Shown here piece after piece: positions 1 to 64,000 of a stretch of DNA of 64,000 bases. The notes under the pieces are model-generated. The model was not told the origin of the DNA. It did not search any database and was given only the letters and a program-made list of their open reading frames with translations. The translations under genes and the position numbers were made by a program. The first letter of the stretch is position 1. Each line of letters begins with the position of its first letter. The DNA is from Fluviispira vulneris (GTDB lineage: Bacteria; Bdellovibrionota_B; Oligoflexia; Silvanigrellales; Silvanigrellaceae). The stretch lies in NCBI RefSeq assembly GCF_014281055.1, contig NZ_JACRSE010000003.1, positions 310,001 to 374,000 of the forward strand, in the 5' to 3' direction.

Positions 1-1
1 T

Positions 2-811
2 GACAGTCAAGCCCTTCTGTTAGATACTCCTGGAATTCATAAAGCTCAGGGCTTGCCAAAAATGAACCAAGTTATGAATAAAGTTGCTTGGAGCGTTCTC
101 GCAGACGCTGATTTTGTCTGTTACTTAATTGATGTAACTCAAGGATGGACAGAAGAAGACGCAAATTGGATCGAAGGTATATTAAAAAAATACAATAAAA
201 AGGCTCTGCTTCTTGCAACTAAGACAGATAAGGTTAAAATGGAAGAAGTAGAACAAGGAATGATCAACATTGCAGAAGGATTTCGAGCGTTATCCGAGAA
301 AATATCTGCTCTGAGTGAAATTAAGTGTCAATTTATTGGGGAAACCCCTCAAGCTATTTCTTCTAAAAGACCTGAAGAAGTTGCTCAATTGAGACATTTT
401 ATCTTGGATCAATTGCCACAAGCTGAATGGTTGTATGCAGAAGATGATCTAACGGATCGCCCCCAGAAATTTGTATGTGCTGAGATTATTAGAGAGCAAA
501 TTTTCCGCCAATTAGGACAAGAGCTTCCTTATAAGATTGCTGTCATTATTGAGCTATTTGAGCATAAAAAAAATGTTACAGATATCTCAGCAACAATAGT
601 TGTTGATAGGGACTCGCACAAAGGTATTGTCATTGGTAAAAATGGTTCACGTATTAAAAGTCTTGGAACCGATGCGAGAATTTCGCTTGAACGTCATCTT
701 GAAAGAAAGGTTTTTTTGGAATTATTTGTTAAAGTAAAACCAGGATGGACCGAAGATTCAAATATGTTATTGGAATTTGCAAATTTGCAAGAACCAGATG
801 ATGTGAAGTAG
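2..811 (+). CDS. era: GTPase Era, 3' part (gene runs off the left edge)
   Basis: Era is a GTP-binding protein that binds 16S rRNA and assists 30S ribosome maturation. The open frame is already running at base 2 and shows the G3 motif DTPGIHKAQGLPK, so the first ATG in the window (53) is internal and the G1 P-loop lies outside the window. G4 is TKTD instead of the usual NKxD (residues LATKTDK), and a G5-like AISS follows. The C-terminal third carries a type-2 KH domain with the GxxG loop in VIGKNGSRIKSLG, followed by the typical Era ending KVKPGWTED. Family assignment is secure; only the 5' end is missing. Confidence 0.95.
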   Translation, partial: DSQALLLDTPGIHKAQGLPKMNQVMNKVAWSVLADADFVCYLIDVTQGWTEEDANWIEGILKKYNKKALLLATKTDKVKMEEVEQGMINIAEGFRALSEKISALSEIKCQFIGETPQAISSKRPEEVAQLRHFILDQLPQAEWLYAEDDLTDRPQKFVCAEIIREQIFRQLGQELPYKIAVIIELFEHKKNVTDISATIVVDRDSHKGIVIGKNGSRIKSLGTDARISLERHLERKVFLELFVKVKPGWTEDSNMLLEFANLQEPDDVK

Positions 812-1050
812 TTCCCTTGCAAAATTATTCAAAATTTGACTAGGGCAATAATTTCCTAATGTAATGTTTTTTGCAACTTGAACTCTAATTTTATTTATGA
901 GAGTCTTTAAGAAGCGAGATAAATCTCTCCTTCTAAAATATCAAGTTTCCTTCTAACAGCGTAGGAATTTTTCATTGAGTTTAAACCTGAACTTATTAAA
1001 TTTTTAAATATTGTTCATTATTGTTGTTATCTCTTTATTGGAGCTTGCAC

Positions 1051-2022
1051 GTGATTTATTTTCACTCCCGTTCAAAAATTAATTTATCACTGTTTGAAGA
1101 ATCATCTAATGAATCTGTTTCTGTTCCCGCTAAACGTGGAAGAGGTCGTCCGCCTAAGTTGAAGGCTGTTACCTCTGATCTAGTTGAGAAAAAATCAATT
1201 AAAGAGGATGCAATGTCTACTTCAACCCAAAAGAAATTAGAAATTCAAGAAAATCAAATTGATGATCCAGAAAATAATGTTTCTTTAAGCACAATTCAAG
1301 ATGTTGTAACTAATGATGATGATTCTGCCAATCAGTGGGATTTAGAGCAGATGAATTCCTTTGAAAATGAAGATGAAATGCAGATTTTTGAAGAAAATAT
1401 AGAACAGCAATTTGAAGATGAATTTACAGATGAAGATGCGCAACAATTATCTGAAACTAGAGATTTTACACAAAACCATGTTTCCTTAAACTTCTCATGG
1501 TCACTCATGAATCAGTTGCGGCAAATGTCTAAAATGGAAGGTATTGCTGTTGAGGATTTATTGGTCGAACTTGTTGCAGAAGGTGTGGCAAAGCGAGTGT
1601 TTGAAGATCAAAATCGCCCTGCTCCAAGTCATCTTATGACAAGAACTGGATATGTTCATTCAGATGGGAATCAAGTTGCTCCGCAACCACATTTAAGCCA
1701 TCATGCTATGAATAATAATAGGCAACAAGCGAATAATAATCTGCAAAATCGAAATCGTTTTAATTTCCAACAGAGAAATATGCAGCATCAACAAAATCGC
1801 AATCAAAATAACAATAGAAATTATCAGCAAAATAATAACAATCGCCAGCAACAAAACGGGCAAAATGGTTTTAGAAACCAGTATAATAACAATACCCAAC
1901 AAAGATTTAATGCGAGACCAAATAACAATCATAATTCTCAAAGATTTTATGATGAGTCCTCGTCTAATACTCAACAAGGTAACAGCTATAATAGACCTCA
2001 GCGCGATCATAATAAACGCTAA
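1051..2022 (+). CDS. AT-hook protein with Asn/Gln-rich low-complexity tail
   Basis: I do not recognise this protein as a named family. I chose the GTG at 1051 because GGAG (1040-1043) sits 7 nt upstream; the frame is open to a TTG at 1021 without a clear ribosome site. Three regions are visible: an N-terminal AT-hook core (KRGRGRPPKLK), a long acidic middle, and a conserved-looking helical segment (NFSWSLMNQLRQMSKMEG onward) that could be a ribbon-helix-helix-like fold. About 120 C-terminal residues are almost entirely Asn, Gln, Arg, Tyr and Phe. This composition is prion-like and suggests nucleic-acid binding with phase separation or aggregation, which is inference. coaE starts 9 nt downstream and is probably co-transcribed. 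Confidence 0.75.
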   Translation: MIYFHSRSKINLSLFEESSNESVSVPAKRGRGRPPKLKAVTSDLVEKKSIKEDAMSTSTQKKLEIQENQIDDPENNVSLSTIQDVVTNDDDSANQWDLEQMNSFENEDEMQIFEENIEQQFEDEFTDEDAQQLSETRDFTQNHVSLNFSWSLMNQLRQMSKMEGIAVEDLLVELVAEGVAKRVFEDQNRPAPSHLMTRTGYVHSDGNQVAPQPHLSHHAMNNNRQQANNNLQNRNRFNFQQRNMQHQQNRNQNNNRNYQQNNNNRQQQNGQNGFRNQYNNNTQQRFNARPNNNHNSQRFYDESSSNTQQGNSYNRPQRDHNKR

Positions 2023-2031
2023 GCCTCGCAC

Positions 2032-2637
2032 ATGCACAAATTGATTGCTATTACAGGTGGGATAGGATCTGGTAAATCAACTCTGGCAAAAAAACTTGCG
2101 CTGAGAGGATATTGTGTTTGGGATGCAGATTTATTTTCTCGAGAAGTTTTATTTTTTCCACAAGTTCAAGCACGCATAAAAACGATTTTTGGTGATTCTG
2201 TATTCATTGGAAATGGAATTTTAGATCGAGAGCTTGTTCGTAAGCAAATTTTTTCTTCCCCAAAATTAAAAAAATCTTTAGAAGGTATTTTGCATCCAGC
2301 AATTGCTGAGTTATTGAAAGCAAAATTATCAGCATTAAAAGAGAACGCTCCATCAGCATGGGCGTTTTATGAAGCTTCTTTGATTTTAGAACTTGGTAGA
2401 AAAGAGAATTTCGATGCTTGTGTAGTTGTTATAGCAAAAGAAAATGTAAAATTAAAACGTCTGAAATTAAATAGAAAACTATCAGAATCAGATGCCCGTA
2501 AAATAATGCAAACTCAGATGTCTGACGAGCAAAAAATTAAATATGCAGATTTCGTTATTGATAATTCAAAGGATGAATCTGAACTTGAAAAATCAATTGA
2601 TAATTTACTATTATTCTTGCGTGAAAAATTTTCTTAA
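2032..2637 (+). CDS. coaE: dephospho-CoA kinase
   Basis: Catalyses the last step of coenzyme A synthesis, phosphorylating the ribose 3'-OH of dephospho-CoA with ATP in the cytoplasm. The N-terminus has the P-loop ITGGIGSGKST (residues 7-17) followed by the family motif DADLFSREV, and the HPAI segment of the CoA domain is present. At 201 residues the length is normal. It starts 9 nt after the AT-hook gene stop with no strong Shine-Dalgarno, so translational coupling is likely. Family identification is confident. Confidence 0.93.
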   Translation: MHKLIAITGGIGSGKSTLAKKLALRGYCVWDADLFSREVLFFPQVQARIKTIFGDSVFIGNGILDRELVRKQIFSSPKLKKSLEGILHPAIAELLKAKLSALKENAPSAWAFYEASLILELGRKENFDACVVVIAKENVKLKRLKLNRKLSESDARKIMQTQMSDEQKIKYADFVIDNSKDESELEKSIDNLLLFLREKFS

Positions 2638-2724
2638 TTGAACTTTTGACATTTCTTATTTCAAAAATCCTTATAAAATAGAACTATCTTAAATTATTTC
2701 TTATTAAATTGGAGAAAATGCAAG

Positions 2725-3816
2725 ATGTTTGAAGTGTCTTGTGCTTCTTGTCAGTCATCCTTCGAGTTCAATCCTGAAGATTACATACATTTATGTCCAT
2801 TTTGTTCGTCTGGTTTCGTAATCGATGCAGAAGAAGGTGCTAAAGATTTAATTGGGGATCACTACATAGTTTCTTCAAATATTCAGAAAAGTAACATAGA
2901 AGATATATTTAATGAATGGATATCTAAGAGATACCACCGGCCTGAAAGAGTAAAAGCAGAATTTTCAATATTAGGATCTTATGGTGTCATGTTACCTTTT
3001 TGGGTGATTTCTGCTGAGGCTCATACTTTTTGGAGTGGACACAGTGCAAAACAAACCCGTTATTCCGGTCAAACAAGAGATATGGCATCAGGATTTATGA
3101 AAGAAGAAGGGCGTTTTAGTAGGAGGTATCGTTGGTGCATATTGGCAAGAAAGTCGCCTAAAGAGCATTGGGGGATGGAAAGGCTACACAATCCCAAAGA
3201 GAAATTGATGGTGGATTGGGATGGTTTCCCACTCGATGAGTCATTAGGTGCACCCGATGAAGGAATGCAATCGTTATATGATTCAAAACAGCCTTTTAAA
3301 TATGAGCTTGCCAATGAAATTGCTATCATGGGAATACAGACAAAAGAACTGTCTGCAGTGACTCGGGCAAAAGATCAAATAAATGAATATCATCGAAGAG
3401 TTGCAAAGACAAAAATTGGTACTTTGTATGAGCATCGAACAGAAATTGAAGTGATAGGATTACATATAGTGCATATACCATTTTGGATTATTCGCTATTC
3501 GTTCACACCGAAAAGTGTCTTTAAATATTTTACAACTGCTCGGGAACGAAGATTGTTAGTACAGGGTTACACAAAAGCAGTTTTAGATGCTGAATTGCCA
3601 CTTAATTCTTCTGATAAAGTCATGACGAATATGCTTGTCTGCGGGACACTTGCCTTTGTAAGTTTAACTTTATCGGTTTTCTTACACCCGATTTTTTATA
3701 TTTTATTTATCATGTTTATATTAGTTGTAGTATTATCGGCTTGGAAAATAATAAATAGGGATAAAATAGATCAAGAACTTGTAAAAGGTAAAGAAAATTT
3801 AGAGCCACTCCGCTAA
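2725..3816 (+). CDS. zinc-ribbon membrane protein of unknown function
   Basis: Not recognised. The N-terminus is a treble-clef or zinc-ribbon signature: CASC at residues 6-9 and CPFC about 15 residues later. A long soluble region rich in Trp and Tyr follows, and near the C-terminus (about residues 290-345) two hydrophobic stretches predict a membrane hairpin with a short charged tail. The architecture suggests a membrane-anchored cytoplasmic protein with a structural metal site. GGAG at 2711-2714 precedes the ATG. A TTGACA at 2646-2651 may be part of its promoter, but the spacing to the best -10 (2672-2677) is too long to be convincing. Confidence 0.7.
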   Translation: MFEVSCASCQSSFEFNPEDYIHLCPFCSSGFVIDAEEGAKDLIGDHYIVSSNIQKSNIEDIFNEWISKRYHRPERVKAEFSILGSYGVMLPFWVISAEAHTFWSGHSAKQTRYSGQTRDMASGFMKEEGRFSRRYRWCILARKSPKEHWGMERLHNPKEKLMVDWDGFPLDESLGAPDEGMQSLYDSKQPFKYELANEIAIMGIQTKELSAVTRAKDQINEYHRRVAKTKIGTLYEHRTEIEVIGLHIVHIPFWIIRYSFTPKSVFKYFTTARERRLLVQGYTKAVLDAELPLNSSDKVMTNMLVCGTLAFVSLTLSVFLHPIFYILFIMFILVVVLSAWKIINRDKIDQELVKGKENLEPLR

Positions 3817-3933
3817 AAAATATCTGTGTTTATTTTATATAGAAAGTATATATTTGATAAGTTCTTTATGAGCCATTTTGTACTCTTGGCTAAAAAATAA
3901 AAGAATACAATTACATAACTAGTTGGAGTTTCT

Positions 3934-4416
3934 ATGCAATATATTTTTAATATAGTTTGTAAAAATTTTTTATTATTAATGTTAGCTCTTAATGCGCATT
4001 ATGCACTCGCGAATGAGCACCGCATAGGTTTGTCATTAGGGGGGGGGAGTTTAACATATGGCTTTGCTCATTTAAGTTATGATCAAATAGGAATCTTACC
4101 ACACAAGAATTGGTCGATAGGACTCGAAGTTGGTGGATTTCTTGGGGGTTTTTTAATAGCTCCCAGAGCATTATATTGGGAAAAAGCTTCTAATATGTCT
4201 GGTTGGTATATTGGCCCTAAAGTTGTTTTTGGTCATGCAAATTATTTGAATTACAACACATCCTTTATTGCTTTAGGTGGGGAAGGTGGCTGGTCTTATC
4301 GTTTCATTGAAGGTCCAAAAGGTCTTGATCTCGGTGGAGGCATAGATCTCTATGCTACGAATCATGGTGTTTGGGGGACGATTAAATTCACTGTGGGATT
4401 CTTACTACCGAAATAA
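3934..4416 (+). CDS. secreted glycine-rich hypothetical protein
   Basis: A 160-residue protein with a clear signal peptide (KNFLLLMLALNAHYALA, cleavage probably after ALA near residue 26). The mature part is rich in Gly, Trp and Tyr with alternating hydrophobic residues, as in small outer-membrane beta-barrels or periplasmic beta-sandwich proteins. I cannot name the family. GGAG (3923-3926) precedes the ATG. It is a single gene that converges on the minus-strand periplasmic-binding-like gene, with 4 nt between the stops. Confidence 0.65.
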   Translation: MQYIFNIVCKNFLLLMLALNAHYALANEHRIGLSLGGGSLTYGFAHLSYDQIGILPHKNWSIGLEVGGFLGGFLIAPRALYWEKASNMSGWYIGPKVVFGHANYLNYNTSFIALGGEGGWSYRFIEGPKGLDLGGGIDLYATNHGVWGTIKFTVGFLLPK

Positions 4417-4420
4417 TGAA

Positions 4421-5287
4421 TTATTCAATATAACTATTCACAATGAAATTATATAAATTGTAGTTGACCCCAAACAGATCTCTGAACATCTTATTCCATT
4501 CTTCTGATTTTTTTAGGGAAGGAATGGATTCCTTAATAAAATTATTTAGTTCAGCATTATTTTTTTCTACCCACCAAGCTAAAACTCGATTGCGGTATGG
4601 TGTGACATTACCGACAAAATAAACTTTACCTTTAGTAAACATATTTAGAACGAGCATCGTTTCTGCAAGCGTACATTCTCTTTTGCTATTTTGCAGCATA
4701 CCTTTTACTAGCCCAAAGCGTGAATTGACATATAGAATTCTATTTTTAGGTATTTTTAGGCGTTCCAATGAATTGTCTAGTTTGGTATTTTTTATCGCTA
4801 CAAAGTTAACAGATTTATCAAGCATGACTTCCATAACTTGTTCTATATTATGTAAATCTGAATTTTTTTGTTCAAAATTACAAATCAATGAAAGATTTGA
4901 TTTAAACATAGGAATTGCTTGAGCTTTATTTGTTCTCCAGTCGCTCATACTCATAAATTCAAAATAAGCGTCAACTTTTTTAAATAACTGAGGAGTATAA
5001 TCCTTCTCTTTTATGATTTTACCATTTTGATTAGACCAAAATTCTGAGAATTTATTAACATAGGTAAATTGAATGGTAATTTTTTTGTTGAACTTTTTCA
5101 AGGTATAATTTTCAAAAAATTGATTGAGCAGTTTGTTTTTTTCTAAACTTTTTGTGCTATCAAACTCATCCTTTTCAGGATTTAAGACTGCGACTTGAAT
5201 AACACCAGAGTTTATAATTTCTTTTAAAGTTCTAGCATCAGCAGAGAAACTAATAATGAGATAAAGTATGAAAATCATTTTTTTCAT
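4421..5287 (-). CDS. periplasmic solute-binding-like protein (family 3 type)
   Basis: A secreted protein of 288 residues starting at the ATG at 5287 (the open frame reaches a TTG at 5302). A short signal peptide (MKKMIFILYLIISFSADA) precedes TLKEIINSGVIQVAV, which matches the start of family-3 amino-acid-binding domains (TLxxIxxxGxLxVG). No transporter genes are adjacent, so it may be an orphan sensor-like or enzyme-associated binding protein. Its ligand cannot be inferred. An uncharacterised extracellular SBP_bac_3 relative is the best description. Confidence 0.65.
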   Translation of the reverse strand: MKKMIFILYLIISFSADARTLKEIINSGVIQVAVLNPEKDEFDSTKSLEKNKLLNQFFENYTLKKFNKKITIQFTYVNKFSEFWSNQNGKIIKEKDYTPQLFKKVDAYFEFMSMSDWRTNKAQAIPMFKSNLSLICNFEQKNSDLHNIEQVMEVMLDKSVNFVAIKNTKLDNSLERLKIPKNRILYVNSRFGLVKGMLQNSKRECTLAETMLVLNMFTKGKVYFVGNVTPYRNRVLAWWVEKNNAELNNFIKESIPSLKKSEEWNKMFRDLFGVNYNLYNFIVNSYIE

Positions 5288-5413
5288 ATAATATTTTACC
5301 AATGGTGTGCCAATATTTACATGAGTAAAATATGCACAGTAATTAATCTGTTAAAATCATATTGATACCTTATTAAATCAAGGATTATAGTTGAAATCAA
5401 TTAAGGTGTAGAT

Positions 5414-5629
5414 ATGGATGTCAAAAAATCAATAACTATTTTTATTCTCGCAGGTGTCTTTTGGCTTATTGTTTTTACATTTTTCTTTGGAAATGAGAGT
5501 GGAAAATTTAAGAACCTTCAAAATCAGTTTGGTTATGATGACGAAAAAAGTAGTATTAAGAAAAATAATTATACAAAGGAGCAGAAAGAATTTATCGAAT
5601 TATTTCAATCCTCATTTGAGGACCGATAA
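5414..5629 (+). CDS. small single-pass membrane protein
   Basis: A 71-residue protein with one N-terminal membrane helix (SITIFILAGVFWLIVFTFFF, about residues 6-25) and a charged, Lys/Glu-rich soluble tail. AAGGTG about 6 nt upstream supports the ATG at 5414. A second overlapping frame in the same region is shorter in coding character and was discarded. No family recognised. It converges with the permease gene, whose stop is 2 nt away. Confidence 0.6.
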   Translation: MDVKKSITIFILAGVFWLIVFTFFFGNESGKFKNLQNQFGYDDEKSSIKKNNYTKEQKEFIELFQSSFEDR

Positions 5630-5630
5630 A

Positions 5631-7226
5631 TTAAAGATTCTTCTTTTTTAAGTGCTCGGAAATTAACTTTTCAAATAAATCATTTGATTCTTCGTCGGAT
5701 ATTGCTGATTTTTGGGCTACATAAAAAATAATTGCGCTAGTAATAAGAATTACAATAAAATCTAATTGCATACTTATTAAAGCAATGCCGCCACCAAAAG
5801 TTCCTAGATAAGAAGTTATTGTTGATAAAATTAGATAAAGAATTATCCATGAAAAAGATTTTATATGCAGTTTTTCCTCAGCAGAGTCCTTTGCAAAATA
5901 GTGGGAACCAATTACGATAAAGATTCCTATTCCAACAGCGCATTGAAGTTTCCAGACCGTATTCCATCCACTCCATTGCAATAATAAATTGCAGATATAA
6001 AAAGCGATGAATGATATTGTTTTTGCAAACGGTAGCTTAAATGGACGAGGAATATTTGGGAATTTTTTTCTAAAAATAGGGAGACAGATCGGACCACAAG
6101 CGAGTGATACTACGATAGCTGCAGATAAAAATGCGACCATGGATTGCCAACCCGAAAACGGAAGAAAGAAAAGCATACCAATGATAAAATTTGCTAAAAT
6201 AGCAATCCATGGGATGGAAAAACGATTTACTTTTGCTAAGATTTTTGGAGCATCATTTTGTAAACTCATTGAATAAAGAATTCTGGAAGAAGAAGCAACA
6301 AAGCCAACAGCTGTTCCTAAGGGCGATAAAATAGCGTCAAAATAAAGAATTTTGACCATATATGCGAGGCCTAAGCCAATAAATATACCAGCAAATGGGC
6401 CAGCATCACCTGTAAAACTTATTTGGCTCCAACCGTTTACTAAGGAACTGGGATTTAAAGATAGAATGAAACCAAGCTGAAGAACTGAATATAAAATCAT
6501 ACAAGCAAAAAGAGAACCAAAAAGAGCAAAAGGAATAGATTTTTGTGGGTTTTTTGCCTCGCCAGCCATAAAGATCGCTGTTTGAAAACCAAAAAAAGAA
6601 AAGCTCACACCACCAATAGCAATTCCAGATAATATTCCATTAAAGCCAAATGGAGCAAAACCGTGCGAACTTAAGTTTTCTGGGTGAATTTCTGTTGTTA
6701 ACAAAAGATATGCAACTGCAATTGGAATAATTAATTTCCAAATGACAACCATTTTATTGGTTTCTGCCATAAATTTTACACCGATAACATTTATTATCGA
6801 TAAAATTGCCATAAGAACTGTAGCTACCAATAGACCTCTTGCAGTCAAAACATCTGCATTGTTTACGCGCTCAGTGACGTTTGGAATATAATTAGAAGCA
6901 TATTGCATTACAGCTTGAACTTCGATAGGTACAACAACCATTGTCCAAAGCCAAGTTATCCAACCAAATATGGCACCAGCCATTTTTCCATGACTCATAA
7001 GTGAATAAGCAATTGAGCCTCCACTGAGAGGCAACATCGTGGAAAGCTCAGCAAAAGTAAGAGCAATTATAGCAACAAATAAACCTCCTAACATCCAAGC
7101 GACGATAGCAGCCGGACCAGCCAGCTGTGCGGTATAAAATGAGCCAAACAGCCATCCAGAGCCAACGATTGAACCAATCGATAAAAAAAGAAGACTGGTT
7201 TTTGATATATTTCTTTTAAGTTGCAT
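5631..7226 (-). CDS. APC-superfamily amino-acid permease
   Basis: An integral membrane transporter of 531 residues with about 12-14 hydrophobic helices. The N-terminal motif SIGSIVGSGWLFG is the unwound TM1 substrate-binding segment of the amino acid-polyamine-organocation superfamily. GVSFSFFGFQTAIFMAGEAKNP corresponds to TM6 and the following loop. The family imports amino acids or exchanges them by cation symport or antiport; the substrate is not readable from sequence. Transcribed alone and divergent from the pseudouridine synthase gene, with about 150 nt between their starts. Confidence 0.85.
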   Translation of the reverse strand: MQLKRNISKTSLLFLSIGSIVGSGWLFGSFYTAQLAGPAAIVAWMLGGLFVAIIALTFAELSTMLPLSGGSIAYSLMSHGKMAGAIFGWITWLWTMVVVPIEVQAVMQYASNYIPNVTERVNNADVLTARGLLVATVLMAILSIINVIGVKFMAETNKMVVIWKLIIPIAVAYLLLTTEIHPENLSSHGFAPFGFNGILSGIAIGGVSFSFFGFQTAIFMAGEAKNPQKSIPFALFGSLFACMILYSVLQLGFILSLNPSSLVNGWSQISFTGDAGPFAGIFIGLGLAYMVKILYFDAILSPLGTAVGFVASSSRILYSMSLQNDAPKILAKVNRFSIPWIAILANFIIGMLFFLPFSGWQSMVAFLSAAIVVSLACGPICLPIFRKKFPNIPRPFKLPFAKTISFIAFYICNLLLQWSGWNTVWKLQCAVGIGIFIVIGSHYFAKDSAEEKLHIKSFSWIILYLILSTITSYLGTFGGGIALISMQLDFIVILITSAIIFYVAQKSAISDEESNDLFEKLISEHLKKKNL

Positions 7227-7374
7227 ATTATCTCTTACCTGTTGAATAGTTTTATCACGGTTCAGCCATGTCTGTTGACTAGAACATGTGCTGCTATCCT
7301 ATGCTATAAAACGATTGGCCTGTCATCCAGTAAATTGTTTTTTTTTGAAACCATTGTAAGCAAAGGTATTTTAA

Positions 7375-8358
7375 ATGTTAAAGTCGAAGAGTGCAAAAAT
7401 AACTGATTTATATGTTGGAGAAAGATTTGACATTGCTGCTGCTGCTTTGTTTCAAGAATTAAGTCGAAAAAAAATTAAGTCCATAATTGATGCCGGTGGC
7501 GCTTATATAAATAAAAAAAGAATATCCATTGCAAAGACACAATTAAAATTAGGTGATAAAATTGAGATATTTTGGGAAGAAGTACAAAAGAAACAGGAAA
7601 ACGCTACGGATAAAGAATATTCAATAAAAAATACGCTCGGTACCTCGATCTCGAAAAAAACAATTATATTTGAGAATGAAAATTTCCTTGTTATTGATAA
7701 ACCCGCTGGTATTGCTTCACAATCTACGTTATCATCAAGTAAGGATACGATTTTTTATGCACTTAATGCTTTTGATGCGAAAAAATATAAAATTGAAAAT
7801 ATGTTCCTTGTTCATAGATTAGATAAAGACACATCAGGCTTAATGATAATTGCTAAAAACAAAGATGTACAAAAGAAATTTGAAGATCTTTTCAAAGAAA
7901 AAAATATTGAAAAAACGTATGATGCGCTTGTTTTTTTTACTCCAAAAAAAATGGAAGGGAATATTAATTTTCCAATTGCAAAGGATAGCTCAAGAAAAAA
8001 TTGTTACTTTGCCGTAACGAACCCTAATTCAAAAATTAAAGATATCAAACAGGCTGAAACATTTTATAATGTCGAAAAAGTATTTGGTAAAAATGAAGTT
8101 TCTTTAATTCAATGTAAACCCAAAACTGGTAGAACTCATCAAATTCGCGTGCATCTTTCTGCTATAGGCTGTCCGCTTTTAGGAGATAAAACATACTCAC
8201 AGAATATTCATGGACATCGCTATTTACAAGTTGCACTGCGTCATATGTTGCATGCAAGTCATCTCAAATTTACCTTGGATGGAGAAAAATTTGAGTTTAA
8301 TGCTACAATTCCAGAAGACTTTCGACGTATAATAAAAATTGTTGAAGGCATACAATAA
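7375..8358 (+). CDS. RluA-family 23S rRNA/tRNA pseudouridine synthase
   Basis: Isomerises uridine to pseudouridine in RNA. An N-terminal S4 RNA-binding domain (about residues 14-70) is followed by the catalytic domain, with the signature HRLDKDTSGLMIIAKN near residue 150 that holds the catalytic Asp. GRTHQIRVHLSAIGCPLLGD is the conserved C-terminal motif. The S4 plus catalytic layout and 327-residue length fit RluC or RluD, but the exact target uridine cannot be assigned. AAGG precedes the ATG. Confidence 0.9.
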   Translation: MLKSKSAKITDLYVGERFDIAAAALFQELSRKKIKSIIDAGGAYINKKRISIAKTQLKLGDKIEIFWEEVQKKQENATDKEYSIKNTLGTSISKKTIIFENENFLVIDKPAGIASQSTLSSSKDTIFYALNAFDAKKYKIENMFLVHRLDKDTSGLMIIAKNKDVQKKFEDLFKEKNIEKTYDALVFFTPKKMEGNINFPIAKDSSRKNCYFAVTNPNSKIKDIKQAETFYNVEKVFGKNEVSLIQCKPKTGRTHQIRVHLSAIGCPLLGDKTYSQNIHGHRYLQVALRHMLHASHLKFTLDGEKFEFNATIPEDFRRIIKIVEGIQ

Positions 8359-8496
8359 TTTTTATATGTAGTAAATATTTCGCCGCAACTTGAAAATATG
8401 ATTAGATAGTTTTATCAGAAATAAGACTTGTTTCTTTGTTTTCGAAAGTACAAGTAGTTAAACCTAGAATTGGAAAAAACGAGGAGGATATTCAAC

Positions 8497-9729
8497 ATGG
8501 CTTATAAATTGATTACGGTTCCACAAGGTGGTGCAGCAATTAAAGTGGATTCAACTGGCAAATTACAAGTTCCAGATAATCCTGTTATTCCTTATATTGA
8601 AGGAGATGGTACAGGTCCTGATATCTGGAAAGCTTCTCAACTCGTTTTTGATGCTGCGGTTTTAAAAGCTTATGGTGGTAAGAAAAAAATTCATTGGATG
8701 GAAGTTCCTGCAGGAGAAAAATCGTTTAATGGTAATGGAAATTGGCTTCCAGATGAAACAATTGACGCAATAAAAGAATATAGAGTCGCCATTAAAGGTC
8801 CTCTCACTACCCCTGTTGGAGGAGGTATTAGAAGTTTAAATGTGGCCTTGAGACAGATTCTTGATTTATATCAATGCGTGCGTCCTGTACGTTGGTACAC
8901 CAACGTACCATCGCCTGTGCGTGAGCCACAAAAAGTAAATATGTGTATTTTCCGTGAAAATACTGAAGATATTTATGCTGGTATTGAATTTAAAGCAGGA
9001 AGTGATGATCAGAAAAAGTTACGTGACTTTCTTGTAAATACTCTTGGCAAGAAAGTTCGTGAAGACTCTGGCCTGGGAATCAAACCTATCAGTGAATTTG
9101 GATCAAAAAGACTCGTACGAGCAGCAATAAATTATGCAATTAAAAATAAATGCAAAAGCGTTACTTTAGTGCATAAGGGTAATATTATGAAGTTTACTGA
9201 AGGCGCTTTCCGTGATTGGGGCTATGAAGTTGCTAAAACTGAATTCCGTGATCAATGTGTCACATGGGAAGAATGTGGTGGAAAAGCTCCTGCAGGAAAA
9301 ATAATTGTCAAAGATGCTATTGCAGACAATATGTTTCAACAAGCATTGTTACGTCCAGACGAATATGAAGTCCTAGCGTGTACAAATTTAAATGGTGATT
9401 ATCTTTCTGATGCATTAGCTGCACAAGTGGGTGGTCTTGGAATTGCTCCTGGCGCAAATATTGGTGATGGATATGCATTGTTTGAAGCAACGCATGGAAC
9501 AGCACCAAAGTATGCAGGTCAAGACAAAGTCAATCCAGGATCAGTAATTTTGAGTGGAAACATGATGTTTGAATATCTTGGCTGGACTGAAGTTGTGCAG
9601 ATGATTGAAAAAGCATTTGAAAAAACTCTGGCGCAAAAAGTTGTTACTTATGATTTTGCACGCCAATTGGAAGGGGCAAAAGAAGTTAAATGTTCCGAAT
9701 TTGCCAAAGCAATCATTTCGAACTTATAA
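8497..9729 (+). CDS. icd: isocitrate dehydrogenase (NADP-type)
   Basis: TCA-cycle enzyme that oxidatively decarboxylates isocitrate to 2-oxoglutarate. The ATG at 8497 is preceded by GGAGG (8483-8487), so I prefer it to the upstream in-frame TTG at 8470. Visible landmarks are [13 protein letters not shown], the substrate-binding region [12 protein letters not shown] with the phosphorylatable Ser seen in bacterial Icd, [13 protein letters not shown], and [19 protein letters not shown]. The C-terminal coenzyme segment [17 protein letters not shown] fits the NADP-dependent E. coli-type enzyme. The length of 410 residues is typical. Confidence 0.95.
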
Positions 9730-9733
9730 GTAA

Positions 9734-10816
9734 ATGGAATATAAGAATAATGCAAAATTCTTAATTCAAGTTAAAGCTTTTTATGGTAAATACTCTTCGC
9801 TTTTACCTTGGTTGAGTTTAATTTGGGGAATAATTTCGAGTTTTTTATTAACTCGAGATTATTCCAAATCAATTCGCCTGTCAGTTTTTACTCTTCTATT
9901 TTTGTTTTTTATTATTTCAATGTCAACTTGGTATAGTTTTATAAAAAATAGTTCATTAGAAAATATAAATGATTTAAAAAAAATTCAAAGAAGTCTTCAT
10001 AAAAGAAAAGATCTTTTTGAGTTTTTTGGCTCAACGGCTACTCAATATTTTGTTCAATATATATTTATGTTCTGTTTGCCTTTTGTGTATTTTAAAAAAA
10101 ATTGGCTTTGGCTTACAGTTTTACTTGTGTTTTCTTTGCTCACTCTGTGGGATCCTTTTTGGACCAAATTATTCCGTTATTCTTTTTTTCGTATTTTACT
10201 TAAATTTTTAGCTTTTTATTTAGCATTTTCATTTTCTTTTGTTGTTTTATTTCCCAAAAATTTAGATATTTTTTATAATCTACTCCTCATTTTCGGAATA
10301 TTGATAACCTTTCCGTGGAAGGGAATATTTTCACAATATAATTTTAAATTATCACATTTTATTTATTCTTTTACTATGGTTATTATTTTTTTTATGCATG
10401 GTTTTTTGCCTAATGAATATAAGTTTCCACTTCTTTCTATTTGGATAGAAGATGCAAGTTTTTCATTTGAAAAACCAAAATCAATTGATTATATTCCTAT
10501 TGATGCAAGTAAAATTGAAAAGAAATATTTTCTAGAAAAAATGAACTCAAATTCTAAACTTTGCTTTATAACTCCAATCATTGCACCAGTCGGAGTTTCT
10601 TATGAAATTTTACATGATTGGTATGTAGATAATCAAATTATTGATCAAATCTCACTTCCAGAAGTTAAGGGACTTAATAATAAAGATAAATATAATACTT
10701 ATTCATGCAAAAGATTCTTTCCAAATATTAAAAACGCTAAAGAAATAAGAGTAAAAGTATATTTAAAAAACGGAATTTATATTGGTCAAGACAGCCTTTC
10801 CATTAAATCTGATTGA
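9734..10816 (+). CDS. DUF5924/DUF2914-type membrane protein
   Basis: A 360-residue protein with about seven or eight hydrophobic helices in its first 240 residues, then a soluble C-terminal domain. That domain (CFITPIIAPVGVSYEILHDW and a region ending GIYIGQDSLSIKSD) matches my memory of DUF2914, an extracytoplasmic beta domain fused to a DUF5924 membrane part. Function is unknown. It starts 4 nt after icd, which suggests read-through. Its 3' end overlaps the convergent Cys-cluster gene by 31 nt. Confidence 0.7.
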   Translation: MEYKNNAKFLIQVKAFYGKYSSLLPWLSLIWGIISSFLLTRDYSKSIRLSVFTLLFLFFIISMSTWYSFIKNSSLENINDLKKIQRSLHKRKDLFEFFGSTATQYFVQYIFMFCLPFVYFKKNWLWLTVLLVFSLLTLWDPFWTKLFRYSFFRILLKFLAFYLAFSFSFVVLFPKNLDIFYNLLLIFGILITFPWKGIFSQYNFKLSHFIYSFTMVIIFFMHGFLPNEYKFPLLSIWIEDASFSFEKPKSIDYIPIDASKIEKKYFLEKMNSNSKLCFITPIIAPVGVSYEILHDWYVDNQIIDQISLPEVKGLNNKDKYNTYSCKRFFPNIKNAKEIRVKVYLKNGIYIGQDSLSIKSD

Positions 10817-11586
10817 GCCTCTTCAATCGCTAAAAAATCTTTTTCCGTTAATGTATAGTCAATACTTTTTAATAATTCGTAATAGAGCGAAAAATCATTT
10901 AATTCTTGTGCATATTCTTCCTTAAGATCATTTTCAGAGAGTTTTTTCTCTAATAAAAATGCTCCTAAACCTTCCTGCGTACACAGTGCTGCAAGTAACA
11001 ATGGCAGATGCCCTATCGTGCTTCTACCAAATAGTGTTCGTTCGTATTGACGAATTTTATCTTGAGCGAATGAGCCATTATGAGCAATGCTATCAACACT
11101 TCTGTGCTCACTTTTCAATTCACAAAGTTTTGGAGAATCAATACTATTGTAAAAGTCACAAATAAGTGGGCGAAAGTCAAAAATTCCACAGGATCCAGAG
11201 TGTATTGAATCATCTTTTTTTATAAGAAATGGGCAAGGAAGTTTTTCCTTTAAAAACTCTTTTTGATCTGCATCAATTATAGGTATTTTCCCATTTTTTT
11301 TTGTAAATGCAAAATATTGATCTTTGTATTTAAATAGCATTTCTGCAAGAATATTAAGATTATATCCAGATGCAAGCAATTTATTGAGTAAAACAAATGC
11401 TTCTCCTGCGGTTGCAGGTATGATGGGGAAGTGACAGCAAGCTCCACAGCCTTTTTGGCAGGTTATTTTTTCTTTTGGAAAATCAATTAAAAATTGTTTC
11501 AATGAGTTTTTAGTGGAGACTTCATATTCATTATATGTATCATCAATATAGGGTATTAACTCTGTGATTGCTGTCTTATAATCCAT
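10786..11586 (-). CDS. YkgJ-type cysteine-cluster protein
   Basis: A cytoplasmic protein of 266 residues starting at the ATG at 11586; the frame extends to 11652, but the AGAG-rich site before 11586 looks better. The N-terminal CQKGCGACCHFPI and later CPFL, CGIFDFRPLICDFY motifs form the eight-cysteine cluster of the YkgJ/CxxCxxCC family, thought to bind zinc or iron. The motif order CxxxCGxCC ... CPxL ... CxIYxxRPxxC is canonical. The physiological role of the family is not established; some members sit near Fe-S or flagellar genes. Confidence 0.8.
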   Translation of the reverse strand: MDYKTAITELIPYIDDTYNEYEVSTKNSLKQFLIDFPKEKITCQKGCGACCHFPIIPATAGEAFVLLNKLLASGYNLNILAEMLFKYKDQYFAFTKKNGKIPIIDADQKEFLKEKLPCPFLIKKDDSIHSGSCGIFDFRPLICDFYNSIDSPKLCELKSEHRSVDSIAHNGSFAQDKIRQYERTLFGRSTIGHLPLLLAALCTQEGLGAFLLEKKLSENDLKEEYAQELNDFSLYYELLKSIDYTLTEKDFLAIEEAQSDLMERLS

Positions 11587-11732
11587 TGCAAACTCTCTTA
11601 TCAAGGTGAAAAACAAAAAAAAGTTAATACCTTGGTTCCGCAGGTTTTCCAAGTTATATTTATAGTTTGATTCTATAATAAGTGAAAGTAAATTTATACT
11701 GAGATGGTTTGTGAATACTTAGGAGATAAAAA

Positions 11733-13901
11733 TTGCCCATGAATATTCATTCACGCATGTATAAATTAATCCTTTGGATTATTTTTTCAATCGTAATTGC
11801 TGTATCAGGAAGTGCGTTAGAAAATAGTATAATGAATGAGAGTGTTCTATTTAGCAACAAATTTTTTGGAAGCTCAGTTTATCTATTTTTCTCCGCAGTG
11901 ATTTTAAATGTCCTTCTTTTGCTTCTCTTTGTGTTTTTAACTTTTAGGAGTGGTGTAAAACTAATTGTTGATAATTCTCGTGGCGTTTTTGGCAGTAAAT
12001 TAAATACAAAGCTTGTCACTGCATTTTTATTTTTCTCGTTATTACCTACAGTAGTACTGCTTTACATGTCTACTAAATTTGTCAATACAAATTTTGAAAA
12101 ATGGTTACCAGAAAATTTTGTTGAAACCACAGAAGAAACATTAAATAGTGAGGCTGCTTATCAAGCACAGATTTATTCTTTAATTAATTCACAATCACCA
12201 AATAAAGATAATATGCAAGTTTTTGATTTTGTGAAAGATAAAAAGAGTAAAAAAATAATACATCTTTCAAAAAAGGTTCAATCTATTGAAACCGATATAA
12301 AAAAAAGTCTTGAAAAAAACAAATCAGTTTACCATCTGAAATCATCATGGTTTGAATTTGGTACAGAACGAATGATTTTAATAGCAGAGAATTCTAGTTA
12401 TATTTATGGGATAATATCGCCAAAAATGCTTCATCCACAATGGTTACTGTTAAAGAATGAATATCCAGAATCTGTAAGTTCAGCAAAGGTTATTAGACTT
12501 TCTTATTATATAATGCTTGGTGTAATCACACTTCTTATAATATTTTCTGCAACATGGCTTGGATTTACTATAGCTAGAGAAATTACTGTGCCTCTGCAAG
12601 TTCTTGCAAATGCGACTGAAAGTGTTTCTCATGGAAATTATTCTGTAAAAATAGATGATATTGTATCGGATGATGAAATGGGTAAGCTCGCTCTCAGTTT
12701 TCGATCGATGGTGAGTGATTTAAGGCAAGAAAAAGAAAGAGTTGATCAATTTTCAGATGAGTTAAAGCGGAAAGCAGAAGAACTGTCAATAAAGTCTGAA
12801 TATAACGAAGTATTGCTAAAAAATGTGAATGCTGCAGTAATAGTTTTAAGCGCGAATCTATATGTGGAGACTTGGAATCAAAGAGCTGAAAATCTATTTA
12901 ATATCAAAGAAAAAGAGGTCATAGGAAATCATATTTCAAAAGTTTTTGCCGAAAAAGATTTTCAGCAAATTATTTTAAAGTCACTATCTGACGTATCAAA
13001 TGCGCTCTTAAAAAGAGTGGAAATGGAATGGAGTGGTTTTCTTTTTGATAAAGAATATCAGTTGCAGATATCTGTTAGTTTGATCTGTTCACCTAGAGGA
13101 AAAGTAGGAAAAATTATATTTATAAATGATATTTCTGATTTTGCAAAGGCACAGCGATTAGCTGCTTGGAAAGATGTCGCAAGTCGTATCGCCCATGAAA
13201 TTAAGAATCCTTTAACTCCGATAAAATTAGGAGCACAAAGGCTTGAAAAAAAGTATACAAATAATTTTATTGGGAATGATAGAGAAACATTTAAAGAATC
13301 GATAAAAGTTATATTACAAAGTACAGAAAGTATAAAAATATTGGTAGATGAATTTATAAAATATGCAAGAATGCCTCATTCAATGTTAATTGAAGGGAAT
13401 ATAGTAGAAGCAATTTATATTGCAATGCGTGGTTTTGTTGGAAACACTGAAAATATATCTTTGATTTTTGAAGTTTTTATAAATGATAAAATGTATCGTT
13501 ATGAAAATGAGGATAAGATAGAATGTTTACCTGAAATTCTTTGCAATTTTGATAGAAATCAAATAACTCGTTTATTTGTTAATTTAATAGCGAATGCTGT
13601 AACAGCATCCTCTGAAAAACTTACGCCAGTTATAATTTCAATTTATGAAAAAAAAGATGATAATAAATTAAGAATAATGGTAAAAGATTCTGGCTCTGGA
13701 CTTTCACACGATGTTAAATCCAGAATTTTTGAGCCCTATTTTAGTACTAAAAAAACAGGTATGGGCCTCGGACTTGCGATCGTTAAGCAAATAGTTGATG
13801 AGCATTTTGGACATATTTCAGTTGAAGAAAATCAACCTAATGGAACAATTTTTACAGTAGATATTCCAATAGGAAATAATTTTATTAAAGAGGAAATATG
13901 A
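11733..13901 (+). CDS. ntrY: NtrY-like membrane sensor histidine kinase
   Basis: A membrane-bound kinase of 722 residues. Three N-terminal helices and a fourth near residue 260 bracket an extracytoplasmic region. A HAMP domain follows (VPLQVLANATESVSHGNY region), then a PAS domain (LKNVNAAVIVLSANLYVETW), the H-box RIAHEIKNPLTPIKLGAQRL, and a HATPase_c domain with KDSGSGL and GMGLGLAIVKQ. This order and the NPLTPIKLGAQRL signature are typical of NtrY. The TTG at 11733 lies 7 nt after AGGAG; an ATG at 11739 is the alternative. Its stop overlaps the ntrX start by 4 nt. The signal is often nitrogen or redox state in the family. Confidence 0.88.
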   Translation: MPMNIHSRMYKLILWIIFSIVIAVSGSALENSIMNESVLFSNKFFGSSVYLFFSAVILNVLLLLLFVFLTFRSGVKLIVDNSRGVFGSKLNTKLVTAFLFFSLLPTVVLLYMSTKFVNTNFEKWLPENFVETTEETLNSEAAYQAQIYSLINSQSPNKDNMQVFDFVKDKKSKKIIHLSKKVQSIETDIKKSLEKNKSVYHLKSSWFEFGTERMILIAENSSYIYGIISPKMLHPQWLLLKNEYPESVSSAKVIRLSYYIMLGVITLLIIFSATWLGFTIAREITVPLQVLANATESVSHGNYSVKIDDIVSDDEMGKLALSFRSMVSDLRQEKERVDQFSDELKRKAEELSIKSEYNEVLLKNVNAAVIVLSANLYVETWNQRAENLFNIKEKEVIGNHISKVFAEKDFQQIILKSLSDVSNALLKRVEMEWSGFLFDKEYQLQISVSLICSPRGKVGKIIFINDISDFAKAQRLAAWKDVASRIAHEIKNPLTPIKLGAQRLEKKYTNNFIGNDRETFKESIKVILQSTESIKILVDEFIKYARMPHSMLIEGNIVEAIYIAMRGFVGNTENISLIFEVFINDKMYRYENEDKIECLPEILCNFDRNQITRLFVNLIANAVTASSEKLTPVIISIYEKKDDNKLRIMVKDSGSGLSHDVKSRIFEPYFSTKKTGMGLGLAIVKQIVDEHFGHISVEENQPNGTIFTVDIPIGNNFIKEEI

Positions 13902-15304
13902 GCGATTATTTCGGAAAAATATTAGTAATTGATGATGAGAAAGATATCTGTTCTACATTATCTGGGATTTTATGTGATGAAGGCTATAAAGTGTTAACTG
14001 CAAATAATGCTGAATCAGGCTTGAAAATTGCTAAAAAAGAACTACCAGACGTTTGTTTTTTAGATGTATGGCTGCCTGATATAGAAGGGACAGAAGTTCT
14101 AGAGCGTTTAAAAATTGCAAATCCTGATCTTTCAATCATTATGATGAGTGGACATGCGAATATCGAAACAGCTGTTAAATGCACACGTTTAGGGGCGATG
14201 GATTTTATAGAAAAACCTCTCAGTCTTGACAAAGTTTTATTGAGTGTACAAAACATATTAAGAATTAAAAGTTTACAATTTGAAAATCAAAATTTAAAAA
14301 ATCGAGTTGATAAAAAATATACATTGTTAGGTAATTCAGAATCATTGCAGCATATTATTTCAGCTATCGATATGGTAGCCAAAAAAAACACAACGATACT
14401 CATAACGGGCGAAAATGGCACTGGTAAAGAAAATGTATCAAGATTGATTCATGAAAAATCAAATCGAAGAAATAAACCTTTTATTGCCATAAATTGTGCA
14501 GCAATTCCTGAAGATTTAATTGAAAGTGAATTATTTGGCCATGAAAAAGGTGCTTTTACAGGAGCAACAGGGATTAAGCGCGGAAAATTTGAGTTGGCTC
14601 ATAATGGCACTCTTTTTCTAGACGAAATTGGCGATATGAGTTTAAAAACGCAAAGTAAATTGCTGAGAGCGTTGCAAGAACATAATATCGAGAGACTTGG
14701 ATCTGATGAAACAATTTCTGTTGACACGAGAATTATAGCTGCAACAAATAAAAATCTAGAAGAAGAAATTAAAAAAGGGAATTTTAGAGAAGATTTATTT
14801 TATAGAATAAATGTCATTCCGATCCATTTGCCCCCCTTAAGAAATCGTAAAGAGGATATTGAGCTTATATCTTCTCACTATTTATCTTTATATTCTGTTG
14901 AAAATAGTATTAAAAATAAAGTTCTTTCACCACAAGCTATTCAAATTCTAAAAGCTTATCCTTGGCCTGGTAATGTGCGTGAGCTGAAAAATATTATGGA
15001 AAGACTGTCAATTATGGTCAAAGAAGATATTATAGAACCCAATCATTTGCCATATCCTATCCACTCTGCTCGATCAGAAAAGCTTGAAGATGAATTCCAT
15101 ATTTTTTCATCTAACGATTTTCGAGAGGCTAGAGCAAAGTTTGAAAAGATTTTTATTCAAAAAAAGCTTGAGTCTTATGATGGAAATGTGTCAAAAACAG
15201 CAGAGTCTATGGGAATGGAGCGAAGTCATTTGTATAGAAAAATGAAGCAGTTAGGATTGATAAATGAAATTGAAAAATTATCAGAAGAGGATAAATTAGA
15301 ATGA
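13898..15304 (+). CDS. ntrX: NtrX-like sigma-54-dependent response regulator
   Basis: A cytoplasmic activator of 468 residues and partner of the preceding kinase. The receiver domain has the acidic pair D12/D13 and phospho-acceptor D56 (FLDVWLPD). The AAA+ domain shows a Walker A variant GENGTGKE (usual GxxGxGKE, intact), the sigma-54 contact loop GAFTGA, and Walker B LFLDEIGDM. The C-terminus is a Fis-type HTH (NVSKTAESMGMERSHLYRKM). It should activate RNA polymerase-sigma54 promoters. The four-nucleotide overlaps on both sides show a tightly coupled operon. Confidence 0.9.
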   Translation: MSDYFGKILVIDDEKDICSTLSGILCDEGYKVLTANNAESGLKIAKKELPDVCFLDVWLPDIEGTEVLERLKIANPDLSIIMMSGHANIETAVKCTRLGAMDFIEKPLSLDKVLLSVQNILRIKSLQFENQNLKNRVDKKYTLLGNSESLQHIISAIDMVAKKNTTILITGENGTGKENVSRLIHEKSNRRNKPFIAINCAAIPEDLIESELFGHEKGAFTGATGIKRGKFELAHNGTLFLDEIGDMSLKTQSKLLRALQEHNIERLGSDETISVDTRIIAATNKNLEEEIKKGNFREDLFYRINVIPIHLPPLRNRKEDIELISSHYLSLYSVENSIKNKVLSPQAIQILKAYPWPGNVRELKNIMERLSIMVKEDIIEPNHLPYPIHSARSEKLEDEFHIFSSNDFREARAKFEKIFIQKKLESYDGNVSKTAESMGMERSHLYRKMKQLGLINEIEKLSEEDKLE

Positions 15305-16419
15305 AATCTATTGCTAAATTATTGTTATTATTGATTATATCGATTTCATTTATATATTTTATGCATACAAAAAATATTTTGGATGTAAAATCTCTCGCAT
15401 ATGCAGTAGAAAATAATAAAAAATATTTATTTTTAATTTCACTTCTACAAATATTAAACTGTCTATTTATGACCTTTCGCTATCATAGCTTATTAAAGAT
15501 ATTTAGTATCAAAACAAATTTGCAAAATGTAACTGCGGCAACTTTTGTGAGCAATGGGATTGGGCTTTGGATGCCAGGATCATTAGCGATTATTGAAGTC
15601 ATTCGTATCAGCCTTATGCTAGGTGCTCATTATCAAAAATCTGATAATTATTCAAATATGACTCAAATTAAAAATTCAAATCTTGCGGAACTTGCTGCTA
15701 AATCAAAACTTGCAGCCGCAGCATTATTTGATAGACTTATTGGATTTTTTGTTATGTTATTTTTTGGAAGTATAACAACTTTTATTATTTATATTCAAAC
15801 AATTCATTTAAATGATACTCTTTATTCAAAAAATTTATTAATTCTTTTTTTTCTTTCTTTTATATTAATGCTCATAATTATCGTTGTTCCTTTTTTAGCA
15901 AAATCGATTTATTTTCGTAGGTTTGTGGAAAGAGTAGAGAGACTTTTTTTGACAACCTTTAAAAGTGGAAAGATTCATTTATTATTTAAAAAAATTTTTG
16001 GCGAGATAAATTCTCTTTTAGATGTAATTTCTTTGGGGATTCGATCCATTCGCTCTTTTTGGGGCCCCATAGTTTATAGCATACTTTGCTTAATTATGGC
16101 TGTCTTTGGTACCTATTTTTCGAGCATAGCCATTTCAAATCCCATTCCAATACATGCAATATTTGCAACTGTTTCAATATTATCAATAGCTTCATTAATA
16201 CCTATGGGTTTTGGAGGCGTGGGCGGCATGCAATTGATAGCTGTTCTCCTATTTTCTATTTTTGGCATATCTCCCCAAGCGGCGAGTTCTGCGCAACTTT
16301 TGCAAACGAGTGTCAACCTTTTGGCTATAACAGGGATTGGTCTTCTCTTCGCTCGATTGAGTGCAGGGCAAATACGTGCGATTTTAGATGCTAGAAAAAA
16401 GGAAACAGCGGTTTCTTAA
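15301..16419 (+). CDS. flippase-like (LPG-synthase TM region) membrane protein
   Basis: A 372-residue polytopic protein with about eight hydrophobic helices. FRYHSLLKIF, GLWMPGSLAIIEVIRI and the C-terminal PMGFGGVGGMQ are characteristic of the UPF0104/AglD/lysylphosphatidylglycerol-synthetase transmembrane family, which includes lipid flippases. No catalytic transferase domain is attached. It overlaps ntrX by 4 nt, so the kinase-regulator pair is probably translated together with an envelope-lipid function. The actual lipid substrate is unknown. Confidence 0.75.
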   Translation: MKSIAKLLLLLIISISFIYFMHTKNILDVKSLAYAVENNKKYLFLISLLQILNCLFMTFRYHSLLKIFSIKTNLQNVTAATFVSNGIGLWMPGSLAIIEVIRISLMLGAHYQKSDNYSNMTQIKNSNLAELAAKSKLAAAALFDRLIGFFVMLFFGSITTFIIYIQTIHLNDTLYSKNLLILFFLSFILMLIIIVVPFLAKSIYFRRFVERVERLFLTTFKSGKIHLLFKKIFGEINSLLDVISLGIRSIRSFWGPIVYSILCLIMAVFGTYFSSIAISNPIPIHAIFATVSILSIASLIPMGFGGVGGMQLIAVLLFSIFGISPQAASSAQLLQTSVNLLAITGIGLLFARLSAGQIRAILDARKKETAVS

Positions 16420-16433
16420 AAATTTAAAAGAAA

Positions 16434-16466
16434 AAGTGTGCTTTATAATAATAATCAGACACACTT
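16434..16466 (+). terminator. weak stem-loop after the ntrYX operon
   Basis: A 7-bp inverted repeat (AAGTGTG at 16434-16440, CACACTT at 16460-16466) with a 19-nt loop lies 15 nt after the flippase-like gene. The following sequence is A/T-rich but has no clean T-run, so termination is only possible. The rest of the spacer to 16646 shows no gene. Confidence 0.3.
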
Positions 16467-16646
16467 ATTATAAAAATGTGATATACTTTCCTTATGAACT
16501 TCGTTGCGCTATGTAAGGCCTTAATAATTTAGCATATTTTAAAATGCTTACAATTTAGAACCCATTAGAGTATATGTAAGTTTATGTAATCAATAAAAAA
16601 ATCTTTATTTTAAGGTTTTTTATGTAGAAAAGAAAGGAGGTGGCAT

Positions 16647-17078
16647 ATGCAACCGAAAATATTAGATAATAATTATATTTCGAGCTTAGGTCTTGAAAAT
16701 ATTAAGATTCTAAGACAGGTGTATGAATGGGTTCAATACCATACTGAATTATGTCACCTCTATTCGAATGAAGATTCCTTTGAGAAAAAGGCTATTCTTA
16801 AAGAAAAAGTTGAGTCCTCTTTTGAACGAGGTAGAGTATTGATTGAACAAATAATTCCTTTGCAAGTTGAAACACGTAAAAGACCGTCTATTCCTTTATC
16901 TGGTGTGAATCGATTTGCTCCTCCTAAGACAGATACATTTATACCTGTCAGAGCAGAAACTGCGACTAAAAAGAGTGTGAGTTATCCATTTAATGCAGAA
17001 TTTGGCACAAAAGGGAATACAAAGAGGATTCCATTACCAAGTAGAACATATTTAAAGAAGACTAAATTACAAAACTAG
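16647..17078 (+). CDS. hypothetical 143-residue protein with strong RBS
   Basis: Not recognised. An almost perfect Shine-Dalgarno AAAGGAGG (16633-16640) lies 6 nt before the ATG, so this gene is likely well expressed. The N-terminal half (about residues 1-75) is predicted helical with Tyr/Trp and acidic residues. The C-terminal half is basic and Pro/Thr/Lys-rich with no predicted order. No signal peptide or membrane segment. It is a monocistronic unit with its own intrinsic terminator immediately downstream. A small helical-bundle regulator or structural protein is possible, but nothing points to one. Confidence 0.65.
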   Translation: MQPKILDNNYISSLGLENIKILRQVYEWVQYHTELCHLYSNEDSFEKKAILKEKVESSFERGRVLIEQIIPLQVETRKRPSIPLSGVNRFAPPKTDTFIPVRAETATKKSVSYPFNAEFGTKGNTKRIPLPSRTYLKKTKLQN

Positions 17079-17080
17079 TA

Positions 17081-17121
17081 AAAACTGATCAATTATAAAA
17101 AAATTGAGCAGTTTTTTTTTT
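17081..17121 (+). terminator. rho-independent terminator
   Basis: Arms AAAACTG-A-TCAATT (17081-17094) and AATTGA-G-CAGTTTT (17102-17114) form a 13-bp stem with one A/G mismatch and a short A-rich loop. A run of ten T (17112-17121) follows directly. It ends the 16647-17078 gene. Confidence 0.88.
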
Positions 17122-17184
17122 ATTAAGAAATTAATTTTTATTTCCTATATTAAAAAACGTGTGGGTGTTTTTTAAAGGAATTCT

Positions 17185-17688
17185 ATGAAGAAATTAATTT
17201 CTATTTTATTTGCAATAATAATAATATTTGTATCTATTTTTGCTGTTTATAAGTTAATTATTAGTATTAAAAAGCAAAATGTTAACAATTTGTCTCAATT
17301 TGAATATAAAAGTTTAAATAATTCCAGTCTAACATTTAAAAATAAATATATTATTCAAGGTATGTTTTGGGATAAAAATGAACTTTATGTATATATTGAC
17401 CAGTTTCAAGTTAAGTCCAATCAAGAAGATCTTATCCAAAATCAGAAGTATTATCTCTTTTTGAATCTTTCTAATCATGACAAATGTTATTTTGGCGATT
17501 TTATTTATAAAAATTTCTCAAATAATTTTTTTATTTTTTTTAAAATACGTAGTTTTAAAGTGGATAAATTTGTAAGATATGCAAATTTGTTAAATGAAAA
17601 TATATTGTTAATTACTTATAACGAAAGTCGTTTCTATGCTGAAAAAAATAAACAAACTTGTCAATATTGGGTTAAGATTAAAAGCTAA
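17185..17688 (+). CDS. single-pass membrane or secreted hypothetical protein
   Basis: A 167-residue protein with an N-terminal hydrophobic segment (ISILFAIIIIFVSIFAVYKL, residues 4-23) that acts as an anchor or signal. The remainder is a hydrophilic domain rich in Lys, Asn, Phe and Tyr, presumably periplasmic, with no recognised motif. AAAGGA precedes the ATG. Its 3' end overlaps the next gene by 53 nt in another frame, so the two are probably expressed together. Confidence 0.6.
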   Translation: MKKLISILFAIIIIFVSIFAVYKLIISIKKQNVNNLSQFEYKSLNNSSLTFKNKYIIQGMFWDKNELYVYIDQFQVKSNQEDLIQNQKYYLFLNLSNHDKCYFGDFIYKNFSNNFFIFFKIRSFKVDKFVRYANLLNENILLITYNESRFYAEKNKQTCQYWVKIKS

Positions 17689-18064
17689 GCTTCTTATATT
17701 AATGTTATTTATCCCATATACTTCTCATGCTAAAAATTTGAATTTTGTTGAAATTAGTATTTCCAAATGTAAAAAGCTATCCATTCGAAATATAATAAAA
17801 ATTGAATCAAAACGGACAAATATTGTTTATATTAAAAAAGATGACATCTATAATCATCTTTTATTGTGTGGGGTATCTTTGGGGGAAAGCCAAATTAAAA
17901 TTTGGAGAGCTGATAATTGGGAGGAAGAAACCATCTTTGTTCATGTCAAACCATCTAGAAAATCACAAGCAAATTCGACAAATAGTATATATGATAAAAA
18001 TTATCACAAGAATGAATTTTTGCTTGAAAAGAAAATTGCAGGTTGGGATCTCTCCAATAAATAA
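17636..18064 (+). CDS. secreted secretin-N/pilus-formation-like protein
   Basis: A 142-residue protein with a signal peptide (AKLLILMLFIPYTSHA, cleavage near residue 32). The mature part has the alternating pattern of the pilus-formation N-terminal domain of CpaC/RcpA-type secretins: a short strand with basic residues, IVYIKKDD, then LLLCGVSLGESQIKIW and IFVHVKP. In that family the domain precedes a secretin channel; here the protein is only this domain, so it may be an accessory periplasmic piece. The ATG at 17636 lies inside the preceding gene. The family link is by motif pattern only. Confidence 0.5.
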   Translation: MLKKINKLVNIGLRLKAKLLILMLFIPYTSHAKNLNFVEISISKCKKLSIRNIIKIESKRTNIVYIKKDDIYNHLLLCGVSLGESQIKIWRADNWEEETIFVHVKPSRKSQANSTNSIYDKNYHKNEFLLEKKIAGWDLSNK

Positions 18065-18145
18065 ACTTGCTTTCAATAACTATGCTTGCTATCTGAATAG
18101 AGTTTATTATCATTGATTAAGCTGATTGCTTAGAGGTAGTTAAAA

Positions 18146-18604
18146 GTGTTTGGATTCAGTGGCGGTGAAATCCTTCTTATAGCATTTATTGCACTCATAC
18201 TCTTTGGGAATGACAAGTTACCAGAAAATATGAAAAAACTGCTTAAGGGTCTTAACCAAGCAAAAAAAGTTGCGAGTGATGTGCAGCAGTCTTGGCATGA
18301 GGTTAAAACCGATGTCCAAAGAAGTATCAATTTGGATTTGGAAAAACAGGAGCTCTTAGAGCTTACAAAGCCAGTTGAATTTGATTATAACATGAATATA
18401 GCTGATATCCCTCATTATGAGCATCCAAAAGATGAGATCGTTCCTCAAGATGAAATAGATGATTTTCACAATTCCGATCAGCTATGTAATGAAAATCTAA
18501 ACGAACAAAATACTGATATTATTAAAGAAAATACCGTTACTTTGCAACCTACATCCGCGCAGGAGTATTTAAAGTCGAATCATTTTGTGGGTCCGAGAAT
18601 ATAA
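18146..18604 (+). CDS. TatA/TatB-like twin-arginine translocase subunit
   Basis: The first 26 residues (FGFSGGEILLIAFIALILFG then NDKLPE) match the membrane helix, hinge and start of the amphipathic helix of Tat A/B proteins: a short N-terminal helix, FG hinge, then LPxxxK. A basic amphipathic helix (about residues 27-62) and a long acidic C-terminal tail (to 152) follow; a long tail favours TatB over TatA. Tat moves folded proteins across the inner membrane. The start is GTG, with GAGGT about 9 nt upstream. No tatC is nearby in the window. Confidence 0.75.
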   Translation: MFGFSGGEILLIAFIALILFGNDKLPENMKKLLKGLNQAKKVASDVQQSWHEVKTDVQRSINLDLEKQELLELTKPVEFDYNMNIADIPHYEHPKDEIVPQDEIDDFHNSDQLCNENLNEQNTDIIKENTVTLQPTSAQEYLKSNHFVGPRI

Positions 18605-18673
18605 TTAATACGTTTTAAATAATATTTGGCTACTTAAGCAGTCACATAAATGACTCATGTTATCATTATTAAT

Positions 18674-18721
18674 CCTCTATTTATTATGGCGATACTTTAA
18701 GCAGAACTGCAGAAATAGAGG
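18674..18721 (+). promoter_or_regulatory. inverted repeat adjoining the ribosome site of 18739
   Basis: CCTCTATTT (18674-18682) and AAATAGAGG (18713-18721) are perfect 9-bp arms enclosing 30 nt that contain a further GCAG-AA-CTGC dyad. The 3' arm runs into the purine-rich GAGGGGG that is the only Shine-Dalgarno candidate for the gene at 18739. Pairing would cover it, suggesting translational control; this is inference. Confidence 0.45.
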
Positions 18722-18738
18722 GGGTTATATTTTGTTCC

Positions 18739-19182
18739 ATGAAGTTTGATATATTTGATTTTATATTAATATTATTTTTAATAATGACTGTCTTTATTAT
18801 TTTTTATTTTATAAAATCATTTAGAAAAAGCTTCCATAAGAAAAATAAGAAACTCAGATTCGTGGTGTTTAATAAAAGAGTTCAGCGGGTTAAAAACTTT
18901 GAAAACTTATCGGAGAGAATTTTGCTCGATATTTTAGAAGCTTTAAAAAATGGAGAGAATTCCCATGAGCAAGCAAAAGCTCTGCTTCCTCTCCTTTTGG
19001 ATATTAGAAAAATAGGGGAGCAATTAATTCGACAGCAGAATTTTTTTCATACATTTTTATTTCCAATGTTGGAAAATAGATTAAAGCCTAGAGTGGAAAG
19101 ATTGATTCATGTTGAAAAGTTGTTAAAGTCGCTTCCTAGAAAAGGTTCATCATGTGAAAATTTACAAAATGAGCTTTCATAA
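18739..19182 (+). CDS. small inner-membrane protein with cytoplasmic helical tail
   Basis: A 147-residue protein. The N-terminus has one hydrophobic helix (FILILFLIMTVFIIFYFI, about residues 8-25), followed by a very basic stretch (KSFHKKNKKLR) that keeps the rest in the cytoplasm. The remainder is predicted coiled helix with Leu heptads. Not recognised. The purine-rich Shine-Dalgarno candidate is 14 nt from the ATG and overlaps the inverted repeat 18674-18721. Probably linked to the next gene, 21 nt downstream. Confidence 0.6.
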   Translation: MKFDIFDFILILFLIMTVFIIFYFIKSFRKSFHKKNKKLRFVVFNKRVQRVKNFENLSERILLDILEALKNGENSHEQAKALLPLLLDIRKIGEQLIRQQNFFHTFLFPMLENRLKPRVERLIHVEKLLKSLPRKGSSCENLQNELS

Positions 19183-19203
19183 ACCAAAGGATGTTATCTA
19201 ATT

Positions 19204-19530
19204 ATGGAAAATATAGAGAACTTATTCAAGCGCACCAAAAGAAAATCTAGTGAAATTTGGTATTGTAGAGAGTATTGGAGTGGTGACTCTCGAGATGGTC
19301 AATATGTCAATGGTGATGGATACCATTATTTTGAAATGCTGGGTGATGGTTTTGTCCAAAAAGCTTTTGAATACTATGAAACAGATGATGGGGAAGAAAA
19401 AGTAACTCCGACCCCTGAACTCGTTGGGATTAATTGGTTTGAGTTTTTTGGCTTTGAAGATGAAGAGCTTCTTGAAGAAGTTCCTGAGCATGAATTTATT
19501 TATATCGAACAACTTATTAAAAAATCTTGA
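19204..19530 (+). CDS. acidic hypothetical protein (108 residues)
   Basis: No recognised family, signal peptide or membrane segment. The sequence is acidic and aromatic (EYWSGDSRDGQYVNGDG, then a Glu/Phe-rich C-terminal half), consistent with a small soluble protein. AAAGGATG 11 nt upstream is a possible ribosome site. A minus-strand frame covering the same bases has no supporting features and is a shadow. It sits between a small membrane protein and the DnaJ gene in the same direction. Confidence 0.55.
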   Translation: MENIENLFKRTKRKSSEIWYCREYWSGDSRDGQYVNGDGYHYFEMLGDGFVQKAFEYYETDDGEEKVTPTPELVGINWFEFFGFEDEELLEEVPEHEFIYIEQLIKKS

Positions 19531-19617
19531 TCCTCCCTTGCCATCGATCAATTGAGCATTAAATTTCTCCAAACCGAGGCACGAGTGAGTGTTGACGTTG
19601 GTAATTTGGAGAGAGAA

Positions 19618-20544
19618 ATGAAATACTACGAAATTCTTGGACTCAATAAATCTGCTAGTTCTGATGAAATCAAAAAAGCGTATCGGAAATTAGCAATGCA
19701 ATATCACCCAGATAGAAATCCAGGAAACAAAGCTTCGGAAGAAAAATTTAAAGAAATGTCTGAAGCTTATGCTGTTTTATCCGACCCTGAAAAAAAACGT
19801 CAATACGACATGTTGGGTGACACACGCTTTTCTCAACAGCAAAGTTCTGGCTTTCAAGAAGATATTTTCAAAAATATGGATTTTGAAAGTATTTTTAAGG
19901 ATATGGGTTTTTCTGGTTTTGGTGGAATGGGAGGAGGGCGCTTCGGAGGGTTTGGTAATCGAACTCAGAATGCTCGAAGTGGAAGGCGTGGGGGTATGCG
20001 CGCTGAACCTGAGGATTATTCAAAATATGATCTAGAACATGATCTCGAAATAGGTTTCATGGATGCTTATAATGGTTCAGAACGTCATGTGAGTTTTACT
20101 TTAAGCAATGGGGAAAGAATTGATTCTAGAATTAAGATACCTGCTGGGATTGATTCAGGCAAAAAATTACGAATTCGCAGTCACGGTCAAACAGCTCCTG
20201 ATGGGCATAGAGGCGATCTCTATTTAAAAGTAAAAGTAATGCCTCATCCCGATTTTGTTAGAGTAGATAATGACATTGAAGTGTCTGTAAGTGTTCCTTT
20301 CAGCACACTGTGTCTTGGTGGGCAGATAGAAGTAAAAACTCCTCAAGGTATTAAAAATGTAAAAATCCGTGCAGGAATGCAAAGTGGTATAAAAGTACGT
20401 TTAAAAGGGCTTGGCTTTCCTATTATGAATACCAGTGAAAATGCAGATCTTTATGCTATTTTAAGCGTCAAAGTCCCGAGTGAAAGTGAAATAAATCAAG
20501 ATTTAAAAGAAATTCTTGAGCAACTTCAAAAGAATGGTTATTAG
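19618..20544 (+). CDS. CbpA-type J-domain co-chaperone
   Basis: A DnaJ-class protein of 308 residues. I take the ATG at 19618 ([18 protein letters not shown]), with GGAGAGAG upstream, rather than the open frame from 19552. The J domain has the HPD tripeptide ([11 protein letters not shown]) for DnaK contact. A Gly/Phe-rich linker ([14 protein letters not shown]) and two C-terminal substrate-binding beta domains ([28 protein letters not shown]) follow. The four CxxCxGxG zinc motifs of true DnaJ are absent, so it is of the CbpA/DnaJ-B class. Confidence 0.9.
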
Positions 20545-20639
20545 GTGTAGTGAGAAAATGTATATTGTAGGTAAGATTGGTTTTTGTAAAATTTAAAACC
20601 AATTGTGATTTATTTTGAAAAACATAAAAAGGAAAATAT

Positions 20640-20942
20640 ATGGGAATCAATTACGTTATAAATAAAGGGATAGCGGCTGTCAAAAATGAGCTTATCGATA
20701 TTCTTGCAAGAGAAATAAAGAAAGATTATGTTCATACCTCGTGGGATAATAACGATCTTATTATTGAAATTAAAAAGATGGGCTCCAGTAAAATAAATAT
20801 AGCGTTCAAAGAGATCGGTAACGAAGTAAGAATAAATGAAGTAAAACGCAATATAGCTATGATGCATAAACCATTTACTGCAGAAGTAGAAAAAATGGTT
20901 GATGATATTTTAGTCAATAAGCTAGGAGCTAAGAGGGCATAA
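20640..20942 (+). CDS. hypothetical 100-residue protein
   Basis: A small soluble alpha/beta protein with amphipathic helices at both ends (GIAAVKNELIDILAREI and TAEVEKMVDDILVNKL) and short strands between. No signal peptide or metal motif. AAAAGGAAAATAT precedes the ATG. It is 5 nt upstream of the transglycosylase-like gene, suggesting one transcript. No family recognised. Confidence 0.6.
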   Translation: MGINYVINKGIAAVKNELIDILAREIKKDYVHTSWDNNDLIIEIKKMGSSKINIAFKEIGNEVRINEVKRNIAMMHKPFTAEVEKMVDDILVNKLGAKRA

Positions 20943-20947
20943 AAAAT

Positions 20948-22741
20948 TTGAGTTACATTCATGTTTCTCAAACTACAGAAAAATTAACTAAGCACGCTTT
21001 AATTTTATTATTTGCTGTGTTGAGTATTTCATGCTCAACAACATTTTTAGACTCAGATAAATTGACTCAAAAACAAAAACAAGATTTCAAAATGAATCTT
21101 GAAGAATTATTTAAGAACAAAATGAGTCAAGAAGATCTTGATATAGCAACCTCAACATATCAAGTGCTTTCAGCTTTTGAAGAAATAAAAGAAAATAAAT
21201 TCGAGTATGCAAATCGCATTTCAAAAGATTTATTATATACTAAAGGTTTATCAAATTCTATATATAAATTTGCATTCAAAGCTTATTCTATATCTTCAGT
21301 TCTTCTACTAAATGAAAAAGTAACGAATAAAAATATAATAAATGATATAGATTTTTTTTCTTTCCAAAATAATCAATGCGAAATTCTTTGTGATAGTTTT
21401 GGCTGGAAATCATTGGCGCGTGATGATGCTTCTTTGTTTACACCTGAAGGATATAAAGAAGAGATTTTATCAGATGATTTCTTTGCATTTGTTAATAAAC
21501 AAAAGCCTGAATGGATTTCAGGGTCAATTTACTTGGATCAACATACTGCTGCTTATAATAGTTATATAAAAAACTTAATCAAAAATGATAGTAGTTCAGG
21601 AAGTGAATTACACTTAGAGAAACCAGATGAATATTCAAACAAAGATAAAGAAGAAATCAATGCACTTTATTCATTTGTAAATGGTGAATTTACAAAATCT
21701 AAAACAATATTTATGAGTTTAGCGGAAAAGTCTGCAAATCCTCAAGAGAGAGCAATTTATTATTACTGGATTGGGCGCGCATATAGTGCAGAGAAGAAAA
21801 ATGAGGATGCGAGAAAGTATTTTGTAAAATCAGGAATAGAAAATCCTTTGAGTTTATACGATGCTTTATCAGGGCAAATGATAAAAAATCCTTCAGGGCG
21901 TTCTTCAACAAATGAACTTTCTCCTTTCCCAGACTCGTGGGAAAAAGAAATGGAAAAATGGGTGACTTATCCTACTATTATTTCTAATAATAGCATAATA
22001 AAAACTTTAAAATCTGCAATTATACTGGCTTCAAAAATAAAGATTGATAAAAATATATTGCGACTTGATGAGTATCAGGACTATATTGTAAAAAACGAAA
22101 ATATTGAAACTTTACTCTTAAAAGATGAAATCAATTGGCTAACTAAAAATTGGCTGAACGAATTTAAAAATTGGCCAAAACATGAAAAGCCTGACATTAT
22201 TGGTAATAATATAGCATGGCTTTTATATGTTACTGGTCAGAATGTACAATCAATTATGTTTGTTTCACAGATAAAAGACACACTGGATCCTTTTTCTGAT
22301 AATAATAATTTTTTATATTTTCTATTTTATCCAAGATTGTATAAAGAAGAAGTCACTTTTGCTATTAAACAATGTCCTATTGATCCCGATTTGGTGTATG
22401 CAGTACTAAGACAAGAAGTTTTTTATAACCAAAATACGGAAAGCAAAGATTCTATTTTAAGAAAAACTTGTTCGCTAAAAGCAAATCTTGCTAATTATAG
22501 AAATGGTATAGTAACTTCTTTATCGGGTTATCATGTAGGTGAAGAATTAACCAATGAGTGGATAAAATATAGAGCTAAAATAAATGATGATGCTGTTTTT
22601 ATGGAAACTATACCAGATGAAAAAGCTAAAGAATTTATTAAAGAAACTGTAAAAAATTATTATAATATTAAATGGATATATTTCAAAAAAAATTCCATAA
22701 GTGAATCTCTTATGAATTTGTTTTTTGCATTTGAAAGGTAA
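20948..22741 (+). CDS. degenerate soluble lytic transglycosylase-like envelope protein
   Basis: A 597-residue protein starting at TTG (20948), with an N-terminal hydrophobic stretch ending in LSISC (Cys29), which may be a non-canonical lipobox. The middle is helical and TPR-like, as in the Slt70 superhelix. The C-terminal part keeps Slt landmarks: YPRLYKEEVTFAIKQ, PDLVYAVLRQEVF with the catalytic-position Glu (about residue 490), and a final block with Trp, ND, FMETIPDE and the ending YYNIKW. The usual S-A-x-GLMQ-x-MPxTA stretch is missing, so peptidoglycan cleavage may be lost or altered. Membership rests on motif spacing. Confidence 0.65.
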   Translation: MSYIHVSQTTEKLTKHALILLFAVLSISCSTTFLDSDKLTQKQKQDFKMNLEELFKNKMSQEDLDIATSTYQVLSAFEEIKENKFEYANRISKDLLYTKGLSNSIYKFAFKAYSISSVLLLNEKVTNKNIINDIDFFSFQNNQCEILCDSFGWKSLARDDASLFTPEGYKEEILSDDFFAFVNKQKPEWISGSIYLDQHTAAYNSYIKNLIKNDSSSGSELHLEKPDEYSNKDKEEINALYSFVNGEFTKSKTIFMSLAEKSANPQERAIYYYWIGRAYSAEKKNEDARKYFVKSGIENPLSLYDALSGQMIKNPSGRSSTNELSPFPDSWEKEMEKWVTYPTIISNNSIIKTLKSAIILASKIKIDKNILRLDEYQDYIVKNENIETLLLKDEINWLTKNWLNEFKNWPKHEKPDIIGNNIAWLLYVTGQNVQSIMFVSQIKDTLDPFSDNNNFLYFLFYPRLYKEEVTFAIKQCPIDPDLVYAVLRQEVFYNQNTESKDSILRKTCSLKANLANYRNGIVTSLSGYHVGEELTNEWIKYRAKINDDAVFMETIPDEKAKEFIKETVKNYYNIKWIYFKKNSISESLMNLFFAFER

Positions 22742-22745
22742 TTTT

Positions 22746-23072
22746 ATGGCTTGGGCATATTTAGTGCTTGCTGGAATTTTTGAAGTGGTATGGGCAATAA
22801 ATTTAAAAGAAGTAGATGGAATATCTACACTTAAGCCGCTATTAATTACTTTAATTGGGATGATTATAAGTTTTAGTTTTCTTTCATTAGCATTAAAAAA
22901 AATACCAATGGGCACAGCATATGCAATATGGACAGGTATAGGCGCTCTTGGGGTTGCTATTTATGGGGTTGTTTTTATAGGGGAATCTGCAAATTTATTA
23001 AGAGTATTGAGTATAATTATTTTGGTATTGGGAATATTGGGGCTCAAAATTTTTACTCCTCAAAAAAATTAG
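22746..23072 (+). CDS. SMR transporter subunit, Gdx/SugE type (first of pair)
   Basis: A small multidrug resistance-family protein of 108 residues with four hydrophobic helices. MAWAYLVLAGIFEVVWAI contains the membrane-embedded Glu essential for proton coupling, and GTAYAIWTGIGALGVAIYG is the Gdx/SugE-type signature that characterises guanidinium exporters. The ATG at 22746 has AAAGG upstream; the longer frame from 22725 overlaps the preceding gene. The following paralogue makes this a heterodimer-type pair. Confidence 0.85.
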   Translation: MAWAYLVLAGIFEVVWAINLKEVDGISTLKPLLITLIGMIISFSFLSLALKKIPMGTAYAIWTGIGALGVAIYGVVFIGESANLLRVLSIIILVLGILGLKIFTPQKN

Positions 23073-23113
23073 TTCAGGCAATTTTTAAAAATTTATAATG
23101 AGAGGATAAAAAT

Positions 23114-23428
23114 ATGGCTTGGGTATACTTAATAATTGCAGGTTTATTTGAAGTGGTTTGGGCTGTAGCTTTAAAAAATGTTTCTGGTTTTAGTAACATT
23201 AAAGCTTTACTGCTGACAATTATTGGAATGATAATCAGTTTTGGCTTTCTCGGATTAGCTTTAAAAGAACTTCCAATGGGAACTGCTTATGCAATTTGGA
23301 CTGGAATTGGAGCTGTTGGGGTTGCTATTTATGGGATTATTTTCTATTCCGAAACTCTAAATTTCAAAAGAATATTTTGTTTAATGTTAGTATTACTTGG
23401 AATATTTGGTCTTAAGGTTTTTAGCTAA
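23114..23428 (+). CDS. SMR transporter subunit, Gdx/SugE type (second of pair)
   Basis: A paralogue of the gene just upstream, 104 residues, with the same embedded Glu (FEVVWAVALKNVSG) and GTAYAIWTGIGAVGVAIYG. Pairing of two SMR genes usually gives antiparallel heterodimers such as EbrAB or YkkCD. Because both subunits carry the Gdx signature, guanidinium or small cationic metabolites are the likely cargo. The stop is 5 nt from the convergent MFS gene. Confidence 0.85.
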   Translation: MAWVYLIIAGLFEVVWAVALKNVSGFSNIKALLLTIIGMIISFGFLGLALKELPMGTAYAIWTGIGAVGVAIYGIIFYSETLNFKRIFCLMLVLLGIFGLKVFS

Positions 23429-23433
23429 TTCAG

Positions 23434-24636
23434 CTATTTTAAATAATAATCTTTAGCTTTTTCATAAATTCTTTTTTGATAAACAAATAATATTAATATA
23501 ATAATTATAGAACAAAAAAAACTTAAAATAATGAGCATGGCAAGCGATGAAAAATATTTCTCTAATAAATAGACGACACCCCCTGCAAGTGGAGCTGAGA
23601 TAAGGAGAATAGATGTGTTTGCTCCTAAAATATTTCCAAGTTTTTCAGCAGGAATAAGTCTCACTCTTTCGATTCGAAAAAATATTCCAAATAAAGAACT
23701 GCCTGTTATTAGCAAACCAAAAGCAAACGAAAAAAATATTATCCCTAAATCAGATGCTATAAGAATTGCACTCAGAAAAAGACTGATTGCTCCCATATAA
23801 GCAAAGAAAATTTTATTTTTATTCTGCATAATTTTAAGAATACAGAAAGCAAGTAAAAGGGAAATAATACCTCCTAGAACATTTGGCAATGTTGAGAGAG
23901 ATTCACTTGTTTGATAATGACTTCTCATAATTGGAATGAGCAGGGTTTGGAAAACTCCAAAAAATAAATTTAAGAGAATTCCTGCTAAAGTGATCAATAA
24001 AAAATATTTATTTGTGAAATGAAATTTAAAGCCAGTTAAATCTATTAATTTATTAGATAATCTTTTCAAATCTGCTTCTAAGTTCCTAATTCTTATTGTT
24101 TTAATATTTATAATAAATGTTACTATATAAATAAAAATAATTATGAAAATTGAGTTTTTGTTGTCTAGAATTGCAAGAGAAGCTCCTATAAGCATAGGCC
24201 CTAAAAGACGAGCAGCAGGTTCAAATAACTGCGATTTCGTTTGGAAGTTTATCATTTGGTTGTTATTTAAAATACGACTTGCGGTAGTTTCATAAAAGAC
24301 CATGAGAATGCCAGAGCAGACAGTTATAATCGGTGAAACAAGCCAAATATAAGGATAACTGTAAAAAATATACCATACAAACAATAATAAAATTCTTGAT
24401 GATTCAAGTGATCTTATAATCCACAGACAATTTTTTGAATCTGCAAGATTGCCAAAAAAAGGGATGAGCAAAAGTCTTGGCAAAAAGTCAAACATATAAG
24501 CAAGGCCTGCTAAAGCTAAATTCCCATTAGATATACTAAAAATAAACAGGGGTAAATAAAAGCCCTTTGCATAATCACCAATCAGGCTCACAGTTCTTAA
24601 ACTGGAGAATGAAATTAAGCTTTGCATATTTATCAT
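23434..24636 (-). CDS. MFS transporter next to the ATP-grasp enzyme
   Basis: A 400-residue polytopic protein with about 12 hydrophobic helices and the loop 2-3 motif GNLADSKN of the major facilitator superfamily (a variant of GxLaDrxGrr). It is most like the MFS_3-type single-polypeptide exporters. It lies 58 nt downstream of the ATP-grasp gene in the same direction and probably exports that enzyme's product, by analogy with dipeptide or amino-acid conjugate loci. An alternative start is the ATG at 24627. The exact cargo is unknown. Confidence 0.75.
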   Translation of the reverse strand: MINMQSLISFSSLRTVSLIGDYAKGFYLPLFIFSISNGNLALAGLAYMFDFLPRLLLIPFFGNLADSKNCLWIIRSLESSRILLLFVWYIFYSYPYIWLVSPIITVCSGILMVFYETTASRILNNNQMINFQTKSQLFEPAARLLGPMLIGASLAILDNKNSIFIIIFIYIVTFIINIKTIRIRNLEADLKRLSNKLIDLTGFKFHFTNKYFLLITLAGILLNLFFGVFQTLLIPIMRSHYQTSESLSTLPNVLGGIISLLLAFCILKIMQNKNKIFFAYMGAISLFLSAILIASDLGIIFFSFAFGLLITGSSLFGIFFRIERVRLIPAEKLGNILGANTSILLISAPLAGGVVYLLEKYFSSLAMLIILSFFCSIIIILILFVYQKRIYEKAKDYYLK

Positions 24637-24694
24637 TAACTTTACTCTGTTGCTTATGAATTAAAATAAGTCTACAAATTATATTGGACTATGC

Positions 24695-25960
24695 TTACTT
24701 ATGATAAATGATATTATAGATCTCCCAATAACAATCTTTTGCAGCTTCTTCGGAATGAGATTTAATAGTAAGATAAGCAAATGCGTCGTACCATTTTTGC
24801 GGATGGTTTAACTTTTCACCTTCAGGAACTTGCAATTGAATTTGACAGTTTGGTGGTAAGTTTAATTGACTTGAAGCGATGAGACCCTTTTTAGGTAATA
24901 ATCGTGCTATCAATGTGATTTCATTTTCATCGATATTAGGTAACAAAGGTGGATTTTTTATTTGCAGTATTTCTGCAATTAAGAATTTTTCTGGAGAATA
25001 TGTGAGAGTCTCTGTAAACATAATCATCACTTGCCCGCCGCCTATGCGACAAGCGATTTCGTTTATGAGATAGTTATTATTTCTCTTCCAAATTTCGGCA
25101 TGGAAGGCAAAACAATGCTGACTATTCCCCAATGCGTGCAATGATTTTTGGGTGATTTCCATAAGAGCTATATATTCATCTGTATTCCTTTTAACGCATA
25201 TACTGCCAGATAAAATATTCGTCGCTGTCTTAGGATCCCATGCAAGATGGGGTTTGTGACCTAGATAGCGGCTCGCAAGGGAGAAAATGATCTTGCCATC
25301 CTTAACAAAACCGTCGACATGAAACATTTCTGTGCCAATATATTCTTCAGCTATAAGGTTGAGATCTTCATCCCAATCGAGATCATTTTTAAGTGAGTCA
25401 AGATAATTTACGATATCATTTTCACAATTGAGAACTTTAAAACCTATGCCTGCTGCTTTGCATCTGGGTTTTACTATGAATGGAAAGCCTAACTCATAGC
25501 TTGCTTGTAAAAGACAAGTGGCACTTTGCACGGGTCGATATTTTGCTACTGGAATTTCCTTGTCTTTGAGCTTCTGTTTCATGTGAATTTTATCGCGATA
25601 ATTAAATATGCTTGGATAATTAAAACTTTTGTTATTATTATTTAAGCAACTGCGAGAGACGCGCAAGAGATCAAATTCTCTCAATGCAATGACATAGGCC
25701 GATGGATTTTCTTTTAAGAAAATATTTGTCTTGAATTCGACAAGTGGGTTCGAATAGAAGTTTTCAAATTTATGGATTTTTTTAAGTTTTAATTTTAAAC
25801 TAAGTGGAATAAATTCATAACATTCTTGACTGGTAAAGAGTGTTACGGCAAAATTCGATGGAATGCTTTCTAGAATTTGTGGCAGAGTTTTTGCAATCAT
25901 TTGAGGGAAATAAGTAGATTCTACCAGCAGAACTTGCATTTTTTCTTGATCTGAATTCAT
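24695..25960 (-). CDS. ATP-grasp carboxylate-amine ligase
   Basis: A 421-residue enzyme with the ATP-grasp fold: an N-terminal Rossmann-like domain, the start of the ATP-binding domain (YRDKIHMKQKLKDKEIPVA), a nucleotide-contact strand FIVKPRCKAAGIGFKVL, FHVDGFV, and the metal-binding end HAEIWKRNNNYLINEIACRIGGG with Glu, Asn and Glu ligands. The family joins a carboxylate, via acyl phosphate, to an amine or thiol. It resembles BacD/carnosine-synthase-type ligases more than peptide-modifying MdnB/C. AGGA precedes the ATG. It is divergent from the peptide cluster, so its product might be part of that cluster; unproven. Confidence 0.85.
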   Translation of the reverse strand: MNSDQEKMQVLLVESTYFPQMIAKTLPQILESIPSNFAVTLFTSQECYEFIPLSLKLKLKKIHKFENFYSNPLVEFKTNIFLKENPSAYVIALREFDLLRVSRSCLNNNNKSFNYPSIFNYRDKIHMKQKLKDKEIPVAKYRPVQSATCLLQASYELGFPFIVKPRCKAAGIGFKVLNCENDIVNYLDSLKNDLDWDEDLNLIAEEYIGTEMFHVDGFVKDGKIIFSLASRYLGHKPHLAWDPKTATNILSGSICVKRNTDEYIALMEITQKSLHALGNSQHCFAFHAEIWKRNNNYLINEIACRIGGGQVMIMFTETLTYSPEKFLIAEILQIKNPPLLPNIDENEITLIARLLPKKGLIASSQLNLPPNCQIQLQVPEGEKLNHPQKWYDAFAYLTIKSHSEEAAKDCYWEIYNIIYHK

Positions 25961-26211
25961 AATTTTTTCCTATATGCGGAGTAGGTCTTTAAAAAAAACT
26001 ACGTATAATTAATTCATAAAAATTATCTATATTAAAAAAGGAAATAATTCAAGTTTATAGTGATTTGTTGAAAGTAAGAATCAAAAAATGTATTGGATAA
26101 ATTAGAAGTGTATTTTTTTTAAATTAAAAGGGTATTGTAATTCTTTATTGAAGTTTGCGATTATGTGGTTATGGTATTAATTTATGTTTAAATATAATTT
26201 TAAAAAAAAAT
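25961..26211. other. divergent intergenic region without a gene
   Basis: Very A/T-rich DNA between the ATP-grasp gene and the candidate peptide cluster. It should contain the minus-strand promoter of the ATP-grasp/MFS pair. I see no ORF with a ribosome site, tRNA or strong repeat in this stretch; the plus-strand promoter and palindrome follow it. Confidence 0.6.
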
Positions 26212-26240
26212 TTGACAAAATTAAGAATTTAATTAATAAT
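26212..26240 (+). promoter_or_regulatory. sigma70-type promoter of the peptide cluster
   Basis: A perfect -35 TTGACA (26212-26217) is followed, after 17 nt, by AATAAT (26235-26240), one mismatch from TATAAT. Transcription would start near 26247, about 48 nt before the small peptide gene. Among the places I checked this is the best promoter in the window. Confidence 0.75.
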
Positions 26241-26246
26241 ATATTT

Positions 26247-26258
26247 ACTACCGGTAGT
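26247..26258. promoter_or_regulatory. 12-bp palindrome at the expected start site
   Basis: ACTACCGGTAGT is a perfect dyad without a spacer, positioned 6 nt after the -10 hexamer. A loop-less palindrome at +1 suits a dimeric repressor operator better than an RNA hairpin. No regulator gene is adjacent, so the protein that would bind is unknown. Confidence 0.5.
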
Positions 26259-26294
26259 TTTTTATAACCCATTAAGTTTTTTTTAGGAGTTTCA

Positions 26295-26444
26295 ATGAAA
26301 GATTTTGAAAGCAAAGAATGCCAAGCGTACATTAATAAAAATGCAATCAATTCTGATTTTGATACAACAATTGAATTCAGTGATATCCAATTAGCAGAAA
26401 TCGAAGTTTCTGACGACTTGTTACTCGCAGTTCATCGTTCTTAA
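26295..26444 (+). CDS. candidate RiPP precursor peptide (49 residues)
   Basis: A short gene with AGGAG (26285-26289) 5 nt before the ATG and a strong promoter upstream. The peptide is acidic (11 Asp/Glu, 4 Lys/Arg), has one Cys (residue 9), no signal peptide and no GG cleavage motif. Two similar blocks, IEFSDIQLA (26-34) and IEVSDDLLLA (36-45), occur in tandem, and SDDLLLAV recalls the end of many RiPP leaders. After that only HRS (47-49) remains. It sits first in the operon, separated by a stem-loop from two oxygenases and an E1-like enzyme. The precursor role is inferred from context and size. Confidence 0.65.
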   Translation: MKDFESKECQAYINKNAINSDFDTTIEFSDIQLAEIEVSDDLLLAVHRS

Positions 26445-26452
26445 ATTAAAAA

Positions 26453-26481
26453 CTCCCTAGCTATACGCAAGTGCTAGGGAG
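26453..26481 (+). promoter_or_regulatory. 9-bp stem-loop between peptide and enzyme genes
   Basis: CTCCCTAGC (26453-26461) and GCTAGGGAG (26473-26481) pair perfectly around an 11-nt loop. On the plus strand it is followed by A-rich sequence, not T's, so it is not a classical terminator for the peptide mRNA. It could stabilise or process it. On the minus strand the stem is followed by TTTTTAATTTAA, so it could stop antisense transcription. Such a barrier commonly lets a precursor be made in excess over its enzymes. Confidence 0.7.
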
Positions 26482-26509
26482 GCTAAAATAATAAAAAAAG
26501 AATAAAAAT

Positions 26510-27442
26510 ATGACTATAAATAACGGTGAATATTTTAATATTAATCAGATCTCAAAAAAAGAGTTTGAAAATATTTTCTTTGATGAACATCTTCCCCTGC
26601 TATTAAATGGTTTAAATATGGAAATGCCTGCTTATAGAAAATGGACATTTAATTTTTTCAAAGAGAATATGGGTCATTTTCTAATCCCTGTAGGTGATGA
26701 CTTAAAAAATCCTGCTGCCATTTCAAGAAAAATGTCTATTCGGAATTATATTACACAGCTTAAAGAAGATAAAGATTGCCCCTATATGGTGGGTTGGAGC
26801 TACCAAAGAGAATGCCCCACTCTCGACAATGATTTTACTTTGCCAGAGTTACATCCAGATGATTTTATCCATGGTTTGCCAAGACATCTTAACTATAGAC
26901 GTAGTTGGATTTTTTTTGGCAAAGAATCAATTGAGAGTGATTTGCATATAGATTCTTTTGCAGCAAGTGCATGGATAATAATGATCCATGGGCAGAAAAC
27001 TTTAAGAACATTTTCTCCAGTTCATAGGCATTTAGTAAAAATGGGTACATCACTTTTCGATGAGGAGAATATCAGGAAGATAAAAAATCAGGGTGTTGAA
27101 ATTATCGAATTTAAATTAATACCAGGCACTATAATGTATTTACCTGGCGGATGGGTGCACCAGATTAGAAATGACAATGACACCATTATGGTAACAGGGG
27201 CTTTTACAGCAAAAAGCCATGTCTTCCAATTTTACCCTTCTTACCAAGAAACTATTTCAAAAGATATTAATGATAGCGAAGAGCATTACCTCTCTTATAT
27301 AAAAAATGAGTTTATGAATATTGAAAAATTACCCAAGGAATCAATTCAATATATTAAAGAAGATATATTGAGAACAGAAAGGCGGATAGAAATTATTCAA
27401 GATAAAATGAAATTATATAAGAGTCTATTAAATAAAAATTAG
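26510..27442 (+). CDS. JmjC/cupin-8 Fe(II)/2-oxoglutarate oxygenase, copy 1
   Basis: A 310-residue cytoplasmic protein of the cupin-like (JmjC, Cupin_8) family. The iron triad is visible as H146-x-D148 (DLHIDS) and H217 (GGWVHQI), with K163 (GQKTLRTFSP) at the 2-oxoglutarate position. Such enzymes hydroxylate side chains; ribosomal oxygenases of this type modify Arg or His (YcfD, MINA53). A basic/acidic helical C-terminus follows the cupin core. It is the first enzyme after the peptide gene. The hydroxylase fold is well supported; the peptide as substrate is inferred. Confidence 0.85.
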   Translation: MTINNGEYFNINQISKKEFENIFFDEHLPLLLNGLNMEMPAYRKWTFNFFKENMGHFLIPVGDDLKNPAAISRKMSIRNYITQLKEDKDCPYMVGWSYQRECPTLDNDFTLPELHPDDFIHGLPRHLNYRRSWIFFGKESIESDLHIDSFAASAWIIMIHGQKTLRTFSPVHRHLVKMGTSLFDEENIRKIKNQGVEIIEFKLIPGTIMYLPGGWVHQIRNDNDTIMVTGAFTAKSHVFQFYPSYQETISKDINDSEEHYLSYIKNEFMNIEKLPKESIQYIKEDILRTERRIEIIQDKMKLYKSLLNKN

Positions 27443-27453
27443 AGGTTTATATA

Positions 27454-28836
27454 GTGAAGAATATAAATTGCTTGAAAATTGCTGTAGATGCTTTTCCATA
27501 CAAGGAAAGTATACATCAAATTTGCGACTACAGTGGAGAGCAAATATATAAAAAACAAGCACTCACCCTTTTTAAAGAGCAAAATAGAAGCATTTATAAT
27601 TTAGCAGCAAAAAGTTATTTATTAAGCAATAATTATAAAAATATCGAAATAGAAATCAAGGATAATTTATATTGGCAGAATGGGGAACAGGTATTTGCAG
27701 AGGATTTTGCCCGTTCAATAAAATTTCTTTGTAGGGATAAAGGAAATCGCTTTCGGACTCTTTTTTCAGATGTGGAAAATTTTAAAGAATATTCAATATA
27801 CATTTCAAATGATATTGGAATTCACTGCCCTGATAAATATACTTTGTGCATTAATCTGAAATATCCTAATGTATATATGCGAAATAATTTATCTTTAATC
27901 TCTACATCGCCATTACACATCTCTAATTCTCACTTGTCTGCAGGGCCTTATTTTTTGAGCTCTTTAGAAGAGAATAAGTTTTTGTTAAAGAAGAATAAGC
28001 ATTACTCATTAGACGAAGTTGCAAATTCCTTTAATGAAATAGAATTTATAAAAATAAAAGAAGATAAGTTTGCTGATAATTTTCAGTGCGGTAATATTGA
28101 TGTTAGTTGTGACACATGTTTAGACTATAATTATTATAAATTAGCAAGAAATTCGATTAATTTTAAAGAAATATCTTCAAAATTAATAATGCTACTGTCT
28201 CCTTGGAAAAAATTCAAAGAAATACCAGAAGCAGTAAAATATATTATTATTAACGCAATAAATAGGAAAGAACTCAGTGATAGGTTTGATGGCATACTTA
28301 AAGAATCATTTTCTTACCTCGATTTATATGATTATAGTTATAAAGAAAAAATAATTAAAAAGATAGAACCTTTGTGCGAACCTTTTAATTTGACAATCGC
28401 TTATGAAGATTTTTATCCCAATAAAGAAATAGTAAAACTTATTGCGAATCAACTTAAAGCATATAACATTAACTTGTTACCAGAAGTGGATGAGTATGGC
28501 AAATGGGACTCTTGCACCCATTTGCGTTTTGAAATTCGTTGGTCAATGCGTTCTACTCCTTTATTATTTTATAAATCAGATTTGAGCCGCGGCTTTATAA
28601 CAGATCAGGAATTTGAAGAAGCCAGAAAGTATTATTCTTATATACTACAAAATAATAAGGAAGAGGAGAACGTAATATTTTATAAAAAGCTAGATCAAAT
28701 ATTGATAAGAAATGCTGTGTATATTCCATTATTATCTATGCCTTCTGGCTATTTTATAAGACCATATATTGTAAATAGTTCACTATTTGATCAGGGAACT
28801 TTTATTCATTATTTGAATAATATTGAAAGCGTATAA
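27454..28836 (+). CDS. signal-less SBP_bac_5-type peptide-binding protein
   Basis: A 460-residue protein resembling family-5 extracellular solute-binding proteins (OppA, DppA, SgrR C-terminus). Residues 73-86 (YWQNGEQVFAEDFA) match the WxdGxpvtAeDvv signature. It has no signal peptide or lipobox (the N-terminus MKNINCLKIAVDAF is soluble), so it should stay in the cytoplasm. There it may bind the precursor or the product. GTG start with AGAGG upstream; it is 11 nt after the first oxygenase. SgrR-like proteins use such a domain fused to a HTH; no HTH is visible here. Confidence 0.78.
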   Translation: MKNINCLKIAVDAFPYKESIHQICDYSGEQIYKKQALTLFKEQNRSIYNLAAKSYLLSNNYKNIEIEIKDNLYWQNGEQVFAEDFARSIKFLCRDKGNRFRTLFSDVENFKEYSIYISNDIGIHCPDKYTLCINLKYPNVYMRNNLSLISTSPLHISNSHLSAGPYFLSSLEENKFLLKKNKHYSLDEVANSFNEIEFIKIKEDKFADNFQCGNIDVSCDTCLDYNYYKLARNSINFKEISSKLIMLLSPWKKFKEIPEAVKYIIINAINRKELSDRFDGILKESFSYLDLYDYSYKEKIIKKIEPLCEPFNLTIAYEDFYPNKEIVKLIANQLKAYNINLLPEVDEYGKWDSCTHLRFEIRWSMRSTPLLFYKSDLSRGFITDQEFEEARKYYSYILQNNKEEENVIFYKKLDQILIRNAVYIPLLSMPSGYFIRPYIVNSSLFDQGTFIHYLNNIESV

Positions 28837-28839
28837 TTT

Positions 28840-29808
28840 ATGTATTACCGATTGAATGGCACAATTATTTACTTGAGTGAAAATATTATAGTATATGGAC
28901 ATAAGTCTTTGTCTATTAAAGCGAGAGTTAATTTTTCAGAAATTAAACATTTTTTGGAACAAATAAAAGAAGGATTAAATGCGGATAAAATAGATGTCTA
29001 TGTAAATTGCAGCATAGTAGGGAACATAGTAAAAAAAATGTTTGAAATGTCACTTATTATTCCATACAAATTAGCATATCTAAATACCCCACTGGAAAGA
29101 TCATATGATTTCCTTTGTCACCACTTATCAGGCAAACAAACAGATATTGATTTTAATCATAATATTAACATTACAATTTTTGGTTGTGGCGGAGTAGGGG
29201 CGAATATCGCTTTAAATTTACTTGTAATGGGATTTTCAAACTTTACTTTCGTAGATTACGATACAGTTGAGGCGAGTAATCTAAATAGGCAATTTCCATT
29301 TGTCCCAGAAGATATTGGAAAGAATAAAGCCCAGGCCCTAAAAGATAATTTATTAAAAAGAAATCCATCTGCTAAAATTATGTGTTTAAATTTATTTATA
29401 AATTCTACACAAATACTCATTGATAATCTCTCCACAAGTGATCTTATAGTATCAGCGATAGATAGCCCACCAATTAAGTCAGCAATTTATTCGACAGAAT
29501 ATGCATTAGAAAAAAATATTCCTATTATATTTGGAGCTGCTGGTTATGATACTATAAAAGTTGGACCACTTTTAAAAAGTAAAGGTGCAATGAAAAATTA
29601 TCTTTCATATCTTAATTCTGTAAGTATTATAAATGCTACCCCAATTAGAGGTTCAATTCCCTCCACAAATTCTTTATTAACATCTATTTTGAGTAACGAG
29701 ATATTTAATTTATTCTATGATGAAAAAAAAATGTTATTTCCAAACAAGAAATTAATAATGAATCATTTTTCACTCGAAATAGTTGAAGAGAATGATTATG
29801 AAAATTGA
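28840..29808 (+). CDS. RRE-like domain fused to ThiF/E1 adenylating enzyme
   Basis: A 322-residue protein. Residues about 1-85 have the strand and helix pattern of a PqqD-like winged helix (VNFSEIKHFLEQIKEGL, MFEMSLII), as in RiPP recognition elements. The C-terminal part is an E1/ThiF fold: nucleotide loop GCGGVGAN (115-122), D139-x-D141, NLNRQF (147-152) with the adenylation Arg, IGKNKAQAL and SAIDSP (205-210). The zinc-binding CxxC pairs of MoeB/ThiF are not seen. MccB and PaaA (microcin C, pantocin) share this layout and adenylate a peptide C-terminus or side chain. It starts 3 nt after the previous stop. Confidence 0.82.
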   Translation: MYYRLNGTIIYLSENIIVYGHKSLSIKARVNFSEIKHFLEQIKEGLNADKIDVYVNCSIVGNIVKKMFEMSLIIPYKLAYLNTPLERSYDFLCHHLSGKQTDIDFNHNINITIFGCGGVGANIALNLLVMGFSNFTFVDYDTVEASNLNRQFPFVPEDIGKNKAQALKDNLLKRNPSAKIMCLNLFINSTQILIDNLSTSDLIVSAIDSPPIKSAIYSTEYALEKNIPIIFGAAGYDTIKVGPLLKSKGAMKNYLSYLNSVSIINATPIRGSIPSTNSLLTSILSNEIFNLFYDEKKMLFPNKKLIMNHFSLEIVEENDYEN

Positions 29809-30202
29809 AAAAAATAAAATTATAATACAATTCTATCTAAGCAGATTTTTATTAATAAATAATTATATTCGCCAACTTATACATGCTAAATATCCTAATT
29901 TAACTGCTAAAATTTGCTTAAAGTTTTTAGGAAAAGTAGTTGTCAAACAAAAAAAAGAATGGGGTGAAGTTAAGTATATTACAAATATAGTACATGAAGC
30001 TTTACATATTGATTTATTTCTGCTTCAGTTTTTAGTTCCCACGGTTCATTCTAATAACTATACGAAAGGCTCTTTTAAAAAATTGCAACATTCCACAATT
30101 GGCTGTTTTCACTCGACATTTTTTTATATTGATTCGTTTTTTTTAGGAAAAATTATTTTCAATAGGAGTAAAATTTCAAAGAAGAATTTAGTCATAAATT
30201 AA
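29798..30202 (+). CDS. small cluster protein of unknown function
   Basis: 134 residues if started at ATG 29798, which overlaps the end of the ThiF-like gene by 11 nt; TTG 29783 and ATG 29792 are alternatives. The sequence is basic and aromatic, with HEALHIDLF, then CFHSTFFYID, and no signal peptide. The His/Cys pattern made me consider a transglutaminase-like (B2) leader peptidase, but the Cys-His-Asp order of that family is not seen. It lies inside the operon, so a maturation or immunity role is possible. Not recognised. Confidence 0.55.
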   Translation: MKIEKNKIIIQFYLSRFLLINNYIRQLIHAKYPNLTAKICLKFLGKVVVKQKKEWGEVKYITNIVHEALHIDLFLLQFLVPTVHSNNYTKGSFKKLQHSTIGCFHSTFFYIDSFFLGKIIFNRSKISKKNLVIN

Positions 30203-30205
30203 ATA

Positions 30206-31036
30206 ATGGTAAAACTTATGAAAAATAATTTAATTGAATACGATTCCAAAATTGATGACATAAAATGCTTTTCCACTGAAGAATTGCAAAATTCATGTAT
30301 TGTCATTAGAAATTACTGCAAAAATTGGAAGCTCTATCACAACAATATGTTTGAATATATTGCAAACACATATGGGCATGATCGAATTAACGTTGAAACA
30401 AACATCAATGGAATTATAAATGAGACTATAAATATAAAAGAATATATAAATAGAATTGCATTAGGTATTTCAACTATAGGCAATTGGTCTTGGCAGCCAT
30501 TTTATAAGTATCCTGAACTTCACGACCAATATACATTACCAGAGAAGATGGAAGACATATTTTTCCGAAATTCACTTGTCTGTAAACTTGTTATTTCACC
30601 TTGGTTGCTGATGTCGAGTAAAGACACAAAAACAAATATTCACCAAGATATGTTTCGTGTTAATGGAATAGTCGGTCAATTAGAAGGAGAAAAGGAGTTT
30701 GTATTAGTTGAGCCATCTTTTAAACTTGAAGAAGGTAAATATTACGCTGAAGAAGAACTGCATTCATTATCTATAACATATTATAAAGTAATCCTTAAAA
30801 AAGGTGATTTTCTTTATTTCCCTACTCAGTGGTGGCACCAAGCAAAAACTTTGAAAAATTCTGTCACGTTTATTCATAGTACTGTGAATAATGCAAATAT
30901 GAAAAATTTTCTAGATGAATTGATTATTATGATGCCTAATTTTATCCAACGTGTTCAAAACGGCGCAAAACAAATGTCTTTATTTGGCAAAAATATTAAT
31001 TGGGTTTGCAATGGATTTAAAAGAATTATTGAATAA
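30206..31036 (+). CDS. JmjC/cupin-8 Fe(II)/2-oxoglutarate oxygenase, copy 2
   Basis: A 276-residue protein and distant paralogue of copy 1. Iron ligands H146-x-D148 (NIHQDMF) and H211 (WWHQAKT) and the 2-oxoglutarate Lys at 163 (GEKEFVLVEP) fall at almost the same residue numbers as in copy 1, supporting common descent. Its N-terminus differs strongly. It starts 3 nt after the previous stop without a clear Shine-Dalgarno, so translation is probably coupled. Two distinct oxygenases in one operon suggest two hydroxylation sites, or successive oxidations; this is inference. Confidence 0.84.
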   Translation: MVKLMKNNLIEYDSKIDDIKCFSTEELQNSCIVIRNYCKNWKLYHNNMFEYIANTYGHDRINVETNINGIINETINIKEYINRIALGISTIGNWSWQPFYKYPELHDQYTLPEKMEDIFFRNSLVCKLVISPWLLMSSKDTKTNIHQDMFRVNGIVGQLEGEKEFVLVEPSFKLEEGKYYAEEELHSLSITYYKVILKKGDFLYFPTQWWHQAKTLKNSVTFIHSTVNNANMKNFLDELIIMMPNFIQRVQNGAKQMSLFGKNINWVCNGFKRIIE

Positions 31037-31048
31037 AAGGAACATGAA

Positions 31049-32269
31049 GTGTTTATAAATGAAGTTAAAATTAGGGTAAAACTCTTTAAATCTCAGCCCT
31101 ACCTTTTGTTTGCACTCAGTGGAATTCTCGCTACATTTGGCAATGGATTAATATATATAACAATGTCTTGGTACGCTTATCAGAAAAATAATTCTATCGG
31201 CAGCTTGGCTCTTCTCATGTTTTATATTTGGATGCCAAGTATTATCTTTGGTCCTTTTTTTGGTGTTTGTGCTGATAGGTACAATAAAAAATATTTATTA
31301 ATTTTATCTAATGTAGTAAGAGGAATCGCTGTATTTGTATTCGCATTTTTTATGTTGAATGGTTTAGAACCAAACATTTATTACCTTGCATCTGTGCTTG
31401 GCTTTTTTATTTCCTTTTACATGCCAGCGGCAATCCCATTCGTAAAAGAAATTGTACCAGAAAATAAACTCGTTGAAGCGAATGCAACTGTAGATATGCT
31501 TTACGAGTTTGGCACAATTATTGGGATGGGAGTAAGCGGTGTCCTTATTTATTACTTAAACACTATTGGTACTCTTGCTCTTGGTGGGGCTTTTTTTATT
31601 ATTTCAGGTTTGTTTAATTACTTAATGAAATATAATCCTATAAATAATTTTAATAAATTCCAAACAAAAAAACAAACATTCTTAAATGACTATATTGATT
31701 CTTTAAAATATATTGCAAGGAATCCTTCCCTTATAGGTGTCTATCTTACACAAATGATTATTATGGTCCTGATCATGACAATCCCCATTTTGCTTGTCCC
31801 CTTTACACAAGTAGTTCTTAAAGGTGATACCGTCCTATTCGCCCGCCTAGAAGCTTTAATTTCGTTAGGTATTTTTGTTGGAGGATTCTTTTCTCCTATT
31901 TTATGCAAAAAAATAAGTGCTAAATATACCCTCATGTTTCTTACAATATTACTTTCAATCACCTTATATATATTCTCAATTAATGATAATATTCTTATAA
32001 GCTATATTGTTTATTTTGGCATAGGGGTTGGACTTTCTAGTTGGGCTGTTGTTATTAGTCAAGCACAACTCTTAACAAGTCCTGACTTTCAAGGTCGATT
32101 GCAAGCGACTTTCTATAGTTTATCAGGTATTGGAGTTTTGCTTCTTTATGTTTTAGTAAATTATAAAGGAAACCTCATTAGTGTCCAAAATTTTTATCTT
32201 GTAGAAAGTATCATTGCTGCTTGTGCGTTTATTTTTGTTTTTAAAATAAAAAATTGCGAGTTAAAATAG
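31049..32269 (+). CDS. MFS exporter of the peptide cluster
   Basis: A 406-residue polytopic protein with about 12 helices. The loop motif FFGVCADRYNKKYLL is the MFS GxxaDRxxRk signature, and MYLGxxxS-like spacing suggests the MFS_3/EntS-type exporters. GTG start with AAGG 8 nt upstream and 12 nt after copy 2. Its place at the end of the operon suggests it exports the finished peptide, which may also give self-protection. No ABC exporter or dedicated protease is present. Confidence 0.8.
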   Translation: MFINEVKIRVKLFKSQPYLLFALSGILATFGNGLIYITMSWYAYQKNNSIGSLALLMFYIWMPSIIFGPFFGVCADRYNKKYLLILSNVVRGIAVFVFAFFMLNGLEPNIYYLASVLGFFISFYMPAAIPFVKEIVPENKLVEANATVDMLYEFGTIIGMGVSGVLIYYLNTIGTLALGGAFFIISGLFNYLMKYNPINNFNKFQTKKQTFLNDYIDSLKYIARNPSLIGVYLTQMIIMVLIMTIPILLVPFTQVVLKGDTVLFARLEALISLGIFVGGFFSPILCKKISAKYTLMFLTILLSITLYIFSINDNILISYIVYFGIGVGLSSWAVVISQAQLLTSPDFQGRLQATFYSLSGIGVLLLYVLVNYKGNLISVQNFYLVESIIAACAFIFVFKIKNCELK

Positions 32270-32347
32270 TGTTAAAAGGGTTGGATATTTTGTTAAAGCT
32301 TAAAAATAAAATAAATGTATAAGGGTTTCTGAAATAATTTTAAAACA

Positions 32348-34111
32348 CTATTTAAAATTATCAATTGCAAAAGGATATTTTTCAGTTTCAAGCAATTTCT
32401 TAGCGATGATTTTTATTTTATCATCATGATTTGCTTTTAAATTGTAAATATTTTGATTGATCCGCGCTTTTGCGTTTCGAATAATTAATTTTGCCATGGT
32501 GAGTTCAGCTTCATTTTTCTCTGGGCCACCATGCTTTTCTAAGACGGAATTTATTCTCGATAAAACGGAAGAAATTACATATGTGTCGATTGCGATATCT
32601 GCGAGGCGTGACAATTGCAATTGCTCATCAACCAGTTTGTGTCCGTAAGTGCGAATGAGTTTAGAAGCAGAAGTTGTCAGCGCATGTGTCGCTGTTGAGA
32701 GTCTTTCGCATTCTTTTTCGAGGGCTGGATGAAAACCTTCTAGCTTTTCTGTTAGCACACTCTTTTTAACTTCACTGAAGGCAAATTCAGATAAAAAGCC
32801 TATTTTTCCTATGGCGCTGTTCAAGAAGTCAACACTTTTGATATTTTGTAATGACTGTAGTTCTTTGCCAAGGCGTTGGTATTGAGAAGCAGGCTCTTTC
32901 AATCCTGTCATTGCAATAAAGAGTCTTAATATTTCGTTTGTTCCTTCAAATATAAGTCCAATACGTCCATCTCTGAGTTTTCTTTCAATGCCATATTCAA
33001 CCATATAACCATTGCCACCGTGAATTTGCATGGCAGTGTTGATTGTTGCCCAACTTGCTTCTGTGACAAATACTTTACAAATTGCAGCCTCGATGCTGTA
33101 ATCCGTATCGCCGGAATCGACTAAATTGGTTGCGAAATAAGTTGCAGATTCAGAAGTATATATATGCATTGCCATTTCGCTTAACATGCTTTGGATAAGG
33201 CCAAAGTCAGAAATACTGTGGCCAAATGCTTTTCTATTTTTTGTGTAAGTTATGCACTCGTCCATTGCGGATTTCATAGCGCCCAAAGCACCGCCCGCTA
33301 AGCCCATGCGACCTTGGTTTAAAATTCCCATAGCAATTTTAAAACCGTCGCCCGATTTTCCTAAGATATTTTCTGCAGGAACTTTTACATCTTTAAAAAA
33401 GACTTCAACAGTGGATGATGCTTTAATACCAAGTTTAAGTTCTTCTGATCCATGGGTGACTCCGCCCATGTCTCTTGTTACGATAAATGCGGTGATTTTA
33501 TCTTCGCCATTTATTTCTTCCTTTGCAAATACGGTGAAAAAATCTGCGAAACCACCATTTGTTATCCATAATTTTGAGCCATTAATTATATAATGGTCGC
33601 CTTGTTTAACTGCTCTGGTTTTAATTCCTGCGGCATCGCTTCCTGCAGTTGGTTCTGTTAAAGCAAAGGAAGCGATCATTTCTCCTGTTGCAAGCTTAGG
33701 CATATATTTTGCCTTTTGTTTCTCATTGCCATATAAATAAAGTCCTTTTAAACCAATCGAGCTGTGTGCACCCGCGGTTAAGGTAACAGATGCGTCGTGT
33801 TTATTTAAAAGTTCAAGCGTTCTAGTATAAAATGTTTGGGTAAATTCGCTTCCACCAAAAGCTTCAGGGATAATAAGTCCAAAGAGACCCATTTCTTTCA
33901 TTCCTTGAATAATTTCTTTTGGTAATTTTTTTTCTTGGTCGAATTTTAAACTATCAACATTTTGTTTCATCCAATCATTAATAGAATTGGCCATCAAAGT
34001 ATAATCATTTTCTCTATTGGTATTAAAAAAGGGATAATGATGCAGAGATTTTTCTGATATATGCCCATTAAATATGCTTTTCATGAAACTAAATTTCGTA
34101 TTACCAGACAT
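32348..34111 (-). CDS. acyl-CoA dehydrogenase, long VLCAD/ACAD9-like type
   Basis: FAD enzyme for the first step of fatty-acid beta-oxidation. Its 587 residues exceed the usual 380-400 because of a C-terminal helical extension, as in very-long-chain enzymes. Landmarks: SFALTEPTAGSDAAGIKT, the FAD/substrate segment WITNGGFADFFTVFAK, and the catalytic region LRDGRIGLIFEGTNEILRLF with the base Glu. GAGGAGG precedes the ATG. It is divergent from the second acyl-CoA dehydrogenase, from which it shares an intergenic region with candidate operators. Confidence 0.9.
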   Translation of the reverse strand: MSGNTKFSFMKSIFNGHISEKSLHHYPFFNTNRENDYTLMANSINDWMKQNVDSLKFDQEKKLPKEIIQGMKEMGLFGLIIPEAFGGSEFTQTFYTRTLELLNKHDASVTLTAGAHSSIGLKGLYLYGNEKQKAKYMPKLATGEMIASFALTEPTAGSDAAGIKTRAVKQGDHYIINGSKLWITNGGFADFFTVFAKEEINGEDKITAFIVTRDMGGVTHGSEELKLGIKASSTVEVFFKDVKVPAENILGKSGDGFKIAMGILNQGRMGLAGGALGAMKSAMDECITYTKNRKAFGHSISDFGLIQSMLSEMAMHIYTSESATYFATNLVDSGDTDYSIEAAICKVFVTEASWATINTAMQIHGGNGYMVEYGIERKLRDGRIGLIFEGTNEILRLFIAMTGLKEPASQYQRLGKELQSLQNIKSVDFLNSAIGKIGFLSEFAFSEVKKSVLTEKLEGFHPALEKECERLSTATHALTTSASKLIRTYGHKLVDEQLQLSRLADIAIDTYVISSVLSRINSVLEKHGGPEKNEAELTMAKLIIRNAKARINQNIYNLKANHDDKIKIIAKKLLETEKYPFAIDNFK

Positions 34112-34190
34112 AAAACCTCCTCGTTTTTACTATTTTCAATCTGGATAAGATAACTTTACAATAGTAAATTAGCTGAATTGAATGAAGAGA

Positions 34191-34246
34191 GCAAACTGTT
34201 TGAAATGCAAACTGTATTTACTGTCAATGTCACTTATAGTGTATTG
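34191..34246. promoter_or_regulatory. candidate operators between divergent beta-oxidation genes
   Basis: Two copies of GCAAACTGT (34191-34199 and 34207-34215, period 16 nt) are followed by an imperfect dyad CAAT-gt-CACT-tat-AGTG-t-ATTG (34225-34246). Both lie between the two acyl-CoA dehydrogenase genes, which suggests shared control by a FadR- or TetR-type regulator. Regulator unknown. Confidence 0.45.
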
Positions 34247-34328
34247 CAACCATTGCTAGTTTTAAAATTTAAACATATTTTGAAGTATAGAGAATTTTAT
34301 TTTTATTTATTTTTAGGAGAAAAAAATT

Positions 34329-35471
34329 ATGGCTATGTTTGAACTTAATGAAACCCAAAGGCAATTGTTTGAAATGGCGAAAGATTTTTCGAATAAAGAA
34401 GTATGGCCTAAAGCGCGTGAATTGGACGAAACAGCAAAATTCCCAATGGATTTATTAAAGAAGACACATGAACTTGGAATGTTAAATGCATTTGTGCCTG
34501 AAGAAGTCGGTGGGCTTGGTTTGGGCACATTTGATCATTGTTTAATTTCGGAAGCTTTGGCCATGGGGTGTGCTGGTTTCTGTACAGCGGCTTTGGCGAA
34601 TGATTTGGCCGCAGTTCCTGTTATTCTTTCTGAAAATAAGCATGCATGGAAAGATTTTTTGGCACCTATGGTTGAAGAATGCCAAATGGCTTCCTACTGC
34701 GTAACGGAGCCAGGTGCAGGAAGTGATGTTGCAGGAATTAAGACGACAGCAAAAAAATCGGGCGATAAATATATTATCAATGGATCAAAAATGTGGATCA
34801 CAAATGCAAACTATGCATCGTGGTTTTTTGTGCTTGCTAAAACTGACTCCTCTAAGGGGCACAAAGGAATGTCAGGTTTTATTGTTTCAGCAAAAACACC
34901 TGGCATTACGATTGGTAGAAAAGAAGATAATATGGGTCAACGCTGCAGCGACACACGGGGCGTGACCTTTGATAACGTTGAGGTGCCTGCTAAATATTTA
35001 CTTGGTAAAGAAGGTGACGGGTTTAAACTCGCCATGGGGGCTTTTGATAGGACACGCCCTGCCGTTGCTGCAGAAGCTTTAGGCTTAAGCCAGCGGGCTA
35101 TGATGTGTGCAATTGATTATGCAAAACAAAGACAGGCATTTGGTAAAACTATATCTGAAAATCAAGGTGTTAGCTTTATGATTGCAGAAATGGCGCGGGA
35201 TATTGAAGCTTCGCGTTTACTCGTATGGAAAGCTGCGGATGAGGTGGATGCAGGGAGAAAAAATACATATTATGCTTCGATAGCTAAGATGTTTGCAGCT
35301 GATGCCTGTATGAGAATTACCACAAATGCGGTTCAGATATTTGGTGGGTATGGATATAATAGAGAATATCCTGTTGAAATGCTTATGCGGGATGCAAAAA
35401 TATTTCAAATATATGAAGGAACATCCCAAATTCAAAGAATGATTGTTGGAAGAATGCTGCTAGACATCTAA
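34329..35471 (+). CDS. short/medium-chain acyl-CoA dehydrogenase
   Basis: A 380-residue flavoenzyme that introduces the alpha-beta double bond into acyl-CoA and passes electrons to ETF. MASYCVTEPGAGSDVAGIKT and MWITNANYASWFFVLAKT form the flavin-binding sheet, and MRDAKIFQIYEGTSQIQRMI holds the catalytic Glu. Length and motifs match MCAD/butyryl-CoA dehydrogenases. AGGAG (34316-34320) supports the ATG. It may act on shorter chains than the divergent neighbour. Confidence 0.92.
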   Translation: MAMFELNETQRQLFEMAKDFSNKEVWPKARELDETAKFPMDLLKKTHELGMLNAFVPEEVGGLGLGTFDHCLISEALAMGCAGFCTAALANDLAAVPVILSENKHAWKDFLAPMVEECQMASYCVTEPGAGSDVAGIKTTAKKSGDKYIINGSKMWITNANYASWFFVLAKTDSSKGHKGMSGFIVSAKTPGITIGRKEDNMGQRCSDTRGVTFDNVEVPAKYLLGKEGDGFKLAMGAFDRTRPAVAAEALGLSQRAMMCAIDYAKQRQAFGKTISENQGVSFMIAEMARDIEASRLLVWKAADEVDAGRKNTYYASIAKMFAADACMRITTNAVQIFGGYGYNREYPVEMLMRDAKIFQIYEGTSQIQRMIVGRMLLDI

Positions 35472-35562
35472 AGAATTCTTTAAATAAATGAAATGCTGTG
35501 TTAAGCAAACTGCGGAATGGTGTCTTCTTTTTGTGAATTTTTAGAAAGATTTGGTGTCAGAG

Positions 35563-36024
35563 ATGATAAAGGCTTCAGAAGCAAAAATTGGCATTGTTGT
35601 TGCAAGATTTAATGAGGTTATAACGTCTCGACTTGCTTCAGGTGCAAAAAATATTCTCATTCGGCGTGGCGTAAAACCTGAAAATATTATTGAAATTGAG
35701 GTACCAGGGGCATTTGAAACGCCATTTGCAGCTCAACTTTTAATAGATAATAAAAAAGTACACGGAGTTGTTGCTCTTGGAGCCGTGATTCGTGGATCAA
35801 CAGATCATTATGATTATGTTTGTTCATCCACATCTTCTGGTTTGATGAATGTTCAACTTTCTCGCTCAGTTCCAGTTTGTTTTGGCATACTTACGTGCGA
35901 TACAATGGAACAGGCAATCGATAGGGCGGGTGGAAAACTTGGCAACAAAGGCAGTGATGTTGCTGATTCGTTATTAGAAATGATCTTGCTCAGATCCTCA
36001 TTATTAGGAAATTTATCATTATGA
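35563..36024 (+). CDS. ribH: 6,7-dimethyl-8-ribityllumazine synthase
   Basis: Penultimate step of riboflavin synthesis: condenses the 5-amino-ribitylaminouracil with dihydroxybutanone phosphate. I use the ATG at 35563; GTG (35554) and TTG (35551) are in-frame alternatives. Landmarks: IGIVVARFNE, EVPGAFETPFAAQ, GVVALGAVIRGSTDHYDYVC (phosphate and catalytic His region), and FGILTCDTMEQAIDRAGGK. At about 153 residues it has the normal length. It overlaps nusB by 4 nt, a common ribH-nusB arrangement. Confidence 0.95.
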   Translation: MIKASEAKIGIVVARFNEVITSRLASGAKNILIRRGVKPENIIEIEVPGAFETPFAAQLLIDNKKVHGVVALGAVIRGSTDHYDYVCSSTSSGLMNVQLSRSVPVCFGILTCDTMEQAIDRAGGKLGNKGSDVADSLLEMILLRSSLLGNLSL

Positions 36025-36464
36025 TAGAAGGTGTAACTGGACTCAAACCAGCCGATTTTAAGCAAGTGAGAAGGTTTGCGGTTCAATTTGCTTATCAGCA
36101 AGATGTAAATCAACAATATGTTATGCAAAAAAGTGTTTTAGAACAGTTTATTAAACAATCTGAAGTGTCTGAGAATCAAAGAGCTTTTTTGCGTTCTTTA
36201 TTAGCGGCTGTATTTGAGAAAAGCAAAATAGTCGATGATTTAATCGAAAAAAATGCAAAAAATTGGAAAATTTCGCGCATTGCTCGAGTTGATTTAGCGG
36301 TTCTTAGAATTGCAACAGTTGAGCTTTTAGAGCGAACCGATACAGATATTGGAGTTGTTATTTCTGAAGCAGCTTCTATTGCGCAAGAATATGGCTCTTC
36401 AAACTCAGCTTCATTTGTAAACGGTATTCTCGATGCGATTGCTAAAACTGTACGTTCTGCTTGA
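36021..36464 (+). CDS. nusB: transcription antitermination factor NusB
   Basis: Binds boxA RNA with NusE (S10) to prevent premature termination in rRNA operons. 147 residues, all-helical; RRFAVQFAYQQD and the second-half segment IARVDLAVLRIATVELL then GVVISEAASIAQEYG followed by FVNGILDAIAK are canonical NusB. The start codon overlaps the ribH stop (ATGA), so the two are translationally coupled. Confidence 0.95.
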   Translation: MIEGVTGLKPADFKQVRRFAVQFAYQQDVNQQYVMQKSVLEQFIKQSEVSENQRAFLRSLLAAVFEKSKIVDDLIEKNAKNWKISRIARVDLAVLRIATVELLERTDTDIGVVISEAASIAQEYGSSNSASFVNGILDAIAKTVRSA

Positions 36465-36500
36465 TTGAATATTTATTAATCAAAAAGGCGAATAATTGAA

Positions 36501-37241
36501 ATGAGAGAAATTTACCTCCTAGAAAATATCGAAGCCTGTGCACGATTTATTTCTGAGCGTGTTGCTCAAGGATATTCTTTAGAGACTTTTTTAGGTATCG
36601 GCACATTTTCTAGTCAAGTTTTAAAAGATCAAAAAAAAGGTATTTTTATTCAAGCAAGTCCAGCTTTTCTTGAGAAAGAATTATCTGAAAGTGTTATTCT
36701 AGGTCATTTCTCAGTTTTTGAACAAGAATCACTTTTATTACAAGTAAACGAAGAAGGCCATAAATCATTACCTATTTCGAGATGGTTTCTCGTTGGTCAA
36801 CATCTAAGCTTATTTTCCTCTCCTCGTATCGATGTGCTTAGATATTTGCCACTTAAAGAACTTATGGGAGTCAGAACTCCTGAAGAGTTTATGCAAGTTT
36901 ATTTAAGTTATTTATTTCCAAATATTCAAGAAGTCAGAGCTCAATCTATTTTGTTTCTCTTTGATATAAAAATGCTTTGCGATTATATTCGTTCATTTTT
37001 TATGTGGCTTATAGATAAATATGAATTAGTAGGTTTGAAAGAGTCTATATTAAATTATTCAGAAATGGATTTACAAAAAAAAGTAACGGAAGAATTTCTT
37101 TGGTTCCTAGCAGATTCAGCATTACACCCTTGCATTGGGGTTTTTCCATCTACCCAAAAATGTTTTGATTTTCTTATCCACTCCGCTCGTGTTTTAAGAA
37201 AACAAGGTAATTTAACTGAAGAGACTTTATTCAAGTTTTAA
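36501..37241 (+). CDS. hypothetical 246-residue soluble protein
   Basis: Not recognised. No signal peptide or membrane helix. A Leu/Phe/Ser-rich globular protein in which the N-terminus (EIYLLENIEACARFISERV) and middle are predicted alpha/beta. It lies 36 nt after nusB in the same direction, and 20 nt before the PilZ gene start, so it may be part of one transcript. AAGGCG 12 nt upstream is a modest ribosome site. I saw no catalytic motif. Confidence 0.6.
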   Translation: MREIYLLENIEACARFISERVAQGYSLETFLGIGTFSSQVLKDQKKGIFIQASPAFLEKELSESVILGHFSVFEQESLLLQVNEEGHKSLPISRWFLVGQHLSLFSSPRIDVLRYLPLKELMGVRTPEEFMQVYLSYLFPNIQEVRAQSILFLFDIKMLCDYIRSFFMWLIDKYELVGLKESILNYSEMDLQKKVTEEFLWFLADSALHPCIGVFPSTQKCFDFLIHSARVLRKQGNLTEETLFKF

Positions 37242-37261
37242 TTTTATCATAGGTGATAAAT

Positions 37262-37654
37262 ATGGTAAAAAAAAGTTATGAAAAAAGAAAAAGTAAGAGA
37301 CATGATATAAACTTTATAATATCAATTTTTCAAAATAAAAAGCCTATAGCTCTCCACAATTCAGTTAAAGATTTTTCTTTAAATGGTTGTGCAATATATA
37401 TTTCTAATAATCATAGTTTTCAAGTCAATGACGTTGTAGAGTTGCATGTTGAAGAAAATTTTCTTAAAAAAAATCTAGAAATTAATATTGAACCAATTAT
37501 TGGTGTTATTAAATATTTGGATAAAGAAAATATATTTTATGCAGGGATTGAGTTTAAAAATCTTAGTGAAAATAATGTAAAAGTAATAAAATATATTATC
37601 GAAAATGGAGTGATTTTAAAAAAGTTCCCTCAGACTTGGCAGCTTTCTAAATAA
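37262..37654 (+). CDS. PilZ-domain protein
   Basis: Binds cyclic di-GMP in the canonical family. 130 residues from the ATG at 37262, with AGGTGA 5 nt upstream; the longer GTG start at 37253 lacks a site. The c-di-GMP motifs are visible: the Arg-rich switch KRKSKRHD (RxxxR near residues 8-12) and DFSLNGCAI (D/NxSxxG). A beta-barrel with a short C-terminal helix follows. A single-domain PilZ adaptor; the target is unknown. Confidence 0.85.
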   Translation: MVKKSYEKRKSKRHDINFIISIFQNKKPIALHNSVKDFSLNGCAIYISNNHSFQVNDVVELHVEENFLKKNLEINIEPIIGVIKYLDKENIFYAGIEFKNLSENNVKVIKYIIENGVILKKFPQTWQLSK

Positions 37655-37661
37655 CTTTTTT

Positions 37662-40526
37662 TTATATATTATATACTTCTATGCTGTCTTCGTCATTCGA
37701 CTCGATCTCAGTATCATCCGAAGGAGCTTTTAGTAATTGTAAAAGATCATCACGTGAAAGATGTTTAAAGACTTCTTCATCTTGTTCAACAAATCTTTCA
37801 AAAATCATCCTTTTCCTACTGATAATGTCATCAATTCTTTCTTCTAATGTTCCCCTTGTGACAAGTTTATAAACTTGAACATTCCTTATCTGGCCAATGC
37901 GGTGAATTCTATCGGTAGCTTGATTTTCTTTTGCAGCATTCCACCATCTGTCAAAGTGAATAACAACACTTGCTGAAGTTAAATCTATCCCTGTTCCACC
38001 AGCTAATAATGAACCAATAAATACTTTTACATCTTTATTTTCTTGAAATTCTTTAACAATACTCCCTCTATTGACAGATTGTCCTGTTAAAATCACATGC
38101 TGAATTCCTTGAGCATTCAGTCTTTCAGAAAGTTTAGTAACCATTTTTGCATATTGGGAAAATACGACTACTTTTTGATTACTTTCAAGAGCTTCTCCTA
38201 GCAATTCATCAAATACTTTTAACTTACCACTGCCTAACTGTGAATATCTTGGATCAATGATAGAGGGATCATCACAAATTTGTTTTAAAAGACTTATTAA
38301 GCTGAATATATGGATATATGGAACAGGGCTTTTTTCATTTTGTAAATCATCGATTAATTTTTTTCCTTTTAAATTTAACACTTCATTATAGAGCTTTTTT
38401 TGTGCTAAATTTAAATGACAATAGCGAATATCTTCAACTTTATCTGGAAGATCAGTAAGTACATCAAGTTTATTTCTACGCATTTTAAAAGGATGAATCA
38501 GTCGATGCAATTCAATATCTGCGATTGGATTATGAATTTCATCATTTGACATATATTTCTTTTTAAATTCACTATCACTGCCTAAATAACTTGGAGCTAT
38601 ATAATCGAATAAGTTTTTAAGTTCCATTAAATCATTTTCAAGCGGTGTCCCTGTCAAACATAGGCGCATATTGCTTTCAATTTTGCAAGCTGCTTTGTAT
38701 GTTCGCGTGCTTTGATTTTTTACTAAATGAGCTTCATCCAAAATAACTAAATTCCATTTTTTTTGCATTATCAGTTGAATATCTCTTAATAGGATTCCGT
38801 AACTTGTTACAAAAACAAAATGACCTTTTATATTTTTTTGTAAATCCATTAAATAGTTTTTTCGCAGAGATCCATGATAACAGATGCATTTAACTTTCGG
38901 AATATACTTACTCATTTTATCAAGCCAATGGTCGATCACACTGGTCGGGCACACTACTAAAGATATCGAAAAATCATCGCGTTTAGCAATACTTGATATG
39001 AGTCCCATCGCTTGGTGCGTTTTACCGAGTCCCATTTCATCTGCAAGAAGTCCACCAAGTTGGTTGCTATAAAGCCACCAAAGCCATTTTAATCCATCTT
39101 CTTGATATGGGCGTAAATTAAGTTGTGTTTCTTTTAAAGATGGTAAAGATAATTTTTCTCTTGAAATAAGACCTGCACGAATTTTATTAATAATATCCGC
39201 TTTGCCTTTGACTTTGCTTTCTGTGCCAAATTGTTCATGAAAACGTATGAATTCAAGAGTTGAAAGTTTAATTTGTCCATCTTGCTGGATTTTGTTTTGT
39301 AGCCAGTCAAACTCAGCGTTAATCTTAACAAATCCTTTTTCTGTTTGCAGATACTGTTTACCTTCGGCGCGAGCTCTTAATATTTGCAAGAGTGTACCTG
39401 AAGTATTTCCATCTATTTTATCTTCAGCTTTAGAATTAAATTTAGCATCGATTAAAATAGCTCCATCTAAATCTTTATTTAGAGTGAATTCAGGAATAAT
39501 AGTTTTATTAAAAACTTTAACTTTTGAAAGATTATTATGTAAAACAACTTCAGCAGTTTCTTTAAGACGTGTAAATTCACTTTCAATCAAAGTTGCTGCT
39601 GTATCTCCTTCTACAATTCCAGATTTAGGATATTCTTGCCAACGTGAAATCTGAGTTGCATTCATTTTGTCGACAAAAGGAATATAACCGATTTTAGCAT
39701 AAAATATTCCATGTTTTCCAACATGTGATGTTTGTAGATCGCTTAATACAATTTTTTTAATTGAATTATTATTTTTAAAAATATTTATATTTTTTTGAAT
39801 TAAAAAACCGGAGTTTTTATGATTTTTAATATCAAAATATCTTTTTGCCGTTACACCATGGTCAATGAGTTTAAGAACGCTTTTAGTCGCTTTTTCGTAT
39901 TGGTTGGTATTGAATAATAGTTTGCAAGTGTCATCAATTCCAAAACGATAATTTAATTTTTTTGAAGCATCCAGCTTAACAAGAACATTTAACCACGGTT
40001 CTTCTTTGTCTAAATCAATAGAAATAATTTCCAAAACGTTGGAAGTAAAAATATTTTCAAAACTATTGCTTTCTAATGTTTGCTTAGCATCATTTATTAT
40101 TTCCCATTTCTCTTGGGCATTGAATGTGCTCGTTTTATTTTCATCTGTTTGGGTAAGTCTTGGTTTGCTGGCTGTGCTATTTAAATAAAGTTCAGAACCA
40201 CCTGTACCTAAATTAAATTTCTGTAAATAAAGAGCTTTTTCTTGATCTAAGTAAATACAAAATGCAGCAATATGTGCGCATTTCTCAGCTCTTCTTCTAT
40301 TTGCTTGACAAGTACATTCCATCCATTGAACAAATTTTCCATGCGCATGAATTTTCATCCGCACTTCATAATTTTCACCAATACCTGCCTTAACTTTTCC
40401 GCTTAAAAGCTCTCCGTAGGAGTTGAAATTATAAACTCCACCAGATCTATAAATTGAAATTCCATTTTGCCAATTGTTAGCAAGGAATTGTGGGAAAACA
40501 AAATCAATAAACGAATGAGAAGTCAT
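37662..40526 (-). CDS. SWIM-domain SNF2 helicase
   Basis: A 954-residue DNA/chromatin-type ATPase. The N-terminal SWIM zinc finger is CTCQANRRRAEKCAHIA (CxC...CxH). The SNF2 ATPase core has motif I DEMGLGKTH, motif II LDEAH, motif III LTGTPLENDLMEL, then helicase C motifs SQYAKM, SLLAGGTGIDL and QATDRIHRIGQ. It resembles bacterial SNF2/RapA-related proteins rather than UvrB or RecQ. It may remodel RNA polymerase or nucleoprotein complexes; the role is unknown. Ends 7 nt from the PilZ gene (convergent). Confidence 0.88.
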   Translation of the reverse strand: MTSHSFIDFVFPQFLANNWQNGISIYRSGGVYNFNSYGELLSGKVKAGIGENYEVRMKIHAHGKFVQWMECTCQANRRRAEKCAHIAAFCIYLDQEKALYLQKFNLGTGGSELYLNSTASKPRLTQTDENKTSTFNAQEKWEIINDAKQTLESNSFENIFTSNVLEIISIDLDKEEPWLNVLVKLDASKKLNYRFGIDDTCKLLFNTNQYEKATKSVLKLIDHGVTAKRYFDIKNHKNSGFLIQKNINIFKNNNSIKKIVLSDLQTSHVGKHGIFYAKIGYIPFVDKMNATQISRWQEYPKSGIVEGDTAATLIESEFTRLKETAEVVLHNNLSKVKVFNKTIIPEFTLNKDLDGAILIDAKFNSKAEDKIDGNTSGTLLQILRARAEGKQYLQTEKGFVKINAEFDWLQNKIQQDGQIKLSTLEFIRFHEQFGTESKVKGKADIINKIRAGLISREKLSLPSLKETQLNLRPYQEDGLKWLWWLYSNQLGGLLADEMGLGKTHQAMGLISSIAKRDDFSISLVVCPTSVIDHWLDKMSKYIPKVKCICYHGSLRKNYLMDLQKNIKGHFVFVTSYGILLRDIQLIMQKKWNLVILDEAHLVKNQSTRTYKAACKIESNMRLCLTGTPLENDLMELKNLFDYIAPSYLGSDSEFKKKYMSNDEIHNPIADIELHRLIHPFKMRRNKLDVLTDLPDKVEDIRYCHLNLAQKKLYNEVLNLKGKKLIDDLQNEKSPVPYIHIFSLISLLKQICDDPSIIDPRYSQLGSGKLKVFDELLGEALESNQKVVVFSQYAKMVTKLSERLNAQGIQHVILTGQSVNRGSIVKEFQENKDVKVFIGSLLAGGTGIDLTSASVVIHFDRWWNAAKENQATDRIHRIGQIRNVQVYKLVTRGTLEERIDDIISRKRMIFERFVEQDEEVFKHLSRDDLLQLLKAPSDDTEIESNDEDSIEVYNI

Positions 40527-40605
40527 TTTTATTCTGTCTAAATTTTTGCTTTTAGTAAATAATTTACTAAAAACATATGGTGATAATAGGAATTAGAGTA
40601 GCGAA

Positions 40606-42147
40606 TTAATTACTGCGACTCGCTACTCGACTGTCATTTTTTTCAAACTTTAAGTAGTCTGCAAGAGTTGTTTGAGCAACTGAACTTGCTCTGACGACCC
40701 AATTTTGTGGGCTTGCCACCACAGTTCCAATAGCTATGCTATTCGGAGAGTTGAGTGGAGCAATACCACTAAACCAAGTGTAAAGAACATCTCTATTTTC
40801 TGGATCGAGCAAAGTTCCTGTTTTACCGCCAATTTCATTAGCGTCAGCTCGAGTTCCTGCCTTATGAAAAGTTCTACGGCTTGTACCCGATGATATTGTT
40901 GCTAACATCAAGGTTTCTATTTTTAAAGCAGTTTGTTGAGAGATTATTCGTCCGATTTGCATAGGTTTTGCTCTGTAAACTTCCTTTCCGTCTGAATTGT
41001 AAGCAGCCTCTACTAAATAAGGTGCCATCATTATACCATGATTATTAACAGTTGCAGAAAGAAGAGCCGCATGTACTGGGTTTAATTTCGTTGCGCCAAA
41101 TCCTGCACCGGCTTCAGCCACCTCCTGAGGAGTTGCTGTATCAGGGTCAGGGAGCAAAAACATACTTGTTTGTAGCTTCAAATCACTTGGAATTGGTTTA
41201 TTAAACATAAACTTTTCAGCATATGACTTGAGTGAAGCTAAACCTACTTCATAAAGTGCTAAGCGGGCGAAAGCAGTATTACAGCTTGAGCCAAAAGCTT
41301 TAGCAAAAGTCATTTTTTGTTTGTCTCGAGATGGATCCGCTAGCCAATTGCCATTTCTGAGATTACCGCAACCTCCTCGAAATGAAATTTCATCATATGG
41401 ATTTAAATTTCTTTTTTCTATGGCGGCAGATGCTGTGATAATTTTCATTAAACTTGCTGCAGGGGCACGCGAACTGACTGAAACACTGGCATTTCTGTTT
41501 CCGCCATTTTGCGAAAGAGCAAGGATCTTTCCTGATTTAGGATCAATAATAGCTGTTGAACCATTTATAATTCTAGATTGACTTAAGTACTTTTCTGAAG
41601 CGTCTTGCAGTTGAGGGTCGATCGTTAATTCCAATTTATAATTTTTATAATATGAATAAATTTTTCCATTTTTTAAAAACATTTTATTTGAGATTTCAGG
41701 CCATTCAACTTGACCAAACGGTGTGTTCAATGGTGTTCCGTTATTATTTAATGATTCTCTTGGATCAGTGTAAGCCTTTACTTTAACAGTGTTTGGATTT
41801 AATTTTTTAGCATTAATTAAGTATGAGCTAGAATACGCAGAAAAAAGCACGGGTTGAGCTGTGACATAATTAGTTTTTAAATCATTTTTCCCGTAACGTT
41901 CATAATTGCTTGCTTTGTATCTTGATTTTGTATTCTGTCTAGATGCTTTTTTGTATTTGAATTTATTCTGATTAACTTTTTGTTTATTTAATTTCTTAAC
42001 TTTGGCTAAATTTGCGACAGATTTTTGAGATATTGAATTGATATTCGCATTTTTCACTTGCGCATGTATTGGTGCAGAGAAAAAAAATAAAGAAACAATA
42101 AGAGAATGAAGAGGCTTTTTTATAATATTAGAAAAAGAAAAATCCAT
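40606..42147 (-). CDS. secreted penicillin-binding transpeptidase
   Basis: A 513-residue protein with a signal peptide (LHSLIVSLFFFSAPIHAQ), a basic Lys/Asn-rich stretch (about 35-90) and a transpeptidase domain. The active-site motifs are present: SLMK (S232-K235, in RAPAASLMKIITASA), SCN (GSSCNTAF) and KTG (GGKTGTLLD). It resembles class B PBPs of the MrcB/PBP2 transpeptidase family without a glycosyltransferase domain. It should cross-link peptidoglycan in the periplasm. GAGGA precedes the ATG. Class B versus D-type (beta-lactamase-like) cannot be fully separated from sequence reading. Confidence 0.85.
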   Translation of the reverse strand: MDFSFSNIIKKPLHSLIVSLFFFSAPIHAQVKNANINSISQKSVANLAKVKKLNKQKVNQNKFKYKKASRQNTKSRYKASNYERYGKNDLKTNYVTAQPVLFSAYSSSYLINAKKLNPNTVKVKAYTDPRESLNNNGTPLNTPFGQVEWPEISNKMFLKNGKIYSYYKNYKLELTIDPQLQDASEKYLSQSRIINGSTAIIDPKSGKILALSQNGGNRNASVSVSSRAPAASLMKIITASAAIEKRNLNPYDEISFRGGCGNLRNGNWLADPSRDKQKMTFAKAFGSSCNTAFARLALYEVGLASLKSYAEKFMFNKPIPSDLKLQTSMFLLPDPDTATPQEVAEAGAGFGATKLNPVHAALLSATVNNHGIMMAPYLVEAAYNSDGKEVYRAKPMQIGRIISQQTALKIETLMLATISSGTSRRTFHKAGTRADANEIGGKTGTLLDPENRDVLYTWFSGIAPLNSPNSIAIGTVVASPQNWVVRASSVAQTTLADYLKFEKNDSRVASRSN

Positions 42148-42211
42148 TTTTGTATCCTCAAACTCCGTTTTTTATAGTGTACCATAAACCCGTTTAGTTT
42201 TGTTCAAAGTA

Positions 42212-42895
42212 TTATAGCTTTAAATCTTTTTGGGTTAGGATCCAGCTTTTTAATACCGTGAGCAAAACTTTATTCTGGTACTTTATCGGTATAAATCGTT
42301 CAGATTGAAACTCCCATGAAATTTGCTTTTCAAGATAGTCAATCGCAGTTAAATATCTTGATTTGTTCTCCTCAACAAGACTTTTCGGCAGATTCGAAAA
42401 AATAGAAAGACAAATATAAGTAGCGTTTGGACTGAATTCGTAAATTTTTGTTAAAGCACGCTTACGCAATGATATTATTTCGTTTTTAAAATTATCATCT
42501 GTAACCTTATTATAGCTACCAATAACCACTTTTCCATGGGGTGCTAAACCTTTTTCAATGATTTCCTTTTCTTGGCATTTAAATTGCAAATCATCAAAAT
42601 AAATTGGGACTTCAATAACTTCAATATAAGGGAGGGCTTTAGAATTTACTTTCCATGAAATATAAGCAAAAGGTAATGAATCATAAAGGCCTCTAATTGA
42701 TTCTCCTGTGCTCGGAAAAATAGGATAAAATAGGGGTATATTCATGTCAATATTATCATCACAGTGACATTTTAATTTTCTTTTTTTGACAAGGTTATTA
42801 AGTAATAAATTATCTTTCCAAATATTAGGTAACAGTTTTAGATGAGGCAAAGAGTCAAATAATTTATTTGCGGCAATTCGTACTTCATGAGTCAT
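42212..42895 (-). CDS. hypothetical 227-residue cytoplasmic protein
   Basis: Not recognised. Contains a CHCDDN segment (residues about 43-48) and several Trp, Pro and Lys residues. No signal peptide and no obvious membrane segment. AGGA 7 nt before the ATG. Divergent from the bactofilin gene and downstream of no obvious partner; function unknown. Confidence 0.55.
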   Translation of the reverse strand: MTHEVRIAANKLFDSLPHLKLLPNIWKDNLLLNNLVKKRKLKCHCDDNIDMNIPLFYPIFPSTGESIRGLYDSLPFAYISWKVNSKALPYIEVIEVPIYFDDLQFKCQEKEIIEKGLAPHGKVVIGSYNKVTDDNFKNEIISLRKRALTKIYEFSPNATYICLSIFSNLPKSLVEENKSRYLTAIDYLEKQISWEFQSERFIPIKYQNKVLLTVLKSWILTQKDLKL

Positions 42896-43013
42896 AATGT
42901 TGTCCTATGCCATTTTTGGGCTCGCAGAATTTTCTGCAAATTTATATTTTTAAGATGTCGATTCTATATGTGGTTTCAATATACCTCAATCTTATCATTT
43001 TAGGAGTCAAAAG

Positions 43014-43451
43014 GTGTTTTCAAAAGTGAAAGATGCTAAAGTCTTGTCGTCAGTGCAAGGTATTGAGAATTCTTCAAAAAAATATAAAGGTGTGCCATTT
43101 TCTCTTTTAGGCAGCCAAACATTTTTTCAAGGAAAAGTTATTTTAAAAGGTGAAGCACGTTTGGCAGGGCATGTTGAAGGCACGATTATTTCAGAAGATA
43201 TCTTGATTTTAGAAGAATCAGCTCTGATAAAAGGTGAAATTCATGGTGTCATTGTTGAAATTAGCGGTATTTTTGAAGGCAACCTTTATGCGGCTGACAC
43301 TTTAAGACTCACTTCTTCAGCTCGCGTGGAAGGCGAAATATCTTCCTATAAATTAATAGTTGAAGAAGGTGCTAAATTGCGAGGAAAACTCTCGTGTTTA
43401 GAAGCTCCAAGACACTCAGTTGATGAAATTGTTTTGAGTGTTGTTTCTTAA
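43014..43451 (+). CDS. bactofilin
   Basis: A cytoskeletal polymer-forming protein (DUF583/bactofilin). 145 residues with the repetitive beta-helix pattern GxI..G.v.G.I: LKGEARLAGHVEGTII, LILEESALIKGEIHG, GIFEGNLYAADTLRL, ARVEGEI. These proteins form filaments that localise enzymes or shape the envelope. The GTG start at 43014 has TAGGAG 8 nt upstream. It lies head-to-head with the divergent 227-residue gene. Confidence 0.9.
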   Translation: MFSKVKDAKVLSSVQGIENSSKKYKGVPFSLLGSQTFFQGKVILKGEARLAGHVEGTIISEDILILEESALIKGEIHGVIVEISGIFEGNLYAADTLRLTSSARVEGEISSYKLIVEEGAKLRGKLSCLEAPRHSVDEIVLSVVS

Positions 43452-43507
43452 TAATATGAATGCATGTTTTATTTTTTAATTCCTTTCTCTGCAAAAGGAG
43501 AATGCGG

Positions 43508-44005
43508 TTGAATTCAGATAATGTTGCAGGCAAAGAATCTATTAAAGAACTTTATAATGAAGCTAAGCAGAGAATTAGATTGATATTGAGTATGTTTGGG
43601 CGCTATGAACCTGAAAAAATCAATCCATTACCTGATGATAAATCTTTTGCGGCAATTTCTAATTTAATAAACAGTATTATGAGTTCAGCGCAATTTGAGT
43701 CAGAGAATCAATACCGAAATGCTATTGTTGAAATTTCAAATTGGATGAATTGTGCATTTAATAAAGAGTTTTTAATTAAAAATGAAGCACTTTATCCGAA
43801 TCCTTTGTATGTTGTGAGAAAAGGCGCAGAAATTCTTCATTCATTTTTACATAGAGATTTAAGAAGAAAACAATTTTCTTCTGAAGAAGATGAAATTTAT
43901 AGAAATTATATAACAATGATTTCAAGTTTGCCTGATCCGCGCAATAAAAAACTCGATCAAGAAGATGTGGATGGTATGATTGATAATCTTTTAAAATCAA
44001 GTTAA
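43508..44005 (+). CDS. hypothetical 165-residue protein downstream of bactofilin
   Basis: Not recognised. I prefer the TTG at 43508, because AGGAG (43496-43500) is 7 nt upstream; the ATG at 43502 is too close to that site, and the frame reaches 43460. The product is soluble, helical and rich in Asn, Glu and Lys; no motif. Its position 56 nt after bactofilin suggests a partner of filament or envelope function, but this is only context. Confidence 0.6.
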   Translation: MNSDNVAGKESIKELYNEAKQRIRLILSMFGRYEPEKINPLPDDKSFAAISNLINSIMSSAQFESENQYRNAIVEISNWMNCAFNKEFLIKNEALYPNPLYVVRKGAEILHSFLHRDLRRKQFSSEEDEIYRNYITMISSLPDPRNKKLDQEDVDGMIDNLLKSS

Positions 44006-44093
44006 TTTTCAAGCTGCTTATTGATTCTCAACTGTCTCTTCGTTATTGTCCGTTTTTGACTGGTTTTTATTCAATCGCCAAAACGGAAATTTT

Positions 44094-45035
44094 ATGAAAA
44101 ATATTAAAAATTTTGCATTTTATAGTTGGGCTTTCCTTGTTTTTAATTTTTTTGTTGTTCTAAATGGTGCCTTTGTACGTGCCACGGGTTCAGGAGCGGG
44201 TTGTGGTGAGCATTGGCCACTCTGCAATGGCCAGTTTATACCTGATTTTGCAAAGGTTCATACAATTGTTGAATTTTCCCACAGAACATTGAGCGGGCTT
44301 GCTGGAATAGGCGCAATCGTTTTGCTTGCTTGGTCTTTTAAAGTAACGCAAAAAGGGAGCCCTATTCGAAAGACAGCGTTATGTGCTTTTTGCTTAATGG
44401 TATTCGAAGCCCTATTAGGGGCAGGCCTTGTGCTATTTGGTTTAGTGGCAAATAACTCTTCTGTTTTTAGAGCCTATGTTATGTCTCTGCATTTGATAAG
44501 TACTTTTCTATTGCTCGCTTCAATTGCTTTAACAGCTTATTATTCTTCTGGTTTTGGAGTTGCACAGCTCCGTGGACAAAATAAGAAATTATTTTTTATT
44601 GCTATTGCAATTTTAGGACTATTTTTTATAGGAGTGAGCGGTGCTATCACTGCTTTAGGGGACACTCTCTTCAAACCCAATTATGTTGGTGAAGGGTTAT
44701 TTGCAGAAAATGAAGGGACGACTCACTTTTTAAAATCATTACGAATCTATCATCCTATTTTTGCGGTATTAATTTCATTCTATATCATTGTAATTACTTG
44801 GAACTTTGCTCATAAAAATTCTACAAAAAGAATTAAAAAATTTGCTTACTTTATTACGTTTATTATTGTAGTTCAAATCTTGTGTGGTTTTATTAATATT
44901 GCTTTATTAGCACCTGTGTGGATGCAAATTGTACATTTATTAACGGGTGATATCGTTTGGGTTGCCTGTATCTTATTTTGCAATGAGGTTCTTTCTGAGG
45001 AGAAATTTCTTGAAAAAGTGTTCCGATATTCTTAA
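44094..45035 (+). CDS. ctaA: heme A synthase (COX15/CtaA)
   Basis: Oxidises heme O to heme A for aa3-type cytochrome oxidase. About 313 residues with eight hydrophobic helices. Conserved landmarks are the first-loop [19 protein letters not shown], with a Cys pair and the heme-ligand His in [12 protein letters not shown], and later His residues in [13 protein letters not shown] and QIVHLLTGD. The ATG at 44094 is chosen over the longer frame from 44046, which lacks the consensus N-terminus. Overlaps the next gene's TTG start by 26 nt. Confidence 0.9.
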
Positions 45036-46200
45036 GATTTTTATTTTGATTTTGGTTATTTCTCTACCTTCCTTTTCGACTGATTCTTATATTCCATCCC
45101 TTCCGCACATGGTTGAAGACTTAAATACAACTCAACCACTCATACAATTGACACTCAGTTTTTATATGATTGGTTTTGCTATCTCTATGTTAACATGTGG
45201 ATCTTTATCTGATCGTTTTGGGAGAAGACCTATTTTATTAATTGGCCTCTCTTTATTTTTAATAGCTTCGTTTGCATGTGTTTTTGCACAAAATGTTTGG
45301 TTTTTAATTATTGCTCGCTTCTTTCAAGCGCTTGGAGGCTGCTGCGGAATCGTTTTAGGGCGAACAATTGTTCGAGATTCATTTGAGAAAAAGGATCAAG
45401 TCAAAGTATTAACATATATGGCAACAGGTATGGCAATATCACCCGCTATCGCACCAATTATAGGAGGGATTCTTCAAACCTACTTTGGATGGAGATCCTC
45501 ATTTGTATTATTAATTCTATTATCTGCAATAATATTAGCATTAGTATATTTTAAGATCGAAGAAACAAATAAAAATTTAAATCCAAAAGCAACACATCTC
45601 AGAGCATTATTTAAAAACTATAAAGAAATTTTATCAAATAGAACATATCTAGGCTATACTCTAACTATTTCTTTTGCATGGTGTGCGTATTTTTCATTTA
45701 TATCGTCTTCTTCTTTTATTTTCCAAGATATAATAGGTGTGTCATCAGTTCTTTATGGAATCATATTTGCTATGGTCTCTTTAGGATATGTTTTTGGGAC
45801 AATAATGGCGAGAAAATTATCAGCAAAATATCATTTAAATTATGTTCTTAGTTTTGCTACTATCATATGCTTTCTAAGTTCTTTAATGTTAATAATTTTT
45901 GCATTGTTAAATTATGTTTCAGTATTAGCTATTTTGCCTCCTATAATTGTCTTAATGTTTGGTATAGGTATTATTTTTCCATTGACACAGGTTGGCATGA
46001 TGGATCTCTTTCCTAAAATGTTAGGAATTGCTTCTGGTTTATTCTTTTTTATTGAAATCATGTTTGGGGTATTTGCTGGATATATTTCAGGATCGTTTAA
46101 ATCCGACAATCAAATTCCAATGGCGACTGTGATGTTTATATCTTCGACTTTTTTAGTTGTTTTTTATTATCTTTTAATTATGAGAAAAAAAGCCACTTAG
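45010..46200 (+). CDS. Bcr/CflA-type MFS drug transporter
   Basis: A 396-residue MFS protein. TTG start at 45010, with GAGGAG (44997-45002) 7 nt upstream; the open frame starts at 44947 but lies inside ctaA. The first helix and [16 protein letters not shown] match the Bcr/CflA N-terminus (TDMYLPAxP). Motif A is [15 protein letters not shown], and motif C-like [14 protein letters not shown] follows. Family members export drugs, sulfonamides or cysteine. Substrate unknown. Convergent with the OPA antiporter, 4 nt apart. Confidence 0.85.
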
Positions 46201-46204
46201 TGCG

Positions 46205-47587
46205 TTAAGCGACCTTTTCTTTTTTTAATAATACAGAATCTTTATTTGGGTTATAGCTGCGAGCTGCATATAAGAAAGATAAGAATAAGCAAGCAAAAAT
46301 ACCGCAAGCAATAGTGACAATAAAAAAACTATTCCAACCAAATTTATCAATTATAATACCAACAGGGCCACCAGCAACAAATGCACCTAAATAGCCTATC
46401 CATCCAATAAATCCAGTTGAAGTTGCTGCAGCTTTCTTGTGTGATAGTTCAACTGCTGCAATACCGATTAGCATCTGTGGACCAAAAATAAAGAAGCCAA
46501 GTGCACCAACAATAAGAATATCTAAATACAAATTCGATACTGACATCTGCCAGAAAATAGAAATTAATATAGTAACGAAAACTGTGTATAGGAAATTAAC
46601 TGGTCCTCTTCCGCCTTTAAATAATTTATCAGATAACCAACCTGCAGCAAGACTGCCAAAGACTCCACCAATCTCAAAAGCAAAAATAACTTTTCCTGCA
46701 TCCATAGAGCTCGTATAGCCTTTTTGTTTCATTAAATATGGCATCGTCCAATCATTAATCGCAACTCTTATAATGTAAATAAAGAAGTATGCTCCAGCCA
46801 AAATCCAGATATATTTATTTCTCAAAATATACTTCATAAATATTTCTTTTACAGTAATTGTTTTTTCTGCATTTTCTTTTAACTGCGTAGAAAGTAATTC
46901 TTCATTTTTATACTTTTCAATTGGAGGCAAGCCTAAAGTAGCAGGTGTATCGCGCAAGCGATTGATAAGCAACAATCCACTGACAATAGCTATTCCTCCA
47001 GCAACATACATTGAGGAACGCCATCCCCAATATTCCACACAAAACGCTATGAGTAGAGGTACAAGCGCTCCTCCTAAATTGTGTGATGTATTCCAGGCTC
47101 CCCACCAGCGTCCACGCTCAGATTGAGAATACCAATAGGTTAGAAATTTTGCGCAGGGAGGCCAGCCGAATCCTTGAAACCAGCCATTGAGCATCCAGCA
47201 CATAGCAAAAATCCAAAAAGATGAAGCCGTACCAAATATAATATTTAAAACTCCGGTTAAGATGAGACCAATGGCCATAAAAAATCTTGCATTCGCATTG
47301 TCAGAAAGCATACCGCTGATGAATTTACTCAACCCATAGCTAATAGCCATAATACTGCCAATCCAGCCTAAACTTGCTTTGTCCATATTTAAATCCACAG
47401 CTAAACTTGGTATGGCAAAAGTAAAAGATTTTCGCGTGACGTAATAGACTGCATAGCCGAAATACATTGAGTAAAAGATTCTTATTCGCCAATGTTTGTA
47501 GTCATTGTCTATAGTTCTTGCATCAGTTATTTCAGGTAGAGGTTTAGGTTGCTTTAGCGAAGAAAATAAAGCAGAAAATTTAGCCAT
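46205..47587 (-). CDS. organophosphate:Pi antiporter (GlpT/UhpT/UhpC family)
   Basis: A 460-residue MFS protein of the OPA family. The N-terminal YVTRKSFTFAIPSLAVDL is the family motif (YxxRxxFxxAxPxL), and GWFQGFGWPPCAKFLTYWYS and RGRWWGAWNTSHNLGG are the signature of GlpT/UhpT/UhpC. These take up sugar or glycerol phosphates in exchange for Pi, or sense them. Substrate not assignable. TAGGAG 5 nt before the ATG. Confidence 0.9.
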   Translation of the reverse strand: MAKFSALFSSLKQPKPLPEITDARTIDNDYKHWRIRIFYSMYFGYAVYYVTRKSFTFAIPSLAVDLNMDKASLGWIGSIMAISYGLSKFISGMLSDNANARFFMAIGLILTGVLNIIFGTASSFWIFAMCWMLNGWFQGFGWPPCAKFLTYWYSQSERGRWWGAWNTSHNLGGALVPLLIAFCVEYWGWRSSMYVAGGIAIVSGLLLINRLRDTPATLGLPPIEKYKNEELLSTQLKENAEKTITVKEIFMKYILRNKYIWILAGAYFFIYIIRVAINDWTMPYLMKQKGYTSSMDAGKVIFAFEIGGVFGSLAAGWLSDKLFKGGRGPVNFLYTVFVTILISIFWQMSVSNLYLDILIVGALGFFIFGPQMLIGIAAVELSHKKAAATSTGFIGWIGYLGAFVAGGPVGIIIDKFGWNSFFIVTIACGIFACLFLSFLYAARSYNPNKDSVLLKKEKVA

Positions 47588-48021
47588 AGAAACTCCTACG
47601 GGGAAGCTTTTTTAAAACATCATTTATTATTAAAGAGTTATCAAAACATCTGTTAGACAGGTGTTAAAAAAACATCTGGAATTACACTCTTAATGCACTC
47701 TTTTGAAAATAACCATAGCTAGACAGGAAAATTTGCTAATAATATACTCACTAGATAATATTTATGTATTAAAATATTATTGTAAATAATTAGAATTATA
47801 ATTAATATCATAGGTTATTTTTTGTAAATACATTTTAAATATAAAAATAATATAATAAAACTATAAATTTTATTATATAACAAGCTTTCTTGTGCAAGAA
47901 AATGTGGGTGTGAATTTCTATAAAAAAAGCCGCGCATAGAAATAGATTCCAATCATTTCTATCCACGGGTAAAAAATTTAACGAAATGCATGAGACATTT
48001 GCAGATTGGCTCAGGAAGAAC
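47588..48021. other. 434-nt intergenic region without a gene
   Basis: A/T-rich spacer between the OPA transporter start and the lipoprotein stop. It should hold the transporter's promoter and the lipoprotein's terminator (47924-47968). I see no ORF with a ribosome site and no tRNA. Confidence 0.6.
47924..47968 (-). terminator. rho-independent terminator of the small lipoprotein gene
   Basis: On the minus strand the arms ATAGAAAT-GATT and AATC-ATTTCTAT (plus coordinates 47936-47962) form a 12-bp stem with one bulged base. Outer CCG/CGG pairs extend it, and TTTTTTT follows about 4-7 nt later (in 47924-47930). It is about 55 nt past the stop of the gene at 48022. Confidence 0.7.
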
Positions 48022-48345
48022 CTATATTAAAGCTCCACGAAATTTTATTAGGCATAAATTTTTATTTTTATTTTCTTTTGATTTTTGCTGCTCAAAATCC
48101 TTTAGGAGATCATTTTCATCGATTTCATTCAGCAAAGGATTATCAATATCAAAAAGATCTTCTTGAACTGAAGTGCTAAAATCACTTTGATCTGCCTTTT
48201 CATTATTCTCAGTTTCTTGCAGAATATGAGATTCATTTTCAAAAGAAAGATTTGTATGCTTAACTTCTGCTTTAGATAGCTTATATTCGCAAGAGCAAAG
48301 AAAATTTAAGCTCACACAACTGGCCAAAATAAATATTAGTTTCAC
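48022..48345 (-). CDS. small lipoprotein
   Basis: 107 residues with a signal peptide ending in FLCSC (the lipobox Leu-Cys-Ser-Cys; the lipidated Cys is probably the second). The mature part is hydrophilic and rich in Glu, Asp, Asn and Lys, typical of a surface-attached small lipoprotein. No family recognised. It is preceded by a 7-bp inverted repeat at 48410-48446 and followed by the terminator 47924-47968, so it looks monocistronic. Confidence 0.65.
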   Translation of the reverse strand: MKLIFILASCVSLNFLCSCEYKLSKAEVKHTNLSFENESHILQETENNEKADQSDFSTSVQEDLFDIDNPLLNEIDENDLLKDFEQQKSKENKNKNLCLIKFRGALI

Positions 48346-48409
48346 TATGAGTCCTTTATAAGGTTTTTGTATAATATTCTGTAATTAAAGTGAAATTTAC
48401 GGAAATTAA

Positions 48410-48446
48410 TCCCTAGAATTCATCCATGCGTCAGAGATGCTAGGGA
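48410..48446. terminator. inverted repeat between O-methyltransferase and lipoprotein
   Basis: TCCCTAG (48410-48416) and CTAGGGA (48440-48446) frame a 23-nt loop. On the minus strand the stem is followed by TTAATTTCC, a weak T-tract. It may end the O-methyltransferase operon. Its arm sequence resembles the stem at 26453-26481 (CCCTAG/CTAGGG core). Confidence 0.4.
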
Positions 48447-48521
48447 AAACCAAGGAAAAATGCAATAAAATAATGCGAAATAATATTTATTGGTATAACT
48501 ATATGATATCAATGGATGGTT

Positions 48522-49190
48522 TTAAGAGACGCGCACACCGACCGTCAAACCTTCACCTGTTGGAAGAATTGTAGCAATAAATTGTGAATTATTAGCAATT
48601 CTATGGTTAAATTCACGAATGCTCTTAACTTGTTTTTCTAATTCTAAAGTCTCAAAATGATTGTCGTTAATATGGCCCCAAGCAAAGGTATTGTCTGCTA
48701 TTATCACCCCGCCAATTTTAATATTTTTTTCAGCCCAAGTGAGATAATCTGGATAAGAAACCTTGTCAGCATCGATGAAAATGGCATCAAATGGAGCTTC
48801 TTTCTCAAGCTTTGCAAGAACAGTGATTGCTGAGCCTAGATGTTGTTTTACCAAGTGATCTACTTTTGCATTTTTAAAAGATTGTGCTGCTGCATCATAG
48901 TGTTTTTGCTCGATTTCAATTGTGTGTAAAATTCCTTTATTTCTCATACCTCTTGCAATACAAATTCCTGAGTATCCAGCAAGAGTTCCTATTTCTACAA
49001 TTTTTTCAGCTTTTGCCATGGATATAAGAATTTCTAAGTGTTTCCCATCCATGTCATTGACATGAATTCCCGGAATATCCAATTTTTTTGCTCTTTCACG
49101 AATTTCTTTTAAAATATTGTCTTCAGGTTTGAAAGTATTTAAAGCATAAGCCGCAATATTTTTATCATTTTGAGAAAATTCTTTTTGCAT
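48522..49190 (-). CDS. class I SAM-dependent O-methyltransferase
   Basis: A 222-residue enzyme of the caffeoyl-CoA/catechol O-methyltransferase type. Motif I is KIVEIGTLAGYSGICIA (SAM-binding), APFDAIFIDADKVSYPDYL contains the metal-binding Asp, and IGGVIIADNTF follows, with Asp-Asn metal ligands. It should methylate small phenolic or catechol substrates; the natural substrate is not readable. GAGGG precedes the ATG. It is the last gene of a minus-strand series beginning at the DsbA-like gene. Confidence 0.9.
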   Translation of the reverse strand: MQKEFSQNDKNIAAYALNTFKPEDNILKEIRERAKKLDIPGIHVNDMDGKHLEILISMAKAEKIVEIGTLAGYSGICIARGMRNKGILHTIEIEQKHYDAAAQSFKNAKVDHLVKQHLGSAITVLAKLEKEAPFDAIFIDADKVSYPDYLTWAEKNIKIGGVIIADNTFAWGHINDNHFETLELEKQVKSIREFNHRIANNSQFIATILPTGEGLTVGVRVS

Positions 49191-49282
49191 ATGTCCCTCA
49201 TTTATTAAAATCAGAATTCTTCATTAAGAACAAAATGTGTAGAGCAATTATTCATATATCATAAAAGATTGAATATGGCAAT

Positions 49283-49621
49283 TTACCAATAATCAGCTTG
49301 AATTGTGATATCACCTTTGACTCTACATAGGCAGGCTAATCTTTCGTCAGGTGATTTTTGATTTTTTGTAAGGGTTTCTTTTTCAAAATCATTTTTTTCT
49401 GAGATAGAAGAGGGATATTTTTCTGTTACTTTAAGATGACAAGCTCCACAAACACCAACGCCAGAGCAAGCTGAGCCTATAGGCAATCCCCTTTTCCTGA
49501 TAAATACCCATAAATTTGAGCCTCCACGCATTTGAAACTCATCTATTTTTTTCCCAGTTCTATTTAAGACTGTTACTGTAATTAATTTTGCAAGAATTTC
49601 TTTGCTTGGGACTTTTTCCAT
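49283..49621 (-). CDS. 2Fe-2S ferredoxin
   Basis: 112 residues, plant-type [2Fe-2S] fold: CSGVGVCGAC (CxxxxxCxxC) and the fourth ligand in LACLCR, with the typical spacing. It carries electrons to an oxygenase or reductase not seen here. Its ATG has GAGAAG upstream and it starts 16 nt after enoyl-CoA hydratase, so they are probably co-transcribed. Linked function with the O-methyltransferase is possible, but not shown. Confidence 0.88.
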   Translation of the reverse strand: MEKVPSKEILAKLITVTVLNRTGKKIDEFQMRGGSNLWVFIRKRGLPIGSACSGVGVCGACHLKVTEKYPSSISEKNDFEKETLTKNQKSPDERLACLCRVKGDITIQADYW

Positions 49622-49637
49622 TCACTTCTCATTCATA

Positions 49638-50417
49638 TCAAAATTGAGCAGGTCTTTTTTCAATAAACGCACTGATCCCTTCGATCGACTCAGTTTGGTT
49701 TAATAAGTTACCAAAATGATGCGATTCTATATCACAAGCCTCTTGAAAATTACAGTTTTCACCAGAGCGTATAACGTGTTTTGCAGCTTTTACAGCTAAA
49801 GGTGAATTTTTAATTATTTTATCAGCGATTTGTTCAGTAAAAGCATGAAGATCTTCATGCTTTACAACATGATTGATTAAACCAAAAGTATATGCTTCTG
49901 AGGCTGAATATCTTTCTGCAGTTGCAATCCATTCAATGGCCCTTGCTGTTCCTATTCGTTTTCTTAGTCGTTGCGTTCCAGAAAACCCTGGAATAAGTCC
50001 AAGAGTCACTTCAGGCAAAGAAAATCGTGCATTCTCTGAAGCAATTATAAAATCGCATGCAAGAGCAAGTTCAAGTCCCCCTCCTAGGGCATAACCTTGT
50101 ACCCTTGCAATAGTAATTTGGGGGAGTTGTTCGAGTGAATTAAATATTTCTGCTCCCCACTTGGAGAAGTTTTCTCCTTCTCTATTTTTATTATGCAATT
50201 CTTGTAACTCTTTTATATCTGCGCCAGCAACAAAAGATTTGTCACCAGATCCACTTACAATCAAGACATGAACTGATTTATTATTTTTTAAAATTTCGCA
50301 ATATTTCTTTATTTCAGCTAATACATTTTTATTTAATGCATTTAATGCTTTGGGACGATTGATTTCTAAATATGCCTTTTTATCTTTTATTTCAAATTGA
50401 ATAATATTTTCTGACAT
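49638..50417 (-). CDS. enoyl-CoA hydratase/isomerase-family protein
   Basis: 259 residues from the ATG at 50417 (GGAG 6 nt upstream). Crotonase signatures: SGSGDKSFVAGADIKEL with the oxyanion region, GYALGGGLELALACDFIIA, and RFSLPEVTLGLIPGFSGTQRL with the catalytic Glu positions. Typically hydrates trans-2-enoyl-CoA in beta-oxidation. Fits with the acyl-CoA dehydrogenases at 32-35 kb, although not adjacent. Confidence 0.92.
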   Translation of the reverse strand: MSENIIQFEIKDKKAYLEINRPKALNALNKNVLAEIKKYCEILKNNKSVHVLIVSGSGDKSFVAGADIKELQELHNKNREGENFSKWGAEIFNSLEQLPQITIARVQGYALGGGLELALACDFIIASENARFSLPEVTLGLIPGFSGTQRLRKRIGTARAIEWIATAERYSASEAYTFGLINHVVKHEDLHAFTEQIADKIIKNSPLAVKAAKHVIRSGENCNFQEACDIESHHFGNLLNQTESIEGISAFIEKRPAQF

Positions 50418-50503
50418 ATAATTCTCCAAAATAATATAGACTACAGTCTTAGAAAACTTTGGTCTATATTATTTTATATTTTAAAGATCTGCTATTTGAA
50501 TTT

Positions 50504-51619
50504 TTAATTTTTTGCAGCAAGTTCTTTTTTGATAATTTGGTCGAATTCAATTTTAGGCTGTGCTCCCATGAGTTGAGTTCCGTTGATATAAAACGCAGGT
50601 GTTGCGTTGATACCAAGTTTCTGTCCATATTCAATTTCACTTACAATTTTTTCTTTAACTGAAGAATCATTTTTGCATTTATTGAATTCATTTAAATTTA
50701 GACCAATATTTTGTGCAATTTTATTGTACAATGCTGGCCCAAGTTTTGTGTTGTTTGCGAATAAAGCTTCATGCATTTGCCAATACTTATTTTGTTGGTA
50801 AGCGCATTCTGCTGCAATGGCTGAATTCATTGCTTCAGGGTGAATTTGTGTAATTGGAAAATTTTTAAAGACAAAGCGTACTTTGCCTTTATACTCTTTT
50901 AATATTTCTTCTACAACTTTATTGGCATTTGCACAGAAAGGACATTGAAAATCGGCAAATTCAACGATTGTAATAGGCGCATCGTTTGCACCCCTACTTG
51001 GTGAGTTTCCGACATCAATTTTTACTTTGGGCTGAAATGGTTTTGGCATTCCTGTGACTTCAATTATCCCTTTTGCGCTCGCATCGGCTATAAAGTTTTT
51101 AAAATATGTATTTCTTTTTTCTTCACTTAAATAATTACGGACCATAGCAGCTTGTTCGTTAAAAGGTTTTCCTTTTAAGCGGGGGTGGTCAGCATTTTGT
51201 GTTATAAAAGATTTGATTTCTTCTGGGGATACAGTTTGAATTTCTTCGAGAAACATCTGTTGTGCAGTGGATAAACTTGCGATATTTTTTTTCTTCATAT
51301 AGTCTTTAATGACATTATCAAAATATCTTTTTGCTAATAATTCTTCAACTATAGTATACACTTTACTCTCTGCGTCAAATAGACTTTGACGCTCTTGAGA
51401 AGATAATTCTGAACGTTTTAAGATTGTATTGCTATATGTTCCTAAGGAGTCAGCAGAAAAGTTTTGTGAAAAATCTAAGCTTTTTGGTATGCTCACAGCA
51501 CTTGGAGTCGTTGAGTTTGAATTGGAAAATCTTTTGTAGTCGTGAAAAAAAAGAGGAATTGAGCCTGCTATAGCCGCTATAATAAAGACTCCACCAATGA
51601 TAAATTTTCCTGATGACAT
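50504..51619 (-). CDS. DsbA-like thiol-disulfide oxidoreductase with long N-terminus
   Basis: 371 residues; an N-terminal membrane helix (FIIGGVFIIAAIAGSIPLFF) anchors it to the inner membrane. A helical region of about 150 residues precedes the thioredoxin domain, which holds the CPFC active site (FADFQCPFCANA) and the cis-Pro loop ATPAFYING. The DsbA/FrnE-like domain should form or isomerise disulfides in the periplasm. The extra N-terminal region resembles that of DSBA-type proteins with a SurA-like or peptidyl-prolyl accessory segment, but this is not certain. AAGGAG before the ATG. Confidence 0.85.
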   Translation of the reverse strand: MSSGKFIIGGVFIIAAIAGSIPLFFHDYKRFSNSNSTTPSAVSIPKSLDFSQNFSADSLGTYSNTILKRSELSSQERQSLFDAESKVYTIVEELLAKRYFDNVIKDYMKKKNIASLSTAQQMFLEEIQTVSPEEIKSFITQNADHPRLKGKPFNEQAAMVRNYLSEEKRNTYFKNFIADASAKGIIEVTGMPKPFQPKVKIDVGNSPSRGANDAPITIVEFADFQCPFCANANKVVEEILKEYKGKVRFVFKNFPITQIHPEAMNSAIAAECAYQQNKYWQMHEALFANNTKLGPALYNKIAQNIGLNLNEFNKCKNDSSVKEKIVSEIEYGQKLGINATPAFYINGTQLMGAQPKIEFDQIIKKELAAKN

Positions 51620-51692
51620 GAAAACTCCTTATGAATACATACGAATTGAACTGGTTCCTTCTGTTGCTCTTAAGAAGGGCAGTTCAAGGTCT

Positions 51693-52514
51693 CTATTTAT
51701 TTTGCACGCTTTTGATATTTTCAGCAAGTTCTTTAGCGTAACGTGATTCTTCAGTCGTCCCATCAATATTTGGCAGTGTTTCAGCTTTTTTAAAAAGTTC
51801 CAAGGCCATATTTTTGTCGCCTGTTTTTTCTTTAAGGATCCCAAGATACATTGTATTTAAGCGAAATTTTGGACTTGTTTTTATTGCTTTATTAAAATAT
51901 TCTTCTGCAATTTTTTTATCACCAAAAGAAATAATGCCACCAGGTAATTCTTGATAATATCGGCCAAGAATTCTATATGGCCCCGCCCAGTGGTAGTTAG
52001 GATCAATATTTGCAGCTTCAATTAATGCATCTCTTCCTGGTTTTGCATTGCTTAATGCAGTAAAAATTCCTTTTTCAAGTCCGAAAGATCCAAGATCGAT
52101 TGCATACCAATAATGTCCTTCTACACGCTTTGGATTTATTTTTCTTGCAATTTCCCCAGCTTCATAGCCAAATTTAAATATTTTAATTTTGTCATCGCTC
52201 GTAAAATTTTCACGAAGTATAAAATTTCCACCGTAATATGCTAATCTAGCAATTCTCCAAGCTATTTCAAAATCATTTGGTACTTTATGTCTTGCTTTAA
52301 GAAGAACTGCTATTTCTTTTTCTGTGGATTCACCATGTCGTTTTTCCCACAAGAGATCGAGATGCTGAATTGAATATGTAAATTTAATTTGATCGGTTTT
52401 TTGATTTGTGTCTAAATCATTTGCAAAAGAGCTCAAAGGAAATGCACTTGAAAATAAGACAGCTGTAGATAATATAATATTTTTTATATTTGAATTATAT
52501 AAAGGAAAAAACAT
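51693..52514 (-). CDS. secreted TPR-like repeat protein
   Basis: 273 residues from ATG 52514 (AGGGG 6 nt upstream). A signal peptide (NIILSTAVLFSSAFPLSSFA) ends at about residue 32. The mature part is helical with TPR-like periodicity (AWRIARLAYYGGNF, YEAGEIARKINPKR, YWYAIDLGSFG, DPNYHWAGPYRILGRYY, AEEYFNKAIKTSPKFRLN), typical of outer-membrane-associated TPR proteins. Between DsbA and metK in the same direction. No enzyme motif. Confidence 0.75.
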   Translation of the reverse strand: MFFPLYNSNIKNIILSTAVLFSSAFPLSSFANDLDTNQKTDQIKFTYSIQHLDLLWEKRHGESTEKEIAVLLKARHKVPNDFEIAWRIARLAYYGGNFILRENFTSDDKIKIFKFGYEAGEIARKINPKRVEGHYWYAIDLGSFGLEKGIFTALSNAKPGRDALIEAANIDPNYHWAGPYRILGRYYQELPGGIISFGDKKIAEEYFNKAIKTSPKFRLNTMYLGILKEKTGDKNMALELFKKAETLPNIDGTTEESRYAKELAENIKSVQNK

Positions 52515-52609
52515 TTGTACCCCTATCGACAATTTGAGAAATTAATTCAATTTCGATAGGGTATATTTTTTTTCAAAGGCTGTAAATAATTTAATTTACT
52601 AAAAATTAA

Positions 52610-53854
52610 TTAAACACAGTGTTTAAGGTCATCAATTTTATTTAGCTTTTCCCAAGGAAAATGATTCCTACCAAAATGACCGTAGGACGCGGTTTCATGA
52701 TATGTGAAATTATTATTTTGTGGATTTAACAGATCAAAAGTTTTTACGATACCTGAAGGAGTCATATCAAATACTTTTCTCACAGCATTTTCAATTTTTG
52801 CTCTTTCAACTTTTTCTGTCCCATAGGTATTTACATTCACGCTCACAGGTTGAGCTACGCCGATTGCATAAGCAATTTGTACGAGAGCTCTTTCTGCTAA
52901 GCCCGCAGCGACGATATTTTTAGCGATATAGCGGCCCATATAAGCTGCAGAACGATCCACTTTAGAGGGATCTTTTCCTGAAAATGCTCCACCACCATGT
53001 GCACCATGACCACCATAAGTATCAACAATAATTTTACGTCCTGTTAATCCGCAATCTCCCTGTGGGCCACCAATTACAAATTTTCCAGTAGGATTTATAT
53101 GGTATTTTGTATTTGAGTCTAGCAGATTTGAAGGAATAGTTTTTTTAATAATATTTTCAATTACAAAATTTCTTATAGTTTCTTGGGAAACACCATCTGC
53201 GTGCATTGTGCTTACAACGACAGTGTCAATTCTCTTCATTTTTCCATTGTGATATTCAACAGTCACTTGAGATTTTGCGTCTGGGCGTAGCCAATTGACA
53301 CTGCCTTCTTTTCTTGCCTTCGAAAGATTGCGCAAAACTGAGTGAGCATATTGGAGAGTCGCAGGCATGTATTCAGGAGTTTCATTTGTAGCATATCCAA
53401 ACATCATACCTTGATCGCCGGCACCTTGTTCTTTATGTAACCCTTCGCCTTCATTTACGCCCTGGGCAATGTCAGGAGATTGTTGATCGATAGAAACAAT
53501 CACACCACAGCTTCTATATTCAAAACCATTATTAGGGTCGTCATAGCCGATTTTCTTAATAACATTACGTGCTATATCAGAATAACTTTGCATTTTACGT
53601 GAGAGTTTTTTCTCGTTACTGTGGACAGTTTCCGTATTTAATGTGATCTCACCTGCAATAACGACGAGTCCTGTTTTGCACAAGGCTTCACATGCGACTC
53701 GAGCTTTAGGGTCGAAGGTCAATAATTCATCAAGAATCCCGTCAGATATTTGATCGGCAACTTTATCTGGATGTCCTTCGCTGACACTTTCAGAAGTAAA
53801 ATATGTAATTTCTGGTGAAGAAGAAGAGGTCAAGAAAAGCGAGCGTTGAAACAT
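52610..53854 (-). CDS. metK: S-adenosylmethionine synthetase
   Basis: Forms S-adenosylmethionine from ATP and methionine. 414 residues from the ATG at 53854, with AAAGG upstream; the longer frame to 53890 lacks the consensus start. Landmarks: [36 protein letters not shown], the phosphate loop [16 protein letters not shown] and the [13 protein letters not shown] region. rnpB lies 80 nt upstream on the same strand, so read-through from it may contribute to expression. Identification is secure. Confidence 0.97.
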
Positions 53855-53891
53855 ATTATGATTTCCTTTCATATCAACCGCTGCGAACAAG

Positions 53892-53921
53892 GTTACCTTT
53901 ATTTATTCTACAAAAGGTAAC
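53892..53921 (-). promoter_or_regulatory. 9-bp stem-loop in the metK leader
   Basis: GTTACCTTT (53892-53900) and AAAGGTAAC (53913-53921) pair perfectly around 12 nt. On the minus strand it lies between the rnpB T-run and metK. It is preceded, not followed, by T's, so it is not a terminator of rnpB; a leader element or an RNA processing site are options. Confidence 0.5.
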
Positions 53922-53934
53922 AAAAAAAATTAAT

Positions 53935-54285
53935 TCGGGCAATTTATAAGCCGGATTCTGTTTCTACTACAATTTCTCTTGATGCTACGTTGCCGTAACA
54001 TTCTTTGCAGTCAACCCGAGTGTGATAGCGAGCCGAGCAGGCTCTCCACCCCTATTTGACTTTGCTTCGAGTGGGGTTTGCCAGACCGATTGTCACCAAC
54101 CGCATCCGTGAGCTCTTACCTCACGTTTTCACCATTGCCGGCCTTGCGGCTTAGGCTGTTTGTTTTCTGTTGCACTTTCCGTCGAGTTACCCCGCCTGGC
54201 CGTTAGCCAGCACTCTGCTCTTTGAAGTCCGGACTTTCCTCGCTCCTGTTTGGCAGGTCGCGCTGTAGTTCAATTACCCGAGTTG
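53935..54285 (-). ncRNA. rnpB: RNase P RNA (bacterial type A)
   Basis: Catalytic RNA of RNase P, which trims tRNA 5' leaders. Read on the minus strand, it has the P4 core and universally conserved GAGGAAAGTCCGGAC, the AACAGAAAACAAAC segment, GGTAAGAGCTCACG, and the end AACAGAATCCGGCTTATA. P1 pairs CGGGTAATT (54272-54280) with AATTGCCCG (53936-53944) with one G-U pair. A TTATAT -10 lies just before the 5' end (about 54292-54297), and T8 follows the 3' end. The bounds are accurate to a few bases. Confidence 0.93.
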
Positions 54286-54604
54286 AGATTCATATAATCT
54301 CTCCCACTTCAAAGCAAGACAGTTTCAAAATATTTTCTTAAAATGGAGAAGATTTGCGTAAATGATTTGAATATTAGGAGAATACATCGAGTCGGAAGCA
54401 TTTTTTGTCAATTGATTTGTTTAATTAATGATTATTTAATTGGGCTCTGAACAGAATAATATAGTTATTTTTGAATAATCTTACAAAATATTTTATCAAA
54501 AAAAGAATATTCTAAAACTTAAAGCCAATTGTGTGCTACAAATTTAAATATTCTTTCTACTTCTTTTATAGTTTTTTAAAATCATTAATATCTTTGCTTC
54601 AAAA
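54286..54604. other. intergenic spacer upstream of rnpB
   Basis: Holds the rnpB promoter (-10 TTATAT at about 54292-54297) and the 3' side of the CHAP gene. The rest is A/T-rich, with no ORF or repeat that I can support. Confidence 0.5.
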
Positions 54605-55330
54605 TCAAATATTCTTTATTAATCGTTTCCAGCCAATAATATTAACGTCATCATTTTTAAAATACTTTTCTTTTGTTTCATAGCTTAAGTCTGTTATATA
54701 ATACGTATTGTTTTCATGATTTAGTATTACTCTACGTGAATAGAGATTTGTGTTTTCCCATTTTTTGTTTTGATAATTTTCTTCGGCTATGTCTACAAAT
54801 AAATTCTCAAGGTCTACGTTGACTATGATAGCAACATGTCCATAGTGGAGCTCGGAACTCTTTCCATAGATTAATATATCACCTTCAGCTGGGGGAGTTG
54901 AATTGCCGTTGACAAAGTTATCAAAGTATAAATTTTTATTATTCAATAAATCCTTAGTTTCATTTTGATTCCATATTTCAAAGGCTGAGTCCACAGAATG
55001 AATAACAATATTTTGGTTTTGTAGAACCCATCTTCTAGCATACTCAACACACTGCCACGGTATGCCAATCCAAACATCACTAGAAAGGCCAGTATCTTTA
55101 GCTAAAAAAGTAATACCTTCCGTAGCATTTTTATATATGCAAGATGAATTACAGTTTGAATAGGCTTTAACTTCTCTACTGCTACCTATGAAATCCCCAA
55201 ATGGGACAACACAATCGACAGTGCAGTTAGGGGATGTCGCTTCGAAGCGAGGTACTTCAAATGAATGAGAAAAAGCCTTAAATTGAGTGGAAATAAAAAC
55301 GAATAATGTAACAATATGCAATAATTTCAT
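54605..55330 (-). CDS. secreted CHAP-domain amidase
   Basis: 241 residues from the ATG at 55330, preceded by GGAGG. The signal peptide MKLLHIVTLFVFISTQ ends at about residue 24. The CHAP (cysteine, histidine-dependent aminohydrolase/peptidase) features are GIPWQCVEYARRWV (catalytic Cys region, in the style of glutathionylspermidine amidase) and LHYGHVAIIVNV (catalytic His). CHAP enzymes cut peptidoglycan cross-bridges or amide bonds. A secreted wall or prey-wall amidase is plausible. Not adjacent to an obvious partner. Confidence 0.82.
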   Translation of the reverse strand: MKLLHIVTLFVFISTQFKAFSHSFEVPRFEATSPNCTVDCVVPFGDFIGSSREVKAYSNCNSSCIYKNATEGITFLAKDTGLSSDVWIGIPWQCVEYARRWVLQNQNIVIHSVDSAFEIWNQNETKDLLNNKNLYFDNFVNGNSTPPAEGDILIYGKSSELHYGHVAIIVNVDLENLFVDIAEENYQNKKWENTNLYSRRVILNHENNTYYITDLSYETKEKYFKNDDVNIIGWKRLIKNI

Positions 55331-55437
55331 GGGTTCCTCCAACAAAAAATGACCATAAATAAAAAAAAATGACTTGTAAATATTTTTTTAATAAAATAAA
55401 TTCCAAAGCTTTATCATGGATTTGTTCAAAGTATAGA

Positions 55438-55480
55438 TAGACCATTGCAAGGGTAGGTCTTGGAGTAAGACTCTGGTCTA
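55438..55480. promoter_or_regulatory. nested inverted repeat upstream of the CHAP gene
   Basis: Outer arms TAGACCA (55438-55444) and TGGTCTA (55474-55480) enclose inner arms GTCTT (55457-55461) and AAGAC (55467-55471). It sits about 110 nt before the CHAP start. No T-run follows, so an operator or a structured leader is more likely than a terminator. Confidence 0.4.
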
Positions 55481-55623
55481 TTAGAAGTGCGAGCTAATGG
55501 ACTGTAGTTACATAATTGCTCCAATAAATATATAGCATGTATGAGCCCTTACAGAAATTCATAGTCCGATTCTAACAAAAAATAACAGATAGTAAGTCTT
55601 TTATAGCTATGATTACTTTTTAT

Positions 55624-57399
55624 TCACAAGCAGGATGAAATCAAAATTTTATTTGCGATGTAAAAAACAGAATCTTTTGGTATTATTTTAATGTTTAACT
55701 TTTGGCACTTATTCAAAATTTCTGGCTGACTATAAGAATTCGTAATAAGAATTGAGTTATGAGAAATATTATATTCCTCAATTATTTCTATTCCTGTTTT
55801 TACAGATTTTTTAATGGCATAATCAATAAAAAATATAATATTATTTCGTGAGTAATAAAAATTATAAAAATCAATAAATTCAATAATATCTCTTATGAAA
55901 ATTATTTTTTTAGGCTGAGAGGTTTTTAATTGGAAGTTTATGCTTTTTCTAAAATTACTATTATAAATTAAATCATCATTAAAAATACAAATAATAGTTT
56001 CTTTTTCGATTTTCATTTTTCCAGGGTACCAAAAAGGTGGAGGGCATGTTGCAAATTTAATAACAACTTTAGTGCCTTTTTTGGGTTTAGAAGTCATGCC
56101 AAAATCTGCTCCCCAATTTCTTAAAATATCTATTGAACTTGCAAGGCCTATGCCATGCCCATTACTTTTTGTAGTGAATCCTCCTAGCTGAGCCTTTTTT
56201 AATATGAGCTCATCCATTCCACAGCCATTATCAATGATAGTTAATATTAATTTACCTAATTCAAAAGAAAGAGATATATTAATAATTCCTTCCCTTTCAA
56301 TCGCTTCAACTGCATTGTTTATTAAATTTGATAATATAGATTGAAATTGAGTGATGTTTACTTCTGTAAATAATAAATAAGTTTCTTTTTCTAAGGATAA
56401 ATTAAAACAGATATTGTAATTAAAATATTGTTGTTTTTTTTCAGAAATAATTTGATCTATATGAATAGGAAGGATTTCTTTTGAATTTGGCAATTTCTCT
56501 AAATATAAATTTTCTTTGAATTTATTTAGTAGATTACTGGCGATATTATCTATTCTCTCAATTGAGTTTTGTACTAATAGCAGATCATTTTCAGGAATTG
56601 TTGTAATTCTTTTTAGAATTATCTTTAAAACTGTTAATGGTGAACAAATATCATGAGCTACTTGAGTAGATATTTTTGTAAGAGTTTCATTTTGGGCTTG
56701 TTTAATAAGAATTTTTTGTGTTTCCTTCAATCTTTCTGCTGTCGTACAAAGTAATTCTATAAATTTCTCTAATTCAAAAGATGTATCTATTTTTGGCCTA
56801 TTAAATTTAATATCATTACTGCTCTTTAAATATTCTTCTACTCTGTCTATAATTTGAACTTCTAATTTTTTAATTGGCATTATTATATTTCTATACAATG
56901 AAGCTCTTAAAACATAATATGAAATAGCGCATAATAAAAATAATGGAAGAAAAGAAAACAATAAAATATTTACCAATATTTTGTTTATAGGATTATTGAA
57001 TTGTCTATATAGAGAAAGAAATTTTTTTTCTTTTAAATATGGTAATTCAACCGAAGTACATAATTGTACTGATTTAAAAAAATAAATGGATTTATTTTTA
57101 CAACTATCTATGCCACTAGATAATATAATATCGTCTAAATTATATGCTGCTCTTAAATAATTTTTTATTAAATTAAACTCACCTTTGTTTTCAAGTAATA
57201 TTTCACCAATTAGTGATTTTGTAATTAAAGGTAAAATTGCTTCTAATCGTGCATACTCAATCTTAATTTCTTCATTCACTTCTCTAAAAATAATTGATAT
57301 AGATAATAATACTAATGTTAAAAATGAAATAACCCAAATCCAAAGGAGAGGAGATAAGGTTTTTTTTTCAAAAGAATAGCTAATTTTTCTTTTTTTCAT
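55624..57399 (-). CDS. hybrid histidine kinase with C-terminal receiver (module 1)
   Basis: 591 residues from the ATG at 57399, which overlaps the end of the binding-protein gene by 20 nt. Two membrane helices (about 19-37 and 143-165) flank a short periplasmic region. H-box: QVAHDICSPL, H249. HATPase: N-box LINNAVEA, DNGCGMDE, and GHGIGLA (G-box). A receiver domain follows (about 470-590): acidic pair in IFNDDLIY, phospho-acceptor D526 (FFIDYAIKKS), T553/S555 and a Lys (KIIPKD). This resembles a sensor with phosphorelay, but no Hpt is visible. It pairs with module 1's periplasmic binding protein. Confidence 0.85.
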   Translation of the reverse strand: MKKRKISYSFEKKTLSPLLWIWVISFLTLVLLSISIIFREVNEEIKIEYARLEAILPLITKSLIGEILLENKGEFNLIKNYLRAAYNLDDIILSSGIDSCKNKSIYFFKSVQLCTSVELPYLKEKKFLSLYRQFNNPINKILVNILLFSFLPLFLLCAISYYVLRASLYRNIIMPIKKLEVQIIDRVEEYLKSSNDIKFNRPKIDTSFELEKFIELLCTTAERLKETQKILIKQAQNETLTKISTQVAHDICSPLTVLKIILKRITTIPENDLLLVQNSIERIDNIASNLLNKFKENLYLEKLPNSKEILPIHIDQIISEKKQQYFNYNICFNLSLEKETYLLFTEVNITQFQSILSNLINNAVEAIEREGIINISLSFELGKLILTIIDNGCGMDELILKKAQLGGFTTKSNGHGIGLASSIDILRNWGADFGMTSKPKKGTKVVIKFATCPPPFWYPGKMKIEKETIICIFNDDLIYNSNFRKSINFQLKTSQPKKIIFIRDIIEFIDFYNFYYSRNNIIFFIDYAIKKSVKTGIEIIEEYNISHNSILITNSYSQPEILNKCQKLNIKIIPKDSVFYIANKILISSCL

Positions 57400-58522
57400 T
57401 ATAAGAGTATCCAAACAATAATTGTGTATTCTCAAGAAAATAAACATTAGCATTGGAAGACAAGATAAAACTATTTTTTGGTAAACTTTTCATATGTTCT
57501 ATAAAAATTGATCTACTCTTCGGTTTTTTCTCGCACAATAAATTGGCTTGCATTCTTAAAAAATGAATGATACCAAAATAAGTATCAGAGATTTTTAAAG
57601 ATTCATCTTTCCAATTCAAGACAAAATTTTTAAGTTTAAATTTTTCAATTTTTTCGGTGTAAAGATCGCCATTTCTCAATGTTATTCCTTGCTGATTTTT
57701 TCCAATTGAAAATTTAGTTAAATAGCCAAATTCATCGTCACCCCATCCGTCACTGCCAACAAATTTGATATGTGAATAATCATTATTAAGATATGATATT
57801 ATATATCCTGATTGCTTTGAGAAGTTTGGCAGTAATAAAAAATCAACTTCAATCGTCTTTAACTTGTCAACTAATTCAGTTAAATCTGGTGTATTCCCTG
57901 TAACTTTTATATCAAATAATTTTTTATATTTACTTTTACTATGAGAATGGAAGTAATCTGAAAATTGTTGACAAACTTTACAATTTAAGTCTACAACAGC
58001 TCCATAATTCATACCATATTTTGATTTTTCTACAATTTTAGTAGTTAAATAAGCCATTTGATCAATTGGTAATGACATAGTAAATACAGGTGGGGGTAAT
58101 TCAGAAACCTCTTTTGAAGAAGCTAATACTGATACGATTGGTGTATTATTTAGTATTTTTTGGACTAGAATGAATTCATTGCTGTGATCCGGTCCAATCA
58201 CGGCCCAAGAATCATAAGAAAGTTTATTTGCAGCTTTAATAACATCTATTTGATCATTCGTTTGATATGATTCAAAATTAAAAACATATTTATAACCGCA
58301 TTTTGCTAATTGCTCTTCTGTATCTGATTTAGCGTAATCAAGTGCAGATAAATAACCGAATTTAAATCGTTCAGAAAACGTATTATTTAAAGGATTTAAT
58401 GCTGCAATAGCACCAATTTTTACTTCAATTAACTCTTTTTCTTTGCAATAAGTATTTGATGTAGCGAAGAGGGTTATTATTGTCAATAAAAATATAAATT
58501 TCAATTTGCAACTCTTTCCCAT
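57380..58522 (-). CDS. type-1 periplasmic binding protein of sensor module 1
   Basis: 380 residues, ligand-binding fold of the branched-chain amino-acid (LivJ/K-type) family. Signal peptide (KLKFIFLLTIITLFA), then the mature part with VKIGAIAALN and WAVIGPDHSN, motifs shared with its paralogue at 61082. A CxxC motif (C181-C184, DLNCKVCQQ) sits in the cleft region of both, which is unusual. No transporter genes are near. Overlapping the kinase by 20 nt and the lipocalin-like gene by 22 nt, it is probably its sensory input. ATG 58522; a TTG at 58504 is possible. Confidence 0.8.
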   Translation of the reverse strand: MGKSCKLKFIFLLTIITLFATSNTYCKEKELIEVKIGAIAALNPLNNTFSERFKFGYLSALDYAKSDTEEQLAKCGYKYVFNFESYQTNDQIDVIKAANKLSYDSWAVIGPDHSNEFILVQKILNNTPIVSVLASSKEVSELPPPVFTMSLPIDQMAYLTTKIVEKSKYGMNYGAVVDLNCKVCQQFSDYFHSHSKSKYKKLFDIKVTGNTPDLTELVDKLKTIEVDFLLLPNFSKQSGYIISYLNNDYSHIKFVGSDGWGDDEFGYLTKFSIGKNQQGITLRNGDLYTEKIEKFKLKNFVLNWKDESLKISDTYFGIIHFLRMQANLLCEKKPKSRSIFIEHMKSLPKNSFILSSNANVYFLENTQLLFGYSYNEKKKN

Positions 58523-58866
58523 TGTAAAATAGCTTCTCCAAAATCACCTTTTCCAATTAAAGTAAGAATATTTCCATCTATTAAATAATCTCTCTCCATT
58601 ATTTTTCCAATTCTTTCGAATAAACTTGCATTGGTGACAGTGTGTATAATTTTGTTTTCAGTCATTTTATATTTACCTGAATAACTTAAAATTGAATCCA
58701 TATATTCATCATTATTTTTAAAATCAGAATTAATATTAACACTTACATATCCATCTGATGTATATATAAGTGTGCCATGAGAGTTTGATCGCCAATCTCT
58801 AATACCGTCGTTATTTTTTATTTGAAATTTTTTAAGAATCCAGGTTCCAACTATATTTTTTTCCAT
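58501..58866 (-). CDS. lipocalin-like domain protein
   Basis: 121 residues from the ATG at 58866, with GAGG upstream. The sequence has the lipocalin-like (lipocalin_5 type) pattern: IVGTWILKKFQIKN with the start GTW, then GTLIYTSDGYVSVNI, YSGKYKM, and a C-terminal LIGKGDFGEAILQWERV. No signal peptide, so cytoplasmic. Its stop overlaps the binding protein start by 22 nt, making a three-gene unit with sensor module 1. Binding of a small ligand is typical of the fold, but the ligand is unknown. Confidence 0.75.
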   Translation of the reverse strand: MEKNIVGTWILKKFQIKNNDGIRDWRSNSHGTLIYTSDGYVSVNINSDFKNNDEYMDSILSYSGKYKMTENKIIHTVTNASLFERIGKIMERDYLIDGNILTLIGKGDFGEAILQWERVAN

Positions 58867-59313
58867 TTTTACCCTCATTTCATACCTCACTGCACCTTGC
58901 ATTTAAATTCTATTAAATGCCATTTTTATATATATTATTTAGTTGCATGAAAGCAAGAGATATTTTCACAGAATTTTTTCCAAATAACAAATTATTTTGG
59001 ATCTATTTAAAGATATTGTAATCATTAATGATAAATATATTTATTATTTAATTATAATAAATATGATATAACATGTCAATGTTATAAATATATAGATAAT
59101 AAGATGTAATTTAATAAGTAAAAAATATTCATGAAGAAAATGATGTGCAAACATTTAATTAAGCTGAACTGTAAGATGGTTTAGTTGTTTTGCACATTTT
59201 AAATATTTGGGGAGAAAGTCAATTTATTCAGATGAAATAAAAGTGCTAAAAATATAATATATATAAAGTGTTGTGAAATATTTTAAAGTGAATAAACAAT
59301 CAGATAAAAAAAA
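58867..59313. other. 447-nt spacer with one structured element
   Basis: Between the module 1 operon start and the lipase stop. It should contain the module 1 promoter. Besides the structured element 59144-59196, I see only A/T-rich sequence and a short imperfect dyad TCCAAATAA/TTATTTTGGA near 58979-59001. Confidence 0.55.
59144..59196. promoter_or_regulatory. structured element, possible lipase terminator or small RNA
   Basis: Outer arms TGTGCAAACA (59144-59153) and TGTTTTGCACA (59186-59196) pair with one extra T. Inside, CTGAAC and GTTTAG pair with one G-U. TTTT follows on the plus strand, and TCATTTTCTTC on the minus. It could end the lipase mRNA or be a small RNA; no promoter is obvious. 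Confidence 0.4.
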
Positions 59314-60639
59314 TTATTGGCAAGTTGGATTTTTATAGTTTCTATATTTATTTGGGTTGTCAATAATTAAAAAATCATCTTGTTCTTCTCTAATATTAAA
59401 ATCTTGTTCACATACATTGAGATATTTTTCTCTTATATTTGTAAACATATTTGGTGAAGCGTATCCTCTGAAACTTACTAATTTCTTTAACCCAAAATAT
59501 GAAGAATTATTCGGCATTTTCACTTTGGAATAGGTTGGTTGAAGATCGTAGTAATACGGTGCAATTTTTTTCTCAAAGATTTCATTTATAAATGCAATTA
59601 AAGAATGATTTTGAAGAATATTAACTTGATTAGATTGATAGAAATATACTCTATTTTCTACATGTCGTCCTGAAAATGCATTAACTGGATCGGAATATCT
59701 TACAAAATTTATTACGTTGTCAAATTGATACTTCTTAAATATATTAAATAAATTGAATAAAGATCCCGAATTAAAGTGAGTAGATGGTGATGAAAATACA
59801 CGTGCAGGAAGTCCTTTGTTAGCAGCAACTATAGATGCATAAAAACCACCGAGTGAATGTCCAGTTAAAACAAATTTATATTCTTTATAATTCGGGTAAA
59901 TATTTTTTACGAGTTTAACTGTGTCTTTATGAGTTTGCAATGCTTCTTTGATAGCTTGTTTAAATTTTTGAAATTGAAATACATTTGAACCCATTAGTTG
60001 GGCGTCTATTTTTATATCAATTTGATTACTTGTTCCTTTATATCCTAAGATTATCACTTTATCAATGTGATTAATAAATGCAACTGAGTGGATATTTGCT
60101 TTTTTTGTTTTAAAAACTGAATAAGGAATTATTTTATAACCAGTTTTATTGTAAATATAATCTAAATCATAAGGATTAAACTCTTTATCGGCTTCTTTTT
60201 GGCCTGATTCAGTGCGATAAGCGAAGTGTGAAACGTAGATAAGAGCAAGTAAAAAGCGATAATCTAATACATCTTTATAGTTTAATTTGCTCATATCTGT
60301 TCTGTATACAATTGAATTATCTTCAGCATCAATTATGGATTGTTGCCATGATAGACTTCTGTTTTTAATAGATACGCTTATTTGATTTGGGTCAGTATTG
60401 CGAAATACTCTACTACAAACTTTCTTTAAATCACTTATAGTCTCATCTGATTTAAATAGATTTGGCTTTATCCATTTTCCTGAAACAGTTTTATAGTTCC
60501 CATCGTTAAAGAGTACCCAGCTGGTTGAGACATCCACCCAATCAATTTTACTACAGAATAAATAATTTTCATTAGCAATTGCTTTTTTGCTAAAAGAGTA
60601 AAAAGAAATAATAAGTATGGAATAAAATAGTATTTTCAT
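59314..60639 (-). CDS. secreted class-3 lipase
   Basis: 441 residues with a signal peptide (MKILFYSILIISFYSFSKKAIA, cleavage near residue 22). Lipase_3 features: the nucleophile elbow GHSLGG (S262), D317 (VRYSDPVNAF) and H345 (LQNHSLIAF) in the order and spacing expected of the Ser-Asp-His triad, plus VIILGYKGTSN (oxyanion region). It should hydrolyse triglycerides or phospholipids outside the cell. It lies between the two sensor modules, so it might be a target of their signalling. No chaperone gene nearby. Confidence 0.88.
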   Translation of the reverse strand: MKILFYSILIISFYSFSKKAIANENYLFCSKIDWVDVSTSWVLFNDGNYKTVSGKWIKPNLFKSDETISDLKKVCSRVFRNTDPNQISVSIKNRSLSWQQSIIDAEDNSIVYRTDMSKLNYKDVLDYRFLLALIYVSHFAYRTESGQKEADKEFNPYDLDYIYNKTGYKIIPYSVFKTKKANIHSVAFINHIDKVIILGYKGTSNQIDIKIDAQLMGSNVFQFQKFKQAIKEALQTHKDTVKLVKNIYPNYKEYKFVLTGHSLGGFYASIVAANKGLPARVFSSPSTHFNSGSLFNLFNIFKKYQFDNVINFVRYSDPVNAFSGRHVENRVYFYQSNQVNILQNHSLIAFINEIFEKKIAPYYYDLQPTYSKVKMPNNSSYFGLKKLVSFRGYASPNMFTNIREKYLNVCEQDFNIREEQDDFLIIDNPNKYRNYKNPTCQ

Positions 60640-61081
60640 TAGCGCACTTTATGCAGTTTAAGTATAATTTAATATAAAAGAGTTCTGATAGCAATGTCAT
60701 AATTTTAACATGTGGGAATCAGGTATATTAAAGCTTAATTTTGTATTCACCAATAAATTTGTTTAAGATGCTGAATTTTCAATTAAATATTAATTGCAAA
60801 AGTAAAAATTGTAAAAATGAGATCTTTTATTTGGTGAAGCTCGTTTAGCAAGGTTTATCCTTAAAATGAAAATATTTTGCAAAACTAAAGATTGACTCAT
60901 ATGTATATTTTTGTAAATATATAAGAAATAACGGAGGGGTTTTATCTTAAGTTATTTAATTCAATTATTTTTTTGGTTTTATTTATTGAATTTATCTAAA
61001 TATTAATTTCTCTTTTAACATTCTTTAAAAGAGAAATATTTCTTAAATTTACCGAAATATTTTTATTCATAAGAGTTTTTT
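60640..61081. other. 442-nt divergent spacer
   Basis: Separates the lipase (minus) from sensor module 2 (plus) and should contain both promoters. I see no supported ORF. A 26-codon frame near 60768 lacks a ribosome site. A 13-bp inverted repeat (61006-61037) lies close to module 2. Confidence 0.55.
61006..61037. promoter_or_regulatory. perfect 13-bp inverted repeat upstream of module 2
   Basis: ATTTCTCTTTTAA (61006-61018) and TTAAAAGAGAAAT (61025-61037) pair perfectly around the 6-nt loop CATTCT. It ends 44 nt before the binding-protein start, so it lies in its leader or promoter. The following T's are few, so a terminator is not convincing; an operator or attenuator is possible. Confidence 0.55.
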
Positions 61082-62191
61082 ATGTATTTATTACCAAAGC
61101 TTTGTTTAATATTTTTGATCACCCTTTTTTCAAAAGAATGCTTCTCATTAAAAGAAGTTAGAATACATGCTATTTATCCATTTTTTTTAAACCATTCAAC
61201 TGTTGATCATGTTTACTACCCACCAAGTTTGCGTTTGCAAATCTTTGCTGGTATCCCGATGGCACTAATGTACTACCAAGATAAAGCGGAAAAATGTGGA
61301 TATTACTTTAGCTATAAGACAAGTGGATTTAATATGTATGACCATGAAGATTTAGTGCAATGTGTAGCAAAAATCAATTATGATTCCCCTTGGGTTGTCT
61401 TTGGTCCAGAAAAGAATACAGCTTATTCTCTAGTAAATTCAAGACTAAATTCTGAAATACCACACGTAAGTTCTTTTTCATTGCTGAAAAGTAATGGTAA
61501 TAATTTTACTCTTTCACCAGATGCAGACATCGAAATTGAAGCACTATTCACAGCGGCAAAACAAAAAGGTTATAAGAAAAACTTTGTAATTATTTATGAT
61601 AATTTATGTGGGATGTGTAAGGAATATCAAGAATCTATTTTGAAAAAAGCAAAATCAATGGGATTTCATTTATTAGAAAGTTTTCCATATAGGTTCAATA
61701 GTATAGATAAATTAAACACTCTTATTGCAGCAAAAAAACCAGACTTTGTATTTTTAAACGTAAAAGCAGCAGACTCAGGTTCATTTATGTCAAAATCAAA
61801 AGCATTAAATACTTTTTTTCTTGGAACAAAAATTTGGGGAGACGATGTCGGTAGCAGTCCTGCATTAAATTTTAATTTAAAAAGTATGAATGGCTTAACA
61901 GTTCGTCCTTTGCCACCTGGAGGTTACAACACAATAAAATTGCGGGTAATAGATAATAATTTCCAAACAAAGCGGATGATCGATAATCCTTATTATATGA
62001 AATTTTTTATAGAGTCTGTTACTAATACATTGTGTAAATATAAGCCAAAAAATAAGAGTGAATTTTATCAAATATTAAAGGAAAAACAAATTTTTAAGAA
62101 TAAGAAATATGAGTTTGCTGTTTATAATTTGAATGAAGGCGATCTTGTATTTGAAAGAAGTTTTTGGGTACATGTTAATGAGAAGAAGTAA
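61082..62191 (+). CDS. type-1 periplasmic binding protein of sensor module 2
   Basis: 369 residues, paralogue of the protein at 57380. Signal peptide (LCLIFLITLFSKECFS), then similar landmarks: AEKCGYYFSYKT, NYDSPWVVFGPEKN (compare SYDSWAVIGPDHSN), and a CxxC (C176-C179, LCGMCKEY) at the same place. The ligand is unknown. It overlaps the kinase gene by 20 nt, as in module 1. No transporter genes nearby, so a sensory role is inferred. Confidence 0.8.
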   Translation: MYLLPKLCLIFLITLFSKECFSLKEVRIHAIYPFFLNHSTVDHVYYPPSLRLQIFAGIPMALMYYQDKAEKCGYYFSYKTSGFNMYDHEDLVQCVAKINYDSPWVVFGPEKNTAYSLVNSRLNSEIPHVSSFSLLKSNGNNFTLSPDADIEIEALFTAAKQKGYKKNFVIIYDNLCGMCKEYQESILKKAKSMGFHLLESFPYRFNSIDKLNTLIAAKKPDFVFLNVKAADSGSFMSKSKALNTFFLGTKIWGDDVGSSPALNFNLKSMNGLTVRPLPPGGYNTIKLRVIDNNFQTKRMIDNPYYMKFFIESVTNTLCKYKPKNKSEFYQILKEKQIFKNKKYEFAVYNLNEGDLVFERSFWVHVNEKK

Positions 62192-63974
62192 AGAACTTAA
62201 GATAAAAAAGAAAAAAGATTTATTAAATACGGTCTTATATACAATATTAAAAAAGTCAATTGTTTTTCCATCTGTCATTATAGCCTTGATGGCTTTAATC
62301 TTTATTTTTATAATATATGCATATAATAATAATAAGCAGATAAGATCTAATCTGTTAAGAATTAGTACGCTTTCAAAATTCTATGAAAATTCAATTATTA
62401 TTTCTTATAATAAAAGCGAGTTTTATTATAAGAAAGAAGGCTATACAATCGAAGATGTTAATAAAATATCAGTTAAAGTCTATGCAGATAATATAGCTGA
62501 TATTGCTAAAATAAATGATTGTATAGATCCGGATATTTTTAATATTTATGTTAGTAATTCATATATTTGTTATATAAAAAAGGTTAGTTTTTCTAGAAAT
62601 ATTTTTTATTATATAATAAAAGAAAAGTATGATAGTAGATATGTAATTTATTTACAGATTGTTTCTGTTTTCTTTTTTTTCATACTGCTTTCTATTTTAT
62701 TGAGTCTATATTTGGTTTCTAAAAATAAAAAATTACAGAAAATAAATATTGATTCAAAACGCTTTAACGTTTGTCTTTCTCTTATAAATAAGGGTGATTA
62801 TAAAAGAGCAAATGAAATAATAAATAAAATTTCAATTTATGAGTTATATAATGCAATCTTGAAGATATCAATTTTTAATCAAAAGAAGCGGATGATAACA
62901 AATGAAGTAGAAAAAAAATCTGTTGTTATACATGATCTTTCTAAGTTTATAAATTGTATACCTTTAGATTTAACAAGGGATAATTTCGATTATGACTTAA
63001 TGAAAAGCTTTATTATGAATATGAGGAATCTTTTAAGACAAAATTATGATACTATAAGTAAATTCGATATTCGTAAGTGTATCATCGAAGGGGCTTCGGT
63101 ATTAATTGCAAATAAAATAGAAATTGATTTATCAAAAATAAAAAGTCATATTTTTGTTGGTAATGAAAACGCAATGAGTCAGGTTTTTATTAATATTTTT
63201 TCTAACATTATAGAACACTCATATGTTGCTCTTGCTCAGGTTTTTATAAGAACTAATTTACAAACGATAGGGAATAATATATTTTATGTGTTTGTAGTTA
63301 GGAATACCGGTTCATTTGTAGATATAAATGCAAAGGATTCAATATTTTCTAAAAATTATACTTCGCATGAAATTAAAAACAAAAAATTTGGAACGGGTCT
63401 TTATTTTTGTAAAAATGTTATTGAAAGTTACGGAGGGAAAGTTAGTTATAAATCTAAAGAAAATAATAATTTGAATGAATCTTTTTTTCAATTAAAAATT
63501 GAGATTCCTGCATTTAGTAATTTAGTGAATGTGCCATCTATAAATATTAGTCAACAAAATAAAACACAAGATGAAATGAGTAAATATCAATGTATAGAAA
63601 ACCTTGTTATTTCAGTTCTTGAGGATGATAAGTTTTTATTAATGAAATGGAAAGAGATACTGGGCGATAATAATGTTTATTATTATGAAGACCCTCAAGA
63701 TTTTACTTTAGATTATAAAGATAAGATAGGTGTTTCTAAGACTAATTTAATAATAACTGACTATTATTTTAATAATAATCCGGTAGATAAATTATTGGAC
63801 TTTGATTTTTTAAAAGTAGTTATGGGGTTTCGGGGGAAAATATTTTTACATACTTGTATTAAAAACTATACAGACCATAATAATATATTTGATTATATTT
63901 TTGAATCAAAGGATATCTTTTATAATAAAGAGAAGTTATTTTTTATTTTTAATAATTTCAATGAATCTGATTAG
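62172..63974 (+). CDS. hybrid histidine kinase with C-terminal receiver (module 2)
   Basis: 600 residues from the ATG at 62172; the 20-nt overlap matches module 1 exactly, supporting this start. Two membrane helices (about 29-51 and 161-183) flank a short periplasmic domain. H-box VVIHDLSKF (H254). N-box FINIFSNIIEHS, then RNTG in place of DxGxG (degenerate G1), and GTGLYFCKN. The receiver domain (about 476-600) has acidic pair LEDDK, phospho-acceptor D530 (IITDYYF), T in IFLHT and a late Lys. Sequence similarity to module 1 is limited, but the layout is the same. Confidence 0.82.
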   Translation: MLMRRSKELKIKKKKDLLNTVLYTILKKSIVFPSVIIALMALIFIFIIYAYNNNKQIRSNLLRISTLSKFYENSIIISYNKSEFYYKKEGYTIEDVNKISVKVYADNIADIAKINDCIDPDIFNIYVSNSYICYIKKVSFSRNIFYYIIKEKYDSRYVIYLQIVSVFFFFILLSILLSLYLVSKNKKLQKINIDSKRFNVCLSLINKGDYKRANEIINKISIYELYNAILKISIFNQKKRMITNEVEKKSVVIHDLSKFINCIPLDLTRDNFDYDLMKSFIMNMRNLLRQNYDTISKFDIRKCIIEGASVLIANKIEIDLSKIKSHIFVGNENAMSQVFINIFSNIIEHSYVALAQVFIRTNLQTIGNNIFYVFVVRNTGSFVDINAKDSIFSKNYTSHEIKNKKFGTGLYFCKNVIESYGGKVSYKSKENNNLNESFFQLKIEIPAFSNLVNVPSINISQQNKTQDEMSKYQCIENLVISVLEDDKFLLMKWKEILGDNNVYYYEDPQDFTLDYKDKIGVSKTNLIITDYYFNNNPVDKLLDFDFLKVVMGFRGKIFLHTCIKNYTDHNNIFDYIFESKDIFYNKEKLFFIFNNFNESD

Positions 63975-64000
63975 CTCTTTTAGATCGCTTTCTTTTTCTA

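Follow-up and report, generated by a model that had tools for sequence, protein, structure and literature searches.

What does a bacterium make with an operon in which a short peptide gene is followed by two JmjC-type oxygenases, an E1-like ThiF enzyme, a small protein, an exporter and a solute-binding protein (SBP) that lacks a signal peptide? The operon lies in the window, that is, the whole 64,000-nucleotide stretch of DNA analysed here (G000:C3:310001-374000), which comes from a low-GC genome of 3.6 Mb. The original prediction read it as the source of a modified peptide (RiPP), and this reading is supported by the RRE-type order of structural elements in the ThiF enzyme, by the matches of its fold to MccB and PaaA, and by related gene combinations that are already known. 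We therefore consider it probable, and the best reading of the locus, that the operon belongs to the RRE-ThiF kind of RiPP biosynthetic clusters.

The operon and the insertion that carries it

Seven plus-strand genes, each with an intact ORF, occupy positions 26212-32269, where they had been predicted and with the predicted spacing (Table 1); the HExxH-like gene overlaps the ThiF gene by 11 nt. The Cupin_8/JmjC_2 domains of both oxygenases, as well as SBP_bac_5, ThiF and MFS_1, each exceed the Pfam gathering score. While the operon itself stood as proposed, the unit that was inserted reaches beyond it on the left, as far as about 23.43 kb. In four relatives (G005, G006, G002 and G007) an SMR gene directly abuts an acyl-CoA dehydrogenase gene and the block is absent at this site, including in the closest relative, whose dehydrogenase is 96% identical. 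Since the flanking genes are neighbours in all four, the block is most simply explained as a local insertion. No MNIO or B12 radical SAM enzyme was found among the Pfam matches of the genes on the insertion.

Table 1. Features of the inserted block and of the operon within it (positions are those of the window).
Feature	Position	Strand	Remarks
Inserted block	about 23422-32333 (8.9 kb)		blastn/blastp of the same place in four relatives
Divergent MFS transporter, on insertion	23434-24636	-	400 aa; pathway membership uncertain
Divergent ATP-grasp ligase, on insertion	24695-25960	-	421 aa; pathway membership uncertain
Sigma-70-like promoter	26212-26240	+	TTGACA-17-AATAAT, 11/12 match
Ribosome site AGGAG of peptide gene	26285-26289	+	right distance from start
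Candidate precursor peptide	26295-26444	+	49 aa; ends ...VSDDLLLAVHRS; best codon score among short ORFs
Hairpin between peptide and enzyme genes	26453-26481	+	9 bp stem, no T-run
JmjC/Cupin_8 oxygenase 1 (JmjC1)	26510-27442	+	310 aa; Cupin_8/JmjC_2 (Pfam); nearest solved structure JMJD6
SBP_bac_5 protein without signal peptide	27454-28836	+	460 aa; GTG start; Pfam
RRE-ThiF adenylyltransferase (predicted)	28840-29808	+	322 aa; of the MccB/PaaA type; retains the catalytic residues but not the zinc cysteines
Short aKG-HExxH-like protein	29798-30202	+	134 aa; ATG start; H66-E67-x-x-H70 + H105
JmjC/Cupin_8 oxygenase 2 (JmjC2)	30206-31036	+	276 aa; Cupin_8/JmjC_2 (Pfam); nearest solved structure MINA53
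MFS exporter	31049-32269	+	406 aa; TIGR00900-like; MFS_1 (Pfam)

Searches of 56-58 genomes of the phylum with JmjC1, JmjC2 and ThiF found no orthologous operon, and the gene combination was absent from all the plasmid loci examined, from the viral contigs searched with JmjC2 and the SBP, and from the best 80 ThiF loci of genome contigs with flanks of up to 10 kb. These results count against the RiPP reading, although they do not prove that the combination is missing elsewhere. Relatives of the JmjC genes on a Streptomyces plasmid and in Nostoc were considered as counterparts and set aside, as they appear to serve other pathways.

The candidate precursor peptide

The 49-residue gene was predicted together with a promoter and a ribosome site, and all three hold. 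Its codon usage, judged against the 35 long ORFs of the window that lie outside the insertion, ranks first among the 133 ORFs of 40-60 aa in the window, and its promoter is one of only two 11/12 matches in the region, where promoter-like matches as a whole are no more numerous than chance predicts. Judging from these sequence features, the gene is probably real. Directly 3' of it lies a hairpin of -17.1 kcal/mol (z -4.3; equalled by 0 of 200 shuffles), which may favour the mRNA of the peptide over that of the downstream genes. Stem-loops behind precursor genes are found in peptide-antibiotic operons, such as mccA-mccB, and the hairpin described here is similarly placed.

No Pfam or NCBIfam family was assigned to the 49-mer, and a search of 56 genomes of the phylum gave no peptide resembling it. 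Precursors of the microcin C family carry a C-terminal Asn and are mostly 7 aa long; the 49-mer ends in HRS, with a C-terminal Ser, and an Asn of that type is absent. It also has no EE, so that the Glu-Glu core of the pantocin family is missing, and its sole Cys is at position 9, with no Trp anywhere, leaving the C-terminal half free of both residues. The peptide would be the substrate of the enzymes encoded downstream.

The ThiF enzyme and the two oxygenases

By sequence, the best PDB match of the ThiF protein is MccB, with which it is collinear and shares an N-terminal extension of equal length. The original prediction had been staked on an RRE-like N-terminus, and the structural model (AF2, with ten distant relatives) does not refute it: residues 1-75 form three strands and three helices before the Rossmann domain, and it is the order of strands followed by three helices that defines RREs (PMC12710340). 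In the fold search, the 24 best PDB matches are MccB chains, over about 340 columns, and PaaA comes next. Because confidence in the RRE part is modest (pLDDT about 46-65) and the superposition is loose, owing to domain orientation, this is evidence of RRE topology and not of detail. The adenylation residues D139, D141, N147, R150, K163 and D208 do not vary in either of two alignments, which comprise 8 and 11 proteins. The zinc-binding cysteine pairs of MccB are missing, and so is part of the C-terminal region; as the ThiF protein of a same-genus relative (L022 of G005) also has no cysteines of the MccB type, they are probably not universal in the RRE-ThiF group. Taken together, the alignments and the model point to an RRE-ThiF enzyme of the MccB/PaaA kind with predicted adenylation activity.

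Both oxygenases were expected to have an intact Fe/2OG site, and both keep the metal triad (H146-x-D148...H217 in JmjC1 and H146-x-D148...H211 in JmjC2) and the Lys after HxD. The nearest relatives of JmjC1 are JMJD6 and JMJD5, and that of JmjC2 is MINA53.

The HExxH-like protein

The small protein encoded between ThiF and JmjC2 had been noted as unknown; it is indeed present, but it is not featureless. It has no Pfam family and matches the NCBIfam family of aKG-HExxH peptide beta-hydroxylases (TIGR04267) weakly, at 17.3 bits, below the curated cut-off of 40 bits. Nevertheless, when it is compared with aKG-HExxH members of the phylum and of Streptomyces, it aligns along their catalytic stretch, over HEALH, the ensuing stretch and a downstream G-x-x-H, and its H66, E67, H70 and H105 match conserved positions of the family. 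The protein is half-length, the N-terminal half of the family being missing and the Arg before the downstream His replaced, and its single-sequence model reaches a mean pLDDT of only 46. In RiPP clusters, HExxH proteins either hydroxylate His, Asp, Phe, Gln or Pro or cleave the backbone (PMC12636437, PMC13060819). The 134-aa protein may act as an enzyme of minimal size or as a partner protein, or it may be a relic.

The solute-binding protein and its counterparts in the phylum

The SBP_bac_5 domain scores 65.5 bits against a cut-off of 32.4. As proposed, the protein has no signal: its N-terminus is not hydrophobic, with a maximum hydropathy of 0.93 (13-residue window, first 45 residues) against 1.6-2.7 in conventional Opp-type paralogues. 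Peptide-binding proteins of the SBP type normally sit outside the cell.

A survey of the phylum gave 14 HExxH loci, that is, 13 clear matches and the gene of the window, and in eight of them an SBP_bac_5 gene is adjacent or no more than two genes away, which identifies a recurrent pairing. With about 21 SBP_bac_5 genes in the source genome, a simple binomial puts the chance of such adjacency at about 1e-9 or less (2e-10 for 13 loci), a figure that takes the loci as independent and the density of SBP genes as equal in all genomes, and that must in truth be larger, because some of the loci are related. In six loci (L172, L173, L175, L176, L189 and L190) an ORF of 55-108 aa with a hydrophobic N-terminus stands between or before these genes, and five (L173, L176, L186, L189 and L190) adjoin a histidine kinase gene, in the same orientation in four of the five. 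In the SBPs of these loci the N-terminus is hydrophobic, and a supported clade in the tree unites six of these proteins. Descent of the window SBP from this clade was tested and is not supported: it groups outside, weakly nearer to ordinary Opp proteins, and it is no closer to the HExxH-linked SBPs than to those proteins, which counts against the RiPP reading. For that reason, the window operon and the HExxH-SBP loci are parallel by association, and common descent is not supported.

It is possible, if on the doubtful side, that aKG-HExxH and SBP_bac_5 proteins form an undescribed partnership in this phylum, in which a small peptide would be hydroxylated, exported, caught by a dedicated SBP and signalled through the adjacent histidine kinase; the window operon would then be an intracellular offshoot, whose SBP now serves as a cytosolic carrier or sponge for the peptide modified by ThiF and the JmjC enzymes. 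The HExxH-SBP-kinase loci may be a more general discovery than the window operon. We found no publication on such loci or on cytosolic binding proteins in RiPP clusters, although their absence from the literature is not thereby proven.

Alternative explanations

The features of the last two proteins raise the question of whether the cluster is a decaying one or a patchwork, in which the short HExxH gene and the signal-less SBP are functionless relics. Loss of the N-terminal half and of the Arg in the former, and the divergence of the latter together with its missing signal, would fit such a history, but every ORF is open, close-packed and coding-like when scored in local codon usage, and the active sites of the JmjC and ThiF proteins are intact, which makes decay rather unlikely.

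The second alternative arises from the ATP-grasp/MFS pair on the same insertion, which has a weak match to dapdiamide synthase: ATP-grasp, JmjC and ThiF enzymes could act on free amino acids or dipeptides in a small-molecule pathway, the 49-aa ORF being a regulator or unrelated. On a Streptomyces plasmid, a related JmjC gene does lie beside ATP-grasp and MFS genes, in a cluster of the hydrazine type. However, the pair also occurs without the operon elsewhere in the genome of G005 (61% and 64% identical), next to a 5-aminolevulinate synthase-like gene, and it is therefore probably a separate module. Furthermore, the RRE-type N-terminus of ThiF would be of no obvious use without a peptide substrate, and the HExxH proteins that have been characterised to date use RiPP peptides as substrates (PMC12636437, PMC13060819). 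A small-molecule pathway is accordingly judged unlikely.

A Trojan horse like microcin C, in which the C-terminus of the peptide would receive a nucleotide from ThiF and the product would be decorated by the other enzymes, is a variant of the RiPP reading and not exclusive of it. MccB is the top match by both sequence and fold, and the operon includes an MFS exporter; on the other hand, the peptide has 49 aa and a terminal Ser in place of the Asn modified by MccB, and ThiF lacks the zinc cysteines as well as a section of the C-terminal region, so that this variant appears very unlikely. That the peptide is a ubiquitin-like or sulfur carrier activated by the E1-like enzyme is scarcely credible, for although ThiF is a member of the E1 superfamily, a C-terminal Gly-Gly is missing from the peptide, its length falls short of that of a beta-grasp carrier, and no sulfurtransferase is encoded nearby.

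Proposed pathway

Besides the topology and fold matches of ThiF, the RiPP reading draws on its invariant adenylation residues, the coding score, promoter and hairpin of the peptide gene, the JmjC active sites, the HExxH alignment, the recurrent pairing of HExxH and SBP_bac_5 genes and the arrival of the whole block as a single insertion. Under this reading, the RRE of ThiF would bind the leader of the 49-mer, which is acidic, and ThiF would adenylate a carboxylate near the C-terminus of the peptide. The oxygenases would hydroxylate side chains in the C-terminal segment (...SDDLLLAVHRS), where His47 and Arg48 are the candidate sites, because JmjC hydroxylases modify residues of such kinds, and Asp40 and Asp41 are alternatives. 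The adenylate might be captured by a hydroxyl made by these enzymes or by the terminal Ser; a hydroxyl is proposed as nucleophile because the peptide lacks Trp and has its only Cys at residue 9. The modified peptide would leave the cell through the MFS protein; until then the cytosolic SBP could bind it, serving either as a carrier or as a self-protection sponge. Since the operon encodes no dedicated leader peptidase, a point that counts against the RiPP reading, a housekeeping protease would be needed for removal of the leader. The short, low-scoring HExxH-like protein with its replaced Arg, the loss of the zinc cysteines from ThiF and the modest confidence of the RRE model weigh against this reading as well.

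Comparison with known systems

The clusters of microcin C7 (MccB), pantocin (PaaA), GrcB, EnfB and IndF likewise combine an RRE-ThiF enzyme, a small peptide gene and an exporter (PMC12250964, PMC12150305), and in the pantocin cluster a 2OG-Fe oxygenase is found together with ThiF (PMC12250964). Neither the MccA-like heptapeptide with terminal Asn of microcin C7 nor the Glu-Glu core of PaaP is present here. Compared with these clusters, the peptide here offers neither Cys nor Trp as a nucleophile close to its C-terminus, the zinc cysteines are missing, and the operon adds two JmjC enzymes, the HExxH-like protein and the SBP. A set of ThiF, two JmjC enzymes and an HExxH-like protein, working on a peptide whose terminal region contains none of the usual acceptors (Cys, Trp or Asn), would test whether an enzyme-made hydroxyl can be the nucleophile for a ThiF adenylate.

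A JmjC peptide hydroxylase, an aKG-HExxH hydroxylase and an MFS exporter occur together in the biphenomycin cluster (bip/bpm; PMC12707348, PMC12257519). The operon shares its JmjC, HExxH-like and MFS genes, but has no MNIO, B12 radical SAM enzyme, arginase, TldD or AFHAFRF motif, and has ThiF instead. An operon on a Streptomyces hirsutus plasmid likewise places HExxH beside ThiF and MFS genes, behind a 63-aa ORF; unlike the window operon, it has a full-length HExxH protein and a TldD protease, and no JmjC or SBP in the operon. The HExxH-SBP_bac_5 loci of the phylum resemble the window operon in that an aKG-HExxH gene adjoins an SBP_bac_5 gene and a small ORF, and differ in that peptide and SBP have export signals, ThiF and JmjC are absent and a histidine kinase is often present; their recurrence together with the kinase suggests signalling by modified peptides in a little-studied phylum. 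As a carrier or self-protection protein, a cytosolic SBP in a RiPP pathway would, for its part, be of a new kind. Clusters of the RRE-ThiF and of the JmjC and HExxH kinds are already known, and the novelty is the combination of these genes in one operon with a signal-less SBP.

Related gene sets

The genome of F. vulneris holds a second RRE-ThiF cluster (L021), in which a short ORF is accompanied by genes for the RRE-ThiF protein, an MFS transporter, a haem-oxygenase-like/cupin fusion and another MFS transporter, the last having a close homologue that adjoins an aKG-HExxH gene in the relative G005 (L174). Elsewhere in G005, a ClpA-like AAA protein is encoded after an RRE-ThiF that lacks zinc cysteines, and the Acinetobacter johnsonii plasmid pXBB1-8 has, adjoining a BREX system, a 67-aa ORF, two adjoining ThiF genes and an ABC transporter.

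By Pfam, aKG-HExxH genes repeatedly adjoin SBP_bac_5 genes (L172, L173, L175, L176, L186, L189 and L190), L174, whose neighbour lacks a Pfam match, being the exception among the eight loci. The eight loci (L172-L176, L186, L189, L190), two in F. vulneris and the others in relatives, often also hold a histidine kinase gene and a small ORF with a secreted product, and together they look like an undescribed modified-peptide sensing system. Two more SBP_bac_5 genes lie ~4-6 kb from L173.

The mobile ATP-grasp/MFS pair, found in the window and in G005, where its neighbours are an Opp-type transporter and a gene resembling that for 5-aminolevulinate synthase, is probably a small-molecule ligase module.

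Coordinates of the gene sets
Feature	Location	Strand	Start
Second RRE-ThiF cluster	L021 4824-9904 (C3:447.8-452.9k)
Its short ORF	L021 8380-8472	minus	internal, giving MKFKVKKTPLSSAGMSNVG
RRE-ThiF, ClpA-like (G005)	L022 7898-9979
ThiF pair (pXBB1-8)	L030 4589-9184
aKG-HExxH/SBP_bac_5, F. vulneris	C5:127-130k; C2:297-299k
Two SBP_bac_5 genes, F. vulneris	C2:302125-304516
ATP-grasp/MFS pair	window 23434-25960; G005 L069 4723-8702
JmjC-like set (S. hirsutus)	L041 5485-16422

A Streptomyces hirsutus plasmid carries, ~23 kb away from its HExxH-ThiF operon, a gene set that resembles a hydrazine-forming pathway, in which a JmjC-like gene is grouped with genes of ATP-grasp, MFS, tRNA-ligase-like and N-hydroxylase type.

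Follow-up and report, generated by a model that had tools for sequence, protein, structure and literature searches.

We propose that the ThiF-like protein encoded at 28840–29808 on the plus strand of the Fluviispira vulneris DNA analyzed here (64,000 nucleotides, hereinafter the window) is probably a RiPP-maturing enzyme: its RRE-like N-terminal domain would bind a 49-residue precursor peptide, its E1-type domain would adenylate one of the carboxylates of this peptide, with Ser49 as the likeliest site, and the enzymes encoded alongside would act as its partners. This proposal draws on the computed domain architecture and catalytic residues of the protein, the RRE fold of its modeled N-terminus, the operon and single inserted cassette in which it is encoded, a recurring pairing of ThiF with a solute-binding protein (SBP), and the Arg-[Ser/Thr] ends of the associated precursors.

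An inserted cassette with a RiPP-like gene complement

The ThiF gene lies in an 8.9 kb segment of nine genes (23422–32333) that is absent from the same place in three relatives of the same genus. In one of these (G005), about 20 bp separate the flanks corresponding to 21101–23421 and 32334–38000 of the window, and in the other two (G002 and G006) the gap is 40–100 bp. Given the empty site in three relatives, the segment was thus gained or lost as a whole. Tandem genes for small multidrug-resistance-type transporters (22725–23072 and 23114–23428) mark its left border, and similar sequence is seen at the same border in relatives.

On the plus strand, the precursor gene is followed by genes for a JmjC/Cupin_8 oxygenase (26510–27442; iron site HID(146)...H(217) kept, with the JMJD6/JMJD5 hydroxylases as the nearest solved structures), an oligopeptide-binding SBP_bac_5 protein (27454–28836; Pfam E 6e-18) that ends 3 bp upstream of the ThiF gene, the ThiF itself, a 134-residue HExxH...H protein (29798–30202) overlapping the 3′ end of the ThiF gene, a second JmjC/Cupin_8 oxygenase (30206–31036; HQD(146)...H(211), nearest solved structure the MINA histidyl-hydroxylase) and an MFS exporter (31049–32269; Pfam MFS_1 E 6.5e-33). 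The gaps between these enzyme genes range from −11 to 12 bp. Divergently oriented on the minus strand, and likewise within the cassette, are genes identified by domain matches as an ATP-grasp ligase of the amino-acid/peptide ligase type (24695–25960) and a second MFS transporter (23434–24636). A short precursor and an exporter are hence encoded with the ThiF in one inserted cassette. The HExxH protein gives a weak match to TIGR04267, the aKG-HExxH-type peptide beta-hydroxylases (E 0.0036; 17.3 bits, under the cut-off of 40). Its third histidine is at +39 (HExxH-x34-H) as compared to +40 in the HExxH protein of Streptomyces hirsutus, an x34/35 spacing being common to the two; in that organism precursor, HExxH, ThiF and MFS genes occur together in this order. 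The SBP adjoining the ThiF has no signal sequence recognizable on reading its N-terminus, and from its sequence appears to be a transport-type peptide-binding protein retained inside the cell.

Within the cassette, no obvious leader protease was found and neither a YcaO nor an MccD/MccE/MccF-like gene was recognized. The genomes searched yielded no close homologue of the cassette, and the other genomes of the phylum examined yielded no relatives of the SBP or the first JmjC protein at the thresholds used. Viral contigs lacked relatives of the SBP, the JmjC protein and the ThiF of a second cluster in the same genome (see below), and the phage collection returned generic ThiF/MoeB proteins only.

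The precursor peptide and its signals

The precursor gene (26295–26444, plus strand) is preceded by an AGGAG Shine–Dalgarno sequence and encodes the 49-residue peptide MKDFESKECQAYINKNAINSDFDTTIEFSDIQLAEIEVSDDLLLAVHRS, which contains 11 Asp/Glu residues and ends in His-Arg-Ser; no convincing homologue was recovered from 55 relatives. Upstream of it is a promoter-like site (26212–26240; 11/12), and between it and the enzyme genes the plus strand carries an attenuator/terminator-like RNA hairpin (26453–26481) with an MFE of −17.1 kcal/mol (z −4.3; equaled in 0 of 200 shuffles). By reading, comparable inverted repeats are found 3′ of the precursors in the second cluster of this genome and in the Bacillota plasmid clusters described below. 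Just 3′ of a −10-like box lies a perfect palindrome, ACTACCGGTAGT (26247–26258), present as a single copy in the genome; it looks like an operator, and no regulator was recognized in the cassette.

An intact E1-type adenylation domain

The ThiF protein is 322 residues long, with an ATG start and an open reading frame, and comprises an RRE-like domain (residues 1–80) and an adenylation domain (about residues 100–310), of which residues 108–308 match Pfam ThiF with E 9.1e-34. A preliminary description of this DNA had taken GCGGVGAN, NLNRQ and SAIDSP to be intact and the zinc CxxC motifs to be missing; both observations hold, the motifs lying at residues 115, 147 and 205, respectively, and the only cysteines being residues 57, 93, 116 and 182, which form no CxxC. 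Upon alignment with 15 other ThiFs with long N-termini, every residue invariant across the 16 RRE-ThiFs is retained, including G115, G117, G120, D141, N147, R150, Q151, K163 and D208. The elements of an E1-type adenylation domain, i.e., GxGGxG (G115), the catalytic Arg and Lys (R150, K163) and the Mg-binding Asp (D208), are all present.

A sequence search of the PDB with this protein recovers MccB as the best match (62 bits) and PaaA further down (50 bits). The whole-protein model is of low confidence (pLDDT 62); used as a Foldseek query, it places MccB chains in all of the first 21 rows except for PaaA at rank 14, with E1s, TcdA and MoeB ranking behind these, while a full-length VIA comparison ties all E1-fold proteins and is uninformative as to the N-terminus.

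The RRE-like N-terminal domain

The N-terminus is predicted to form strands at residues 2–5, 8–13, 16–20 and 25–29 and helices at 33–44, 48–55 and 58–69; as strands followed by three helices is the order of an RRE, we read it as RRE-like. Residues 1–98 modeled alone with four relatives give a mean pLDDT of 63.5, i.e., moderate confidence, with the best helices at 70–78 and the remaining four models at 40–49. In VIA-align, this model matches ThcOx (Z 7.7), the PbtF RRE (8t19; 7.0), residues 1–85 of MccB (6.8) and the TbiB1 RRE (6.4), with further matches to TruD/LynD-type heterocyclases and McbB. All of rows 1–24 (Z 5.3–7.7) are RRE-bearing RiPP enzymes, with the sole exception of BmdC, a related NRPS oxidase. 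A profile comparison of this region with the 15 other RRE-ThiFs scores 19.7 over 81 collinear columns, whereas the best of 100 shuffles scored 15.3; one of 113 unrelated segments reached that score, over just 31 columns. Scanned against Pfam with E values of up to 10 allowed, this N-terminus showed no match to PqqD, a null result that is uninformative because the N-terminus of MccB itself likewise matches nothing.

Thus, the proposal of a strand-rich start, helices and a PqqD-type winged helix in the first ~85 residues is borne out at the level of the model, which predicts a winged-helix-like N-terminus and matches RREs, with MccB and also PaaA among the top structural matches; the late FEMSLII to which the preliminary description pointed covers the last part of helix 3 and the residues after it. 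We accept the RRE-like domain as supported, with modest confidence in the model.

Comparable ThiF–SBP clusters on Bacillota plasmids

Five plasmids of Bacillota, namely of L. plantarum (NZ_CP114875), L. garvieae (CP066002), S. aureus (CP127670), E. faecalis (LR962333) and L. lactis (NZ_CP053672), encode a zinc-less RRE-ThiF with an SBP-like protein directly downstream (split in L. lactis). Where intact, these SBP-like proteins have 392–438 residues and an N-terminus without a signal sequence. As in the window, a zinc-less RRE-ThiF thus stands beside a signal-less SBP-like protein and a tiny precursor led by a Shine–Dalgarno sequence. The order differs, with the SBP 3′ of the ThiF on the plasmids and 5′ of it in the window, as do the partner genes, the plasmids having PLP enzymes or large ORFs of no assigned function (by eye, M3-peptidase-like) as opposed to the JmjC, HExxH and ATP-grasp proteins of the window; the gene set on the plasmids is ThiF-SBP(-MFS), with precursors ending in RT in four of the five. 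In the SBP tree, the window protein groups with four of the Bacillota cluster SBPs (100/99) and apart from the host OppA proteins, which have signal sequences, albeit with long branches.

The precursors of these clusters, each upstream and with its own Shine–Dalgarno sequence, are MLVDEKETREMHRRTLF, MEIEEKESREMHRRT, MKVTKKTSREMVKRT, MNEEGKTTEMTFEDLFVEIISVERT and MEENDIITENIDFEEIFSDLEMRVRT. They are 15–26 residues long, three of them being only 15–17 residues with few internal acids. Four of the five end in Arg-Thr (that of L. plantarum ends in RTLF), as compared to Arg-Ser in the window; as background, ~1–2% of small ORFs led by a Shine–Dalgarno sequence have such an R-[S/T] end, and precursors beside zinc-bearing ThiFs have other C-termini. 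This common Arg-Ser/Thr terminus suggests that activation takes place at the C-terminal carboxylate.

Other ThiF loci were observed in the course of this survey. In Priestia koreensis, a zinc-bearing ThiF lies between two signal-less SBPs; on this plasmid (L043, 4190–4500) repeated copies of a 21-residue precursor (MKKIVVRKLATVTVPQLRPGT) are found between the two SBP genes, the second of which comes after a ThiF. A second cluster in the genome under study (L021; G000:C3:440000-459000, minus strand) codes for a zinc-bearing MccB-like ThiF (10195–11286), a 19-residue precursor with a Shine–Dalgarno sequence (MKFKVKKTPLSSAGMSNVG; about 11360–11420), an MFS protein on each flank and a protein of two domains, the C-terminal one being a cupin; its close relatives occur on plasmids of Salmonella and Pantoea, where the precursors end in LVG/AVG. 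Acinetobacter and Moraxella plasmids (L034, L039) carry a 63–66-residue ORF, two tandem ThiF genes and an ABC exporter, possibly representing another ThiF RiPP type.

Zinc cysteines and placement within the ThiF family

The preliminary description had assigned the enzyme to the peptide-modifying MccB/PaaA kind in part on account of its missing zinc cysteines. We reject that argument: both CxxC pairs are present in E. coli MccB but absent from the short housekeeping ThiFs of roughly 200 residues, fetched from many phyla, and also from a second housekeeping group taken to be TcdA-like. Zinc loss therefore cannot tell one kind from the other. The assignment itself stands on other grounds, namely the RRE-like N-terminus, the RiPP-like cluster and a plausible precursor.

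In the catalytic-domain tree, the window ThiF sits on a long branch. The five zinc-less Bacillota ThiFs fall together on one side of a branch (92/88), which it joins only weakly (50/23), and AU tests reject none of its candidate neighbors, including the short ThiFs (p 0.19 to 0.39). Genome-wide scans with the protein as a single query recovered no close relative and an alignment-based scan gave mostly short ThiFs; the ThiF matches in the relatives are other loci rather than the cassette ThiF. As for whether its closest relatives are housekeeping ThiF/MoeB proteins, the closest solved ones are MccB structures, but the tree is compatible with ThiF as well.

Proposed pathway and alternatives

RRE-ThiFs such as MccB, PaaA, EnfB, GrcB and IndF activate peptide carboxylates (PMC12250964; PMC12150305). 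In most cases the carboxylate lies at the C-terminus or close to it, and the enzymes diverge in what then reacts with the acyl-adenylate (PMC12150305; PMC12250964). By this precedent, we infer that the RRE (residues 1–80) would hold part of the 49-residue precursor while the E1-type domain, with Mg-ATP, would adenylate a carboxylate, most likely the C-terminal one of Ser49 in ...His-Arg-Ser. The acyl-adenylate might then be captured within the peptide, giving a ring, an ester/lactone or an amide, or leave the peptide nucleotidylated in the manner of microcin C. Both JmjC oxygenases, possibly along with the HExxH protein, would hydroxylate residues of the peptide. Peptide hydroxylation and cleavage have precedent among HExxH enzymes (PMC12636437), and a joint action of both types would fit, by analogy, biphenomycin biosynthesis, in which the JmjC protein BipG and the HExxH protein BipH act jointly as hydroxylases (PMC12707348). 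The ATP-grasp ligase may append an amino acid, the cytosolic SBP might hold the short product or substrate as a carrier or for self-protection, and the MFS proteins would export the product.

The core microcin C layout is MccB with an MFS exporter, as also seen in the second ThiF cluster of this genome. Hence, a sub-case of the above proposal is that the ThiF joins a nucleotide to the C-terminus, with an MFS pump and the cytosolic SBP as self-immunity. While MccB is the best solved match, we hold this to be unlikely: the precursor ends in His-Arg-Ser and lacks the C-terminal Asn that the succinimide route of MccB needs (PMC12250964), no MccD/MccE/MccF-like gene was recognized alongside it, and the two zinc CxxC pairs of MccB are missing. 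Alternatively, as PaaA acts on Glu-Glu in a precursor with a leader and a follower and its cluster includes a 2OG-Fe oxygenase (PMC12250964), the ThiF could activate Asp/Glu side chains in the acidic middle of the precursor, leaving two or three candidate oxygenases to finish the ring and the C-terminal part to serve as the follower. The 11 Asp/Glu residues would suit such a reaction, but what the precursors of the nearest comparable clusters have in common is their R-T/S end, not an acidic core, and the three of 15–17 residues have few internal acids, making this reading improbable.

ThiFs with RREs also exist as partner proteins: those associated with YcaO serve as docking domains (PMC12150305), and the RRE of PbtF is among the best structural matches. 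A non-catalytic or peptide-presenting ThiF that leaves all chemistry to the oxygenases is nevertheless very unlikely here, as its catalytic residues are all intact and the cassette has no recognizable YcaO. Least probable of all is a drifted housekeeping ThiF/MoeB, or a tRNA-modifying TcdA, lying in the cassette by chance. In its favor, the best NCBIfam score is to the ThiS-type ThiF (ThiF fam2; 105.6 bits, under the cut-off of 159), the short ThiFs are also zinc-less, and the tree allows grouping with them (AU p 0.19). Against it, the N-extension measures 114 residues as compared to about 30 in short ThiFs, which lack the RRE-like domain, other ThiF-fold genes are retained elsewhere in the genome, and the best tree places the protein outside the ThiF-fam2 clade (99/98). 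Moreover, the context is RiPP-like and, as the preliminary description had it, no ThiS/MoaD-like carrier was recognized by Pfam/NCBIfam among the scanned cassette proteins.

Returning to activation of the C-terminal carboxylate, we tentatively raise the possibility, doubtful as yet, that the Bacillota plasmids and this unrelated chromosome share an undescribed RiPP class, in which an RRE-ThiF would activate the Arg-Ser/Thr end and a cytosolic SBP derived from ABC importers would be the product carrier or immunity factor; the hydroxyl of the terminal Ser/Thr could even close a beta-lactone. The recurring ThiF–SBP pair and the Arg-Ser/Thr end offer a substrate site that can be tested directly as well as a new handle for genome mining, and they prompt the question why a peptide producer would keep a peptide-binding protein of the importer type in its cytoplasm.

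Comparison with known systems

The literature examined holds five characterized ThiF-like RiPP chemistries, none with a peptide-binding protein as partner, and our search of it found no ThiF paired with a solute-binding protein or JmjC; a mining survey of lactic-acid-bacterial ThiF RiPPs fell outside its scope and may already list the Bacillota clusters, whose novelty is accordingly provisional. We place the window ThiF, as a new member, with the known MccB/PaaA/IndF kind and, with the same proviso, regard the pairing with a cytosolic SBP, the Arg-Ser/Thr end and the two JmjC enzymes as novel.

MccB, the microcin C7 synthetase of E. coli (PDB 3h5n, 6om4), shares with the window ThiF an RRE, an E1-type adenylation domain with the same catalytic residues, a small precursor gene upstream and an MFS exporter. 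However, overall identity is about 21%, the window ThiF lacks the zinc CxxC pairs, the precursor is a 49-residue peptide rather than a heptapeptide ending in Asn, and oxygenases and a binding protein are encoded alongside. PaaA of pantocin A (PDB 5ff5) is likewise an RRE-ThiF whose gene neighbors code for a short precursor, an exporter and a 2OG-Fe oxygenase, but the window has two JmjC enzymes, a binding protein and an ATP-grasp ligase, its precursor has no Glu-Glu-Asn core, and its exporters are MFS proteins whereas PaaC is an EamA protein. The cyclizing RRE-ThiFs IndF, EnfB and GrcB also activate a C-terminal or near-C-terminal carboxylate, but have other precursors and partner genes, and no cytosolic peptide-binding protein is reported for them (PMC12150305; PMC12250964). 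Finally, the biphenomycin cluster resembles that of the window in combining JmjC and HExxH oxygenases and an MFS exporter with one precursor, but relies on an MNIO together with a B12 radical SAM enzyme and has no ThiF (PMC12707348).
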